Source: Erodium maritimum | Lineage: Eukaryota > Streptophyta > Magnoliopsida > Geraniales > Geraniaceae | Length of the DNA: 64,000 nucleotides | NCBI GenBank assembly: GCA_963921825.1 | Contig: OY997589.1 | Location: 77,360,523 to 77,424,522, forward strand | Direction: 5' to 3' | Shown here: positions 1-64,000 of the stretch, piece after piece | Layout: every line of letters starts with the position of its first letter | Position numbering within the stretch: the stretch's first letter is position 1 | Notes under the pieces: model-generated | Told to the model about the DNA's origin: nothing | What the model saw: the letters and a program-made list of their open reading frames with translations, nothing else | The model's database searches: none | Made by a program: the position numbers and the translations under genes

Positions 1-2367
1 CATTGTTGCGTTTGAGGTGATACATCATTTGAAAAACACTACGGGGAGGACCGGTTGGCTATATGACCATCAAACTGGATATGAGTAAGGCCTATGACTG
101 GGTGGAATGGTCGTATCTCCTGACTATCATGAGGCATATGGGATTCTCAGAGGACTGGGTATCGCTCATGGCCTACTGCATGCAAATGGTAACTTATTCT
201 ATATCGTCAGGGGGATGCGACACGCCTTGGGTTGCGCCGACTAGGGGTATTAGACAGGGGGATCCTCTATCTCCCTATCTATTCATATTTTTCATGGAAG
301 GCCTTGCCCATCTAATTGAACAAGAACGAGATTTGGGCCGGCTAAAGGGGGTCCAAGTGGCACGAGGGGCACCGGAGATCACGCATATGTTTTTTTGCGG
401 ATGACTGCTACCTATTTTGTAGGGCCACCCTGAAGGATGCAGCGACAGTCCGCCCGGTGTTGTCGACGTTTAGTCAGCTTTCGGGGAAAACGCTTAATCT
501 CGGTAAATCTTCTATCTTCTTCAGCTCGAACACATCTCCTATGAATAAACATTCTTACTGTGATACTCTGGGAATTGAGGAGATAACGGGGCCCTCGATG
601 TACCTTGGTGTCCCCAATTTGGTGGGTCGGAACCGGAATGCTGTTATGGCGTATTTGGGTGACCGGGTGGTTACTAGAATCCGATCCTGGGATGGTAAAT
701 TTTTGTCCCCGGCGGGCCGGGAGGTCATGATTCGGTATGTCTTAACATCTCTACCAGTCTATGCCATGTCGGTGTTTAGGGTCCCCCTCAAAATCATTCA
801 TCGTATCCATGTCGCTCTGGCGAAATTTTGGTGGGACGGGGAGTCACAGAAGCCGATTATTTGGCAGGACTAGGATCACCTTTGTAAACCAAAGGATCAA
901 GGGGGTATGGGTTTCCGTCACCTCTAAGATGCGAATACCGCCTTACTTGGGACGCAAGCGTGGAATCTTATCCATAAGCCTGACGCATTGGTCACAAGGG
1001 TACTTAAAGCAAGCTATTTTGCTACTTCAGATTTACTATCACTAACTCGGGTGGGACGCACCCCGAGATTCATGTGGGCTAGTGTTTTCTTTACTCAAGA
1101 TATGATCCTTCGTGGACTATGCATCGCTATCGGGGACGTTCTGACCACTCCAATTGTGGGCGCACCATGGCTACTAGGCTCGTTATCTCACGTACGCACG
1201 GTGTCCCAAAATTTACAAGGTTTTATGGTGGCGGGTCTCATCATATTCTGCAAGTCTCGCTCTCTCCACTTCGGCATCGGGATGTCCCATATTGGGTAAG
1301 GGATAAAAATGGTCAATACTCATCAAAGGAGGGATACCGCCAACTACAACTCGTCCGGCAAGCACGTTAGGGTCAAGCCTTGGGTTTCCTCTAGGCGTCG
1401 ATCTGACAGATTCAGACTCCCCCCGTTATAAGATCTTTTTGTGGCGTTGCCTAACAGACACACTTCAAGTGGCCACCGCCCTCAACAAGAGGTATGTCCC
1501 TGTTGACCCTACTTGTGCCATCTGTAGAACGCATCCTAAATCGATCTCCCATCTATTTGTGGCTTGTGGCTTTGCAAAGACGTGTTGGAAGTAGTTTGGC
1601 CATCTGACCCCTATTGGTCTGGACCAGGGGTTTGAACAATGGTGGTTATCCTGTGTCGCGGGATGCAATCATGACAAAACAGCGGTGATATTATCGGTCC
1701 TCTGGGAGATTTGGAAGGCCAGGAATGCCCTGGTTTGGTCGAGAGATCGTACGACGGCTCTAACAGTCCTGTCTAAGGCGCGGTGTAACCTACAGGCCTG
1801 GAAGGCGGCGACTACTATGTCACAATAGCCCCGAGTCTCTATGGATCGATGGCCATCCTGGTGGTGTCCGCCTCCGGTGGGTACGATAATAATCAATACC
1901 GATAGGGCCACATTTTAGGACACGTCCCAGGCAGGATGGGCCTTATAGTTCGATCATCGAATCTGAATTACGTTATAGTGGGAAATGGCACGTTACAAGG
2001 TATTTGGTCCCCTCTTATGATTGAGGCATATGATATTGCTTCCGCACTACGTAACGTGGCAGGACTGGGGCAGGGACTCATTTGCATTCGATCAGATGCT
2101 CAGGTTCTAATCCGAAAGATACATCAGACTGTACTCCCCATTTCTCCTGTTGGTACGATTATCCAAGATATCCGTCGTATGTTAGCTGAAAATGAGTGAG
2201 TTTCTCTCGAATTTGTAAAGAGAATTGCGAAAAAGGCTGCTCACTGGCTTGCTAGGGAAGCCCGCTCGACATATGTTCTCCCGTGGTCAGACACTTTGCC
2301 TAACGCACTGTGTTGTATTGTGGATTCAGATCATTAATACAAGCATCATTGTTACTAAAAAAACACT
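1..2367 (+). mobile_element. LINE (non-LTR) retrotransposon, decayed 3' half of ORF2
   Basis: This is the 3' part of a plant L1-type LINE that begins left of the window. Reverse-transcriptase, zinc-binding and RNase H regions follow each other in the order expected for plant LINE ORF2. The 3' end is probably the short A run near 2360. The element is cut up by stops and frameshifts. Confidence 0.85.
63..2336 (+). pseudogene. LINE ORF2 remnant: reverse transcriptase, zf-RVT, RNase H
   Basis: The first frame (63-404) carries KLDMSKAYDWVEW and GIRQGDPLSPYLF, core reverse-transcriptase motifs of plant LINEs. The catalytic FADD box follows at about 393-405 but is thrown out of frame by a T run (TTTTTTGCGGATGAC). 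The thumb-like part continues at 457-873. A zinc-binding segment with C-x2-C and H-x4-C spacing lies near 1510-1570. RNase H-like sequence occupies about 1885-2336, ending with KKAAHWLAREA before the stop. The enzyme would have copied LINE RNA at the target site; this copy cannot, because the frame is broken at least four times. The call rests on motif order. Confidence 0.85.
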
Positions 2368-2584
2368 TCTTAGAAGAGAAGAAGATTATGTTGAGTAGAT
2401 TCTATTTAGTGTTGATACATAAGTGTTATGGTTGGGTTGTCTTATAGGTGTCAAAGATTCGATGGGTTTTGTTTAAATATGGAATTGGATTTATGCATCT
2501 TTTAAGTCCATGGGAGTTGCAGGGGACGTTGTACCTTTGGAGCATCTTCAATTGTCGATGTGGAGTTGTTGTTTTGTTGTCGTT
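2368..2584. other. unassigned AT-rich spacer
   Basis: I see no coding sequence, clear repeat or terminal motif between the LINE end and the LTR fragment that follows. Confidence 0.4.
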
Positions 2585-2915
2585 TGATGTGGGCATAAAT
2601 TGCATCGATTTTAGATGTTTTTAGCCCACATTCTTGAGCTTTTTAGTCCCGGGGTTGGATAATTTGGTCTACTTTTCTCTCGTTACTCGTATTGTGTCTC
2701 TCATTGTGTTTTGAAGGTGCTTTGATTGAAAAAAAAAAGGCTAAAATGAAGGAAAATCGGCTAAAGAAATTTTGGAGGCCGGCTGATTTTGCGAAGGGAA
2801 TAAATTCTTTATACTAACTCTGATTTCCTCATACTTAATATCAAATCGAATGGAATTCAGAGATGTACAACTTTCGTCAATGGATTGTCATGATCCGGAT
2901 AGGGAAAACTACCCC
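2585..2915 (+). repeat. LTR fragment, same family as the solo LTR at 57664-59226
   Basis: From TGATGTGGGCATAAATTGCA onward this stretch matches the reverse complement of about 58910-59226 with many substitutions. Shared landmarks are the start, GAGCTTTTTAGTC, TTTTCTCTCGTTAC, GAAGGGMATAAAT and ACAACTTTCGTCAA. It therefore begins at a true LTR end and is truncated at about 2915. The family looks Athila/Tat-like, judged from the other copy; the lineage is an inference. Confidence 0.65.
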
Positions 2916-3830
2916 AAACCGGGAAAGAGTGACGCGTGTAGTACAAGAATTTTCAAGGTCGATCCGACTTGCGATTCGTCTTTCTTGGTATGTTCCTGGC
3001 TTGTCAAACGTTCGGCGGGTCTGGTCTTGCCGGAAGGGGATGGTCGGGTTGGGGCTTCCCCTCTTTTCCTCTCCCGAGGGCGGCAAGTATAATGGTGCTG
3101 CATCCCGAGGTTCGAATGAATTTCTCCCTTGTTGTCCGTAGCTGGCTCCTCATGGACCCATGTCTTGGTCGCCTTCACGTGGGTAAAAAAAGTGGTCGCT
3201 TTCACGTGGACCGAGAAATCTCTGTCCCTAACCTTGGATCTTCCGAGCATGTTCGTGTTTACAGTTATCGTCCTGGTTCCCATCCTATACAGTCAGATAT
3301 GTCGATTCTAAACGAGCTTTTGCCCCTCGTCCCAGCCATCTCTGACGTGCTCTCGGATCGCCTTTATGCCCTCGCCACGGTGTCTTGGATTTCAACCGTG
3401 CACACTTGTTATTATTTGCACTGCCAAGCACAAAGGATCCTTACTTCTTGCGCCATCGACAGGGACCCGGATCCAGACCCCGACTCTCAGAGGCCGAGAC
3501 CCCAACCCTCTACGGGCACTATCTGGCAGGGTCATGTTCCATGGGGTGACATCCAGAACCTCCCCACGACCCAATGCAACCTCCCCTGGGGAATTTAGCC
3601 CCTTGGTGTCGTGTTTATGCGCTTATCTATTGCAAGTACTCCTTGTCTACCATTTTGTGTAGATTTATCTCTTTTAGCAGCCATGTATGCCAGATCACCT
3701 GTTTGTTTTCAAATGGGGGACGCCGAACTTCTCCTTGTCTTGTATCAGGTTTATCCCTGGATTGTGGTATTGTATCATGTAACTTGACTTTATGAATGTA
3801 TATCAATTTGACTTAAAAAAAACTCATGAT
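2916..3830 (+). other. unassigned, possibly the 3' end of a LINE-type retroposon
   Basis: One 209-residue open frame (2969-3598) covers much of this stretch but shows no domain I recognise and is Pro/Arg rich in its C-terminal third. The sequence after it resembles LINE 3' untranslated regions and ends in an A run near 3814. A short perfect inverted repeat (CTCATGATTCAATCATGAG) follows at about 3823-3841. Coding status is doubtful. Confidence 0.3.
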
Positions 3831-3852
3831 TCAATCATGAGTTTAAAGGTAA

Positions 3853-5690
3853 GTGCGGAATGTGAGGTATCAAAATTTAAACCCTTTTATCTATCAATCA
3901 AGAAATATGCCTTCTCTATCGACATCACGACTTCGCCGGAGATTTAAGTCTGTTAATGGACTTCTGGCGGAGGTGACAGTGGTGTTAAGGTCAATAGTGA
4001 CGGTGTTGAACCATGTGTTATCAATTTCGGAAGGTTCGAAGCGTCTTGCCTCCAAGGTTCAGATGCGAAAGGTTTCGCCAGAAAAGGTTAAGATTCGAAA
4101 AAGATCAACAGAGAAGAAGCGTGAAGCGAAGACGAGTGATCCTATTTTGGATCATGGCCATGGTCGTCGAACTAAAAGGAAGAGGAGGCGATAGGTTGCA
4201 ACCCCTTCTATGTCTGCAGATGCGGCAGGGTATGATGACAATGCTTCGCGTAACAAGCTAGAGTCAGCTTTAGTTCTCTGTGGTGGTACAACTGACGCAA
4301 AGGATCTATGCTCAACCGGTAGCACCAAAGGTTTTTCGTCGACCTCGGGCAGTGAGGCAAGACAGGTTCATTGAACAAGAGGACGAGGGTTTTGTGAACA
4401 GCTTACCGTTCAAATCATCGGAAGAATGGACCCGAAATGTGTTCAGTCCCTTTGGTACGATCGTGTCAGTAAGTGTTCTGAAACGATCGAGCCGAAGCAA
4501 TCGTTATTTCGGTTTTGTTCGCTTTGATTCAAAAGAGGCAGCGGCCAACGTGATCGAAGGCTTGAACGGGTTTAAGATCGATGGCTATGTGTTATTTGTT
4601 GCCACGGCCTGGCGTCGCCGGACGTCAGTAGCCCTGATGATCGACTGCGTTAATCAGAGGATATACTCTGTTTCGGGAGTTTCGAAACAGAGCCTCCAAG
4701 GGCAGCTGTTGGAATTGTTATCTTCTTTGGTGAAGCGAATCACATAGGGGGTTGATGATCAGGGTATTTTGGACATCGATTTGGGAGTGCATGAGGCTGG
4801 CGGGGCGACTGTAGGTAATGGGGACTCGTCGAAGACTATTCACGGCGTGGATCAGGTGAATTCAAAATCCCCGTCTGTTACGGGTGAGATTGGATTGGGT
4901 CGTGATTCTCTTGATCTTGTTTTCAATGAAGAGAATGAGATCGAGATCCTTGACTTCTCTCGATCTTGTTCCAGTGATTGTGTTGAACGTGGGGAGGAAG
5001 ACGCGACTGTTGTTGGAGGGTCTGGGCTTGCACAGGTTGGTGCGGATGGACCTGCTCAGGTTAGTGCGAATGGGCATGAGTCTGGGCCTATTCAAGATAG
5101 TGCGGATGGGTTTGAGTATGGGCCTATTCAAGCTGATCAGTCCAGCCCAAGACCGGTTAGTGTTCTAGCTGTTGAAACATCTAACTTGTTAGCAGGTCAA
5201 CCTGCATAGCAGTTGGCATCTCTGTGGAAGGATGTTCTCGTACATTCGAAACGTGTGAGCCCTCCCCCTAAGCACTTGACGGAATTTTATACCTCGGGGT
5301 GTAAATCAAAGGTCTCTTTGGATAGACAACGGTATGTCCGCCCTATCGATATTGGGAAACAGGTTGAGCAAATCAGAAACAGAAATTCTCAAGTCGTAGC
5401 TTCGTCTCGTTATACCGATGCTTGGACTACAATTCGTGAGTTGGCTGCTAAGAAGAAGGTCGCGACGACTCGTCGATGACTTTAGGAGGCGAGGACTGGC
5501 GGGATTTTCTTTGTTCTCGGTTTTTTGTTCCTTGTTTTTCATTTTAAGAAAAGGCTAAGCCTTTTGGCTCCCGTTGATGGAGCCCCTTTGTAATCATTGG
5601 TTCCCACCCTACTTTTTGATGCAGGACATTCTGATTTCTTTTTAGAATCAGTTTTACTAATAAATTTTCGAGCTTATCAAAAAAAATCTA
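3853..5690 (+). mobile_element. LINE-like retroposon carrying an RRM-type ORF1
   Basis: An RRM-containing reading frame is followed by a low-complexity acidic region and a 3' segment ending GAGCTTATCAAAAAAA (about 5668-5688), which looks like a LINE 3' end with poly(A). No endonuclease or reverse transcriptase follows, so this is a 5'/internally deleted or non-autonomous copy. I found no convincing target duplication. Confidence 0.55.
4280..5479 (+). pseudogene. RRM-domain ORF1-like protein (LINE ORF1 type), broken
   Basis: Three consecutive frames look like one former gene. Frame 4280-4747 holds an RNA recognition motif with RNP2-like FVNSLPF and RNP1-like RYFGFVRF, separated by the usual 30 residues or so. 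Frame 4769-5209 is acidic and carries imperfect repeats of the type G(L/P)AQVxADGP / GPIQDSADG. Frame 5213-5479 is basic. RRM proteins of this kind are the ORF1 products of many plant L1 LINEs and bind element RNA. Stops at 4747 and 5209 separate the parts. A retroposed cellular RRM gene is the alternative reading. Confidence 0.55.
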
Positions 5691-6960
5691 AACCCTTTTG
5701 TATATTATCTATTCCATCTCCATGTAATTATGATGCATTGAATTCTTTTAATGTAAATAATGATTGTATAATTGTAGAAATTAGTTCACAAACTCTTTTT
5801 GAGCCCAATCCTCCCATATTATCCATAGAGTAGGCTATCAAATCTATTAGATATCCAAGGGATACTATGGAAGATGCTTTCAAGAGAGGGGTTGTATTTA
5901 AAACTCCCATTGATTTTATTTTGGTAGACATCAAGCATGATGTCGAAATTCCATTAACTGTGGATTCTAGCAAATCAACTATGTATGTTCAACCCATCCC
6001 ATTGATTTTCAAATTTAATATTGAGCATAGAGTTTTTAATATAAATCATAATTTTTGTGATGTGTTTGTTGGTACTCATTCCCCGTTAGTGAGTTGTTAC
6101 ACTATTGTGGCAGATGGTCTTGACCCTTGTTGTCATGAGCATTTTCCGCTTCATGGGATTCATATCCCTATCAAGTTGTGCCAAGACGATGCAAAATCAT
6201 AATTATTCTCTGAAGACAAGCTTGATGAGATTAGCCTTGAGTTTGGAACTTTTACAAAACTCGGGGAATAGTATCTTATGCTACATTGTGTTCATTCTAC
6301 TACATTTTCACACACATTTAAAGAGAAGGACACAATGGAAGTATGAGACTTTTGGGAGGCCTCCTGATTGAGCCTCCTACCCGTCGAGCTAAAGACGTTA
6401 AACAAATGCGCTTGTTGGGAGGCAACCCTATATCCCTACCCCTCTTTGTTTTGTATATGTCTTGCTCTTATTTTCTGACCTTCTGTGCACGTTAGTGGTA
6501 CAAGATGGAAGCATGAAAATTATAGTTGTATTTGTTGGCGCTAAGTTCTTATGAACTCACTTGGGCGGAGTAGCTCTTCATCCATCCATACATGAGGATT
6601 CCCATAGTCAATGTAGTTCGCATAGCGGTTCTTCGAGGGGCAGTATATCTTCCCTTCTTATTTTTATTGTATACCGCTATTGTATTTCCTTTATGCTATC
6701 TGGTGGGCGCTGAGCGACCAAATTGTTGTGCTGATAGAACATGCATATATGATTTCATTAATTGTGTATTTACTAATTATAAGTGTGGGGTTGTTAGTCA
6801 TGTGGTTAGGAGCATATGTTTCTAGAGTCGTACTAGGGTACAATGCTTAGTTTTAAAGTGTGGGGTTAGGTATGTCTTGCATTTTATGTTTTCTATTGTG
6901 TGCTCATGCATCATTTTGTGTTATAATTTTTTGAAACAAATCCAAAAAAAGTGAAAATTT
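5690..6960 (+). mobile_element. Gypsy-type LTR retrotransposon remnant (possibly Athila-like)
   Basis: The frame 5845-6202 contains RYPRDTMEDAF followed by PIDFILVDIKHDVEIPL, which resembles the protease region of Athila/Tat Gypsy elements. At about 6380-6430 the sequence GTCGAGCTAAAGACGTTAAA and then TTGTTGGGAGGCAACCC resembles a conserved stretch I know from the 3' part of Athila-type elements. An AT-rich tail follows. Integrase and reverse transcriptase are absent, so this is a heavily deleted remnant. The lineage is from memory of the family pattern. Confidence 0.45.
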
Positions 6961-7031
6961 TGAAAATAATAATAATAATATTTTCGGGTGATTTTTTGAG
7001 TCTAGTGTGTATGATCTTAAGGTCTCAATGA

Positions 7032-8409
7032 TTAATTTATTACATATTCGTATTTCCTTACATAAATCAAAGTTTTATATGGGCCTGAATGAATCGAATG
7101 AGTAGTAAAAGCACATGCATTAGGTTTAACAACAATGATATGACGAGAATTACTCAATTGAGAATAAGACGAGAGGTTACCTGAGTTCGATGTCATGTGA
7201 GAGGTCGCCCCCATATCCATGTACCAATTATTATCCGGAGCATTAATGGACATGTTGGCCATGGCTTGATCAATGTCTGTCGGAACGGGGCCATGTAAGG
7301 GTTGCTGCTATGCCATGTGAGCTTGAGGAGAAGGTCCATTTCCAAGAATACCTGACTGTCTCGATGGAGTCAGCCAAGAAGATTGTTGAGTAGGGTAGGG
7401 ACATGGAGGAACCGACCAATTTTACTGTTGTGATGGCTGCCACATACGCTGTTGTGGATTTCCAAATGAATTAACTTGTGGTGCATAAGAATTGGACCGA
7501 GTTCCACGGGAAGAATTTGACAAATTTGCATGGCGACTAGGTGACTGCCCACGTCCACGGTTGGAGGACCTATTGTTCTTGTGGTCTCGGTTATTCCTTG
7601 GGACATGATTTTCTCCTGAGAAACTCACATTCAAAGCTGCTCCGGCAAACATAGTAGCTAATTGGGCTTGTTTTGCTTTCCTCGTCTCCTTGAGAGTAAG
7701 ACGAGAATGGGCCTCATAAAATTATGGGAGTGGGTCACTTTGCTGGATCAAGGTAGCAATCCCATCAAAATTCTCTGAAAGGCCAGCAACTAATTGTAAC
7801 GCCCAATCGGTTGTTGGAGACGGGAGCACCAACATTGGATAGTTGATCAACCAACGTTTTTAGTTCCTGGTAGTAAGAGGAAACATTAGAGTAATCATCC
7901 AGACGTACCACAGAGACTTGATTCTCGAGGTAAACAACTCGAGAGTTCTTGTTGTCCTGGAAGATATGTTTGAGAGAGGTCCAGGCATGGAGAGCGGTGG
8001 TATTGGGCTCAATGATCGTCTGGAGAAGATCTCCCAAAATTCTCCCAGATATCCATGTAAGGACTGCAGCGTCCAACCTATGCCGAAGAGCGGGAGATGT
8101 CACATCAGTAGACTCATTTTTAGATTTGTTGTCAGTTTTGGATTCAGAAGTCGAAGCTTCTAAGTTGGATGAAAGAAGGGTTGCATCAAGATCAATATGA
8201 TCAAGTATATCATACATCCAACAATGGATGTTAAATAATTCAACCCACTTATAGTGACCTTTCTCTATTTCAAGAACAATCGGAATGACAATCATAATGT
8301 TGGAGACAGTAAGCACAACATGGAATTTCTGGGCAGCCATGATAATAGAGAAGAGTTGATATTTGCAGATTCCCGATTCAGCAGTAACACAAACCAATTC
8401 AGGCCACAA
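7032..8409 (-). mobile_element. Copia retrotransposon remnant: gag and protease only
   Basis: Minus-strand frames give, in order, a Copia gag (8409-7765), an Asn/Ser/Arg-rich linker (7652-7370) and the start of the protease (7262-7032). It belongs to the same family as the plus-strand copy at 55700-60256: both share VSNNRL, YQELKT and the WYMD(S/M)GA(T/S)SHMT protease motif. Integrase, reverse transcriptase and LTRs are missing. Confidence 0.75.
7032..8409 (-). pseudogene. Copia gag-protease polyprotein fragment
   Basis: The N-terminal 214-residue frame (8409-7765) is a gag of the Copia type (UBN2 / retrotran_gag_2), with LDAAVLTWISGRILGDLLQ and YLENQVSVVRLDDYSN as typical blocks. The RNA-binding linker is basic (RNNRDHKNNRSSNRGRG, about 7600-7545). 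The protease start WYMDMGATSHMTS (about 7222-7184) has Met where the family has Ser next to the catalytic Asp, so the Asp-Ser/Thr-Gly signature is changed. Stops and frameshifts separate the three parts. Confidence 0.7.
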
Positions 8410-8425
8410 TTAATTAATCGCATAG

Positions 8426-9541
8426 TAAGTTTCGTTGGACAACGTTCTCCTTGGGAACCGGCCCTGAAAAGCTTCGATCTCTCTCAACCATGGCTTCCAT
8501 GGATCAACCCTTTAGGGTTTCGCATCGTACCCCTTAGGGGTTGACCTCACGCCGTCGCCGATCACCCCTCCGGTCGACGTGTGCCACCGTGGGCCTGCTT
8601 CAGGTTTCGCAACCTTCCCGTCCGCCTTCTACCTTCCCCTCGCGTCGCACCCCACCTGGGTTTTTTACACTGCCGCCCTTCCATTCGCGGTCGACGAAGA
8701 TCTGCTGGCCATCCATGTCGTCCGGTCATCGTCTTCAACGCTTCCCGTCCGGGCTCCCAACACTTGCTGCCATGTCTGTGGAGGATCTCCTCCCGGACAA
8801 GGTCGGAACCCCCCCCCCCCCCCCCCCCCCCATGAACGCCGATCACCACCTCCTTCGTATCACGAAGATACCCCCGCCAAACAACATCCCGAGCACGATC
8901 TGCAACCCCGCCGTGGACTCCGACCAGGCTAACAACGGCACCATGGTCGTGATCTCGGTAGCCTTCGGCTTTCCGGTGGCTGTATTTTTTCTGCTAACCG
9001 GCGCAGACCCGAAGTTTCTATTGGAACCGCCTCGCCGTCGCCCACAAGCTCTGCCGGATGAACATGGGATTTCGATGGAAATTACCCGGCAGCTGAGAGA
9101 CGAGGAGGACATCCATGATCCACAGACGGAGGCGGTTCAGCCTCCTTCGGAAAAATGAGAAGACCCAGCGGGGGTGGGAGGGTCCGTCTACGGACTATAC
9201 CCACATACCTGGGACTACGGGTGCTGGGGAGTTTCAAGAAAGCCGCAATCAGAGCACTATTTCAAGTTTTCTTTAATGTTGCTTATTACCCGTCTTTAGT
9301 TCGATTAGGTTTTTGGTTTTGTTGGTTTAGGTATGTCTTTTCCTATATTTTTGAAATGTCGGTAAAGAGAACTCTTGAGTTTCAAATCTGCGGGCAAAAG
9401 AAGACTTTTTTTACGGATCCATGAGCGCTTGGTGGACTACGGTCGACTAGGACAAATATCTGGAATACTAGGCAGTTATGGCCTAACATGTAAGGGTTAC
9501 CTTTTACAGTAATACAATACCCCATATACTCGTTTTTTTAA
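8426..9541. mobile_element. candidate GC-rich retroposon flanked by a near-perfect 14-bp repeat
   Basis: AATTAATCGCATAG (8412-8425) and AATTAATCGCAGAG (9542-9555) match at 13 of 14 bases and bracket 1.1 kb of GC-rich DNA unlike its neighbours. This fits a retroposon target duplication. One long plus frame (8541-9158) has a C23 tract coding polyproline, a stretch that resembles a membrane segment (MVVISVAFGFPVAVFFLL), and no recognised domain. No poly(A) tail is obvious. Confidence 0.35.
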
Positions 9542-9555
9542 AATTAATCGCAGAG

Positions 9556-10387
9556 TCGCGATTCGGTCAAGAGGTAATTAAACACAGGCCTTGGCTGCAC
9601 AGAACAATTGGGCTTGTTTTGTGGGCCTTGGAGACAGAGAACAATCGCAGCAACGTATGTTGATTCGGACGGAACCAGAAGCTCGAGGCTCAAGCTCGTC
9701 GTGCGTGGATGTATCATTGTCGGACCATCTCAGTTCATGGAGGTTCTTAACTTCATTAATCATACTAATTCAAGCAACTGAGGTAAATTACTCCAATACA
9801 GAAGGCAATCACTAAATATAAGCATTCAAGAGCACCGTGCCCGAATTTGATGACACCATTGTCATTATATGTCTAAGGGACGATATTATTCGCCGACCTT
9901 TCACTGGATCACGAGCTCTTCATTGATCGAAACGATGATGCATGTAGCCACTCGCTGATAAGTTTGATGCCTCCTCGGACTCCGTATCACTTGTTGCATA
10001 TGTGGTCACATCTCTAGCCACCACTTCATATACCACGATCGACTAGTTTCTCATTGTAGTTCCAACATCCCCACGCATTCCTCTAACTGTCCCTTCATGG
10101 GAAACGATGGGTCGCATGCCACATGTGATTGCACCAATCGCATGCATCGTCACGACTACCATGAACATGGTGAGTAACGATCCTAACCCTGTGCGGTATA
10201 TCCTCAATTTACCACGAACCATGGAGCCCAAAACCACGTGGCCGTCGTAGACGACGTCACTGTTCTCAATCTCCGAAAGCATCTCAGAGAGCGACCCCCC
10301 CTGGACCAGCAACCCTTAGGATCAGCCACACACTGTAGGTGCCAGGCTTGCCACCACCGGGAACTTAGGGACAACGTATGGATCATG
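9556..10387. other. unassigned DNA, host of the hAT insertion at 10396
   Basis: A minus-strand frame of 89 codons (10312-10043) contains a hydrophobic run (GLGSLLTMFMVVVTMHAIGA) but no domain I recognise. The flanks of the hAT element rejoin cleanly at CTGCCTCG, so 9556-10395 and 11222 onward were once continuous. I cannot say what the original sequence was. Confidence 0.3.
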
Positions 10388-10395
10388 CTGCCTCG

Positions 10396-11213
10396 TAGGG
10401 GCGGAACCAGAAATTTTTTCTAGGGGTAGCCATTGATAAAACTCATTCTTAACATGCATTATTCATGTAATTTTTTTTTTGACATGCGTATTATAAACGC
10501 TCCTATCAACAACTTTAGTGCGTCCAACCCCTCAATTGCTCCTTTAGTGTGTTACCAGTAGCTTTACTCCGAAACCCAGCTACTGAACAGTGTCTCTAGG
10601 CCTTTGAAATAGGCGTGAAAGCCTCTTCTACTAAGGCCTTACTTGAAATAGATGCACGAATGCTTGAGCCCACACCGGCGCACGCTTATTACGTTTACCC
10701 TTCTTCTACGTTCACATCTCCCTCTACGGAATTGAAACTGTTCGTTCAAAGTCACACTGCTAGCCATTACACACCGACTCCGATCCCCTTCGAGCAACTT
10801 CTACCCAAACCGTCCTTAGTATTGGTCGGAGTTATGGATACTACCTCACTTGATTCAGTGAAAATTTGTTGAACAGACACAGAATATCAAACACTTTATA
10901 TACATTGTGAACATAATCCTTAAATCAAATAATCCCTAAATGAAGTATTTAAATTTCTGAACGGTTTTAAAATCAACACCATTAAAGACAATAAAGTTCT
11001 CTAATTAAGCTCTTTCTATCATCTACATTATTCTTAAGCTAATAATTGAGGTATTGTTTAATGATACAAGGTGTTCCAAGCCCAAAATTACAGGGTGTTC
11101 CACGCGGGAATTGAACTCAGGTTGGACAAAAGCGTCTTTAACCACTAAGCTATGTTTTCAAATAATTAGGGTGTTCCATGGAACACCCTATAGCCTTATT
11201 GGTTCCGCCCCTG
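10396..11213. mobile_element. non-autonomous hAT element (Tip100-like ends), 818 bp, 8-bp TSD
   Basis: The left end TAGGGGCGGAACCAG and the right end, which read inward is CAGGGGCGGAACCAA, form terminal inverted repeats. The 8-bp target duplication CTGCCTCG is perfect (10388-10395 and 11214-11221). hAT elements make 8-bp duplications, and CAGGGGCGGA-type ends are typical of the Tip100 group. There is no transposase frame inside; the 85-codon frame at 10615-10872 shows nothing known. A tRNA-like segment lies near the right end. Confidence 0.9.
11093..11152 (-). other. tRNA-like segment with A box and B-box-like sequence inside the hAT element
   Basis: Read on the minus strand, TAGCTTAGTGG fits the pol III A box (TRGYNNARNGG) and AGTTCAATTCC, about 35 bases on, fits the B box (GGTTCGANTCC) at 9 of 11 positions. 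The relative of this segment in the hAT fragment at 44370-44440 is similar. It cannot fold as a full tRNA as far as I can see, so it is a tRNA-derived module and not a tRNA gene. Confidence 0.45.
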
Positions 11214-11221
11214 CTGCCTCG

Positions 11222-11929
11222 GTGTCTGCCGTCGTCCCTTTGACTGTTACCTCATACTCGAAACCACTTTGAACTCGATTATGATAAATCAAGCCAAATA
11301 TTTAACAAATCGAGATTTTTTTCTTCTTTCTTTTGCTATGCCTGCTACTTTTTTTTTGAGAGACTATACCTGCTACATTTGGTGCCCCTTGTGTATAGTT
11401 GTGTCGTACTTATGTGAATGTAGTATCAAATGGGGGTTAAAGCCTTGAATGGCTACTCTGGTTGTGATCTTCTCAGGTTGCTGGATGCATATCTATGTTA
11501 GTTTGATTTAATCTTGTCAATGTATGATCTTTTAATTAGCTCTCAAGATGAATTGAATTGTTTTGAATGGTTATTGAATACTCTTTCAGAGAGTATGTTT
11601 ATACAGGTTTCTGACTGAGTAAAGATTACTTACAAACCACAAAGCAACACAATTTTTCCTAATTTGGATTAATCAAAACATGGGAAAATGCAAGAACTAA
11701 AATATAAGCAAGTAGATTCATTGCAGGTCATTGCCCTTAATACTGAACAAAAACCAATTCATTACAGAGTCATTGCACTTAATACTGACCATAAACGAGA
11801 TGAGACAACCAACTAGCTGAACAAAAAAACCAGCATGCAAAACCAAATCTAAAGTAGCTGATCCAACATTTACCATGCCAAAATACTGTTTCAAGTAGTT
11901 TAAAATTACAAAATAAGCTTACCAGTTCG
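11222..11929. other. unassigned; right part is F-box gene 3' flank
   Basis: 11222-11620 shows no coding sequence or repeat I recognise. From about 11640 the sequence resembles 50045-50330, the 3' flank of the broken F-box copy, including CATAAACGAGATGAGACAAC. It therefore belongs to the duplicated F-box block. Confidence 0.5.
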
Positions 11930-11983
11930 GTGAGAGTCCCTGAAACGTGCCCTCATCTCGTTCATCATTTGTCCGTTATCCAC

Positions 11984-13750
11984 CTAGAGCTGCTTGCTTT
12001 GCTGTACCTTCTCTTTCAGCTGCTTCACCTTTGCGCGTTCATTTTGCAGTTCCTCTTTCAACTGCTCGTTTTGTTGTTTGAGTTGCTCTACTTGTTCTTT
12101 GAACGGCTCAACAGCCTTTGCAAGTTCATTTCTCAATCTCTCTTCAAACTCTTGTTTCTGAGCACACAACTCTTTCTTTTGCACTTCCATCAACTCCTCC
12201 CTCAGAATTTTTATTTGTTCAATTGTATCCTCCGTCATAGCAGCCCCAATATGCCCATGACTCTCTTCTCCTTCAGTCCCAGCAGCCCCAATATGCCCAT
12301 GACTCTCTCCTCCTTCAGTCCCGTGTTGAAGTGCAGGCATTGCTCCCGATGACTCTGATTCTGAAATTTCATATGTGGCACTCTCTGAACTTTCAGATGC
12401 GGTACTCTCTTCTTCCGCACCAAGAGTCCACCATTTAGGAGATGTCGTGTGTTTCCAAGCACTGACATGAACTTTATACCCCGACATAGAATCTCTGAGC
12501 GGAACAAGACTCGGCCTAAAAGCTATCACTCTAAGGGGACCACGACCAGAACCTATAAATCTAAAGCCTTCTTGATCTGGATCATATGACAAGACACTAG
12601 TGGATATGTATTTGTAGTGATCTCGATCATATCCGACGGATATGTATTTGTTGTGTGCCAACAGTATTTCACCATCATCCATACAAGCTAGAGGCAAGAA
12701 GCGATTATGATTCTGATTTTGCCTCTTCTCCTTTGCAATACATGGCAAAGAATACATCTTTGTCCATGATTCTTGAACACCGTACTCCTTCATCAACCAT
12801 ATATTCATGCCTTGATCCGTATATTCAGTTATGAACAAGCAGCCTAACAATTCCCCGACCCTACAAGGACCTCTCCCAACCATATTTTCACCAAATGAGG
12901 GCGGAAATGGAACTCTCCCAAACTGATCATCTTCAAAATCAAAAGTAAGTATACCTACTTCAGACCTGTAACTGTTGCTAGCCCAATGAAGGGCCCCGTG
13001 CAAGAAGGTGGCTTGAGACGGATACTTCTCCGAGCTGGAGCAGAAGTAGTCAGAATGACAAGTACCTAAAGTTTTCCAAGAGCATCCCTGCTCAATTGTG
13101 AGAATCTCACCTACATCATCACGACGACCACGACCTACGATCCATTTACTGACTACTCGCAACAGTTTGTATTTGTTTAACTTTCTGCTAAACCCCAATC
13201 CATAACGGCAACCATCCGTCTTCGAAACTGGAGGTGCAGGAATTGTAATGTACTCACTAGTACAAGGATTCCATACCACAGCAAACTTGTTAACAAACCC
13301 ACTATGGTAGCATAGCAAACCATTACAAGAATTTGAAAACTTAAAATCGACCTTCACAGTCTTGTAACTGAGAGCATTCTTGGGACTAACACCGAGCTTT
13401 GGGAATTCAAATAAAGTATTGAGCTTGACATCAAGAGGGTCAAAATTACTGAGGCAATGGATGTTACCCATGTGAAGCTTTATCGTGTCTTGGTCATGAT
13501 AGAGCTGAAAGCAAACCTCAGCTGGTGCTTTGGTTTGGTTGAGATGGGTAAAGTTTGGGTCTCTGGAGAGATGGAGCCATGCTTTGCAGACAAGTTGGCA
13601 GGAAGCTACGGTTTTTATGGGCAATCTGCAGAGGATCTCCATGAGCATTGGGTTTGGTAGATTTGTGATGAAACTGGAGGAGGAAGAAGATGATGAAGGA
13701 GAAGGGGTCAATGTCGTAACTTTAGCTGATTTCTGGTCAGGAGCTTCCAT
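11984..13750 (-). CDS. F-box protein with FBA-type C-terminal region and coiled-coil tail (588 aa)
   Basis: This is an intact single-exon gene. Residues about 26-72 form an F-box (LPNPMLMEILCRLPIKTV ... VCKAWLHL), which in SCF ubiquitin ligases binds SKP1. Residues about 105-420 look like the F-box-associated domain that recognises substrate, with CNGLLCYHSG and WNPCTSEYITIP. The tail is unusual: a Ser/Glu-rich linker, two 15-residue repeats (GTEGGESHGHIGAA and GTEGEESHGHIGAA), then about 85 residues of heptad-rich Glu/Gln/Lys/Leu coiled coil. Such a tail could mediate dimerisation; that is inference. The start at 13750 is the first ATG of the frame and lies about 50 bp below a TATA-like box. 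A broken copy lies at 50343-52072. Confidence 0.9.
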   Translation of the reverse strand: MEAPDQKSAKVTTLTPSPSSSSSSSSFITNLPNPMLMEILCRLPIKTVASCQLVCKAWLHLSRDPNFTHLNQTKAPAEVCFQLYHDQDTIKLHMGNIHCLSNFDPLDVKLNTLFEFPKLGVSPKNALSYKTVKVDFKFSNSCNGLLCYHSGFVNKFAVVWNPCTSEYITIPAPPVSKTDGCRYGLGFSRKLNKYKLLRVVSKWIVGRGRRDDVGEILTIEQGCSWKTLGTCHSDYFCSSSEKYPSQATFLHGALHWASNSYRSEVGILTFDFEDDQFGRVPFPPSFGENMVGRGPCRVGELLGCLFITEYTDQGMNIWLMKEYGVQESWTKMYSLPCIAKEKRQNQNHNRFLPLACMDDGEILLAHNKYISVGYDRDHYKYISTSVLSYDPDQEGFRFIGSGRGPLRVIAFRPSLVPLRDSMSGYKVHVSAWKHTTSPKWWTLGAEEESTASESSESATYEISESESSGAMPALQHGTEGGESHGHIGAAGTEGEESHGHIGAAMTEDTIEQIKILREELMEVQKKELCAQKQEFEERLRNELAKAVEPFKEQVEQLKQQNEQLKEELQNERAKVKQLKEKVQQSKQL

Positions 13751-13798
13751 GGCGGACGAGAGAGAAAGAGAGTTGGAAATGTTGTGGTAGGGTTCGGT

Positions 13799-13813
13799 CT
13801 GTTTTATATTGAT
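13799..13813 (-). promoter_or_regulatory. TATA-like box of the F-box gene
   Basis: The minus strand reads CAATATAAAACAG about 50 bp above the start codon. In the broken duplicate the same place reads CAATATTAACTGATACAG, so the TATA core is lost there. Confidence 0.5.
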
Positions 13814-13895
13814 TCGGATAAAATAAGAAAATAAGGAAACTTTATGACGTGAGATATATATATATAAAAAAAAAACTTTACTCGTGAGAGTATTT

Positions 13896-15560
13896 TGTGG
13901 TCGAATTAATGTAGGTCGATGGTTAGTTCTGATTCGATGTAAATTTAGGCTATTTACTAATGTCGAAACGAGGTGTAAACGCTCCGTTGAATCATACGGT
14001 ACGTAGTTTTTTTTGTGTTGAATCAGAACTATGAAGTCTGACTACCGTCGAATCTTTTAAATTCTCGAATCGATATCGAGGAATCTGTAGACTCGAAAGC
14101 CGGTCTAATTGACGGATTCGGGCCCAAGAAATCTGCGTCCGACGCGTGATAGCGATTATGAAGGCTGAATTTAATTTCGGCTATTACATATCCAACCCCC
14201 GAAGCTTCTTCTTCACGACTCCTCTACAATTTCACCACAGTCATGCGATCTTCTGCTTCCCAATATATGTCGATTCAGGCACCCTCTTTTCCACTTCCGA
14301 CCATTTCTTCGTAGTCCCCGTTTCTCCACACAACCTCCATCACACTGCTGCTGCACGAGCTATACTAAGACGGTAGTCCCTACAGTGCATCGTCCTCGAC
14401 CAACGTACCGAGTGCTCGTACCCCCACTTCTTCCAACGGAGATGGAGGCCAACATACCGGCTCCTTCCCACCAGTACCGAAAATGGACTCGAATGGAGGA
14501 GAGGGGGTCAAAGCATTACTGAACAACTCTGAGAACTCAGAGCGTGGGGCTGACCAGTCATCGCAGTCATTTTTGGACGCCATCCACCGTGAGTTCGTCG
14601 CAGCGATGAGGCAAACACATGGATAGGATCGGACGGCGAAGTAATGAAAGTAGCATTGGAGCATAACTAACCGTAAGGTAAAGATGTTCCAAGGTTGTTG
14701 GTCAAAATTCAAGCACATCTACCAATCAGGTAAATCCGATGAGCAGGTCACCGAGGATGCGGAGAGGGACTACGTGGAGAGATACAACCACGTCTTTGCT
14801 TGGAAGCACTGGTGGAAGCTTGTGCGAGAGAAGCCATGTTGGAAACATCGTTTGGAGAACGAGTTCTCCACCACAATCGATGATTTCATTGGGACTGACG
14901 GTCGGCAAACACCGTGACTCCCGGCCTTAGCGACCCAATGTCTTAGATGGACATGCTAGCTGCCGCTGCTGAAGATGCCGATGGTCGACGACCAGGACCA
15001 ATCAGCGTTCGCCAGCCTATTGGTCGGTGTGCCGAGAAGGCTAAGAAGGGGAAGGGCAAGGAAACAGTCGAGCCTCAAGACACCAAGCATTGGCCAATAG
15101 CTTGAAGGTCATCGAGCACGAGCGGTCCGCCCAACAACAGGGCTTGGAGTCTCTTATGCGGGAGTTCCGCTTACTCCAGGATAAGGATACCTCAAGCATG
15201 AACCAAGAGGATTTGGCAAACCATCGGCTTTTTCTGCGGGACATGTCTAAAAGGATTTCAGGGTTAGTCTAAGATGTTATTTAGTTTTTGTTGTAAATAC
15301 CGAAGTGTGCTTTGTGTATCGGGATTTTAAATATTAATGTACGTTATTTATGTTTCAGGATGCTAGGGAGATTTATCATTCTATCGCACAACGCTAACAA
15401 CATTTCACTAGAGCTTTACACCAACACGAACGATATTGCACCAGATTTGTACCACCAAATAACGACTAAATTAGGGAAGCGGAAGAGGAATTATCGGAGC
15501 TTTCTTAGTCAAATAATTTTATTTCATTGTAATTTGCATTGATGACTAACATTTGTAGTC
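13896..15560 (+). mobile_element. PIF/Harbinger-related element remnant carrying ORF1 sequence
   Basis: Parts of this stretch match 45932-47130 with many changes: the 5' region (ATCGAGGAATCTGTAGAC, TTAATTTCGGC, CTTCTTCTTC) and the coding part (GAACAACTCYGAGAACTC, TTCAAGCACATCTACCAAT). The two are copies of one family. I could not fix the ends. Confidence 0.55.
14684..15272 (+). pseudogene. PIF/Harbinger ORF1 (Myb/SANT-like) remnant
   Basis: The frame 14684-14917 contains FKHIYQSG, ERYNHVFAWKHWWKLVREKP and WKHRLENEF. This resembles the region after the SANT domain in PIF/Harbinger ORF1 proteins (database name often NAM-associated or GST T3-like), where a conserved FxxxHxWxxLxxxPKW block occurs. 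The frame 15090-15272, with AQQQGLESLMREFRLLQDKD, resembles their C-terminal helical part. A stop and a frameshift separate them. ORF1 proteins bind DNA and assist the transposase. Confidence 0.55.
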
Positions 15561-15575
15561 TGTCAACTGTATTAA

Positions 15576-15871
15576 GAGCATCCACAACCATCTCGCCGGC
15601 AGCTGGCGAGATGACACTGGCGGGGACAATAAAAAAATCATTTTTTTGGCTTACAGCTAGCACCCCCAGCCAGCGAGCTACAATGGTAAAACCTTTTTGT
15701 TGGCTATAACAGCCCCTTTTACTTACATTTTTGCTCCCCGCCAATGATAAGTGCCGACCATAAGCTCCCAGCCAGCACTCCCCACCGGCGAGCTCCCTGC
15801 CTGCTCCCAGGCAGCTCCTCGCCGACGTTTTCTCCTCGCCAGCGCCATCTCACCAATGGTTGTGGATGCTC
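15576..15871. mobile_element. Tourist-type MITE (PIF/Harbinger), 296 bp, TSD TAA
   Basis: Both ends read inward GAGCATCCACAACCAT, a perfect 16-bp inverted repeat, and are flanked by TAA (15573-15575 and 15872-15874). The 3-bp TAA duplication and the GAGCAT ends are typical of PIF/Harbinger MITEs. Short frames inside are accidental. Confidence 0.9.
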
Positions 15872-15874
15872 TAA

Positions 15875-16260
15875 ACATTGAAACCCGCCAATACTTCAAT
15901 AAAAAACACGCCAAACAGTATACGTCATCTATTCATGGGCCAATCAGGATCTACTTGCTACTGTGAACAAAAAAAGAGTAGACTATGCTCTCGGGACTAT
16001 TCAGGGTATGTTTAGGGTGTATCTCGGTCTAATTAATGGTCTAATCTGGAAAAACATCCCAATTAGACTGAGATTATATCGATTCGACCTAATCCTACTA
16101 CAGATAGTCTTATCGAGTTGTTTTTGTTAGTCGATGATGAGTATTTGAATCCATGTTAATCCAAATTATCTTCTTCGAATACAAATATTTGGTCTTTGAC
16201 GGAAAAAAATAATGCTCAAACAATTAAAAAATAGGCATTGAATTATCAAAACAAATTCTG
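15875..16260. other. unassigned spacer
   Basis: AT-rich sequence with no coding frame, terminal repeat or similarity to other parts of the window that I can see. Confidence 0.4.
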
Positions 16261-16733
16261 CAAACACAGGGGTTTGTTGTAGCTTCTCTTCCGACCGCTT
16301 TACCTTTGCAAGTTCGGTCTCTCTTTTAATTGTTTGGGTTTTGCCCGCTCTTTCATTTGTTTCATCTATGCCTTTTGTCTAGTTGTCGTCCTTTTTTATC
16401 TGACCGGATCTATTTACTTTTTGAATAGCTCAACAACTAGGGATGGCAAAAAAAACCATACCCAATGGGTACCCATTTTTTTTCCTTATTCGGGTCAGTT
16501 TCGGGTATGAGTAATTTCGGGTTCGGGTCGGGTATGGATAATATTTGGGTTTGGGCTAAAAGAATTCGGATGGGTTTGGGTTTGGATTCGGGTACCCATA
16601 TTACCCGAACAATTCACCGCCCCAATCCCGCCCATTTCCTCACCCTATGTCAGCTGTCACCCACTACGGTCCCACCTCACCTTCCATATATTCAAACACA
16701 CCTGTGGTCCCACCCCATCCCTTTTTCGAGCAC

Positions 16734-16735
<2 letters not shown>

Positions 16736-16778
<43 letters not shown>
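16736..16778. repeat. (TA)n microsatellite
   Basis: About 21 uninterrupted TA units directly left of the nested element at 16779. The Tyr-Ile frames reported here are artefacts of the repeat. Confidence 0.95.
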
Positions 16779-16782
<4 letters not shown>

Positions 16783-17216
16783 TGGTATCAGGTACAAACC
16801 ACCCCTTATTGTGCAAACTACGAACTCACCAGGTGCTGACACGTGGGCGTGCGCGCACAGTGCTGACACGTGGCGCGCATAGTGCTAATAGTTTGGGCGC
16901 ACAATGCTAATAGTTTGGCACTGTGCTAAACTATCAGCACTGTGCGCCCAAACTATTAGCACCGTGCGCGCGCTTGGTCAACACGCTCATGCGCGCGGGC
17001 AGAGGCGCGCGCGAAGCGGCCACGTGTCAGCATCGCGCGCGCTCTGCTGACACGTGGCAGATGCGCGCGCCTCTGCCCGCGCGCGTGAGCGTGTTGACCA
17101 CGCGCGCGCACGGTGCTAATAGTTTGGCGCGCACAGTGCTAATAGTTTAGCACAGTGCCAACCTATTAGCACTGTGCGCCCAAACTATTAGCACTATGCG
17201 CGCCACGCAACATCCG
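16779..17216. mobile_element. TA-targeted inverted-repeat element, family C copy 1, right end truncated
   Basis: It starts directly after (TA)n with GGGTTGGTATCAGGTACAAA and then CTTATTGTGCAAACTACGAA, matching the ends of 21139-21514. The interior is a large GC-rich imperfect palindrome: GACACGTGG, GCGCGCCTCTGCCCGCGCGC and GTGCTAATAGTTTGG occur on both arms. The right terminal motif is missing. Confidence 0.65.
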
Positions 17217-17324
17217 TCTCGGTGGATTCTTTTCTGGTGAGGTCTTGGACGACATACTTAAAGCTCCGAGCATCGGTTTTCATGTCATAACGAACCGACA
17301 TAATCGCATTAGCAAAGAAGATGA

Positions 17325-17520
17325 CAAAAGAACACGTTTAGGATATGTTTTTGCAATTATCAAAGAAAATGACTAAAATACAAGTTTAGTGTAGGTTTTT
17401 GCAATTATCAAACAAGATGACTAAAAGATAATTTTAGGGTATGTTTTTGCAATTATCAAACAAGATGAGTAAAAAAAAGTTTAGGGTGCGTTTTTATAAT
17501 TATCAAAGGTGAATATTAAA
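17325..17520 (+). repeat. tandem repeat, about four units of about 60 bp
   Basis: The unit TTTAGGRTATGTTTTTGCAA then TTATCAAASAAGATGACTAA recurs four times with small changes inside the hAT element. Confidence 0.8.
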
Positions 17521-17847
17521 ATACAAGTTTGGGTATGATTTTTGTAAAGTATGTGTTAATATGGGCGAAATGGGTATTCGTGAGTACCCATATGGGTATT
17601 GGGTAGAAATGGGTAAGACAAATATGGGTAAGTAATGGGTTTTGGGTGGATTTGGGGATTTAAAAATGAGAAATGGGTAGAAATGGGTATTAGTATATTC
17701 GCCCATACCCGCCCATTTGCCATCCCTGTCAACAACTTTACAAATTTGTTTCTCGTTCTCTTTGACACTTGTTTCTAGCACACAATGACATCATAGCAAC
17801 CACAAGTGTTCCACCCGTTACCACAAGTTCTTTGAACCTTGAGAACA

Positions 17848-18275
17848 GGGGCAGAACCAGGAATAAAATATAGGGTGTTCCACCTATAATTATCAAATAT
17901 TTTTTTTTTCAAATTACACTAATAAGAGAATAAGATTATTTTGTGTTGTTCGCTCAGTAATTTCCTTTGTGACGAGGAAAGGTGTGGTAACGCACGACAA
18001 TATGTTAATTTTTTTTTAATGTTTTATTACATAATAAAAAATGTTTATGATCGAAATATGAGATTTTCTTTGAATATTTTAATAATACAATATAATGTTT
18101 AAGATTTTTTTTACTAATTTAGTTTCAATAATGTATTCTATCATTATGTTCATCAGGAATTAGTTATATTCAAGTTAAAAAAATTATATACAAAATAAGA
18201 TTTTTTTAATATAAAAGGCTTTGTATTTAAGAGGCGTCATGAAAAACAAGAGAAGAATCCAACACTCAGATAGTC
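17848..18275 (+). mobile_element. left-end fragment of a Tip100-like hAT element
   Basis: CAGGGGCAGAACCAGGAATA followed by TAGGGTGTTCCACC is the left terminal pattern seen, with small changes, in the complete element at 10396. No right end or 8-bp duplication is found before the retroposon at 18287; the rest is AT-rich with no gene. Confidence 0.55.
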
Positions 18276-18286
18276 TATCCCCACAG

Positions 18287-19435
18287 TTTTTTTGACCGAA
18301 AGTTGCAATTTTATAAATAATTAAATCAGAACATCGATGTGCGCCAGGGAACATGCTCCTGGGCCACTAAGGTCAGACAGAAAGAGCAACGACTTACTGA
18401 ACCTTTTTCCACTGGAACCGTCACATACGGTATTTGAAAGCCATATAGGCAAGGATAGAATACGAAAAGGGGGAAGGAATTGCTGAAAATTAGAGATCTC
18501 AACAGCGGTGATGGTGGGAGGCAAAGCATCTTCAAGGGATCCCTCTCAGGGCTAGTCCCCGATGCTTATCCAGGCTCTCATTCCTCATGGCGGGGCTGCT
18601 TCCCCGCCTTGACATGCTCCTCTCGAGGTGCTCTATCTACTGACCTCTTGAGTGCTCCAATGCCCTCTCCAAGGATCGAATGTTGTGCCTGACACGACAC
18701 CGTAATGATGATGAAGGAAGCCGAACACACAACCACATCCCTAACCACCCCCGTACCCGGAGTCCGAAGAGAAGCCAAAGGAGAGAGAAGGTGGGGAGGC
18801 GTGGCCCGTCGAACCCTCAGAGGCCCTGGCGAGGACGCAACCCTAGTCATCGCACCTCCCGGAATAGGAACTAGAGCAAGGTCATGGTACGCCCGGGAAC
18901 TCGGCGATTTAGGGTTCAGTGGAAGATGGATGAAGCCTTTGCTTGGGAAGGAAGTAACCCAGGGCCGTCGCAAAAAACCTCCTCACGTCGGTTCCACGAT
19001 CGGAGGGAGAGGAGCCGAAAGCCACGGTCGACATCATCATCGGTGGAGAGAGAGAAGGTGGTCAAACCTGTGGTGTGGTCGTCCTCCAACGGTGGTTTTA
19101 ATCCTCAGGACTGGACCCGGTTTGTGAGGGACAAGACAACACGAGGGGGCAGGATCGACATCCAGAGTAGCACCATGCATAGAGGGAGGCACAGTAGGGA
19201 TCATGTCGACGGCGGGGACAGAGAAAAGCACCATAGCTTGCGGCGGCTCGAGAGGAACCCTAGTAGAGGAAACTCTCGCAGAGCCCAAAGGGATTTGCTG
19301 AGGAGAGGGTAGATAGAGAAGAGAAGAAGAAACATGGTATAAGCCATGAAAATTGCCATAACTATAACCATGGTTGCGTACGACGACAAAGCTCTCAAAA
19401 CCATAACAGAGCAAAAGTTTTTTTTTGTGTGTGTG
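18287..19435 (-). mobile_element. LINE-mobilised retroposon, family R1 copy 1
   Basis: A T run (18287-18293) is the poly(A) tail on the minus strand, preceded there by AACTTTCGGTC. The flanks TATCCCCACAG (18276-18286) and TATCTCCACAG (19436-19446) match at 10 of 11 bases, a retroposon target duplication. The same family occurs at 52708-54460: shared blocks are GGAGGCAAAGCA, GAGTCCCCGATGCTT-like sequence, GGAACATGCTCCT and the ORF start. At 1.15 kb it lacks endonuclease and reverse transcriptase. Confidence 0.75.
19037..19255 (-). pseudogene. N-terminal ORF fragment of retroposon family R1
   Basis: The minus-strand frame that includes MVLFSVPAVDMIPTVPPS corresponds to MVLSPATTPAMHPAQSPH in the second copy (54395-54345), so the ATG near 19234 is the ancestral start. 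The longer 141-codon frame that begins at 19462 runs through the 5' leader. Only about 65 residues remain before the sequence breaks up; no domain is recognisable. It could be the start of a LINE ORF1. Confidence 0.4.
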
Positions 19436-19446
19436 TATCTCCACAG

Positions 19447-19535
19447 CTAATTTAACAAGCATATGAGCAAAATAAGAATTTTGTATTTATTATTAGTAGA
19501 AGTTCATATAGAGGTGAAATCGGCTACTAACTACT
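19447..19535. other. short spacer between retroposon and foldback element
   Basis: No feature recognised. Confidence 0.4.
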
Positions 19536-20810
19536 CTTAACCTAAAAACTAGAGAACCAATCCTAGCCACACACCTAAAATCCAACATTCACCATGATGC
19601 CACGTCATCACCCCAATTTCACCCAAACTAACGCCACTTTCATCCTTTCTCACACAAGCAAGGGCATAATTGTAAAAGCATGGTGCCATGTGGACAAGTG
19701 TCCACTTTTTTCTTCACCAATTCACTAATTTAATATTTCCCGATTCGTTTGAACTCCGATTAGCTTCAAACTTGCGCCAATATTTTTATTTTTTCAAGGG
19801 CTTTAAATTAAGATCAATCATGAATATATTTTGAAGCACGAAAATAAAAAGGTATATCGGGGTGATAAAAATAATGTTGAGTGTTGATAAATCCTCACTA
19901 ATAAATGTTTTATATCGGAGGTATCAAACTAGTGCTAAATGTTGATAAAAACATGTACTGAGGTGATAAAAACCATGTTCAATTTTGATAATAAGTGTGA
20001 TAAACTAGAGATTAGCGTTGATAAAAAAAACATGTGATGGGGTGATAAAAACATATGTAATTTAATGGTAAACATAGTGTTTAGTGTTGATAAAACTAGT
20101 GTTCATAAAAACGCGTGATGAGGTGATAAAAATCATGTTCGGTTTTGGAAAATGAGGTGATAAAACTAGTGTCCAGTGTTGATAAAATCAGTGTAAAGTG
20201 TTGATAAAACCAATGTAAAGTGTTGATAAAAACTTCTCAGATATATTTTTTTTAAACCAGCCCCGAAATAATCCTTTTTTTCGTGCTTCAAAAAAAAAAT
20301 GTGATGGGGGTGATAAAACACGCGTAATTTATTGATAAAATCTAGTGTTTGGTGTTGATAAAACTAGTGCTCATAAAAAACACGTGATGATGTGATAAAA
20401 TCATGATCAGTTTTGGAAATGAGGTGATAAACTCAATGCAAAGTGTTGATAAAACCAGTGTAACAGTGTTGATAAAACCAGAGCAAAATGTTGATAAAAA
20501 TTACCCATGTATAATTTTTTTTTAAAAATCAGCCCCGAAATAAAAAAAATCCGTGCTTCAAAATATATTCATGAGTGATCTTGATAGAAAGCCCTTGAAA
20601 AAACAAAACTAATGGCGCAAGTTTGAAGCCAATCAGAGTTCAAACGAAGTGGGAAAAATTAAATTAGTGAATTGGTAAAAAATAAGTAATATGATAGTTT
20701 TACTAAAGTGCTGTTTTTTTTGCAGTCAACGAGTCAACCACTCAATTCCATCTCATCCCTTTATTCTTAAAATAAATGGCTTAGATTGGTTCTCTAGTTT
20801 TTAGGTTAAG
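19536..20810. mobile_element. foldback element with very long inverted repeats
   Basis: The left end CTTAACCTAAAAACTAGAGA is repeated exactly as the reverse complement at the right end (20791-20810). The similarity continues inward with indels for about 250-350 bp per arm, including GCGCAAGTTTGAAGC / GCTTCAAACTTGCGC and GTGCTTCAAAATATATTCAT. The centre is an array of GTTGATAAAA units. I see no clear target duplication. Long arms and a repeat-filled centre fit a foldback or MULE-type non-autonomous element. Confidence 0.8.
19855..20520 (+). repeat. array of degenerate GTTGATAAAA / GGTGATAAAA units
   Basis: The core GATAAAA recurs dozens of times with spacings of roughly 17-35 bp, linked by short pieces such as CTAGTGTTCAGT and ACATGTGATGGG. 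It sits only between the arms of the foldback element. Confidence 0.85.
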
Positions 20811-20856
20811 ACATGGTTTGTATTTGATTTCTCCTCGTTCATATATATATATATAT

Positions 20857-21111
20857 AGGGGAACAATCAAGTACAAACCTTATTTCGGGTCAGAACGTAT
20901 AACTAATCTGGGCCATTGATTAACTAGATCGGATGGCCACCGAAATTCAGGGGGGGTGATTGATTATGAAATCAATTACAAGATATGCATTAACTAAAAA
21001 GATATTAAAAGATATGCATTAAATCTGGGCCATTAATTCTACGATCCAAGGGCCCAGATTGATAGTTATACGTTCTGACGAAAGATACAAGTTTGTACCT
21101 GATTGTTATCC
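20857..21111 (+). mobile_element. TA-targeted MITE, family A copy 1, about 255 bp
   Basis: It is flanked on both sides by (TA)n. Left end GGGGAACAATCAAGTACAAA; right end, read inward, AGGATAACAATCAGGTAC. The inverted arms also share CAGAACGTATAACTA and GGGCC. A second copy is at 43827-44086 with about 85-90% identity by eye. No coding frame. Confidence 0.8.
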
Positions 21112-21138
21112 TATATATATATATATGTATGTATATAT

Positions 21139-21508
21139 AGGATAACAATCAGGTACAAACCCCCCCCCCCCCCCCTTATTGTGCAAACTACGAACCCACG
21201 AGAGTCACTGGATCCCCCCAAAGTGACGTCAGCAAAGCGCCCCAGATACTGACACGTGGACAATAAATATATAAAACACCGCACCTTATTGTGCAAACTA
21301 CGAACTCACCAGGTGCTGACACGTGGCGCGCACAGTGTTGATAGTTTGCGCAGCACGGTGCTAATAGTTTAGCACAAATGCAAACTATCACCACTGTGCG
21401 TGCAAACTATTAGCACCGTGCTGTGCAAACTATCAGCACTGTGCACGCCACGTGTCAACACCTGGTGAGTTCGTAGTTTGCACAATAAGGGTGGTTTTTA
21501 CTGGATAG

Positions 21509-21514
<6 letters not shown>
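21139..21514 (+). mobile_element. TA-targeted inverted-repeat element, family C copy 2, about 376 bp
   Basis: The left end AGGATAACAATCAGGTAC is identical to the inward-read right end of the neighbouring family A element. The right end reads inward GGGTAGCTATCCAGTAAAAA. Inside both ends comes CTTATTGTGCAAACTACGAA; the centre has inverted GTGCTAATAGTTT / AAACTATTAGCAC blocks. A C17 tract lies at about 21161. (TA)n lies on both sides. Confidence 0.75.

Positions 21515-21542
<28 letters not shown>
21515..21542. repeat. (TA)n tract at the left edge of the giant element
   Basis: About 13 TA units between family C copy 2 and the giant Mutator-like element. Confidence 0.9.
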
Positions 21543-21620
21543 GGAGAGCAATCAGGTGCGAACCACCTGATTTGGTGCGAACCTGCGCACTGCGTGATGG
21601 CCGTCCGATCTGGATCTCGC
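21541..21620 (+). repeat. left terminal inverted repeat of the giant element
   Basis: GGAGAGCAATCAGGTGCGAA then CCACCTGATTTGGTGCGAAC. Pairs with 43660-43738, imperfectly (roughly 70-80% by eye). Confidence 0.7.
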
Positions 21621-22051
21621 GATGGCGCTGATTTGAACGCGTCATCAGTGGCACGCGTCGTAAATAAGTCACGCGTGGGATTCTTTTTAACTGATTTGCT
21701 ATGGTTCAAGGGTATAAACGTAATTTTATCTAGCCGTTCGCGCAGAAACGTTTCGTGCTCTCCAAAAGACTTGCAGAATCGAGTTTTTAGCGAAACGAAC
21801 ATTTCGGAAACTGATCTTTTGAGCTTCCATTGCGTTGATTTTCGTCTCCTGTGTGATTTCAAAGTTAATTTCATTAGTTCATTGTTGAACTCTGGGTTTA
21901 ATCGGTGAGTTATAATCTTTGGTGTTTAGGGTTTTGATTCAATCTTTTTCGTTTGGTTATTTAGCTTATTTGATTATAGTAATCCGCCTGTAGAGAATGA
22001 AGAAGAAGGTTGCTGAATCTACAACATTCTGCAACAGGGACACCGAATCAG

Positions 22052-22625
22052 GTAATTTGAGAATATAGTGTTTGTAGTTTGCGGATTTTTTACAGTTGCT
22101 ATGTTTTCAGAGTGTTTGTGTTACGCTTTTAGAGTACAACATTTCAATTCATATATGAAATTATTCAATTATGAGATGTTTTTCCTCTACTTTTGAGGAA
22201 ACCCAAGTTGTTGGTTGAGGTTATGGGTTTTCTGTTTTGCGAATATATAGTATCTTGTTTGCGGGCACTGCTTTGCTGTTTTGCGAATAGTCAATCCTTG
22301 GTTTGAGAAGCTGGTTTTTCCTTGTTTTAGAATATGCAATATGTTTGTTGAGGTTAAGGATTATATGTTTTGTGGATATACGCACCCTGGTTTGAGAAAT
22401 AATTTTTCCCTCTTTGAGATATGCAATATCTGAGTGTGAGGTTATTGATTCACTGTTTGCGAATATGATGTATGTATTTTGCGGGTAATGAATATCTGTT
22501 TTGCGTATATACGTACCCTGGTTTGAGGAATAGTTCCCCCTGTTTGAGAATTCTCAATATCATCTTTGATGTTTTTGTATATTGTCTGATTTGCTGATAT
22601 GCAAACTCTTGTTTGCGAATTATAG
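22052..22625 (+). other. intron 1 of the ULP1-like gene, built from element-specific repeats
   Basis: The intron has GT-AG ends in phase: joining GAATCAG to ATAAAACTC keeps the frame. It carries many TTTGCGAATA / TTTGAGAATA motifs. A stretch of about 250 bp (22200-22470) recurs at about 29310-29600 and 30480-30780. Confidence 0.6.
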
Positions 22626-22735
22626 ATAAAACTCTGGATACAGTGCGTCCTTTACTTTTAATGGATAGACCATCCACAGAGGCTGATGTTGGTGAAGGAA
22701 ATGTGACTCTTGCTAATATGTTGAAGAAGCAGAAG

Positions 22736-25505
22736 TGTCACGCCCCAATTTCAGTAAACCGAACTCGGGACGCGAACATTTAAAATATAATTCTGTGAAA
22801 CCTGTTTTGAATAAATACTTTGAAATTGCCATTTAGTTATCAAAAATAATATTTACAAAACAAAAACGTCCCAACAAAAGGACAAGGTACAAGTATCTGT
22901 CACTAGACTCAAAATATAAAGACCGGACTCCGCTCCTAGCTCCCCAAGCCTCAAGAGCTCACCTAGTCCGTCCGGTGATCAGTACCTGTAGGAAAAGTAG
23001 CTAGGAGTGAGTGTTCGCTCACCACCACGGATAACAGACTGACTATGGCATAATTAGTAGATAAAGCCAGTAACACCAAAACCAAACCCAACACCGGGAC
23101 TACAATCCCCAACTCAAGTACTCAACTAACCCACAACCCGTTACCTTCCACAACAGACTCAACCTGAAACTCATAATGTAAAACTGACACAACCATTTAT
23201 GACCTCCTCCAAAGACACGAACACGGATCAGGCTAGCCAAAGAATGCTCACAACCTGCCGAGACTCGAACACGGATCAGGCCAGCCAAAGAATGCTCGTA
23301 ACCTGCCGAGACCCGGTCACGGATCAGGCTAGCCAAAGAATGCTCATAACCTTTCGAGATCCGGACACGGAACAGGCTAGCCAAAGAATGCTCATAACCT
23401 GTCGAGACTCGAATTTGGTCAGGCCAGCCAAAGAATGCTCGTAACTTGCCAAAATCCACACCACTCCCCGACACGAAGTCGGGTTACTAACCCCAGGCAA
23501 ACACAATCACAATCACAAGCAAAGCTCAACAAACAGTAACAAGACCAGTTCAACACTCCATAGGCACTCATGGCCACTCAAGACTCCAACGGTAAGGACT
23601 CGGGTTCAACAACCCCACAGGCCCTCATGGCCTCCCAAGACACACCAACTGTAACTCACGGGCTCAACGACCCCACAGGCACTCATGGCCTCCCAAGACA
23701 TCCCAACAGTAAAACACGGGCTCTCAAGGCCACCCAAGACACCAACAACAATACACGGGCTCTCATGACCACCCAAGACACCAACAACAATACACGGGCT
23801 CTCATGGCTACCCAAGACATAAATTAAACAGTCAACCTCCGGGCATGGTCATATGCCTCCAGTAATTCTAATATCGCTAAGTTCTCTGTTCCTACGACAC
23901 TACTAAGTGTCACATGCTTTTCTCAAAAACGCTACGTTCCCGTATCATGCTTTCCTAATATTCGATAACCTACTTAACCCACGACACCCCGGTGTCACAT
24001 GCGATTCTACTTTTAACTTTCCCTAATTAGGGCCGAGATCCGGCTACTTTTCCCTACCTCGTATATAACTCCAAAAGTGCTCCACTTACCCTCGACGTGA
24101 TCCCAATCACTCGCCCAGCTTCCCCTTGCCTCGGTCCGCAGCACGATCTAAAAGAACACAATTTTTAATGCACTTTAAACTCGCAGGAAATAAACCGGAA
24201 ATTAACAAACTTAACGCCCAAACGCAACCCCAGCAACGCCGATCACTCCCAAACTTCCCAATTACTCGACATTGTCGATAAAGGACCCGTAAAGGCCCGA
24301 TTCTCCCGACATGACGAATCTGCCCGGGTTTTGTAAATGCCCTTCCGGGGCTCCAAAAATTCCCGTTTTCGTTTCTACGGTCTTAGAATAATTCAAGGAT
24401 CCCAATGCACTTGACGGAATCGAATTCCGAGTCAATTAATCAACGTTTAAAGTTTCTAAAACCCAAATTTCCAATTTAAATCCAAATTTCGATTCGGTTA
24501 AGGATAAATGGTCCGGGGAACGTTTGAAACCACCCGAACACTAAACCCGAGCACCCGAGCACGTGGGCCCCACCCGGCCCACTTGGCCGTGGGACCTAGG
24601 GTTCCAAGTGGGGCTCGGCCACCATGGTGGTGGCTGGTCCCAGCTCCGGCCAGCCACCCCATGGCCGGCCGGCCACCACCCACGGTGGCCGGAGCTCCTC
24701 CCGAGCTTCCGGTCACCGGAAAACGTGCAATCTCACCTCCCAACACCTCCAAAACGTCTCTAACAAACCCCCAACCTCACTACAACCCTAACTCATCATT
24801 TTTAACCAAACCCTAACATGTGAAAATTATCAAATCAACGATCGGTTTGGTTGTTACCAAAGAGGAAGACGAGGGGAAGTCAATTCCTCCTAGCCTTGAG
24901 ATGATCCGATGGATGGATGACGTGAATAGTGACCAAACCCTACTCCAAGCTCTCTTCTTCTCCTTTTCCTTCTCTTTCTAACTTCTCTCTTCTTTTTCCT
25001 TTTTTTTTTCTCTTTTGATTTGAGTTGGCCGAACCCCCCCCTATATCTCTCTTCTTATTTTCCCCCCAAAACTAACACCACCACTTGTTTGACAAGTGGC
25101 AAGGTGGGTCCCACACCTTTTGGAAAATATTAACTAGATAATTTCCAATCAGATTCGCGAAAATCGGACGTTTCGGGACCCGAACAGGCACTTTTTCCCA
25201 AAAATTACGAAACTTGACGGGCCACAAGGAAACGGCTCAACTAAGACCGCTGCGATGACGACTAAGCTTTTTGGATCCAAAACGGTCCTCGAATGGACCA
25301 AAACGTCTCTCGGTTGACTTTTCCCAAATTGATCAGAAAGTTGTCCTGAGTCCCCCGGAACTCATTTTGGTCGAAATCGGGGTCATCTTAAGTCTGGTAA
25401 GACCCTCAGGGTCAAATTAGGTTAAGTTAAGTGTCTGTCTTAAAATTTTTAAATTTTCCTGTTTTTCGCAGGTTTGACTGGCGTTGACCGGAAGTGGTTA
25501 TTACA
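22736..25505 (+). mobile_element. solo LTR, family L1 copy 1, 2770 bp, TSD AGAAG
   Basis: It begins TGTCACGCCCC and ends GTGGTTATTACA, with TG...CA termini and a perfect 5-bp duplication AGAAG (22731-22735 and 25506-25510). A second copy is at 33410-36198. No internal retrotransposon domain is present, so both are solo LTRs, left after recombination between two LTRs. The length and TGTCACGCCCC start suggest a Gypsy element, possibly chromovirus-like; lineage not proven. It interrupts the ULP1-like coding frame: removing it joins LKKQK to SIMNEDKRR. Confidence 0.92.
23200..23450 (+). repeat. tandem repeats inside the solo LTR
   Basis: About four units of 60 bp, each with CACGGATCAGGCTAGCCAAA and GAATGCTCATAACCTGCCGA. 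A second array (about 23570-23825) has units of 40-50 bp containing CTCATGGCCWCCCAAGACA. Both recur in copy 2 (33895-34130 and 34210-34450). Confidence 0.85.
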
Positions 25506-26727
25506 AGAAGTCTATTATGAATGAAGATAAAAGAAGAGTTTCAAATAAAAAGAAGAAGGTAGCTGAGGTTCGTGAATCTCTTGATGGAGGAAGTTCTGAT
25601 GTAGCTGTCCCACCTGCTAAAGCCGGAAAGAAGAGAGGTGGAGAATTAGCTGTTGAGAAAGAGAATGTTAAGCGCACCAAGTGTTATAAATCTGATAGAG
25701 TTGTTCCGATATCTGATAAGTTTGGCGTGGTTGATGGTTTGAAGACCAGGTCATCTCCAAAGAGATTAGTTGAGTTGGTACAGAGTTTGAACAAACACCA
25801 ATAAGAAGTAGTGCGGGAAATTGGGTTTGGGCACATTCTTCATTTTGCTGTGCAGATCATTCCAAGCAGGATTGGATACTACCTGGTGTCTAAGTATAAC
25901 CACCTTAGCTCATCATTGGTTTTTCCAGATGCGAAATTGCGTATCACAGAAAAGGAAGTGCATGAAACTTTGGGCATTCCAAATGGTGTGCAAGACGTCA
26001 TAGTCGATAAGTGGGGGCCCTGTCCACTGATGAACTTAAATTGTGGCAGCGGCAGTTCAATACAAAAGACAAAGGCGAGATCAAGCATCTTATCACCAGT
26101 AAGCACTTGGTTGATCAGATGAAGACGCAAATTGAAGGGGGGAGATGATTTCAAAAGAAACTTCATGATGTTGTTTGTCACTTGCATGATCGATTCCGGG
26201 AATTATGGTTATGTGAATCAGTCATGCTTCCTATCCATTGTTGATGTATCCCGCATACAAGACTTTAATTGGTGCAAGTTTTTAGTCAAGAGACTTGTGG
26301 ATACAAAACAAACCTGGTCAAATCAACCCGACGGTTCAAAGAATTTTTCTGGACCAATCACTTTCTTGTTGGTAAGTTTGTTTTTCATTTTAACGTGTTG
26401 CATTTATATTTAATAAACTGTTATGTTATAGTCATGTGACATGTCTTTTTCTTTGAATGATGCAGTTGTTTTATCTTGATCGTGTTGAAGTTAGCACGTG
26501 TGAGGTTCCTAGGGCGTGGCTCGCTTTGATTGGATGAGATACCGCATTGGTGAATAGAAGAGTTGGCGATGAAATACAGTGTGATGCATTTGGAATGGGT
26601 CACATACGAAGGGAGGGTCCTCCACGGGTTAGGGAGGAAGAGAATGTTGGTCAGCATCCACCCCTAACGTAAATAGAGATAATGAAAGGGGTGATAGAAA
26701 TGGAGGAGATCCACCGGCCCCGAATAC

Positions 26728-26810
26728 CCCCCCCCCCCCCCCGTTTCATAGTGAAAGGGGTTCTGCATAGGTTTTTCCAATTATTTAATTTTTTTTTGGG
26801 GGGGGGGGAT
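26728..26810. repeat. C16 tract and G9 tract in a short interval
   Basis: A run of 16 C at about 26729-26745 and a run of 9 G near 26801-26810, both within the remains of the ULP1-like gene. Such runs are slippage-prone. Confidence 0.85.
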
Positions 26811-26835
26811 TATGTTTTTCAAATATACAGTGAGG

Positions 26836-27395
26836 TTATTGATTGACTTGTTTGCAAATATGCTTTACCTATTTTGTGGATAGTGAATGTATGTTTTGCG
26901 AGAATGCTTTACCTAGTTTGCGGATAGTGAATGCATGTTTTGCGATTATGCTTTACCTAATTTGCGGATAGTGAATGTATGTTTTGCGAGAGTGCGCACT
27001 CTGGTTTAAGAAACAGTTTTGAGTATATCCTGCATGTGATATGTGCGTAAGTTTATTGTATGCAAATATGCACATTTTGGTTTGCAGATGTGTTTTGTAG
27101 TTGATGCATACCCTGTTATTGGTTGACTTGTTTGCTAATATATTTTACCTAGTTTGCGGATAGTGACTATATGTTTTGCGAATATGCTTTACCTAGTTTG
27201 CGGATAGTGAATGTATGTTTTGCGAGTATGCTTTACCTAGTTTGCGGATAGTGATTCTATGTTTTGCGAGTATGCGCACTCTGGTTTGAGAAACAGTTTT
27301 GAGTATATCCTGCATGTGATATGTGTGTAGGTTTATTGTATGCAAATATGCACATTTTGGTTTGCAGATGTGTTTTGTAATTGATGCATATCCTG
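26836..27395 (+). repeat. tandem duplication, period about 280 bp, in an intron of the ULP1-like gene
   Basis: 27000-27116 and 27279-27395 match almost base for base (GTTTTGAGTATATCCTGCAT, GCAAATATGCACATTTTGGT). The parts before them are runs of ATGCTTTACCTAGTTTGCGG and TAGTGAATGTATGTTTTGCG in units of about 57 bp. Confidence 0.85.
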
Positions 27396-30300
27396 TGTTT
27401 TATTTGTTTGCATTTACTCTCATTAACATGCTTCTTTTTATCGTATTTAAAGGATTGCAGAAAAGTTTCGATTAGCGGGGACTAAGGTTGCAGAAGGTTT
27501 TATGGAATGACATCAGTTGTTGGTTGAAGGGCATATCGTCGATCCCAATGCTGAGTGTTTCAAGGCAATGTCAACCCTGTTTGATGGTTTGACTGGGAAT
27601 AAAAACCCGAAGATGTCATTCCAGATACACAAGGTGTGTTGCTGTCACAAGACTCATGGTTTAATCTACCCGGGGTTATCGAGACCATTGAGAAATTGAT
27701 TGAAGCAGCAACACGTGTTGGGGAAGGGTACAAAGGAGCAGAGAAGCCACCTGCTCGTGCTGTTACTCCACCAACATTCAGACTTCTTTCACCATCCCAA
27801 AAATCATCTGCGAATGTTCTTTCACCATGCCCTGCTGGATCCACTACATTGTCAAGCCCTGAATGTGATAATGTGGTTCGGAAATTGTTCGCAAGTAATG
27901 ATGTAACCCTTGTGGATAATATGGTTGCAGAACAAACTGAGCCAGGAAAGAATAACTGTGTTGGCAATGAGTTTAACGCTATTTCTGTTGCTTATGGTAT
28001 TGGGAAGGAAGCTTGTGACATGGTTGATGATCATCCAATCGCGGACGTGAAGCTTCCGATGTTGTTAACAAATATGATTGTTTGGCTCTTGCAGTGCAAT
28101 CAGATCCACTTACTATAGAAGGCAGTCAAGGAAATGTCAACGGGTCTGCATCTGTCAATGACTTTTATCAGACACTTCAAGTGCAACCCGAGCCACTCAA
28201 TATAATTATTATCGAACAAAATGTCAACAATGATCCACCTGTTAATCAAGGATCCAAGACTCAATCCCCGCCACTTGTTACTAGACGGGTTTAGCGAAAT
28301 ATCAATTGTGCTATTGGTGGGAAAGAGGCCCCTAAGGCAGTTGCCGAGCATCCTGAACTTACAATGGCAAGATTTTGTGAATTCATAGTCCAACGCCCTA
28401 CTGTCATATCTGTTCCTGCTAAAAAACGCCTCGTGCATCCTCCTAAGAAGTCGACCGATGGTGTTGGTCATGTGGAGTCTGGCTCAGTTATAAATCCACC
28501 AAAGAAGAGAGCTCCCGCTCGTGCACCCGGTAAGAAAGGCCCCGCTGCTGTCCCCGAGAAGAAATTACCCCCTACTGTTGCAGCAAAAAAGCTCAAGGTG
28601 CTGTTAAGAAAAACCCCCCTATTGTTAAGAAACGTGCTGCAAGTGGCAAGAGTTTTACGACAATTGGATGCAGCGAGGCATCTTTATTAAGGGAAACCCC
28701 AGCCAAACAACATTTACCGCGTTCGATTACACCGTCTAAAATTCTATGTTCTCCGTACATTGATCGTCAAACAGATTATTGGTCCGATCTTCTAGAGGTT
28801 GAGGATTGTGTTATTGATTGGGTGCTGAATATAAGAAAAACGATGATTGGTAAGTAAAATATGTTTTTCCCCTTATTTTGTTTTTATATTTTATTTTTGC
28901 AAATACAGTGAATGGGCTTTTCTCTGTGTGAATGCAGTGATTTTATGTTTGAGTGCTCTGAAAATTATATTACCAAGTGGGGCTTTAATTCTTTCAAAAC
29001 CGATGCATGGATTGAATTAGAAACCATTAATGGGTGGTGTCACTATCTGAATAATCTGGAAACGATCAAGAGTGATTCATCACCTAACCGGTTCTTCTTT
29101 GCAGCTTCTCTTAGTGTAAGCATAGTTTGCGCATTTTTTTGGTTGATTACGTTTATTGTTTGAATTATTTTAATATGTTTTTGTTATTTATATGTTTATT
29201 TTGTAGGCTACGCTTTCGGAACATAAAAAAGATGTAGATTTTGACGATGTTTTCAAGATTGAAACTAAGGAGTTCCCTTCTTTTTCATGAAAGAAGTTGG
29301 ACTTGGTAAGTATAATACATGGTTGGTTTTAGAATATGCAATATGTTGGTTGAGGTTAAGGATTGTATGTTTTGCGGATATACGCACCCTAGTTTCCGAA
29401 ATAACGTTTACCTGTTTGAGATATGCAATATCTGGGTTGAGGTTATGGATTGTCTTGTTTGCGAATATGCTGTATTTAGTTTGCAGATAATGAATATATG
29501 TTTTACGGATATGGGCACCCTGGTTTGAGAAACATTTTCCCCAGGTTTGCTAATAATGAATATCTAGTTTGCGGATAATGAATATCTGTTTTGTTGATAT
29601 AGTAGTGAATGTTTGTATTATATAAACCAATTTATACATTATATTAATATGCTGATGTATTTTATATATTGTTCACAGGTTTTCATGGTTGTTTTTAAGA
29701 GAAATCACTACACAATCTTATGCATCGACATGAAGAAGGGAAATTGAGATATTATTGACAATGTCAAAGGAATGGTTGATGACGATATTCGTTATGGAGG
29801 TATTCACTATAGATTGGTACGTATTCTTGTTCATTGACTATGTGTGTGATTACTGTCTATCTATTGATTTCTGTTTTTACTTATTTTTCTTTGGTGTTTT
29901 TTTGTTGCGTAGAGGTCTAAAATTTGCAAGGTCATAACAAAAACTGATAAAGGTGTAGCTCAGAAAATTTACAATGGTAAGCTTGATCGTCTCCATGTAC
30001 CATGGGAATCTAACGACAATCATATGGATTGTGGGGTGTATGCTATGTGGCACATGGAATCGTATCTTGGAAATGGAAATTGGGCAGGTGAATTGGCCAT
30101 TAATGATGTAAGTTAAACCAACAATTATTTCTTTGTCAGTATATAACAATGAGTATAGATTTGATCTTTAAATTTTGGTTTTGTAGGCTTCACAAATGGA
30201 ATTATTGAGGAAAAGATTCCTCTTTAAGTTGGTCACATTTGAGAAGAACAGCCCGTGAAGAGAAATTGAGGAGAATATTAGAGATTATTTCAAGAAGAAG

Positions 30301-31163
30301 AAGATCACATTCGAATTTAGTGTCAAGTATAGAGCCTTATTACCATGCGAACGTCATAAAGCTTAGTGAATTACTCTTTTTGATTATTGATATTGGTTTT
30401 TAGAAACGACAATTTTGGTTTGAGAATATATGATATCTTGTTTGAGAATACTCTGTGTACTGTTTTGAGAATTTGTAAGATCTTTTGTTTGCGAATATGC
30501 TGTATTTTAAGATAAACAAGTTGTTGGTTGAGGTTATGTGTTACTGTTTTGCGAATATATAATATCTAGTTTGCGGGTACTGTTTTTCTGTTTTGCGAAT
30601 AGTCAGTCCTTGGTTTGAGAAACGGGTTTTCATTGTTTCAGAGTATGCAATATGTTGGTTGAGGTTCAGGATTGTATGTTTTGCAGATATACGCACCCTG
30701 GTTTGCAAAATAACTTTTACCTATTTTGAGATATGCAATATCTGGATTGAGGTTTTGGATTGTCTTGTATGAAGAATACATTGTAGTTCTGTTTGATTTT
30801 ACCAATGATAAGATATGCCTTAATATGTTAGTTATTTCAGTAATATATTTTTTTAGAATAATCATGTTCTGGTTTACGAATATAACCATACGTCTTTGAG
30901 AATACAGAACATGTTAGTTATTTCAGTAATTTTTGTTTTGCGAATAATCATGTTCTTGTTTGCGAAATTAACAATACATCTTTGAGATTACAGAACATTT
31001 CGTTTGCGAATTTAATATAGATTACTTTCACAGTAGAACAGGCAGATACAAGTCATCCATTCATTGAAAAAACAAGTTTTCAAAAGACAAAACAAAAACA
31101 TCAAAAGACGATTGACATGATAACAGGGAAATTTAACTACATCCATCATGAGTTGGATGTCCC

Positions 31164-31493
31164 TTAGTCCTCTGCTATCTCCATGGTTTTGAAGAAGTCC
31201 TGAATCTCTTTAAGTGTCCCCATCATCTTGTCCATATCTTCCTTGTGCTTTTCAGTCGAGTTGCTCATGTCAAGCACTTCCAGTTCATTGGCAAGGCTTA
31301 CCACATTCTCCTCCATCAGTAAAAAGTGGATTTGGATTAGTCCCAACCTTAATTTGCGATACTCCATTGCAGTTTCCATAGCGGCTTCCTGTATCTCACG
31401 CATCCTGTTATGACGTTCCTCACTGCTACGCTCCATAGCTTCTTGTGTGCACACGTTACCTTCCGCTCTGGTGCGTTTCCTGTTGGGAGCCAT
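31164..31493 (-). CDS. small coiled-coil protein 1 of the giant element (109 aa)
   Basis: An intact frame with an N-terminal basic cluster (PNRKRTR, possible nuclear signal) and a helical, coiled-coil-like body. The block YRKLRLGLIQIH ... VVSLANELEVLDMSN matches LRHLKLSIIKSH ... VVNLMAELEEEDISN in the protein at 41144-41383, so the two are related. I do not recognise the family outside this window. A TATA-like sequence (CTATAAATACCCCC on the minus strand) lies about 85 bp above the start. It is divergent from the acidic gene at 32012, 520 bp away. Function unknown; a DNA- or protein-binding accessory for transposition is only a guess. Confidence 0.65.
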   Translation of the reverse strand: MAPNRKRTRAEGNVCTQEAMERSSEERHNRMREIQEAAMETAMEYRKLRLGLIQIHFLLMEENVVSLANELEVLDMSNSTEKHKEDMDKMMGTLKEIQDFFKTMEIAED

Positions 31494-32011
31494 CGCTTTT
31501 GCAGACCTGGTGGTTTGAAGTTATTTGAGAAGAGAATTTGAAATTGAAGGAGAGTTGGAGGGTTAAGTAGTATATGATGGGGGTATTTATAGTTGAAATC
31601 TTGCGGTGGCATTATCGTTATTTTATTTAAAATAGAGTTCTAATTATAGATAGATTAGTTAACTAATAAAGATTCCGCAAAACATATATCTTATTTTCGC
31701 AATCCATAACTCATAATTCTCAAAGTAAATGCTGATTTACGTGTATCGGCATGTGATACGATAAGATCATGTAGTTGACACGTGTCAATCGTTACCAAAA
31801 TCCGACGCTATGATCTAATCGATATGATTTCAAAATCTGACGGTTAAGTTTTCACGGTTCTATTTCATCATTACTAAAATCCCCCTCGAATGCACAAAGA
31901 TCTTATCGCATTTAATGTGTTGGTAAGTCTTTTCACCGTCGTTTGGTTTAGCTTAAATTAATCTTTACCCCTACAAATCATGTCAGCATAGAGCTTTTTT
32001 TCAATTAAGTC
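31494..32011. promoter_or_regulatory. divergent intergenic region between coiled-coil gene 1 and acidic gene 1
   Basis: It holds a TATA-like box for the minus-strand gene, a G-box-like GACACGTGTCAA (about 31779-31790) and inverted copies of the element motif (TTCCGCAAAACATAT, TTTTCGCAATCC). The matching region at 41384-41988 has the same gene order and also contains ACACGTGTCAAGC. Confidence 0.5.
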
Positions 32012-32118
32012 ATGTCACCATATAGAAAGTACTGTAGTAGCGGTGAGAAAGAGGTAACTTCAAAGAGACGAAGGCTGATTTCACATGGTGATGAAGAGGA
32101 TTGCCCTATTATCATCAG

Positions 32119-32163
<45 letters not shown>

Positions 32164-32332
32164 GAAAGAGGAGGAGAAAGAAAATGGGGCGGAAGAAGAT
32201 GATGAGGAAGACGAAGAAGAAGATTATGGTTATAATGGTGATGTTGAAGAGGATGATGAAGAAGAAGATGATGATGACGAAGAAGAAGATGATGATGACG
32301 AAGAAGAAGACTCGGAGAATGAAGATTGGTGA
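32012..32332 (+). CDS. acidic low-complexity protein 1 with SKRRRL motif (106 aa)
   Basis: An intact frame: short N-terminus, SKRRRLISHGDEED, then a run of 14 or more Asp encoded by (GAT)n and a Glu/Asp-rich tail ending ENEDW. The SKRRRL motif before an acidic tract also occurs in the frame at 41989-42586, so this is a duplicated gene and not just a microsatellite. SKRRRL could be a nuclear signal. Acidic tails of this sort occur in histone-binding proteins; nothing here proves that role. It stands head to head with the coiled-coil gene at 31164-31493. Confidence 0.55.
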
Positions 32333-32829
32333 ATGTAACTTATGCCACAAGTTCTTTCACTTTTAGGAATTAGGACTCTCATTTTGTGAATATAGAACTT
32401 CTTTTTTTGGGTATACAAATATGGACTTGTAGTTTGCTGATACAGAGATCCTGGTTTGCTTATATTGTTAATTTATTCCTCTTTACTTGTTGTTTGCGGA
32501 TACAGACTTGTAGTTTGCAGATACAGAGATGCTGGTTTGCTTATATTGTAAATTTGTTCCTCTTAACTTGTTGTTTGCGGATACTGTTATTATTTTTCGC
32601 GAATATTATTATGGACTTGTAGTTTGCGGATACAGAGATCCTGGTTTGCGGATACAGAGATCATGGTTTGCTGATACTAATATTCTGTTTCGCGTGTAAC
32701 ACAAATCATGGAATTATATATAACTTGAAAGTGAAATATAAACGATTTTAAGGAAAATGATTTTTTTTAATTACTTTGAACTGGTTAAGAACAGACAAAA
32801 GTAATCAAAGAGACTAGGGTTTGCTACCC

Positions 32830-33147
32830 CTATACCACCATATTCATAGCTTTGTTCACCGCTAAGATCACTTCGGTTATCTTTCTCTCCAGGGATGAGT
32901 TTGCAAGCGCCTCTTCGAAGCTCATCTCAGTGCACATCTCGTCGCCAACATCCATGGCCAAAATTTCAAGCTCAAGCTCGATCTCAGAAAGCTTAGACTT
33001 GATTGCATTGAAGTTCATCACAAACTTCTCGTGCTTGATGAGACGCTTTTGTTTTTTGTCTTTGTTGTTCTGCTCCTTCAGTTTCCTTTCGCGTTCGTCG
33101 AGTTCATCTTCATAGCTTTTACGCTTCCTGCTTGTTGACGACGCCAT
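32830..33147 (-). CDS. small coiled-coil protein 2 of the giant element (105 aa)
   Basis: The frame is open from 33357, but the start MASSTSRKRKSYEDELDERE at 33147 is preferred: it begins with a basic cluster as in protein 1, and TATATATA lies about 65-75 bp upstream. The body is Lys/Glu rich, then helical (IKSKLSEIELELEILAMDVG). Similarity to the other small proteins is weak; spacing, size, strand and promoter are alike. Function unknown. Confidence 0.55.
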   Translation of the reverse strand: MASSTSRKRKSYEDELDERERKLKEQNNKDKKQKRLIKHEKFVMNFNAIKSKLSEIELELEILAMDVGDEMCTEMSFEEALANSSLERKITEVILAVNKAMNMVV

Positions 33148-33409
33148 TTTTTCAGAGTAAAATTGGGTATTCGAAGAGTTGAGGGATGAGTATATAAGGA
33201 TACAGTATTGGGTATATATAGGGGAACATGTAGGGCATCGTGGGTTAGTGGAGCAATTAATTCTCCCCCACGTTTCCACGCTGTCAATATTTGATTGGTC
33301 TACCACAAACCGTTTCAGTTTCCTTTTGTACGCAAAACGAAAGTAGTATATTCTCAAATCATTATATTTTATTTAGTAAACAAAATTTGAAATATTCGCA
33401 AACAATGTA

Positions 33410-36198
33410 TGTCACGCTCCAACTTCAAAGAACCGAACTCGGGACGCGAACATTTAAAAACATAAAAACACTTGCACCTGTTTTGAATAAAAGCTTTGAC
33501 ATTTCCATTTAGTTCTCAAAAATAATAATATTTACAATACAAAAACGTCCCAACAAGTGGACAAGGTACAACATCCGTCACTAGACTCAACAAAATAAAG
33601 ACCAGACTCCGCTCCAAGCTCCATGAACTTCAAGAGCTAAACTAGTCCGTCCAGTGATCAGTACCTGTAGGAAAAGGAGCTAGGGGTGAGCGTTCGCTCA
33701 CCTCCACGGATAACAGACTGACTATGGCAAAATTAGTAGATAAAGCCAGTAACACCAAAACCAAACCAACACCAACAACGGGACTACAGTCCCCAACTCA
33801 AGTACTCAACTGAACCACAACCCGTTACCTTCCACAACAGACTCAACCTCAAACTCGTAAAGTAAAACCGACACAACCAACAATGACCTTCCCCAAAGAC
33901 ACGAACACGGATCAGGCTAGCCTAAGAATGCTCAGAACCTGCCGAGCCTCGTACACGGATCAGGCCAGCCGAAGAATGCTCGTAACCTGCCGAGACCCGG
34001 TCACGGATCATGCTAGCCAAAGAATGCTCATAACCTTTCGGGATCCGGACACAGAACAGGCTAGCCAAAGAATGCTCAGAACCTGTCGAGACTCGAGTTT
34101 GGTCAGGCCAGCCAAAGAATGCTCGTAACTTGCCAAAATCCACACCACTCCCCGACACACAGTCGGGTCACTAACCTCGGGCAAACACAACTACAAACAC
34201 AAGAAAGTTCAACAAAAAGGTACTCAAGGCCACTCAAGACACCTCAACAGTCAAGACTCGGGTTCAACAATCCCACGGGCCATCATGGCCTCCCAAGACA
34301 CAACCACTTAACTCACGGGCTCAACAACCCCAAGACACCAAAAATAACACACGGGCTCTCATGTCCACCCAAACTCAACAATAAATACACGGGCTCTCAA
34401 GGCCACCCAAATTCAACAATAAATACCGGGCTCTCATGGCCACCCAAAACGTAAATTTAAACAGTCAACCTCCGGGCATGGTCATATGCCTCCAGTGATT
34501 CTAATATCGCTAAGTTCTCTGTTCCTACGACACTACTAAGTGTCACATGCTTTTCTCATAACCGCTACAATCCCGTATCATGATTTTCTAATATTTAAAT
34601 AAATCTACTCAACCCACGACACCCCGTGTCACATGCAATTCTACTATTAACTTTCCCTAGTCAGGGCCGAGATCCGGCTACTTTTCCCTACCTCGTAAAT
34701 AACTCCAAGAGCGCTCCAATAAAACTCGATGTAAACCCAGTCACTCGCCGAGCTTCCCTTTGCCTCGGTCTGCAGCACGATCTAAAAGAGGAAAATTTTA
34801 AAGCACTTTTAAACTAGTACGAATAAACCGAAAATCAATGAACTTAACGCCCAAACGTAACCCCGACAATGTCGATCACTCCCAATTACTCGACATTGTC
34901 GATAAAGGACCCGTAAAGGCCCAATTCGCCCGACATGGCGAATCTGCCCGGTTTTTATAAATTGCCTTCCGGGGCTCCAAAAGTTCCCGTTTTCGTTTCT
35001 ACGGTCTTCGAATAATTCAAGGAACCCATCGCACTTGACGGAATCGAATTCCGACTTCTAAGTCAAATTATTAACGTTTAAAGTTTCTAAAACCCGTTAA
35101 TTGCAACTTCTCCAATTTAATTCCAAATTTCGATTCGATTAAGGATAAATGGTCCGGGGAACGTTTTAAACCACCCGAACATTTAAAACCCGAGCAACCG
35201 AGCACGTGGGCCCCACCCAAACCCCTTGGCCGAGAGCCCTAGGGTTCAAGGGGGGGCTCGGCCACCATGTGGTGGCTGGTACCAGCTCCGACCAGCCACC
35301 CCATGGCCGACCGGTCACCACCCACGGTGGCCGGAGCTCCTCCCGAGCCTCCGGTCACCGGAAAACGTGCCATTACACCTCCAAACACCTCTAAAAAGTC
35401 TCCAACACCTCCCCAACCTCAATACAACCCTAACCCAATCATATTAACGAAACCCTAGCTTTTGAAAAATAAACGAAACGACGATCGGTTTAGTACAAAC
35501 CGTAGAGGAAGACGAGGGGAAGACGGTTTCTTCTTGCCTTGAAACGATCCAAGGGTTGGATCAACTCCACAACCCTAGCTTTAAATTCTTCTCTCTTCTT
35601 CTCTTTCTTCTTCTCTCTCTAACTCTCTTCTTCTCTCTTCTCTTTCTAATTAAATCAACTAACTCATTATTTTTTCTTTTTTTTTTCTTTTTAAACACAC
35701 ATGGCCGGCCACACTCTCCTCCACTCCTTCCCCCCCCCCCAAAACTAACACCACCACAATTAGGACAAGTGTCAAGGTGGGTCCCACACCTTTAGGAAAA
35801 TATCTAGTTGATATTTTCCAATCAGTTTCGCGAAAATCGGACGTTTCGGGCCCCGAACGGGCACTTTTCCCAAGAAATTACGAAACTTGACGGGCTACAA
35901 GGAAACGGATCAACTAAGACCGCTGCGACGACGGCTAAGCTTTTTGGATCCAAAACGGTCCTCGAATGGACCAAAACGTCGCTCGGTTGACTTTTCCAGC
36001 GAAAAGTCAACATTTCCCAAATTGATCAGAAAGTTGCCCTGAGTCCCCTGGAACTCATTTTGATCGATAACGGGGTCATCTTAAGTCCGGTATGACCTTC
36101 GGGGTCAATTCAGGTTAAGTTGAGTGTCTGTCTTAAAATTTTTAAATTTTCCTGTTTTTCGCAGGTTTGACTGACGTTGACCAGAAGTGGTTATTACA
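33410..36198 (+). mobile_element. solo LTR, family L1 copy 2, 2789 bp, TSD ATGTA
   Basis: It begins TGTCACGCTCC and ends GTGGTTATTACA, with a perfect 5-bp duplication ATGTA (33405-33409 and 36199-36203). Sequence matches 22736-25505 along the whole length, with small indels and substitutions, in the same orientation. Long open frames inside both copies (for example proline-rich ones near 35250) are accidental. Confidence 0.92.
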
Positions 36199-36213
36199 AT
36201 GTATTATATTAAA

Positions 36214-36490
36214 TTCATATAAATGAAAACATATGTAGAAATGAAATTTATTAATTCAGAAAACACAAACAACTGTATCCTCAAACCGTTTATATTTATT
36301 CGGAAAACTCATTGTCTATATTCGCAAACAGAAACAACTAAATCCATGTATTATTCATATAAATAAAAACATATGTAGAAATGAAATTTATTAATTCAGA
36401 AAACCCAAACAACTGTATCCTCAAACCGTCTATATTTATTCGCAAAACTTATTGTCTATATTCGGAAACAGAAAAAACTAAATCCGCAAT
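36214..36490. repeat. tandem duplication, period 140 bp
   Basis: Two units starting TTCATATAAATRAAAACATA (36214 and 36354) match nearly throughout and contain the inverted element motif (TATTCGCAAACAG, CCTCAAACCG). It lies directly 3' of the transposase gene. Confidence 0.85.
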
Positions 36491-36507
36491 CTATAATCTA
36501 CATCAGT

Positions 36508-39500
36508 CTACTTCTTCTTCTTCCTATTCTTATTCAGGGGGCAGGTCCTTGTGTCATGATCTTGCATTGTGTGGCATGTCCTGCATAACCGTTTTCGCTT
36601 GTTACTAGCATTGATTGCCTTTTCTTTATTACTGATCATTCTACTCCCAGATCGCAAGCGAGAGCCCTTGGTGTTTGTGATATTTGGTGGCTGGACAGTG
36701 ACTATTTCTGGCAATTTGATCCCTGTCACCGATGCTATGAAACTTGTTCTATTGAGTCTATTCTCATTCACTATGTCATCCACCTTCTTCACTCTGTATC
36801 GATTTAAAGTGTCCAACAATTCTCGAATACTTGAAACCGCTGCATCTTCTGTCCCAATCATTTCAGTAAACCTGGCTTTCACTGCATCCATAACTTCATT
36901 ATCCTTCATACTAGGACCTTCAGGTGGAACACCATTAGAAGACAATGTAGCTGTCAAGTTTGTGTCTTTACACCATCTATGGTTTACCAGTGTCCTGGGA
37001 ATCTTCCTCAATGTTGTGTTTTGCAGCGCAAAGAATATGTGAGAACATATATAGCCCGTTGTTAGAAGCTTGTTGCAATTGCACTCAAAGTTGTTTGTAC
37101 TCATCGTCCAAGTCACCCTGAATTCCTTACCTTCTTGAATAATCGACGAATCCCTGACTTTATAGACAATGGTGTCATCTACGGTGTCATCCATGTCTGG
37201 CAAGCTGCATCGGTTGAGAGCGTAAACTATATGCTTTTGTATGTCAGTAAACACAGTATGTGTGTACACAGTCCAAGCATCTGTTTCAAAACACGTGTTT
37301 GTCTTCAACACCGAATATGAGTTGTAGTTGTGCATCATAAGACTGAAATGCTCATTCCTTTGGTTCTCTATCACCACGCCACACCGCCAGATCAAGTGAA
37401 CAAGGTTTAGGTACTGATCTGTGAGTTGTTGATAGGCCCGGTTGGTTGATTCAAACCTTGATGTTGTTCTCATAAACAACCCCATCGGGAAATCCCTATG
37501 GTATGTTGGGATCCAACTGTGACGCAGATCGAATAAGCCATTGAGCCAAGTGTTGTCCTGCAAATTGAAGTCTTCAATGATGCTAGCCCACTCTTCATCA
37601 AACTCATCATGGCCTATAATGTTGTTGTATACTATGGAATCAAACCTTTTCTCAAAGTCTATATCATTTGTTATACTTCCAGGCACCTGTAACATTTTTT
37701 GTAAGATTTGTAAACTCGAACAAATAAATAATAATAATTGACAATATTGTGGCATATGGATATTTTGTGTTCACAGATTGAGAAAACAGACATAACAGTT
37801 TGAGAATAGATATAAACCCATCGCATAGTAGTTAACTATGAGAACCATATAAGAATAAAACGTTTTGAGTAAACAAGCATTATAAGATGAGAATACATAG
37901 TATATAATTTTCTTATAGAGACTAACCTTAAGACGAATCTTATTCATAATGTGCCACATGCAGAGTTTGTGCTTAGTCTCTGTCATGACTTTAGGTATTG
38001 CAACTTTCATTGCTGGATCTTGATCTGTCACCATATACATTGTTTGCTTCCCATTCATCGCCTTCAGAAAAGCATTAAACATCCAAGTGAAAGACTCGAT
38101 ATCCTCATGTGTTACCAGTCCCAACCCAAAAGTCACAGATTTGTCATAGTTGTCTACTCCTGTAAACGGACAAAATGGCATCGAGTACCTACAAAACATC
38201 AATCGTGAATAAAGAGTAATGTTTACAATTGCTTTTTGAATAAAGTATAGAATACGAGTAATACTTACTGGTTAGTCTTGTAAGTTGTGTCAAAGGAAAC
38301 ATTATCCCCATAAAGCTCGTAATTCTTGATAGTTATTACATCACACCAGAATAACTTAGTCAGGCTTCCGCTTGTGTCAACATCGTACTCATAGTAGAAC
38401 TTGTAGTTGGCTACCTTCTTGTCACGGAACTGGTCAAGGATTATCTGAACATCACTTCCTCCAATATAGACTTTCAAGTCCCTGTGGTAGTTGAAGAAAT
38501 CTTGCTTTCAAGCTCCAACATGGCTGGGGCCTCCGCGTGTTTCACTGATTAGTCTGTGTGCCTTTGAGGGGCCTATTTTCGATCTCTCGCAAAAGTTCAT
38601 ATACTCACCATGGTTGCCTTCCATGTGTCGGTTACCTCGCATCTCATGTCTGTGCTCCGCTCCAACCATAGGGTGGTTATGACCTTCAACAAATTTTGAT
38701 ACTTTGTATCCTAATTCCTCCGAAACAAATGTGAACTTTATCATTGCTTCACAATTAATTCTTGTGAGCAATCTGTTCCTCTTTTTTGTAGTCTTTGAAA
38801 GTTGTGGACTGTTTTGTTCGGGGATCTCACCCTGTTTGGAGCATACCGTGTACTTTAGCTTTATGTTTTTTTTTATCCTTCTTCTCCTTAGACCTTCTTG
38901 TAGTGAATCCAGACAGTCAAGCGTAATTTTGGTAGAAATCTATCGCCTTATTCAGTGTCTTGAATTCCTTTCCTACAAACGGCGTTCGTTCAGGCTGGCA
39001 GGATGGCAAGTATATCCTTGTTCCTCCAGCAGAAAACAGAACAATGTTTTGGAGATCTGATTCTACAGTACAGTCACTGTCTGTGCTTGCAGCTGATATT
39101 CATCGAAATAATGATCAGTTTGAGGATGTAATAATTTCAGATTGCATATACAGCACACATAGAATCGGATAGTTATAATATACTCAGATTGATACACATG
39201 CAGTAGTATATAGTAACAGGCAAAGCAGATTATTTATCCTTTGCGAAAATAAGCAAGTTAGTTTGCGGATACTGCACATCTAGTTTGAGAATGTGTCATG
39301 GAGGAGATTTTATATATTGTTTGAGAAGAAACAAATATTTTATGTTGCTAAATATCGTACAACACAAACTACTGTTTTGAGTACCTAGGCATTCTAGTTT
39401 ACGGATAAAGAAACCACCATGATTATAACGTTTTGGTCAACGGAAAAACAGAATTTGCAGCGATTCTAGAAGAAAATCAATTTTGTTGAATGGATCTATA

Positions 39501-39521
39501 CTTACATATTGTAGATGACAT
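36508..39521 (-). pseudogene. FAR1/MULE-type transposase gene (FAR1 domain, DDE, SWIM, zinc knuckle), broken
   Basis: Proposed minus-strand order: first exon 39521-39506 (ATG, then GTAAGT), a FAR1 DNA-binding part near 39010-38600 (TPFVGKEFKTLNKAIDFYQN, NCEAMIKF, VSKFVEGHNHP), then LTKLFWCDVITIKNYELYGD and SFDTTYKTNQ (first catalytic Asp), an intron 38264-38193, FTGVDNYDKSVTFGLGLV and MVTDQDPAM (second Asp) with KLCMWHI, an intron 37926-37689, and a last exon 37688-36508 with RFESTN (likely catalytic Glu), the SWIM finger CNCNKLLTTGYICSH and the knuckle CRTCHTMQDHDTRTCP. This is the FAR1/Jittery type of MULE transposase, which cuts the ends and reinserts the element. In-frame stops interrupt the FAR1 part and one lies at 38509; the last exon (about 390 residues) is intact. 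Confidence 0.88.
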
Positions 39522-40278
39522 CTCGATTTGTGTAATGGCTAGTTGTGTTAAAATCCGACGATATCAATCAATATATCCTGCGATTTCCGATGATCTCACG
39601 GTGCGATCTCTGGTGCGATCTGAGTTTTTGTTTGGAATCAAGTTTCGAAGAATCGTAGTTTCTTTTAATCTAGTCCTTGATCTCGATTTCTTCGAGAAAA
39701 CTCCGATCTAGGGTTTATATTTGAGAAATCGTAGAGATTTTTTCGAGAAACTTTCTAACTCTGTGTTTGATTCGATTTATGATTTGTTGTTTAGGAACTT
39801 TCCGTTTTTGAATTTGGCGGTTTTATAGAGGAAGTTGGGGTTAATTCGTGCGCTAATCTAGGACCGTCGATAAATTATTCGAAATGGACGAACCTGATTC
39901 AGTTTTGAAAGTTCAATCAAAACAGTTTATTTTATTAGCGAATAGTTTCTTTGCGTATATTTCATATTTAGTTTGCGGATATTTCATATCTAGTTTGCGG
40001 ATAGTTCATATCTAATTTGCGAATACTGTTAGTCATGATACTTTCTAGCAACTGCATGGGCCCTATCATGTTGAGAATACAGACAGCATGGTTTGAGAAA
40101 ATACAACATCTAGTTTGAGAAGACTGAAAGTAAATATTCATAGATAGTTGATACTCCCAAACAAGATGGTGTGTGAAACACCAAACAAAAACATAAAAGA
40201 CGGCATGCATGAAAAACAAGATACCACCAATCTTCTTCTGGATGTGGCTTAGGGATCTACAGTTATATATCCGAGGAA
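39522..40278. other. transposase 5' region and element-specific motif repeats
   Basis: 39522-39720 reads as a leader on the minus strand (ends with ACCCTAGATC-type sequence). 39900-40110 carries three close copies of TTTGCGGATATTTCATATCT and several TTTGAGAATA-type motifs. The 74-codon plus frame at 39490 shows nothing known. Confidence 0.4.
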
Positions 40279-40518
40279 TTATTGATACTCCCTCAATTTC
40301 ACAAGCATGCGTTCTTTCGAAGCTCTTTCTTCTGTGGTCCAAGTAAGGTTTTCGTCCGTTTCCATTTCATCCATGAGCTTGATCACCTTCGTATCCATCA
40401 TCAACATATTGTACTGGATTGTTGTGAATTTAAGCTTCCATATATGGTGGATGGAAGTCAAACGCCTGGCTTCATCCTCTGCATTCATGCGAGCCCATTC
40501 AGCATTCATAGAGGCCAT
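40279..40518 (-). CDS. small coiled-coil protein 3 of the giant element (79 aa)
   Basis: An intact short frame. IWKLKFTTIQYNMLMMDTKV and IKLMDEMETDENLTWTTEER align with the central block of proteins 1 and 4 (hydrophobic heptads, then a Glu/Asp pair and EEH/EER). A TATAAATACTAC sequence lies about 65 bp upstream on the minus strand. Shorter than protein 1 because it lacks the basic N-terminus. Unknown function. Confidence 0.6.
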   Translation of the reverse strand: MASMNAEWARMNAEDEARRLTSIHHIWKLKFTTIQYNMLMMDTKVIKLMDEMETDENLTWTTEERASKERMLVKLREYQ

Positions 40519-41143
40519 TTTTGTTGCTTTTTTTGAGTTGAAGAGTCAAAGATGTGTTCAAGTAGTTACTCAGTAGTAGTATTTATAGCAATGGTCCTAG
40601 GGGGTATTATTGTAATCTTGAACAAAGTAATGGGGTTAGTGGGTAGTTACTTTTCAAGGTCAGAATATCAAGTGTTTTATCCAAGACTGACGATTTGTAT
40701 TTCTTATGTATTAAATTCTCAAACAATTATAAAATTATCCTCAAAACAAAAATCACTGGCTCTTTGCAGTATACAATCGTTTCTTGACACGCGTCACTTC
40801 CAAATCTCACCAGTGTCTGATCAGTATCGTTGGTAAATCTCTCTTGAGCCACACGAAATATTTTCTCAAATATTAAACAAGAACGAATTATGATGTTTGC
40901 GTTTGTGGCTTTACGAGTTTGAGAATACAAGGTATCTTTTTTGCGTAACCATTGTATACATTTTGCAAACTAGGTAGTATAGTGTAATATTTGTGTCAAT
41001 TTTAGTGCATATTTAGTTAAACAAAAAACTTTTCATTGATTAATCTGGAGTCTGAAAGAACAACAAAAATCACGACATCAAACAGAAGAACCAAAAGCCA
41101 ACACAAAAGACATGAAAACAGAAGGGAAAGTACATGCAATCCC

Positions 41144-41383
41144 TTAGGAGCTCTCTTTCACAATGCTTCCAAGTGCAGTCTTATACTTCATGAGTCTCTT
41201 CGTCATGCTTCCCCTGCAAGCCATGTGTTCTTCATCCACGTTGGATATGTCTTCTTCTTCCAATTCAGCCATCAGGTTGACCACCCTCTCATGTGCTATC
41301 ATCAAATGGGACTTGATGATGGACAGCTTCAGATGTCGAAGCTCACGTACGGACCCATGATGTTCTTTCTCTAGAACTTCCAT
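41144..41383 (-). CDS. small coiled-coil protein 4 of the giant element (79 aa)
   Basis: An intact short frame; VVNLMAELEEEDISN and EEHMACRGSMTKRLMKYK correspond to protein 1 (VVSLANELEVLDMSN, EKHKEDMDKMMGTLKE). A TATAAATATACCCCC sequence stands about 90 bp upstream, close to the promoter of protein 1. It is divergent from acidic gene 2 (41989), the same arrangement as protein 1 and acidic gene 1. Family unknown outside this window. Confidence 0.65.
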   Translation of the reverse strand: MEVLEKEHHGSVRELRHLKLSIIKSHLMIAHERVVNLMAELEEEDISNVDEEHMACRGSMTKRLMKYKTALGSIVKESS

Positions 41384-41988
41384 TTTGATTTTTTTGAGGA
41401 TTCCATTTTCATCTATATGATCTAATTATTTAGAAGAGATGTGAGTGTGAATAATTTTTTATCGGTGATAGAGGGGGTATATTTATAGGGGTATTGATAT
41501 AGAGTATGTAGTGGGACACGTGCCAAGCACGCACGTAATGTGATAAAAGCACATTTTTGCAAACAGAATGTCTATTATTCGCAAAACATAATGCTTTTTT
41601 CCGCAAACTAGAAAACCATTTACGTAAAACAGAATGATTATTTCCTCAAACTAGAATTTTGTATTTTTAGAATACTAATTTCCGAAATTCATCATATTGG
41701 AACACGTGTCAAGCATGCAACAAAAGTAAGGTAATCGTGATTTTAATTTTTGATCTGAATACACCCAACCACCCTTTCATTTTTGATCTGACTACAACCC
41801 CCTTTCATTTCGCCCTTTCATTTCAATATCTTCTGTCATCATTACAAAAATCTCTTCGCGCCAAACGAAAAGCTTCCCAAATTAATGGCGTCGTTCCATT
41901 TCCCCAAATTTTCTGATACCCTTTTGATATCTTTATATTGAAACTCAAATCAACTATTTTCTCATCATCCCTATCGTAGTAGGTAGCC

Positions 41989-42586
41989 ATGTCATCATCT
42001 CCCAAGTCTCCATCTATTCTGTATTCTAACAGTGATGGAGACAAATGGCAATCTTTCGAATGCAAGTCTCCACCATCACAAATCTTCAGTAGTGATGATG
42101 ACGACGACGACGTCTGTTCAAAGAGGCGCAGGCTGAATCCCTCCTCCTCCTCCTCCTCTGATGATGATGATGATGATCCTCTCATCAATGAGTATGATAT
42201 TCATCAACCGGGGGGATCCTGATTATGAATCACCGCCGGATGAAGATGAAGATGAAGAGGACAATGAGGAAGAAGATGAAGATGAAGAGGAGAATGAGGA
42301 AGAAGATGAAGAGGATGAAGAAGGAGATGCAGAGTTTGAACCAGAAAAAGAAGAACCTCCAACCGCACCTGCTCCCGTAGAGGACAATGATGAAGACAGT
42401 TGTTATGTTGATGAAGATTGGCTGGATGATGATGAAGAAGATGTCCATGCAGAGGATGAGGAAGAAGAGCAAGAGGGAGAAGAGGAAGAAGAAGACAACT
42501 TATACCCATATGGGGAGGATCCTGAGGAAGGAGTTGTTGAAGATGAAGAAGATTTCTGGGATGACGATGATGATGATGATGCTTAA
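41989..42586 (+). pseudogene. acidic low-complexity protein 2 with SKRRRL motif, one frameshift
   Basis: Frame one (41989-42222) starts MSSSPKSPSI, holds SSDDDDDDVCSKRRRLNPSS and stops after a G6 run at about 42210. The other frame continues through the run to 42586 as a Glu/Asp-rich region with the less biased patches PTAPAPVEDNDEDSCYVDED and YPYGEDPEEGVV. A 1-base slip in the G run would join them, giving about 195 residues, nearly twice acidic protein 1. Function unknown. Confidence 0.5.
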
Positions 42587-42589
42587 TTA

Positions 42590-43659
42590 CTGTAGTTTTT
42601 TAAAAAAAATTGTGGAAAGTAAATATTTAAACATATTAAATCAATCATGTTTAAGTTTATTTTTGGTTTGTGGATACAGTTGTTTTCGTTTGCAAATGCA
42701 AGAACCCCACTTTGCAAATCAAGCAGCCTATACTCATTGACCATCTGTTCAAGCATATTTTCATGGTTTAGTATATAATCATACCATTTTGAAGATACAG
42801 CAAGCAGTGTAATCTGATATCGATATAATTGTTTGCGGATGAATAACAAATCGTTTGCAGATAAGCTAAAGAGGACAAATCCGTTTTTGATTTTTAGTTT
42901 GAAGTCACATGGCATGTTACACGTGCCACGGTGTTGATCTTCACATGGTCCCTAAATATATCCTCATAACATAATTGTTTTATGAGGATACAGTTAATCT
43001 TATTTGCGAATAGAGGAATCCCAGTTTGCGAAAGTTGACAGAATACCAAGCAAAACATTTTCCTTCGTAACATAGGTTGAACAAAAGAGGAGCGTACATA
43101 GGTTGTTTTTTGAGGTTTTATTTTTTATTGTTTGAGAATATAATCATTCCAGTTTGCAAACAATGCAATCTAGACCAAGTAAACCAAAATGAAATCTGTT
43201 TGCGGATATTGATATAACCGTTTGCGGATAAAGAACAAATCGTTTGCAGTTAAAGTAAAGAGGTCAAATGATAGGCAAGGAAAGCAGACATAATTTTTTT
43301 TGATGATACTGTTATTATTTTTTGCATATATAGAAGAATTTGTTTGAGGATCAGAGTGTGGATGTTTTTATTTTATTTGTATTCTTTTCGAAATCAAATA
43401 TTTTTTAAATTTTTTTCCAGTTTAAAATGACAAGCGTTGTGTTTATCAGTTTTTATTTACGACCATTTGGTCTAAATTAAAATCTCAGACGAGCAGGCGT
43501 AGATTGCGGATATTAGAATTCTGTTTTGCGAGAGAATCTGGGTCGCGCGCGTAATTTAAAAGGTTAAATTCCATTTTTTTTCCCTGAGAAGAGGCGTGTG
43601 GCCCCGAATTGGTTCCAATTTGCTCGCTTTCGCGCGCTTAGCTCTGAGCCGTAGATCGC
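42590..43659. other. right subterminal region of the giant element, motif-rich, no gene
   Basis: Copies of GTTTGCGGATA, GTTTGCAGATA, TTTGAGGATA and relatives occur every 40-100 bp. GC-rich sequence with GCGCGC runs appears near 43545-43670, as in the left end (21600-21680). No coding frame is convincing. Confidence 0.5.
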
Positions 43660-43735
43660 GCGCGCTGCTGATAGATGGACGATCCTGATGCAGTTCGCAG
43701 GTTCGCATATTACAAGTGGTTCGCACCTGATAGCG

Positions 43736-43738
<3 letters not shown>
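43660..43738 (-). repeat. right terminal inverted repeat of the giant element
   Basis: Read inward: GACGCTATCAGGTGCGAACC then ACTTGTAATATGCGAACCTG. It lies directly against 44 TA units. Confidence 0.7.

Positions 43739-43826
<88 letters not shown>
43739..43826. repeat. (TA)44 microsatellite
   Basis: About 88 bp of uninterrupted TA between the giant element and family A copy 2. The Tyr-Ile frames here are artefacts. Confidence 0.97.
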
Positions 43827-43828
<2 letters not shown>

Positions 43829-44086
43829 AGGGATCTTTCGGGTACAAACCTTATTTCGGGTCAGAACGTAAAACTAATCAGGGCCATTGATTACTCAGAT
43901 CGGATGGCCACCGAAATTCAGGGGGGTGGTGATCGATTACGAAATCAATTACAAGATATGCATTAATTAAAAAGATATTAAAAGATATGCATTAAATCTG
44001 GACCATTAATTCTACGATCCAATGGCTCAAATTGATAGTTTTACGTTCTGACGAAAGATACAAGTTTGTACTTGATTGTTACTCTC
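43827..44086 (+). mobile_element. TA-targeted MITE, family A copy 2, about 260 bp
   Basis: Matches 20857-21111 throughout in the same orientation: TCGGGTACAAACCTTATTTC, GATCGGATGGCCACCGAAAT, AATTACAAGATATGCATTAA, GACGAAAGATACAAGTTTGT. (TA)n on both sides. Confidence 0.85.
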
Positions 44087-44199
44087 TATATATATATATA
44101 ATAAATTTATGAAGTATATATCTTTTTACATATATATGTTTATCCGTTTATGTACCGAAGCAGTATATCAGGACATAGAACTATATACATGCGCTTGTA

Positions 44200-44488
44200 T
44201 GGAGAAAGATGAAAAAGTAGAGGGCCCCCAAACCTAAGGAAAATGCGGGTTTGAAGATGAAAAAGAAACGGGCCCAAAACTTAAGTAAAATTGGGGTTGT
44301 ATTTTAACCCAGCCAAAACCAGACCAAATGAAAAAAGCCAAAAGAAATATGAAAAATTAAGGGTGTTCCAGTGGTGGAAATCGAACTCAAGTGAGGGAAA
44401 ATACAAGGAGGCTTTTGACCACCAGGCTAGTTTTCATCTTGTTTAGGGTGTTCCATGGAACACCCTAATCCCCTCTCGTTCCGCCCCT
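44200..44488 (-). mobile_element. right-end fragment of a Tip100-like hAT element
   Basis: It ends GTTCCGCCCCTG with TAGGGTGTTCCATGGAACAC just inside, as in the complete element at 10396-11213, and has the same tRNA-like segment (GAAATCGAACTCAAGTGAGG ... ACCACCAGGCTAG). No left end or 8-bp duplication (right flank CTTGTGAG) is found. Confidence 0.6.
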
Positions 44489-45110
44489 GCTTGTGAGTGT
44501 GCCGACTCAACAATGTTGACATTGTAGATGGGGTAGTCCGAATCATTTGTCATTTAGTTCCATGTTTTAAGTTTGATTTCCTCCAATACCCTAGGAACAC
44601 GAAGAAACCCCACAACACAATTTTAGGATTTGTACGAAAACTTTGGAACTTAAAATGACACTTTTCTTGACCTTATGACACATTTTTGCAACCTAGAAGA
44701 ATATATAATAAACTGTGATGGTATGTTCAAATGCCTATAAATAAATAAAAATCATACACATGTAATGCTTTGAGCATGATACTGTTGCAAGAGGAACATG
44801 CTTCAACTCATGACACACAAATTGTATTGTTCTATATTTCCAAAGTTCAAACATTTTTTTTGTTTTATTCAGCGTATCTTTCACTTAGAGTAATATCATA
44901 TCCACGTGTGGGAGATCAATTTTTTAACTAAATAAATAAAATATCATATCCATAACTTGTTGTCTTATCAAATCTTTGAATTTCAATGTAATAGGCTAAG
45001 GCTCACATCGAGAGCCCAAGTTTGGGTTGGCAACTTCCTAAGCCCAAAAGGCCCACAACCCATGATGGAGCAGGTAGAGGCTATGAAATGGAAGAAGCCA
45101 AGAAGGTACA
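44489..45110. other. unassigned AT-rich spacer
   Basis: No gene or repeat recognised. Confidence 0.4.
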
Positions 45111-45111
45111 T

Positions 45112-45843
45112 TGTAATTTGTAACAATCCAAAGAAGTTCCCATATTTCTTCCCCGGTGTGTTACCTCGCGTTGTCTTGATCGTTATCCGAGGTTGCGTTT
45201 GAGGCATACCATCTGCGTGCTCCACCATCCGTCTGAGAGACCCAGCCGGCCCACCAAGCCACCTCAAGTCCTCGTTCGTCCGTAGAACCAAGCCCGTGAA
45301 GACCGACCGATCCGAGAGGAGCCCGTGGTCCCATGATCGAGCCCATGAAGACTCGCCCAAGACCCTACCATAAATCCAAAGCCCGAAGCCACTTTGGCGT
45401 CTTCTAGAAGAACGCCAACTCAATAGTTGAAGTGTCCTACCGACCATAAGGGACTAGGTTGATCTAATCCCTATCTTTCTAGAGGACTCTCCTTCTTCAA
45501 CAAGGAGTCTCCGTCCTCATCCACTCTCCTTGGCCAACCAAGAGAGGACTAGGATCAACGAGCCTAGAGTATTGCAGATTCCTAGCGTGATTCGACTAGG
45601 CCTCTTCGGTGTAGTATAAATAGGACCCTTGAGATCATTTATACTTCATTCGGAGTTTTTCCAAATAGGATTAATGTTGCACTTGTGTATTCCCAACTAG
45701 GTTCTTCTTTTATTGGCTAATACAAAGATCCTACTATCTTCGTCCTCTCTTTATTGCTTACTTAGCATAGGCTTAGCATATTCACTCAGATCTTACGCCA
45801 CCGTACAGACTGAGGTTAGCTACATGCTCTCGGGTCCGTAACA
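45112..45843 (+). repeat. LTR-like sequence with TATA box
   Basis: GTATAAATAGGACCC (about 45615) followed 200 bp later by a CTTAGCATAGGCTTAGCATA stretch and an end ...CGGGTCCGTAACA has the layout of an LTR (promoter, R, U5, CA end). TG starts at 45112 or 45119 are possible. No target duplication and no primer site were found, so the call is weak. Confidence 0.35.
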
Positions 45844-45931
45844 ATATGGCTAATACTGGTTAAAGCTAATGAGCTCGCCAGTGTGATAGATAATTAACTC
45901 AGTGTAATTTTATTGATAATGTTAACTCTTA

Positions 45932-47332
45932 GAGTAGCCACAATGATGTCGAGATCGAGTTTGTTCATGTCGTCGAATCTATCTTCTTTTTTTCCGAAAA
46001 GGGTGTCAATTCTACGGACAATAGTTGTTTGTTAGTAGAATTTGCGAGGCTTAAAATTAACGTCGAGGAAACTGTCGGTGCTGACACTCGGTCTATTCGA
46101 TGGATACGGACCCGCTGAATCATTGACTGCTGAAACGTTTGGAGACATGTGGTGTCGAAAAGCTGGGTGTCATTAAAGTCGAAGGTTAATTTCGGCTTTA
46201 AATTGCGACACTCGATTCTTCTTCGTCTTCACAAATTTCCTGATTCTTCTACAACTTTCTCTAACGTCTGTTTTGTTCACCCAGAATCTACGGCGAGTTA
46301 GCACCTCCCCCGACATTCCAGCAGTATCGATTCTCCAGAAACAAACCATAAGCTCCAGCTAGAACCTATTACAGAATCTAACTGTCGTCAACCAGCTTTA
46401 GAATCTTCCACTGCAACATGTCAGTTTCTCTAGTTGCATCCATGGTCGATAACAACAACATCAAGTATCTATCGAGTTCACATGTGAGTAGGACTACGTC
46501 CCGATTCGCATCACTACTTGTGTGAAACAGAGGAACAGTTTTGGGGCCAACAGAAGAAGTGCCCTCGCATATGCAAGAGACGATTTCGGCCTCCCCCGTG
46601 TACAAATGTTCCAACTTTTATATGGTTTCAACTTCACCATTTATGAGTGGGATGACATTCGATGGGTCAACCACGTATCCGAGGTCAAGCACCCGATTCG
46701 AGGGTTCCACAACTTACCCAGGACCCAACTCTAGGATAGGCTAGAGTGGGTTGTCTGTATCGAGAATATAACGTCCACCTCCGGTCATACACATCCGTTT
46801 CTCACCCCCCTCAAGACAGACGACAACCGACCAATTCGGACGTCCCCGTATTTATCGGTAGTGGACTCGGCCTGAGGAGGATGTGTTGGTGTGCATGGCT
46901 AAACAACTCCGAGAACTCGAAGCACAGGGCCGACCAAACTAGCATTTCATTTTGGGACTCCATTTGGAAAGAGCTTGCCCTCGTAACCCGTCAAACACCG
47001 TTGACGGAGTGGCCAACGAAGATTTGCATTTTGCATTGGAGCGTCACGAACCAGAGGGTCAAGATGGTTCAAAGGTGTTGATCATAGTTCAAGCACATCT
47101 ACCAATTTGATAGATCCGATTACCAGATCAAAGTTTTGTAATATGAATTTGAATAAAAAAATTATAATTCAGTAATGATATTTTGGTAATTCTCGCGTTT
47201 TTAAACCCACATGTGATGGATTGATCTTTTTTCCAGTGTGAACACCGATTTGGAATAGACCCATGTTTAAAAACCGTTAGTTTAATTGACCTTAGAATAA
47301 ACAGGTTCTATATATTACCACTATAAGTGCTC
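45932..47332 (+). mobile_element. PIF/Harbinger-type element remnant, 1.4 kb, TSD TTA
   Basis: Left end GAGTAGCCACAATG and right end, read inward, GAGCACTTATAGTGG are both next to TTA (45929-45931 and 47333-47335). The interior resembles 13896-15000. The ends are only partly alike, so the borders are tentative. Confidence 0.5.
46740..47130 (+). pseudogene. PIF/Harbinger ORF1 remnant
   Basis: Broken frames give a SANT-like start (DEEDVLVCMAKQ) and, after further frameshifts, FKHIYQF, which corresponds to FKHIYQSG in the copy at 14684. About 130 codons remain and no continuous frame survives. Confidence 0.45.
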
Positions 47333-47335
47333 TTA

Positions 47336-47479
47336 CAATTAACAAAACAAAACATTTATTTTTGAGACGGTGCCCTACAAAATTTTGGTACTGATTTCAC
47401 TACTTCCTTCACGGTTCAGGACTCAGGAATGAACATTCTGGTGGTCAATGATCGATTAACCGACCATCACCCTTTCTAA
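47336..47479. other. spacer with a short sequence repeated at 49262-49300
   Basis: GGTCAATGATCGATTAACCG then ACCATCACCCTTTCTAAA resembles GGCAACGGTCGATTAACAGA then CCATCACCCCTACCTAAA downstream. The two lie on opposite sides of the Harbinger element. Confidence 0.4.
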
Positions 47480-47663
47480 AAGCACCTTTAACGGTCGGCC
47501 CAAAGTCGTTAAAGGCGTGATGTTGTAGGTGCTGCAACGGCGTGCTGCAACAACTAACCGTGGTAGGTGTCGTGGTTTGGGGTGTCGTCGCAGGGTGTCG
47601 CCTCATAAGGCTGCAACGACTTGACTAGTTGTCGCAGGCCCAACGACTAGTTGGTAGGCCAAT

Positions 47664-48363
47664 TGTCACGGACCAGGTGAAGACCCTTCTTTGGGCTGGT
47701 GCCGTGCACTTGGGGACGAGGAGGACTCGGTCCCATTTGGTTGCCGAGAGGGAGAGACCGGCCAAGGGCCAGGCCGAGACATGGGCGAGGGCGGACCGGG
47801 CCAAGACACGGGCGTGGGCGAGCTGGCCCAAGGCGTGGGCGATGGCGAGCGGGGCCGAGCCATGGGCGGAGCTGGTTTGGGCCGAGAGGAAGGGCTGATC
47901 GGTTGGCATGGTCAAGGTGCAACGAACCTAGACATGACCATGATTGGTGCCCTTCTAGATGGTAGAGACAAGGAGCAAGAATCAAGGGTCAATGGGAGTT
48001 ACAAGACTTGGCAAGGATCAAGGGATAGTCTTTGACCAAGGAATCAATGCATTAAAGGCATTTCATTTATTCTTGTTTCCATATTTAGATCTCTTGTACT
48101 AGTATATATAGAGGGCTCATTAGCCTTGTAAAGACACTTACTTTTGTACTCATTTTCACTCTCAATACAATCTGAAAAACGCTCCCTCTTGAGCACCAAC
48201 TCTCTTCTTCTACCTTTCTATTGTTGCTTGTTCGTGGCTCATTCCCTAAGACGCTTCCGCAACGTTGAAGGCTGATCGCTTTGGCTTACAAAGTCTAGGG
48301 AAAGACTTGTGTAAGGAGGCGAGCCGCACGGATCCAAGAGGGTGGTCTTGTGGTCCCGTGACA
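47664..48363 (+). mobile_element. solo LTR, 700 bp, TSD CAAT
   Basis: Starts TGTCACGG and ends CCGTGACA, an 8-bp terminal inverted repeat. CAAT flanks both sides (47660-47663 and 48364-48367). TATATATAGAGGGCTCATTA (about 48101) is a promoter-like TATA box, followed by TTTTGTACTCATTTTCACTC. No internal retrotransposon sequence. Arg/Gly-rich frames on both strands (47629-48035) are by-products of GC-rich LTR sequence. Confidence 0.85.
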
Positions 48364-48500
48364 CAATGCCACGCCGACACATGACAGCGCAGAATAAAAA
48401 AAAAAACTTTTTCCTATAAATACAATTTGACCCAATCCAAAATACACAACCTTTGCCTCTCTTCTTCTTCACTTCAAACCTCCTTGTTCATATTTTTTCG

Positions 48501-48985
48501 ATGAATAATTTTTCAACGGTAGCAGAATTGCAACAAATGACTCCCCAAGAAATAGATCAAGTGGTGGCAAGGATGGTTGCAGGAACGGCGAAACAAATTC
48601 ATGATCGGCTTTTCGTAACGATACGCCCAAGGGCTGAAGTTGAGGGTTCAACCTCGTCGGCGCCACCAAAGCGGAGAGTGATAGAGCGCAATCGAGACGA
48701 AGGACACGACCGCTTGACTGTTGACTACTTTGCGCGTATTCCGGCGTACAACGAGCAACAGTTTCGGCGACATTTTCGGATGTCGAGGGAATTGTTCCCA
48801 CTAATCCGTTTGCAAATATTGGTGTTCCGGACGCAGCGACCCCGTAGAGGACCACCACCATCGGTGAACTTGGATAGTATCATGGGTCATTAGAGGAAGG
48901 ATCCAAGATCGGGATGTTCAGCATCGTCTCCCGATGACCTCGTCGATCACATTTGGACTAAATTTGAAGATGGCGACAACAATTA
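48501..48985 (+). pseudogene. PIF/Harbinger transposase, N-terminus joined to C-terminal end
   Basis: From the ATG at 48501 the frame gives RDEGHDRLTVDYFARIPAYN and FRRHFRMSRELFPLI, the conserved N-terminal block of plant Harbinger transposases (HARBI1/ALP1 type). It stops at 48893, and the next frame gives DDLVDHIWTKFEDGDNN, like the C-terminus of such proteins. The whole DDE catalytic core, about 250 residues, is missing. The product could not cut DNA. Confidence 0.75.
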
Positions 48986-49204
48986 GAGTAATATAATGTA
49001 TTTCATATTTGGCATAAATAAAAATAATATTTTAATTTGGGATGGCTTTGAAAATATAAAAAGTATAAACAGTGGTTCCAAACAACTATTAATTGTTTGT
49101 CATTGGAGAGGTAGTAGGAGGAGTTGGAGGAGAAAAAGATTCAAAATGTGCTCCTATCACTACTCGAAACCACTGCGTAGACTATTCTGTTAGAGATGCT
49201 CTAA

Positions 49205-50044
49205 AACTACACAACAACTTACTCTGGTTTTAATTTATCAGTAGAAATGAACATTTGTAGGGGTGGGCAACGGTCGATTAACAGACCATCACCCCTACCT
49301 AAAGCTAGACTTGTTTCGGTTTAATTTATCAGTGCCGCTACGAGCACCAAGAAGGGTGCTAATTTTCAGACCAATCCTTTTCTGGTTTTAACTGATCACC
49401 TATAATTTGTGATTGGGCCTTCATTTTGGGCCAAAATTGTTGTGCCACAAAAGCCCAACTGAATAAAATACAGAATTTAAAGAACATAAGAAATTTTCAC
49501 AAATTTGTTACAAGGTTTTTTCACTCATGGAAACAAAGAGAAATTAACAGAGTTAATATTACTATTACATCACATATTCAAAATAGGTCAATACATAATC
49601 AAAAGTCTTCTCTTCACTTCATTCCCTTGTATTCATTCTTCAAAAAGGGTACATGTCATCAAAGAACTTAAGTTAGTGCAAAATCAAATTAACAAACACT
49701 ACAACAAGACAACTAGAACTTGGCAAACATACAGATTTTACATGAAAAATTATTTCACACACAAACCCTTTAAATCCTTCAACTTAGCAAAGTGATTCAC
49801 TAGTATCACCTTAAAGTTTCGGGAACCTGAGAACATACAAAATAAACGAATGTATACACGGTAAAAAAAATATATATATATATATATATATACCCAATTC
49901 ATCTATTCAGTTATAAGAAATATATACCAGAGACACCACAAAAATCACTTAAATGCTTATACATAGGCCAAAACAGCTTGGTTTGTTTCTTCTTTTTCTT
50001 TGTTCTTATTCATTTTTGGTTCTTCAGCTGGAAAAGATTACATT
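49205..50044. other. unassigned; right part F-box 3' flank and (TA)n
   Basis: 49205-49860 has no feature I recognise beyond the short repeat noted at 47336. (TA)11 lies at about 49870-49892. 49930-50030 (AAATCACTTAAATGCTTA, CAAAACAGCTTGG) recurs at 55035-55095. Confidence 0.45.
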
Positions 50045-52195
50045 AAATCCTCAAAGCAACAAACTTTTCCCTAATTTGGATATATCAAAACATGGTAAAT
50101 GCAACCACTAAAACTAAAATATAAGCATTAAGCACTCATAGCCAATTCATTACTTAGTCATTTCACTTGATACTGAACATAAACGAGATGAGACAACCAA
50201 CTACCAAGTAGATGAACAAAACACAGCATGCAAGACCCAATATAAAGTAGCTGATCCAATCTTTACTAACCCAAAATATTGTTGCAAGTGGTTTAAAATT
50301 ACAAAATTAGCTTACCGGTTCAGTGTGAGCCAATGAAACATGTTATTGCTTCTCTTCCGGCTGCTTTACTTTTGCATGTTCATTTTTCAGTCTCTCTTCC
50401 AACTGCTGGTTTTGTTGTTTAAGTTGCTCGCTTTGTTGTATCTGCAGTTTTACCTTTGCCTTTCCATTTTGCCGTCTCTCCTCCAACCGTTGGTTATGTT
50501 GTTTGAGTTGCTCTCTTTGTTGTACCTGTTGCTTTACCTTTGCCTTTTCAGCTTGTAGTCCCTCCTCCAATCGATGGTTATGTTGTTTTAGCTGTTCTAT
50601 TTGCTCTTTGAAAGACTCAACAACCTTCATAAATTCATTTCTCACTCTCTCTTCATACTCTTGTAATTAGGCACGATGCTCCTTCCTTTGCTTTTCCACT
50701 ACATCCTCCCTCATTGTTTTTATTCGTTCCATTGTATCCTCCATCATAGCAGACACATTTGGTGATACTGAATTTTCAGATGTAGCTTTGACGTGTCGTT
50801 TCCTCTTTTCTCATTTTGCATGAGTCCACCAATCAGGACTTGTAGACATTTCTCTATTTTTCAAAGCACTAACATGAACTTCATATCCCAACATAGAATC
50901 TTTTAGCAGAACAAGACTCGGCCTATAAGCAATCACTCTTAGGGAATCAGGACCCGAACCTATACATCTAAAGCCTTCTAGATCTGGATTATATGAGAAG
51001 ACAATAAAGGAGTCTCTGGGGCTGTAAGTGGAGCATGCTAACAATATTTCACCATTGTTCATACAAGTTACAGGTAGGAAGCAATTTTCATTTATACTCT
51101 TGCCCATCACAAAACAGGGAAAAGAATACATCTTCGCCCATGAATTCTGAACACGGTATTCCTTCATCAACCATATGTTGATGCCTTTACCCGTATATTC
51201 AATTATAAACAGGCAACCTGACAATTCCCCGACTTCACATATCTCAAAAGTCATCTCTTTACCAACAGAGGATGGGAATGGAACTGTTTCAAACTGTTCA
51301 TCTTCAAAATCAAAAGTAAGTATATTGTCCCTGAAGTCAAGCCAATGGAGGTTACCATGCAAGAAGGTGGGATTCTTATACGAGCTGCAGAAGTGAATTA
51401 CCTCCTTAGCATTAGAAGGACGAGGCCTAAAGTGTTCCAAGAGCATCCTTTCTCAATGGTGAGAATTTCAGCAACAACATTCTCCTTTGATTTCTGACTA
51501 ACTCGCAAAAGTTTGTATTTGTTTGCCTTTCTGCTAAAACCCAGCCCATAACAACAAAAAAATGTAGCTGCAAGTGTAGGAATTGTAATGAATTCACTGG
51601 TACAAGGATTCCATATCATGACAAACCTATTACGATGGCCACCATAGTAGCAAAGCAACCCATTGCAGGAATTGGAAAAGTTCAAATATCCCGTTCCAGC
51701 CCCGTAATTGAGAGTATTGTTGAGCCCCAAACTGAATTTGGGGATTTCGAATAAAGTATTGAGCTTGACATCAAAAGGGTCAAAATTATTGAGGCAATGG
51801 AAGTTACCCATGTGAAGCTTTATCGTGTCCTTGTCATTCCAGAGTTGAAAGCAAACCTCAGTAGGTGCTCTGGCTTGGTGGAGATGGGTAAAGTGATGGT
51901 CTTTGGAGAGATGGAGCCATGATTTGCAGACACACTTACTGGCTGTCAGGGTTTTGAGGGGTAATCTGCAGAGGATCTCCATGAGAATCGGGAATGGAAG
52001 ATGTGTGATGAAACAGGAGGATGAAGGACTCAATTTCATTCCTTTAGCTGATTTCTGGCGAGGAGCTTCCATGGCGACGGGAGAGCAGCTAGTTGAAAAT
52101 GTTTTAAAGTAGGGTTGGTTTGGTCTGTATCAGTTAATATTGATTCAGAGAAAGAGAAGAAAAAAAACTTTACTACGTGAGATAGATAAAAAACC
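50045..52195 (-). repeat. duplicated F-box block, copy 2 (partner 11640-13895)
   Basis: Covers 3' flank, broken gene and promoter, in the same orientation as copy 1. The blocks lie about 38 kb apart with the giant element between them. Confidence 0.8.
50343..52072 (-). pseudogene. broken F-box gene, paralogue of 11984-13750
   Basis: Starts MEAPRQKSAKGMKLSP like copy 1. Frame 52072-51398 has the F-box (LPFPILMEILCRLPLKTL, CVCKSWLHL) and the first half of the FBA-like domain. A frameshift near 51440 moves the rest into frame 51446-50811 (ILTFDFEDEQFETVPFPSS, NIWLMKEYRVQNSW). A TGA at 50811 and a stop near 50670 cut off the coiled-coil tail (50645-50343). That tail carries three repeats of QLKQxNxxLEExLQxEKAKV, against one in copy 1, and the Gly-His repeats of copy 1 are absent. 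The TATA box is also lost. It could yield a short F-box-only protein, but loss of function is likelier. Confidence 0.85.
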
Positions 52196-52223
52196 AATTG
52201 AAGCCCAAACCAAAACCCCATTG

Positions 52224-52346
52224 TTGGTTTGAGTTTTGATTTGTAGTCATGGGCTTTATGGGTTTGAGTTTGAGTTTTGATTTACTACCTTCTGTTTTTT
52301 TTAATCGTTGGTTTGAGTTTTGATTTGTAGTCATGGGCTTTGTGGG
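52224..52346. repeat. two direct repeats, spacing 84 bp
   Basis: GTTGGTTTGAGTTTTGATTT then GTAGTCATGGGCTTTRTGGG occurs at about 52224 and again at about 52308. Confidence 0.8.
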
Positions 52347-52707
52347 TCGGATCCCAACACGACGGAGGTGAAAGAAGAAACCAACGAGGAAGAGACGGAA
52401 TAATTTGCAAAATGATCTACTTCATTGTTGCGTTTGGCTAGGGTGGTATTAGAACAAACTTACGTTTTTATCTTTAATGAAAATCTCGACCGAGTTAGTC
52501 GAGATCCATTGTGCATGGTCGGGAGGGGTGGGCAACAAAGCCCACATGCCTGAAACCGATCCTTTCCACCACGTATAACTTGGAATAACGGATTGTAGTT
52601 GATAATGGGTGTTATTCTTTTATTCTGATCATGAATAGTTATTTATTAGTTTTTGGTACTTATTGAAGGGGTTGTGATCATGAATAAAAACGTGATTCTT
52701 GTACCTA
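52347..52707. other. unassigned spacer
   Basis: No gene or repeat recognised, apart from GGGGTGGGCAA at 52528, which resembles a hAT end but has no partner. Confidence 0.4.
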
Positions 52708-54460
52708 GTTCTTTTTTTTAGCGAAAGGTGTAATATTATAACTTTTAAAATCAATTATATTGATGTGCATCGAGGAACATGCTCCTCGATTATAGAATGT
52801 CAGTATGAATAAACAACGGTTCACTAAGCCTTTTAATACCAGAATCGTCACATATAGAATTTTGATGCCCCACGGGCAAAGACAGAATACGAGAGGGGGG
52901 GGGAGAGAGAACGGGATACCAGAACTCTAGGAGCTCAACGGTGGTGGTGGTGGTGGTGGGAGGCAAAGCAACGTTTGGGGACTCGTCCCAGGGCGAGTCC
53001 CCGATGCTTTGGCGGTCTATCATCCCTCCCGGCAGGGCCTCTTCTCCGCTTGTAGCTTGTCGCCCCAAATAGGAGCAGACGACATCCTCTTCAGCGCTCC
53101 AGCAGTTGCGCTCCTTAGGGTAACGGGTGATGGAACTTCAACATCCCGCACCCCCGGATGTGGGCGTCCTCCACCCCCAAACCCACCATGCTCCTGGGGC
53201 AGGTGGTCAGCAATCGAATTAGCAGAGAGCTGATTGCCATCCGACCCCTGCCGGATCTTCCCATGTACAAAAGTCGCCGTGTTTGGGGTGGACCGCCCAG
53301 GGAGGCCTATCGCGGACGGCTGGCTGGTGTCCCAGGTAGGAAATCAGGGACCCGGGTAAGGTATTGGGTCCATTGTCATGCTGTTTCCCCTTCCTCGAGA
53401 CAACCTCGCCTTAGGTATCGGGTCTAATGTCACCGTACTTGGAGCAGCTCCCTCCAAGTGCATGTGTAGTGCAGCGCCGTCTTCGTGATCCCCCGGTGAT
53501 CTCTACTCCATCCAAGTCAGAGGGGATGGTTGGGACTCCCGCCGGCTCACCCAGAGACGAGGCCCTCTCGTCGGATTATGCCGTAACAGACCCCTCCGAT
53601 ATGCAGGAAGGTGGCTCTGAGGATAGCGGAGCGAGGGCGACGACCTAACCGGCCTTCATGCAGGCTCCACCTCCTCGCCATCCATTGCGTCTCTCCTCGA
53701 GGCCATAGACGGAGAGCCACCGACACTACAAGCAGGCCAGGGAACATCACCATCGTAGGGTATCCAGACCCTAACTTGCCTCTGTGCCCAGCCTCGTCAA
53801 GAAAACGTGGAAGCACCATCCATCGTCATCCTCCTCCACCCTTACGCGTCACAGATCAAGCACTGGGACCGGACCCGCTTCGTCGTGATCGTGGAGTAGT
53901 TCGACCACACCGTCACATCCCGAGTGACCCCCCCCCCCCCCACCTTGTTTTCGAGAGGGAACAAACCTCGGAACCCTAGAACTAACACCGTCCACCCTAG
54001 GCACCAGAGAAAGGTCATGGTTAGCCCGGGCAGGCGGGCTAGGGTTCAGGCGGGGCGGGACCACCTCAATAGCTTAGAGAATAAGTTACCTTTAGGCGTC
54101 GTATCAGGTCTCCCGGACGCGAGCCAGAACGTCCCGCCGGCAGCAGCATCGAAGGGCATGAAACCGACAAGACCTCAGGAGGATAGGACCGGCCCATGGC
54201 GAGGGAGAAAGAAGGAGAAGATGGGGACGAAGGCAACCACCCCCACCGATATTTATCCCCCACACCAGGCGTGGTCTGCAAGGGAGTCAACCGGATTGGA
54301 CAGGGTGACACAGGGGCGACGCGACCGATAGACCCAGCCCCATGTGGCGACTGGGCAGGGTGCATGGCAGGGGTGGTGGCAGGAGAAAGCACCACAGCGC
54401 GGCTAGGGCTAGGGTTAGGGCTAGTTTCTCAACAAGAACGAGAGAGAGAGCTTTACCAAA
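52708..54460 (-). mobile_element. LINE-mobilised retroposon, family R1 copy 2
   Basis: Same family as 18287-19435 and same orientation. The T run at 52712-52718 is the poly(A) tail; GGAACATGCTCCTCGAT, TGGGAGGCAAAGCA and GGCGAGTCCCCGATGCTT follow. TTGTACCT flanks both sides (52699-52706 and 54461-54468), a possible shortened target duplication. At 1.75 kb it is longer than copy 1. (GGT)n and C14 tracts are present. Confidence 0.65.
54066..54395 (-). pseudogene. N-terminal ORF fragment of retroposon family R1, copy 2
   Basis: Frame starting MVLSPATTPAMHPAQSPHGA, matching MVLFSVPAVD in copy 1 at the same place after the leader. 109 codons, Ser/Pro rich, no domain. Neighbouring frames on the plus strand (53158-54331) are taken as shadows. 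Confidence 0.4.
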
Positions 54461-54468
54461 TTGTACCT

Positions 54469-55019
54469 TGTATTAGTTTGGAATTCTAACTTATTTATAA
54501 GCTGGCTATTAATAACAGGAATATGAAGAATTGTAAACCGAAAACTAAAAACTGTGAGGTTTCCATCGAGATCTAGCGTTTTCTCAAACAAATACTAAAA
54601 TACCTATCCCATAACACGATCCAAGTTAAGGAATATAACAGTGGCATCAGAACCAAAAGTTAAGGTGGAAACAATGTTTTTTAAGGAGTAAATCGACAAG
54701 ATCCTTTACTTGTAGAAGGCGGAGATAGCGGCCTCAATGGCGAGGAAACAGAGGATGAAGACCATATCGAAAAATTAATACCATCATTGCATCTGGTAGA
54801 GATGGCAGCATCAAAAGCCTCGCAACAAGAGATGGTCACCTCTAGTTGTGACTCATCCGTAAAACAACCAGAAAATCGAACCTCCCAAAACCAACACATT
54901 CAAGCACGACGAGCTTCCAGACTAACCCGTGCCCAATCAAAAGCGTAATGCGCTCTTTCTATTTTAACACGAAATTAGTACAATTGATATGAATGAATCT
55001 AATTGGACTTGTTTCATCA
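54469..55019 (+). other. possible LTR end with primer-binding site, otherwise unassigned
   Basis: ...GGAATATAACA followed by GTGGCATCAGAACC (54641-54654) resembles an LTR end plus an initiator-Met tRNA primer site (TGGTATCAGAGC) with two changes. No LTR start or gag could be assigned. Confidence 0.35.
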
Positions 55020-55141
55020 CAGTAAGAGCAAGTCATCTACGGAGACAACAACAAAATCACTTAAATGCTTACACATAAGCCAAAAAAGCTTGGATTAGTG
55101 CCTCTTTGTTTCATTTGGGTGCAGTCATGATGAGCTTGTAC
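55020..55141 (-). repeat. fragment of the F-box 3' flank
   Basis: AAATCACTTAAATGCTTACA and CCAAAAAAGCTTGG match 49945-50000, from the 3' side of the broken F-box gene. It marks a further relic of the duplicated block, here cut by the Harbinger element. Confidence 0.5.
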
Positions 55142-55494
55142 TTAGAGCATGAGCAGCCATAAGTTGTCCGTTGAGGTGCCGAAGCCTCTAATAGAATATT
55201 ATATTTTAGAGGCTTCGAAGCTGAATTGGGGAATTTTGCAGTGGTGAGAAGTCTGCAGAGATGCCTACATAGATGCTCAGATTTAAACATTATTAAACTG
55301 ATTTGTATTTGAAGCAAACAATGATTTTTATTACATGGTTAATATCATCTGAAATGCAACATTAAAACAAACACAATTTCATTACTTAACACTTAAAGGA
55401 TTACAATTAATTAAGACAAGGACCAATATAAATTTGAAAATTGTGAGTCCAAGATCTTGCCGAGTACATACTAAAACTACGATAAATTTGAATA

Positions 55495-55698
55495 TCACCC
55501 ACTCTTCGAATTCGCCTCGTCAAGATTCCTCTTGAGATATGCCCGTCGCTCTTGCCACACCTCAAACTGGACTATACTCATGGCTGAAATGTCCCCCCCT
55601 CCAAGTCCCACAGTGTCTTGGCCAATGTGTTACGATACTCAACATCCAACAGATTTGTTAGCGATGGCACATATCTAGAGTTCGAAACACTTCAAACT
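55495..55698 (-). pseudogene. Harbinger ORF1, C-terminal part
   Basis: Minus strand, with one frameshift in a CCCCCC run near 55595: YVPSLTNLLDVEYRNTLAKT, then SIVQFEVWQERRAYLKRN and a stop. Position, orientation and the helical character fit the end of the ORF1 whose N-terminus is at 60257-60618. The middle of the protein (about 100 residues in the family) is missing. Confidence 0.5.
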
Positions 55699-55710
55699 CT
55701 GTAGATAATA

Positions 55711-56200
55711 GGGTTTACTCCATGTCCTAACCTCGTACTACACTTAAATGTCAAATCCGTACCCAAGCTTTGGAAAATTGTCAAATAGTAACGAATTTCA
55801 AAACTGAATTATTAAAAATCAAAAAGTACTGTTTAAATTGACTTTTTCCGTGAACAGTGAATCATGTGCTGCCCACGTGACTCATTTTATAATGGAGCTT
55901 GCGCGAGTTGAGGTCACGAAGAGATGAAATTCGAAGCTTGGACACAAAGAGATGAAGTTCGAAGAGCTGAGATGAAGAGATTAGGTCACAAAGAGATGAA
56001 GGTAGGCCAAGTTAACATCCGTAGGAAGAACATATTTGAGGGTAAACTCGACTTTTCACTTGGCCAAGTTGACGTCCGTTTAAAATTAGAAACAATTGGA
56101 AATTTCAGTTAATTGACCGTTACTACATGGCAATTTCAATTGTACAGGGTTTGGATTTAACAATTTCTGAAAGTTGGGCGTTAGGACATGGAGTAACCCA
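55711..56200. mobile_element. MULE-type MITE, 490 bp, 9-bp TSD TAGATAATA
   Basis: Ends read inward GGGTTTACTCCATGTCCTAA and TGGGTTACTCCATGTCCTAA. The 9-bp duplication TAGATAATA is perfect (55702-55710 and 56201-56209), the Mutator-type length. The arms stay similar for about 75 bp. The short frame 55924-56112 (Glu/Lys/Arg repeats from GAGATGAAGTTCGAAGAG-type tandem sequence) is unlikely to be a gene. Confidence 0.9.
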
Positions 56201-56300
56201 TAGATAATATTGTATAGGTTTTGAAATATTTATCCTATTTGTAACACAATACTTATACTTGTGTTGAATGTGAATATACACACAGAGTTAAACTCTATCA

Positions 56301-56313
56301 TGGTAACAGAGCC
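56301..56313 (+). other. primer-binding site of the Copia element
   Basis: TGGTAACAGAGCC directly after the LTR end CTCTATCA; matches the initiator-Met tRNA type primer site (TGGTATCAGAGC) with one change. Confidence 0.7.
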
Positions 56314-57566
56314 TTACCATTCTTAAACCCTATTTTTTCTCTTTCTCAATCGCTTCCGCAACATTATTTTCCAATTTTTTTTGCGTTCCAGTTCCCCAAT
56401 TGGACCGCGTTTGTTTCTTCTACATGCCTTGATTTTGCTCTGCACGCAGCACTTTCACCTACAATGTTTGTGCTTCTTCTCCACACAGCACGTCCACCCA
56501 CCGCACCTCCATGGCTGATCCGCGTCATTACCCGGCTCTTACCGTTGCTAATATTTGATCTGTCATCCCTATCACTCTTGAGATGGACAAGGGTCAATAT
56601 TCGTCGTGGGCGGAGCTGTTCCGCATCCATTGCCCTGTCTACCAGGTTCTACATCATATTCTGCCAGACACAACCGGATCGAGCCTTTCTCGGACTCCGT
56701 CACCTGCTGCTCCGACCACCAATTGTACTGCTCCGGCCAACCAACCTGCTGCTGTTATTACAGATGCCATAGACTCCTCGACTGAGGTGTCTACCGAGGT
56801 CATAAACACAGCTCCTCCGGCGACCACAATGGATGCCCTCGGGTCCTCTTCTCCTACCGACGTTCCCATGGATATTTGGGATCGTCTCGACGCCACCGTG
56901 CTCCAATGGATTTATGGTATGATTTCTGGCGACTTGCTTTATACAATTATTGTACCGAATAGCACAACTGCTCAGGCGTGGAATGCTCTTCGCCTAATTT
57001 TTCAGGATAATAGGCACTCTCGTGCCGTTTACCTTGAACACCAGTTTTCTACAACAAAATTAGATAATTTTGCTAATATTTATAGTTTTTGTCAAGAGCT
57101 CAAAACTGTTGCAGATCAGTTATCTGATTTAAGGGCACCTGTTTCCAACAATCGGCTGGTGCTTCAATTGGTTGCGGGGCTCTCGGAGGCATACGACAAT
57201 GTTGCAACATTGATTCAGCAAAGCGACCCACTTCCTCCCTTTTATGAAGCTCGTTCTAAGCTCATTTTGGAGGAGACTCGTAAGTCGAAATAGACGGCGT
57301 CCGGTGCTCAATTATCGGACTCGGCATTATATACCAACTCCGCTCCTCCGTCTTCTAAAGATGATGTTGACAAGTCCCATGCTCGCAGTCCCTCTCGTGG
57401 TCGGCCATCTGGTCGTGGTCGGCAGAATCAGTCCAAAGCTGGTCGTGGTCGGCAACATCCGAATCTACGTTCTGCTGCTCAAACTGGGCACGTTTCATCT
57501 TTCTCTTGGCCCATGCAATGGGGCGGACAGCAACTCTGGCCCGGACAGACTGGTGCAAATTGGGCA

Positions 57567-57630
57567 GGTCCTTATGGACCTTGGGCTGGCCCAATGCCAG
57601 CACCCCCTCCTTGTCCATACCCCACAGCGC
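57567..57630 (+). repeat. 64-bp direct repeat, left copy (right copy 59227-59290)
   Basis: GGTCCTTATGGACCTTGGGC ... CCATACCCCACAGCGC is identical in both places. The right copy starts exactly at the LTR end; between the left copy and the LTR lie 33 bp made mostly of repeated CCCCTCCTTGTCC pieces. Confidence 0.95.
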
Positions 57631-57663
57631 CCCCTCCTTGTCCCTCCTTGTCCAGCATTAACT

Positions 57664-59226
57664 TGACGCCCTGAGAATTAACTCACAAAAAGGGCGCGGC
57701 AAGCGCACCGATCGTCAAGTAGTATTTCGGTTCAAGTCCGGTTATCGTACCCAAAAGGAGCAGTAAAACAGTCACTCGATTTAAAATCCGTTATTAATCT
57801 GTTTCTGGAAAGAGTTTGTTTTGGTTTTGAAAATGTAAATAACAGTTTGAAATCTAAAGTAAAATAAATTGGAATCAAGTAAGAGACAAAATATCAGGTG
57901 TTTGTGAAATTCAGAGAAAATGTGATCTAGGGGTTTAACGAGGTCACAATATGACTATTGACTCGCAGGGGTTTGTGTTTACATGTGCAAAAAAGGTAAG
58001 TTTAAAGGTAACGGAAGTTCTCTCGACTGGTCCTAAACATCTTTCGATCGAATTAGGTCCCTAGTATAATCTGACCACCTAGTTATTTCTAATCTAGGTG
58101 TAGTGAGACATACAGCATTACGATTCATGAACTCCTCTAACTTTCGGTTTATACGCCTATAGTTGTTACACTCATGTTAACCTAACTTTATTAGAGACTA
58201 GATTTAAACCCGAGTTACATAATCCTTAGTCCTTTTATCACTCTCAGCTTTCGATTATTGAGTGCTAAAACCTAATCGACTATCAAGTGATCAATTTGAT
58301 GAAGCATTAATTCCAAATTATATAAACATTATCCTAAACACAAATTGCACAATATAACTACAAACTCATTGAATCAATTACTCATATTGCTTCCCCTAGC
58401 CCTAGATCACTAGAAATTTAGTTCATGGAGAAGAAGGAAGAACACAAAGACGAAAAAGAACAAGAGATAAACATAATTGAAAGGTAAAGTTGATACAAAA
58501 TACCAATTCAATGATGAAACTTTAATAGTTTTGCTTCAATCCTTGTTCCTAAGCACTTCTCTCTCACCAAAACTCAAACCCTAACTCTCAATCTCTCTAA
58601 AACTATGCCCAATACAAGTTCTCCTTTTCTTAATGGATGCTCTTCTGTATATAGGACTTCAAGACCTATTCCCCTACTCCAAATAGGAATTAGAATAGGT
58701 AAATTAGGCTTTTGAATGAGGAAATTTCCTATTTTTATGCCAAAAACGAAGCTGGTAGAAAGTCTGATGCGTGTGGCCCGGAGCGTGGCCCGGAATGGGC
58801 CCAAAAACTGGCCAGAATGAGGCCCGGAACGTTCTGGAAACCGGCCCGGAATGAGACCCGGAATGGGCCGGAATCCGGCCGGAATGAGTCACGGAACGGG
58901 CCCCTTCCCGTATCAGAACAGTGACGGTCCCTTGACGAAAGTTGTAGATCTTTGAATTCTCTTCGATTTGATATATTATTTAAACCAATTCGGGGTTCGT
59001 ATGAGGGATTTATGCCCTTCGCAAGATCAGCCAACTTCCAAAACTCCTAAAACTGGGTTTTCCTCTATTTTTGCCCTTTTTTCGATCAAAGCACCTACAA
59101 AACACAAGGAGAGACAAAGTACAAGTAACGAGAGAAAAGTGCACTACATTGTACAACCGCGAGACTAAAAAGCTCAATAATGTGAGCTAAAAACATCCAA
59201 AACCGATGCATTTTATGCCTACATCA
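57664..59226 (-). mobile_element. solo LTR (possibly Athila/Tat type), 1563 bp, no TSD
   Basis: Plus strand TGACGCCCTGAG ... TGCCTACATCA; its reverse complement begins TGATGTAGGCATAAAATGCA and ends with ACTTGACGATCGGTGCGCTT, TTCTCAGGGCGTCA, a pattern I associate with Athila/Tat LTRs. A partial copy is at 2585-2915. No 5-bp duplication (flanks TAACT and GGTCC). The flanks instead carry a 64-bp direct repeat. An internal array of GGCCCGGAATGRG-type units lies at about 58770-58900. Confidence 0.65.
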
Positions 59227-60256
59227 GGTCCTTATGGACCTTGGGCTGGCCCAATGCCAGCACCCCCTCCTTGTCCATACCCCACAGCGCATGGGCAGTG
59301 GATGCGGGCCCCCTCTCCTCAATAGCAAGCTGGTGTATTGGGGCCCCGCCCGTCCTCCAATCAGGCCCACGTCGCGGTTCCTACGGACATCAATTCCGCC
59401 ATGGCTAATCTATCGATGCAGCAGCCTCTCGACTCCACATGGTACATGGACAGTGGCGCCTCATCTCACATGACAGAGAACTCAAGTATCCTCGATTCTT
59501 TTGTTAATTCGAACTTAAATCGTTCTATTATAGTTGGTGATGGCTATGTTATTCCCATTTCTGGTTACGGTAGAGCATCCATTTTCCCATCTCACCCTCA
59601 TTACACCTTAAATGATGTCCTACATGCACCCAAAATAGTTAAGAACTTAATTTTAGTACGACGTTTTGTTAAGGATAACAATGCCTAAATAGAATTTGAC
59701 CCCTTTGGTTTTTGTGTGAAGGATTTTCGGACGGGACACCCGGTTTTGAGATGTAATAGCACGGGCGACTTGTACCCTGTCACTTCTACTGTTTCACCTA
59801 GTTCGTCTTTTCATTCGTCAGCTTTAGTTGCTTTGTCTCCAGATATTTGGCACTCTCGACTTGGTAACCCGGGATCACCGGTTTTTTTATTTACTTCATC
59901 GTTCTAAAGTTATTTCTTCTATGTCGAATAAATTTAATAATGTTTGTCATTCTTTTGAGCGATATAAGGCTCGTCTTGTTGGTGATGGTAAGTCTCAGCA
60001 GGTTGGAGTTGACTGCGAGGAGACATTCAGCCCTGTGGTTAAACCATCAACCATTCGCGCCGTCCTCAGTATCGCGGTCTCCCGCTCCTGGTCTATTCAT
60101 CAGCTCGATGTCAAGAACGCCTTCTTGCATGGCAACCTCAGTGAGACGGTCTACATGCATCAGCCGCTTGGATTTCGAAATCCTGATTATCTTGACCATG
60201 TCTGCCTCCTGCATCGCTCTCTTTATGGGCTTAAGCAAGCTCCTCGGGCGTGGTAC

Positions 60257-60618
60257 CCTTTGTTGAACTTTGTCGCGATTGTGTTCCAGTAAGTCGCTCC
60301 CGTCCTATCGGTTGTTTTCACCGCTTCTTTGGAGGTGTTCAACCAAGCTGCGATCAAACGTAAGTCATCGGCATCCGTGTATGGTTGGACTTTCTTTGGC
60401 AACGCCCTTGGTATGGCCCGACCTCTTGATGACTGGCCAGACATCCTTACTGAAAACATGGGAGGGTGCGAAGCAGGTACGGGGTCGTAGTAATTGGACG
60501 GGGCTGTGTACGTACCTGGGTCGTAAATGTCGGCATCAATGAACTTTCGCTGAAAGCCTCTCGTTGGTGTATTGGAGAAGTTTGACGCCGAATCGTGTTG
60601 CTCGTCGTCGTTTGACAT
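60257..60618 (-). pseudogene. Harbinger ORF1, N-terminal part with SANT/Myb-like domain
   Basis: Starts MSNDDEQHDSASNFSNTP at 60618. YTDADDLRLIAAWLNTSKEA and [13 protein letters not shown] are the first and third helices of the SANT-like domain found in Harbinger ORF1 proteins, which bind the element ends. The native sequence ends at about 60257; the last residues of the open frame come from the Copia fragment. TATAAATA stands about 90 bp above the start (60706-60713 region, minus strand). Confidence 0.75.
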
Positions 60619-60719
60619 TTATTGACGGTGAGAAATTTATAGAGAAATTTGAGAGAAGAAGATAAATAATGCTTAAGTTGGTGCACAAATGAAGAGGGTA
60701 TGATCCTCTATTTATATGG

Positions 60720-61168
60720 GGGAAAATATTTTTTTACTTTTATATTATATTTTATTCATTTTCTGAAATTAAAAAATAAAATAAAAGAGGCGACGGTAAT
60801 ATTACCGTTGAAGCCACCAGCTTTTTTTTTCTTCACTAACTATATTATATTATATTCATTTTCTTAAATTTAAAAAAAAAGGCAACGGTAATATAACCGT
60901 TGAAGGCAACAACTTTTTTTTAAATAGGGGACAGGTGTTGCGTGGTCCAACAATTTTTTTTAATATAGGACAGATGTCAGAATGGGAGATGATTTGCGTT
61001 GAGGACCCGAAGCTGAAGGGAGGGACGCGCGTCGAGCAGCAGCTTCGCGCGTGGAGAAGCCCTAGGCTTCGGAAGCCCAGGCTCCCCACACTGTAGCGGG
61101 CCGAAACCTGGACTTCGGTGTGGGCTGTGGCTGCAGCACCCCATTTTGGACTGTGGCTGCACATGCTC
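60720..61168. other. right subterminal region of the Harbinger element
   Basis: Two similar units of about 100 bp contain CGACGGTAATATTACCGTTG (60790) and CAACGGTAATATAACCGTTG (60889), each a palindrome followed by a T run. GC-rich sequence then leads to the terminal GAGCATGTGCAGCC. No gene. Confidence 0.5.
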
Positions 61169-61229
61169 TTAGGAGCCGAGACCAGTCAATATCATACTAC
61201 TTTACTTGTACTCTTAAGTTAAGAGTCTT

Positions 61230-62791
61230 TTTTTTATCAGCAATTTTTTTTAATAATAATCCAACAGTTACAAAGTGTAACTGAAGGAAAAAGGCATAGC
61301 CCTCAGTACAAACCTGAATGCACACCCAACCAGGGGTGAAAACAAACAAACCAACAAATACAACATAGGTCTAGTACCCAGATTATCTACCTTGAAGTAC
61401 AACCAAACTCGAGTCAACTAACACAACCAACTCTCGAGTTAACAACAAACAACAACTGGCTTCAGGCCCAAAACAAAGTTAAATAAACAGGCTAAAGCCC
61501 AAACAACAACAGAAAGAAACCCTTCCAGGCCCAACAAAACCAGCAATCTCGCAGAATCCAGACCACCTAGAGCCGCGCACCAAACTCGAAAAATGCAAGC
61601 TCGAGCCGCACGCCAGACCGCAGACCCCAGAACCAGACCTCGAGCCCTACGTCCACCGAGTGCCATGTCAAAGCCAATCGGAACCAACTTCTAGGAAAAG
61701 AAGCACAGGAAACTCCGAGCAACACGAGCCGGAAAACAGGACCACCACCGGTCCAAACAATAGCAACAGGGGAAGTAGAGAACCAAAAACGGCCAATGAA
61801 GCAGCACAGGAGGCGAAGGACTCACCAGAGAGGTAAACAGAAGACCAGGAGACGAGACTACCCTAGCCAAACCCAACAACCGATCCAAAACACCAAAAGG
61901 GAATCCCCGACGGCCAAGACCGCACGGTGACCCTAAAGAGTTGGATGGTTCGAAACTCCCCACAACTCGACTCAGAAACCTACTCCCAAGAAGCTCCCAA
62001 AACGAACTTCTAACCAGCCATTAGGCTTAACCCCCCACGGTGGCCAACCCCTACCGTGAGGTCCTGAACTCACAACCGAGAACGGGAAAGGGAAGTCGCA
62101 AGGAGAAGAAAAGCGGGAGAGAAGTACTTGTTGTCAGAATTAAAGGAGGTAAGAATAGAACCAGGCGGACCTCCTAGAGCTCCGAAGCCGGAGTCTTCAT
62201 CCAACGGCCAGCACCGCAACGACGACCAACAGGAGGAGATCTAACTTCACCGCCTCAACAAAGAGGAGACAAGAAGCCCAAGCCCAAGTCCGAGAAGGGA
62301 AAGGCAGACGAGTAGAGCACTCACCCAAGGCCCTCCGCGACAAAACCCTCCGAGAAAGTCACCAACACTATCCACGATCCAGAACCAGCACCACACGACC
62401 CTGCTAGTCTAAGATCTAAATAGATCTAAGCCAAATCAAAAGTTCACGACGGGAGATCTGTTACCCTAAGGGGCCAGATCTAAAGAATCGGGGATAGTAA
62501 TCGACGAAAGGGGGCGGATGAGGCCGAAAGGGCGAAGGCGAAGATCGGAAAAACAACAGGCCGTCGGTTACACAGCGATGCCGACAAAGAAGGTTGAAAA
62601 TGAGAGGAGTGGACGGGAGAAAAAGGGGAAACGAGAGAGAAGGAGGAGGAGCCGCCATCAACCAGCCAGCCACAAGGGTGAGATGGTCGACGACGGCAAA
62701 GCGAGATCAGATCTAGGGTTCAAGGAAGAGGGAAGCGAGAGAGAAGTTTAGTACACATGTTTTATCGTCTGGATCACCAAGTTTAATCACC
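61230..62791 (-). mobile_element. LINE-mobilised retroposon, 1562 bp, 17-bp TSD
   Basis: CTTAAGTTAAGAGTCTT flanks both sides perfectly (61213-61229 and 62792-62808). The T run at 61230-61235 is the poly(A) tail on the minus strand, preceded by TTTGTAACTGTTGGATTATT. The 5' end (about 62750) starts with a CT-rich leader containing CTTGAACCCTAGATCTGATC. Minus frames (61439-61963, 62461-62673) have leucine-rich stretches but no domain. It differs in sequence from family R1. Confidence 0.9.
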
Positions 62792-62808
62792 CTTAAGTTA
62801 AGAGTCTT

Positions 62809-63340
62809 AACTGATGGTTTGAACTTTTAAGCGATGATTGCACAAAATTTCCATGTACTGTTCTCTTTTTGCAAATCGTAACTTTTTTTTTATTTCGTAA
62901 CGGCAAAAAAGCGCCATGAACATGTATTTTTGTTGCACTTTATCAATTTGTTTCAAGTTATTGGGTTTGCCATAAGATTTTTAAAATATAAAGTGAAAAA
63001 TAAAAATACCTATAACTTTCATCTAGTTTTATTTTTTTTCCTCTTTGGACGGTACAAAGAAGACGAAAATTTTGGATTTTTTGTTTTTTGCTTTTTATTT
63101 CATAATGGCAATAAAGTGCCATGAAATTTTTGATTTTTTTATATCAATGCTATGATTTGCAAGAAGTGAATGGAACAATGCACTTTTGTTTAATAGTCCC
63201 AACTTTTAATCATAACAAAATCAATATGTAGGTTAACCCTAATCTCCCACGTTTTATGTTTTGCCATGCTATCACTCCCTTCATAAACTTGCTGTACAAC
63301 CCAGGTCACTATGATATGCTCTACACCAAGGGACACTTAC
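62809..63340. other. unassigned AT-rich spacer
   Basis: Two similar AT-rich pieces (GTAACGGCAAAAAAGCGCCATG near 62896 and ATAATGGCAATAAAGTGCCATG near 63102) form a short direct repeat. No gene. Confidence 0.45.
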
Positions 63341-63511
63341 AGTAAAAAACCTAAAGCAAGGAGGTCTCTGCTCCGGTTTTGTCGGACGCTAGAGTAGGGT
63401 TTTGCTAGTTTTTTCGAAGACAAGTGCAAAGGCGGCACCGGCTTTCGTTCGGTTAATTTGCAGATTGGGATAGAGAGAAGCGACAAACTGATACTGTATC
63501 TTTGGTTGGAA
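63341..63511 (+). other. 5' leader of a LINE
   Basis: GTCTCTGCTCCGGTTTTGTC and AGTAGGGTTTTGCTAG before the ORF1 start resemble the leaders of plant L1 elements. The 5' end is not precisely placed. Confidence 0.4.
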
Positions 63512-64000
63512 ATGGTATCGGGATTGAGTGAAGACGAAGGGCTTGATTTGTTGGGAGATCAGTTAGGAGGTGTTCGGATTGAAGAAGAGGAAGAGGAACT
63601 TGTGATTCCTGAGGATGAGTTGAATGAAAGTGGGGAGAAGTACAAATATGCTTTGGCTGGGAAACTGATCACGCAAAAGGGGTACAACACAGCCATTTTC
63701 ATGGAAGTCATGAAGAAAGCAAGTAACAGTACAGGTATGATTATTGAATTATTGGCTAATGATATATTCGGTTTCTTCTTTTTTTCGGCCACAGCGAGAC
63801 GCAAGTTCCTTGAACTGGAACCATGGTTTTTCAATAAAAATCCCATTTGTTTCTGGGAATTTTCGCATGATGACAACCCTAAGAATCTAGAGTTCTCGGA
63901 AATATCCATGTGGGTCCAAACCTCAAACCTACCTTTTAAGGCGATGACGAAAAATGTAGGGTTTAAAATTGGAAATCGGATTGGTCGAACTATCGAGGTT
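63512..64000 (+). CDS. LINE ORF1 (DUF4283-type), open to the window end
   Basis: The frame starts at the ATG at 63512 and stays open for 163 codons to the last base. After an acidic N-terminus (EDEGLDLLGDQL, EEEEEELVIPEDE) comes a DUF4283-like domain: YKYALAGKLITQKGYNTAIF, then RKFLELEPWFFNKNPICFWE and WVQTSNLPFKAMTKNVGFKI. In plant LINEs and related retroelements this domain precedes a CCHC zinc knuckle and binds element RNA. The knuckle and any endonuclease/RT would lie beyond 64000. This is the best preserved LINE coding sequence in the window. A cellular DUF4283 gene is possible but less likely here. Confidence 0.75.
   Translation, partial: MVSGLSEDEGLDLLGDQLGGVRIEEEEEELVIPEDELNESGEKYKYALAGKLITQKGYNTAIFMEVMKKASNSTGMIIELLANDIFGFFFFSATARRKFLELEPWFFNKNPICFWEFSHDDNPKNLEFSEISMWVQTSNLPFKAMTKNVGFKIGNRIGRTIEV

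Follow-up and report, generated by a model that had tools for sequence, protein, structure and literature searches.

Positions 21543-43738 of the window, that is, of the whole 64-kb stretch of Erodium maritimum DNA analysed here, are best read as one Mutator-like element lying between (TA)n tracts, a reading supported within the window. The non-coding DNA of this element is filled with dense arrays of a short motif, which stand mainly in one orientation and keep a 22-bp phase. From this anatomy we infer, with about even confidence, a function: the arrays would be the cis component of an anti-silencing system that, like VANC, is sequence-specific.

The shared motif is close to TNGTTTG(C/A)G(G/A)ATA and spans 13 bp. 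Plus-strand arrays are found in the first intron of the ULP1-like gene described below (22051-22637, 16 sites), in two further introns (26751-27454, 17 sites with a 280-bp tandem pair; 29291-29678, 9 sites), downstream of that gene (30367-31163, 15 sites) and at 32333-32829 (12 sites), 39100-40278 and 42587-43512 (15 sites each, 14 plus and 1 minus). The array at 36199-36507 (6 sites, including a 140-bp tandem pair) is on the minus strand. The strict pattern TTTG(C/A)G(G/A/T)AT occurs 58 times in the element, never in the two solo LTRs nested within it and 3 times elsewhere in the window. Fifty-seven of these sites are in non-coding DNA of the element, against a mean of 1.05 and a maximum of 6 in 200 dinucleotide shuffles, although P values based on such counts overstate the case because sites in tandem duplicates are not independent; the 58th becomes intronic when the exon border is set at the splice site. 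The motif therefore does mark the interval, as the first-pass annotation had noticed.

A weight matrix was trained on the strict sites of the element, with spacing and orientation forming no part of the training. At threshold 7 it finds 121 sites in the 8852 bp of the element that are non-coding, 0 in the 7786 bp that are coding, 1 in 5558 bp of LTR and 15 in 41804 bp outside (136, 5, 4 and 35, respectively, at threshold 5), and the contrast between non-coding and other DNA is present at all six thresholds tried, but it is partly circular because the matrix was trained on sites of the element. A k-mer comparison that uses no matrix places the same core at the top of the 7-, 8- and 9-mers (GTTTGCG 30 versus 1; GTTTGCGGA 17 versus 0). 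The 121 sites are oriented 103 plus to 18 minus. Among plus-strand pairs within 140 bp of each other, 122 of 273 are spaced at exact multiples of 22 bp, where about 12 are expected. Fourteen non-coding intervals are at least 200 bp long; at least one site is present in 13 of them and a 22-bp pair in 11. The non-coding DNA of the element has an observed-to-expected CpG ratio of 1.02, or 0.93 when the motif is masked; the ratio is 0.56 in the coding DNA of the element, 0.93 in the LTRs and 0.80 outside. This pattern fits local protection of the arrays, but codon usage by itself could account for the low ratio in coding DNA.

The ULP1-like gene (21997-30366, plus strand) is a broken gene of about nine exons with an LTR inside an early exon. 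It encodes a two-part protein in common with Ipomoea trifida and is colinear with the protein of I. trifida LOC109155623 (P0005), with blastp E values of 8.8e-24 for the N-terminal part and 2.5e-18 for the C-terminal part. With the whole protein as query, no homologue was found at E 0.001 among 7987 candidates; the C-terminal query gave one match among 1357 candidates, which is P0005 (E 3.6e-9). GT and AG dinucleotides are present at the 15 exon borders inspected, either exactly or within a few bases; for the exon that begins at 26466 no donor was located. Six in-frame stops interrupt the supported frame (TAA at 25802; TGA at 26535, 27508, 29288, 29745 and 30256), a further TAG at 28292 lies in a stretch without homologue support, and the frame changes near 26015, 26145, 27600, 28060 and 28590. 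The gene model is uncertain over 26670-28680, a stretch without homologue support.

The name of this gene is likely, not proven. The gene keeps a His...Asp...DCG pattern, which we take to be typical of ULP1 proteases. It gave no Pfam domain match at E up to 10; in particular, neither DUF1985 nor Peptidase_C48 matched the window gene or P0005 at that limit. Sequence searches of the PDB returned no ULP/SENP chain and one unrelated chain at E 0.3. P0005 has Tyr at the presumed catalytic His position and Ser at the presumed catalytic Cys position, and at least one member of this ULP1-like family is therefore probably not an active protease. The multi-exon ULP1-like gene first annotated on the plus strand thus stands, with its ULP1 identity at the strength just given.

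The transposase gene lies on the minus strand (36508-39099, with a provisional 5' end), where a FAR1/MULE-type enzyme had been called, and both domains of that call are recovered (MULE, PF10551, E 1.2e-20; FAR1, PF03101, E 3.6e-10); SWIM-like and CCHC-like motifs were seen by eye. The region 38976-36538 aligns piecewise with FAR1/MULE-type proteins, at 30-56% identity per piece with four homologues, of which P0002 and P0003 cover most of the gene in pieces and P0001 and P0004 cover parts. The MULE domain places the gene among MULE transposases, and a FAR1 N-terminus is tied to the Jittery group in a published group table (PMC6446971). The element thus probably belongs to the Jittery group, an assignment resting on the FAR1 domain and on similarity to the four proteins. 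The gene is disabled by in-frame TGA codons at 38917-38919 and 38508-38510 and by a frame change near 38890. With stops and frame changes in both large genes, the present copy of the element is dead.

Six further small frames, as many as the first-pass annotation had set as a minimum, comprise four on the minus strand and two acidic ones on the plus strand. The first of the minus-strand frames, s1 (31164-31493), encodes a 109-aa small coiled-coil protein with a basic N-terminus, for which two long helices are predicted (mean pLDDT 84, pTM 0.50, from a three-sequence alignment). The 79-aa products of s3 (40279-40518) and s4 (41144-41383) look like paralogues of s1: in each of the three pairs none of 500 shuffles reaches the observed score, and BLASTP aligns s1 with s4 at E 2e-8 and s1 with s3 at E 5e-6. 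BLASTP gave no alignment of s3 with s4, though their alignment score beats all 500 shuffles. The small basic frame s2 (32830-33147, 105 aa) was rejected as a member of this family, since its score is reached by 111 of 500 shuffles in the comparison with s1, by 125 with s3 and by 419 with s4. Six CTATAAATA boxes occur in the window, and three of them stand in the right orientation 69-104 bp before s1 (about 98 bp), s3 (about 69 bp) and s4 (about 104 bp); a CTATATATA box stands 73 bp upstream of s2. By their position these boxes appear promoter-like.

Both acidic plus-strand frames share SKRRRL and D/E-rich tracts. The first (32012-32332) encodes 106 aa, with SKRRRL followed by a D/E-rich tail, and the second (41989-42586) is broken near 42211. 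Each forms a divergent pair with a small gene, the first with s1 and the second with s4, as if one module had been duplicated. Apart from the domains named above, Pfam and NCBIfam returned nothing better than sub-cut-off matches, which we take as chance; examples are PAP2_C (E 0.0016, in an exon-plus-intron frame), DpnII (E 0.0087, in s2) and Rio1 (E 0.0041, in s1). Rfam at the gathering threshold and ARAGORN gave no match in the whole window.

The density and orientation of the motif, its confinement to non-coding DNA, its growth by tandem duplication and its ULP1-like companion match the anatomy of the VANC systems, and we therefore propose that the element carried a system of this kind. The arrays would have been bound by a protein that the element itself encodes, most likely the product of the ULP1-like gene, perhaps together with the small nuclear-looking proteins. 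This protein would have bound cooperatively, in steps of two helical turns, along introns and spacers. Once bound, it would have removed or blocked DNA methylation at the arrays, and this relief would have kept the transposase and the accessory genes expressed. Other sequences would have been left untouched because they are without dense arrays. The present copy would have lost the system by mutation. The likeness to VANC is shown for the anatomy and not as homology, because the window gene and P0005 match neither DUF1985 nor Peptidase_C48 at E up to 10.

The motif might instead be bound by the transposase, or by one of the small accessory proteins, and serve transposition or transcription, an explanation that we think has a modest chance of being right. 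TnpA of Spm/CACTA binds repeated motifs, and its sites in Spm/En are subterminal. In the present element the terminal inverted repeats hold five copies of TGCGAAC, a sequence near the TGCGAA core of the inner motif, which has either TGCGAA or TGCGGA, so that one binder for both is conceivable. Transposase sites would, however, be expected near the ends. Here the motif sets in 0.5 kb from the left end, where the terminal 455 bp are the sole one of the 14 intervals without a site, and stops 0.2 kb short of the right end, while introns and spacers remote from the ends are full of sites.

It is rather improbable that the arrays are a non-functional minisatellite, a 22-bp repeat spread by slippage through AT-rich spacers. 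Several arrays are indeed tandem or dispersed duplicates, and a comparison of seven duplicate pairs within the element shows that the core diverged no slower than the spacer (45 of 418 versus 72 of 769 mismatches, P 0.48), which is also expected of a copy decaying after its death. Against slippage, phase and core recur in 11 of the 14 intervals, while spacers compared across intervals are barely more alike than chance (identity 0.31, with 0.29 expected by composition; 0.36 within intervals). Exons are free of sites at threshold 7, and the orientation is strongly biased. Neutral decay would also have scrambled the cores like the spacers; the cores are not scrambled in this way, though the sites were picked by their core.

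The borders of the element are direct. Its left end at 21543 abuts a (TA)14 tract (21515-21542) and its right end at 43738 a (TA)43 tract (43739-43824); when the 9-11 bp target site duplication of MULEs was looked for, both flanks proved to be (TA)n. The terminal inverted repeats (21543-21611, plus; 43673-43738, minus) carry two copies of TGCGAAC on the left (21557-21576) and three on the right (43693-43719). They are imperfect, with 50 of the first 64 bp identical (78%; blastn E 6e-10), and their local alignment score of 37.5 exceeds the maximum of 25.0 in 200 mononucleotide shuffles. The inverted ends in (TA)n that had been noted at both borders are thus real. Allowing up to 3 mismatches, the 17-bp terminus of the element itself is found at four places in the window (16787, 21148 and 21551, plus; 43715, minus).

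We compared the nine MULE ends that abut TA tracts between 16.7 and 44.1 kb of the window. The left and right ends of the element are each other's best match (score 37.0), with next-best partners at 20.0 for the left end and 22.5 for the right. The short elements alongside find their partners among themselves, A1 matching A2 on both sides and B1 matching B2. It is very improbable that several elements stand here side by side or nested, with left and right ends from different transposons, even though TA-flanked elements form a modular array in this neighbourhood and the element is known from a single copy in the 64-kb window, since each end has its best partner in the other (37.0 against at most 22.5) and the interval is filled with a motif that is rare outside it. 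Within the window, the earlier call of a single element is upheld.

The element is one member of a local array of short TA-flanked elements whose termini are related and read about ATCAGGTRCRAACC. A terminus close to this sequence is recognisable at eight of the nine ends; the ninth (A2 left) is weaker, with only GGGTACAAACC. A1 (20842-21125) and A2 (43824-44100) are short copies about 92% alike, in the same orientation on either side of the large element. The related short elements B1 (16779-17207) and B2 (21138-21514) hold 13 TAGTTTG in about 0.8 kb, compared with 22 in the large element and 6 elsewhere in the window. Same-strand AGTTTG spacings are 22, 209, 135 and 232 in B1 and 132, 110, 87, 22 and 23 in B2; these repeats are possibly a diverged form of the array of the large element. 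At 20023-20543 there is a two-copy 268-bp tandem repeat that contains 22-bp TGATAAAACCAGTGTAAAGTGT units, which has a 22-bp period and is unlike the motif. Two genes named F-box-like by eye (11984-14041 and 50811-52129), on the same strand and 75-87% alike in DNA pieces, flank the array of TA elements at a distance of about 38 kb. Other fragments resemble, by eye, a LINE reverse transcriptase (33-1299), a PIF/Harbinger-type transposase (48420-48893) and a copia polyprotein (56559-60292).

The element had at first been described as far larger than usual, and this claim fails because LTRs inflate the element and the remainder falls within the published range. The two solo LTRs, at 22736-25505 (TG...CA, target duplication AGAAG) and 33410-36198 (TG...CA, target duplication ATGTA), are younger insertions, 2.8 kb each and 5.6 kb together, and are 85-88% alike. 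Without them and one target duplication each, the element measures 16,627 bp (16.6 kb); the sizes given for grapevine MULEs include 14.4 kb for Jitvine-2 and 17.7 kb for Mutavine-1 (PMC2528002).

If the proposal is true, motif-guided anti-silencing is not peculiar to the TIR-less VANDALs but is used by MULE lineages distinct from one another, and the phase of 22 bp suggests that binding along the DNA is cooperative. It would then become possible to test a general rule for how transposons escape methylation, and a second protein-motif pair, independent of the first, would be available for targeted demethylation in plants. More tentatively, and with less than even confidence, we suggest a fuller picture: an anti-silencing system outside the VANDAL lineage, in a TIR-bearing, TA-microsatellite-targeting FAR1-type MULE, with helically phased 22-bp arrays that would be read by its own ULP1-like protein and by private small coiled-coil and acidic nuclear proteins, and with TA-flanked neighbours, whose TAGTTTG repeats stand partly at 22-23 bp, as users of a diverged code.

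Several known systems share parts of this anatomy. In Spm/En, the element-encoded protein TnpA has an action that correlates with DNA demethylation (PMC10398659); that element is of the CACTA superfamily, unlike the one described here. Insertion into (TA)n tracts is shared with AutoMuTAnT, the autonomous member of the Medicago MuTAnT family, which has a Jittery-like transposase (PMC4486113), and with the SaTars of guayule and rice, described as modular clusters of TA-linked MULEs (PMC5907723). The present element likewise adjoins (TA)n and is clustered with other elements in a modular way, and its array resembles the SaTar and MuTAnT clusters (PMC5907723, PMC4486113). Unlike it, AutoMuTAnT is 4.9 kb long with a single ORF and AgS-MULE1 of guayule 5.3 kb (PMC4486113, PMC5907723).

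ULP1 in Jittery-like MULEs is already known: ULP sequences are described in Jittery-like families of grapevine and, from earlier work, of melon (PMC2528002). These elements share with ours the Jittery-type transposase and, in some families, the ULP-like sequence. The Jitvine elements measure 11.9 and 14.4 kb; the table of that paper gives no TIR for them, and its parts on Jitvine make no mention of motif arrays or of a small gene family (PMC2528002). No report of motif arrays in a Jittery-like MULE was found, by title or start of abstract, among the matches in one open-licence library. The first-pass annotation had likened the element to the Kaonashi type, which holds by analogy only, for KI-MULEs are described as non-TIR elements with a mudrA gene (PMC2528002), whereas TIRs and a FAR1-type transposase are found here.

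The closest parallels are VANDAL21 and VANDAL6 of Arabidopsis, with VANC21 and VANC6, and the KIU elements, which share dense one-way short motifs in non-coding DNA, growth by tandem repeats and a gene beside the transposase (PMC5735166, PMC13317346). VANC21 binds short motifs and localises to the introns of VANDAL21 and to its intergenic and terminal non-coding DNA, which hold YAGTATTAY in one orientation at high density; VANC6 recognises other motifs, and the arrays evolve through tandem repetition (PMC5735166). RdDM acts on non-coding regions of these VANDAL elements (PMC10398659). According to a review, VANC genes that carry a ULP1 domain (KIU) act likewise (PMC13317346); the ULP1-like gene of the present element may be a counterpart. 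The element differs from the VANDALs in its motif (YAGTATTAY and AGTTGTCC/AGTTGTAC in VANDALs), in the DUF1985 protein of VANDAL/VANC, to which neither the window gene nor P0005 has a match, and in its 64-bp TIR at 78% identity, where VANDAL TIRs are absent or degenerate. A FAR1-type transposase and insertion into a TA microsatellite likewise set it apart from the VANDALs, with which it has in common dense same-orientation motif arrays in non-coding DNA.
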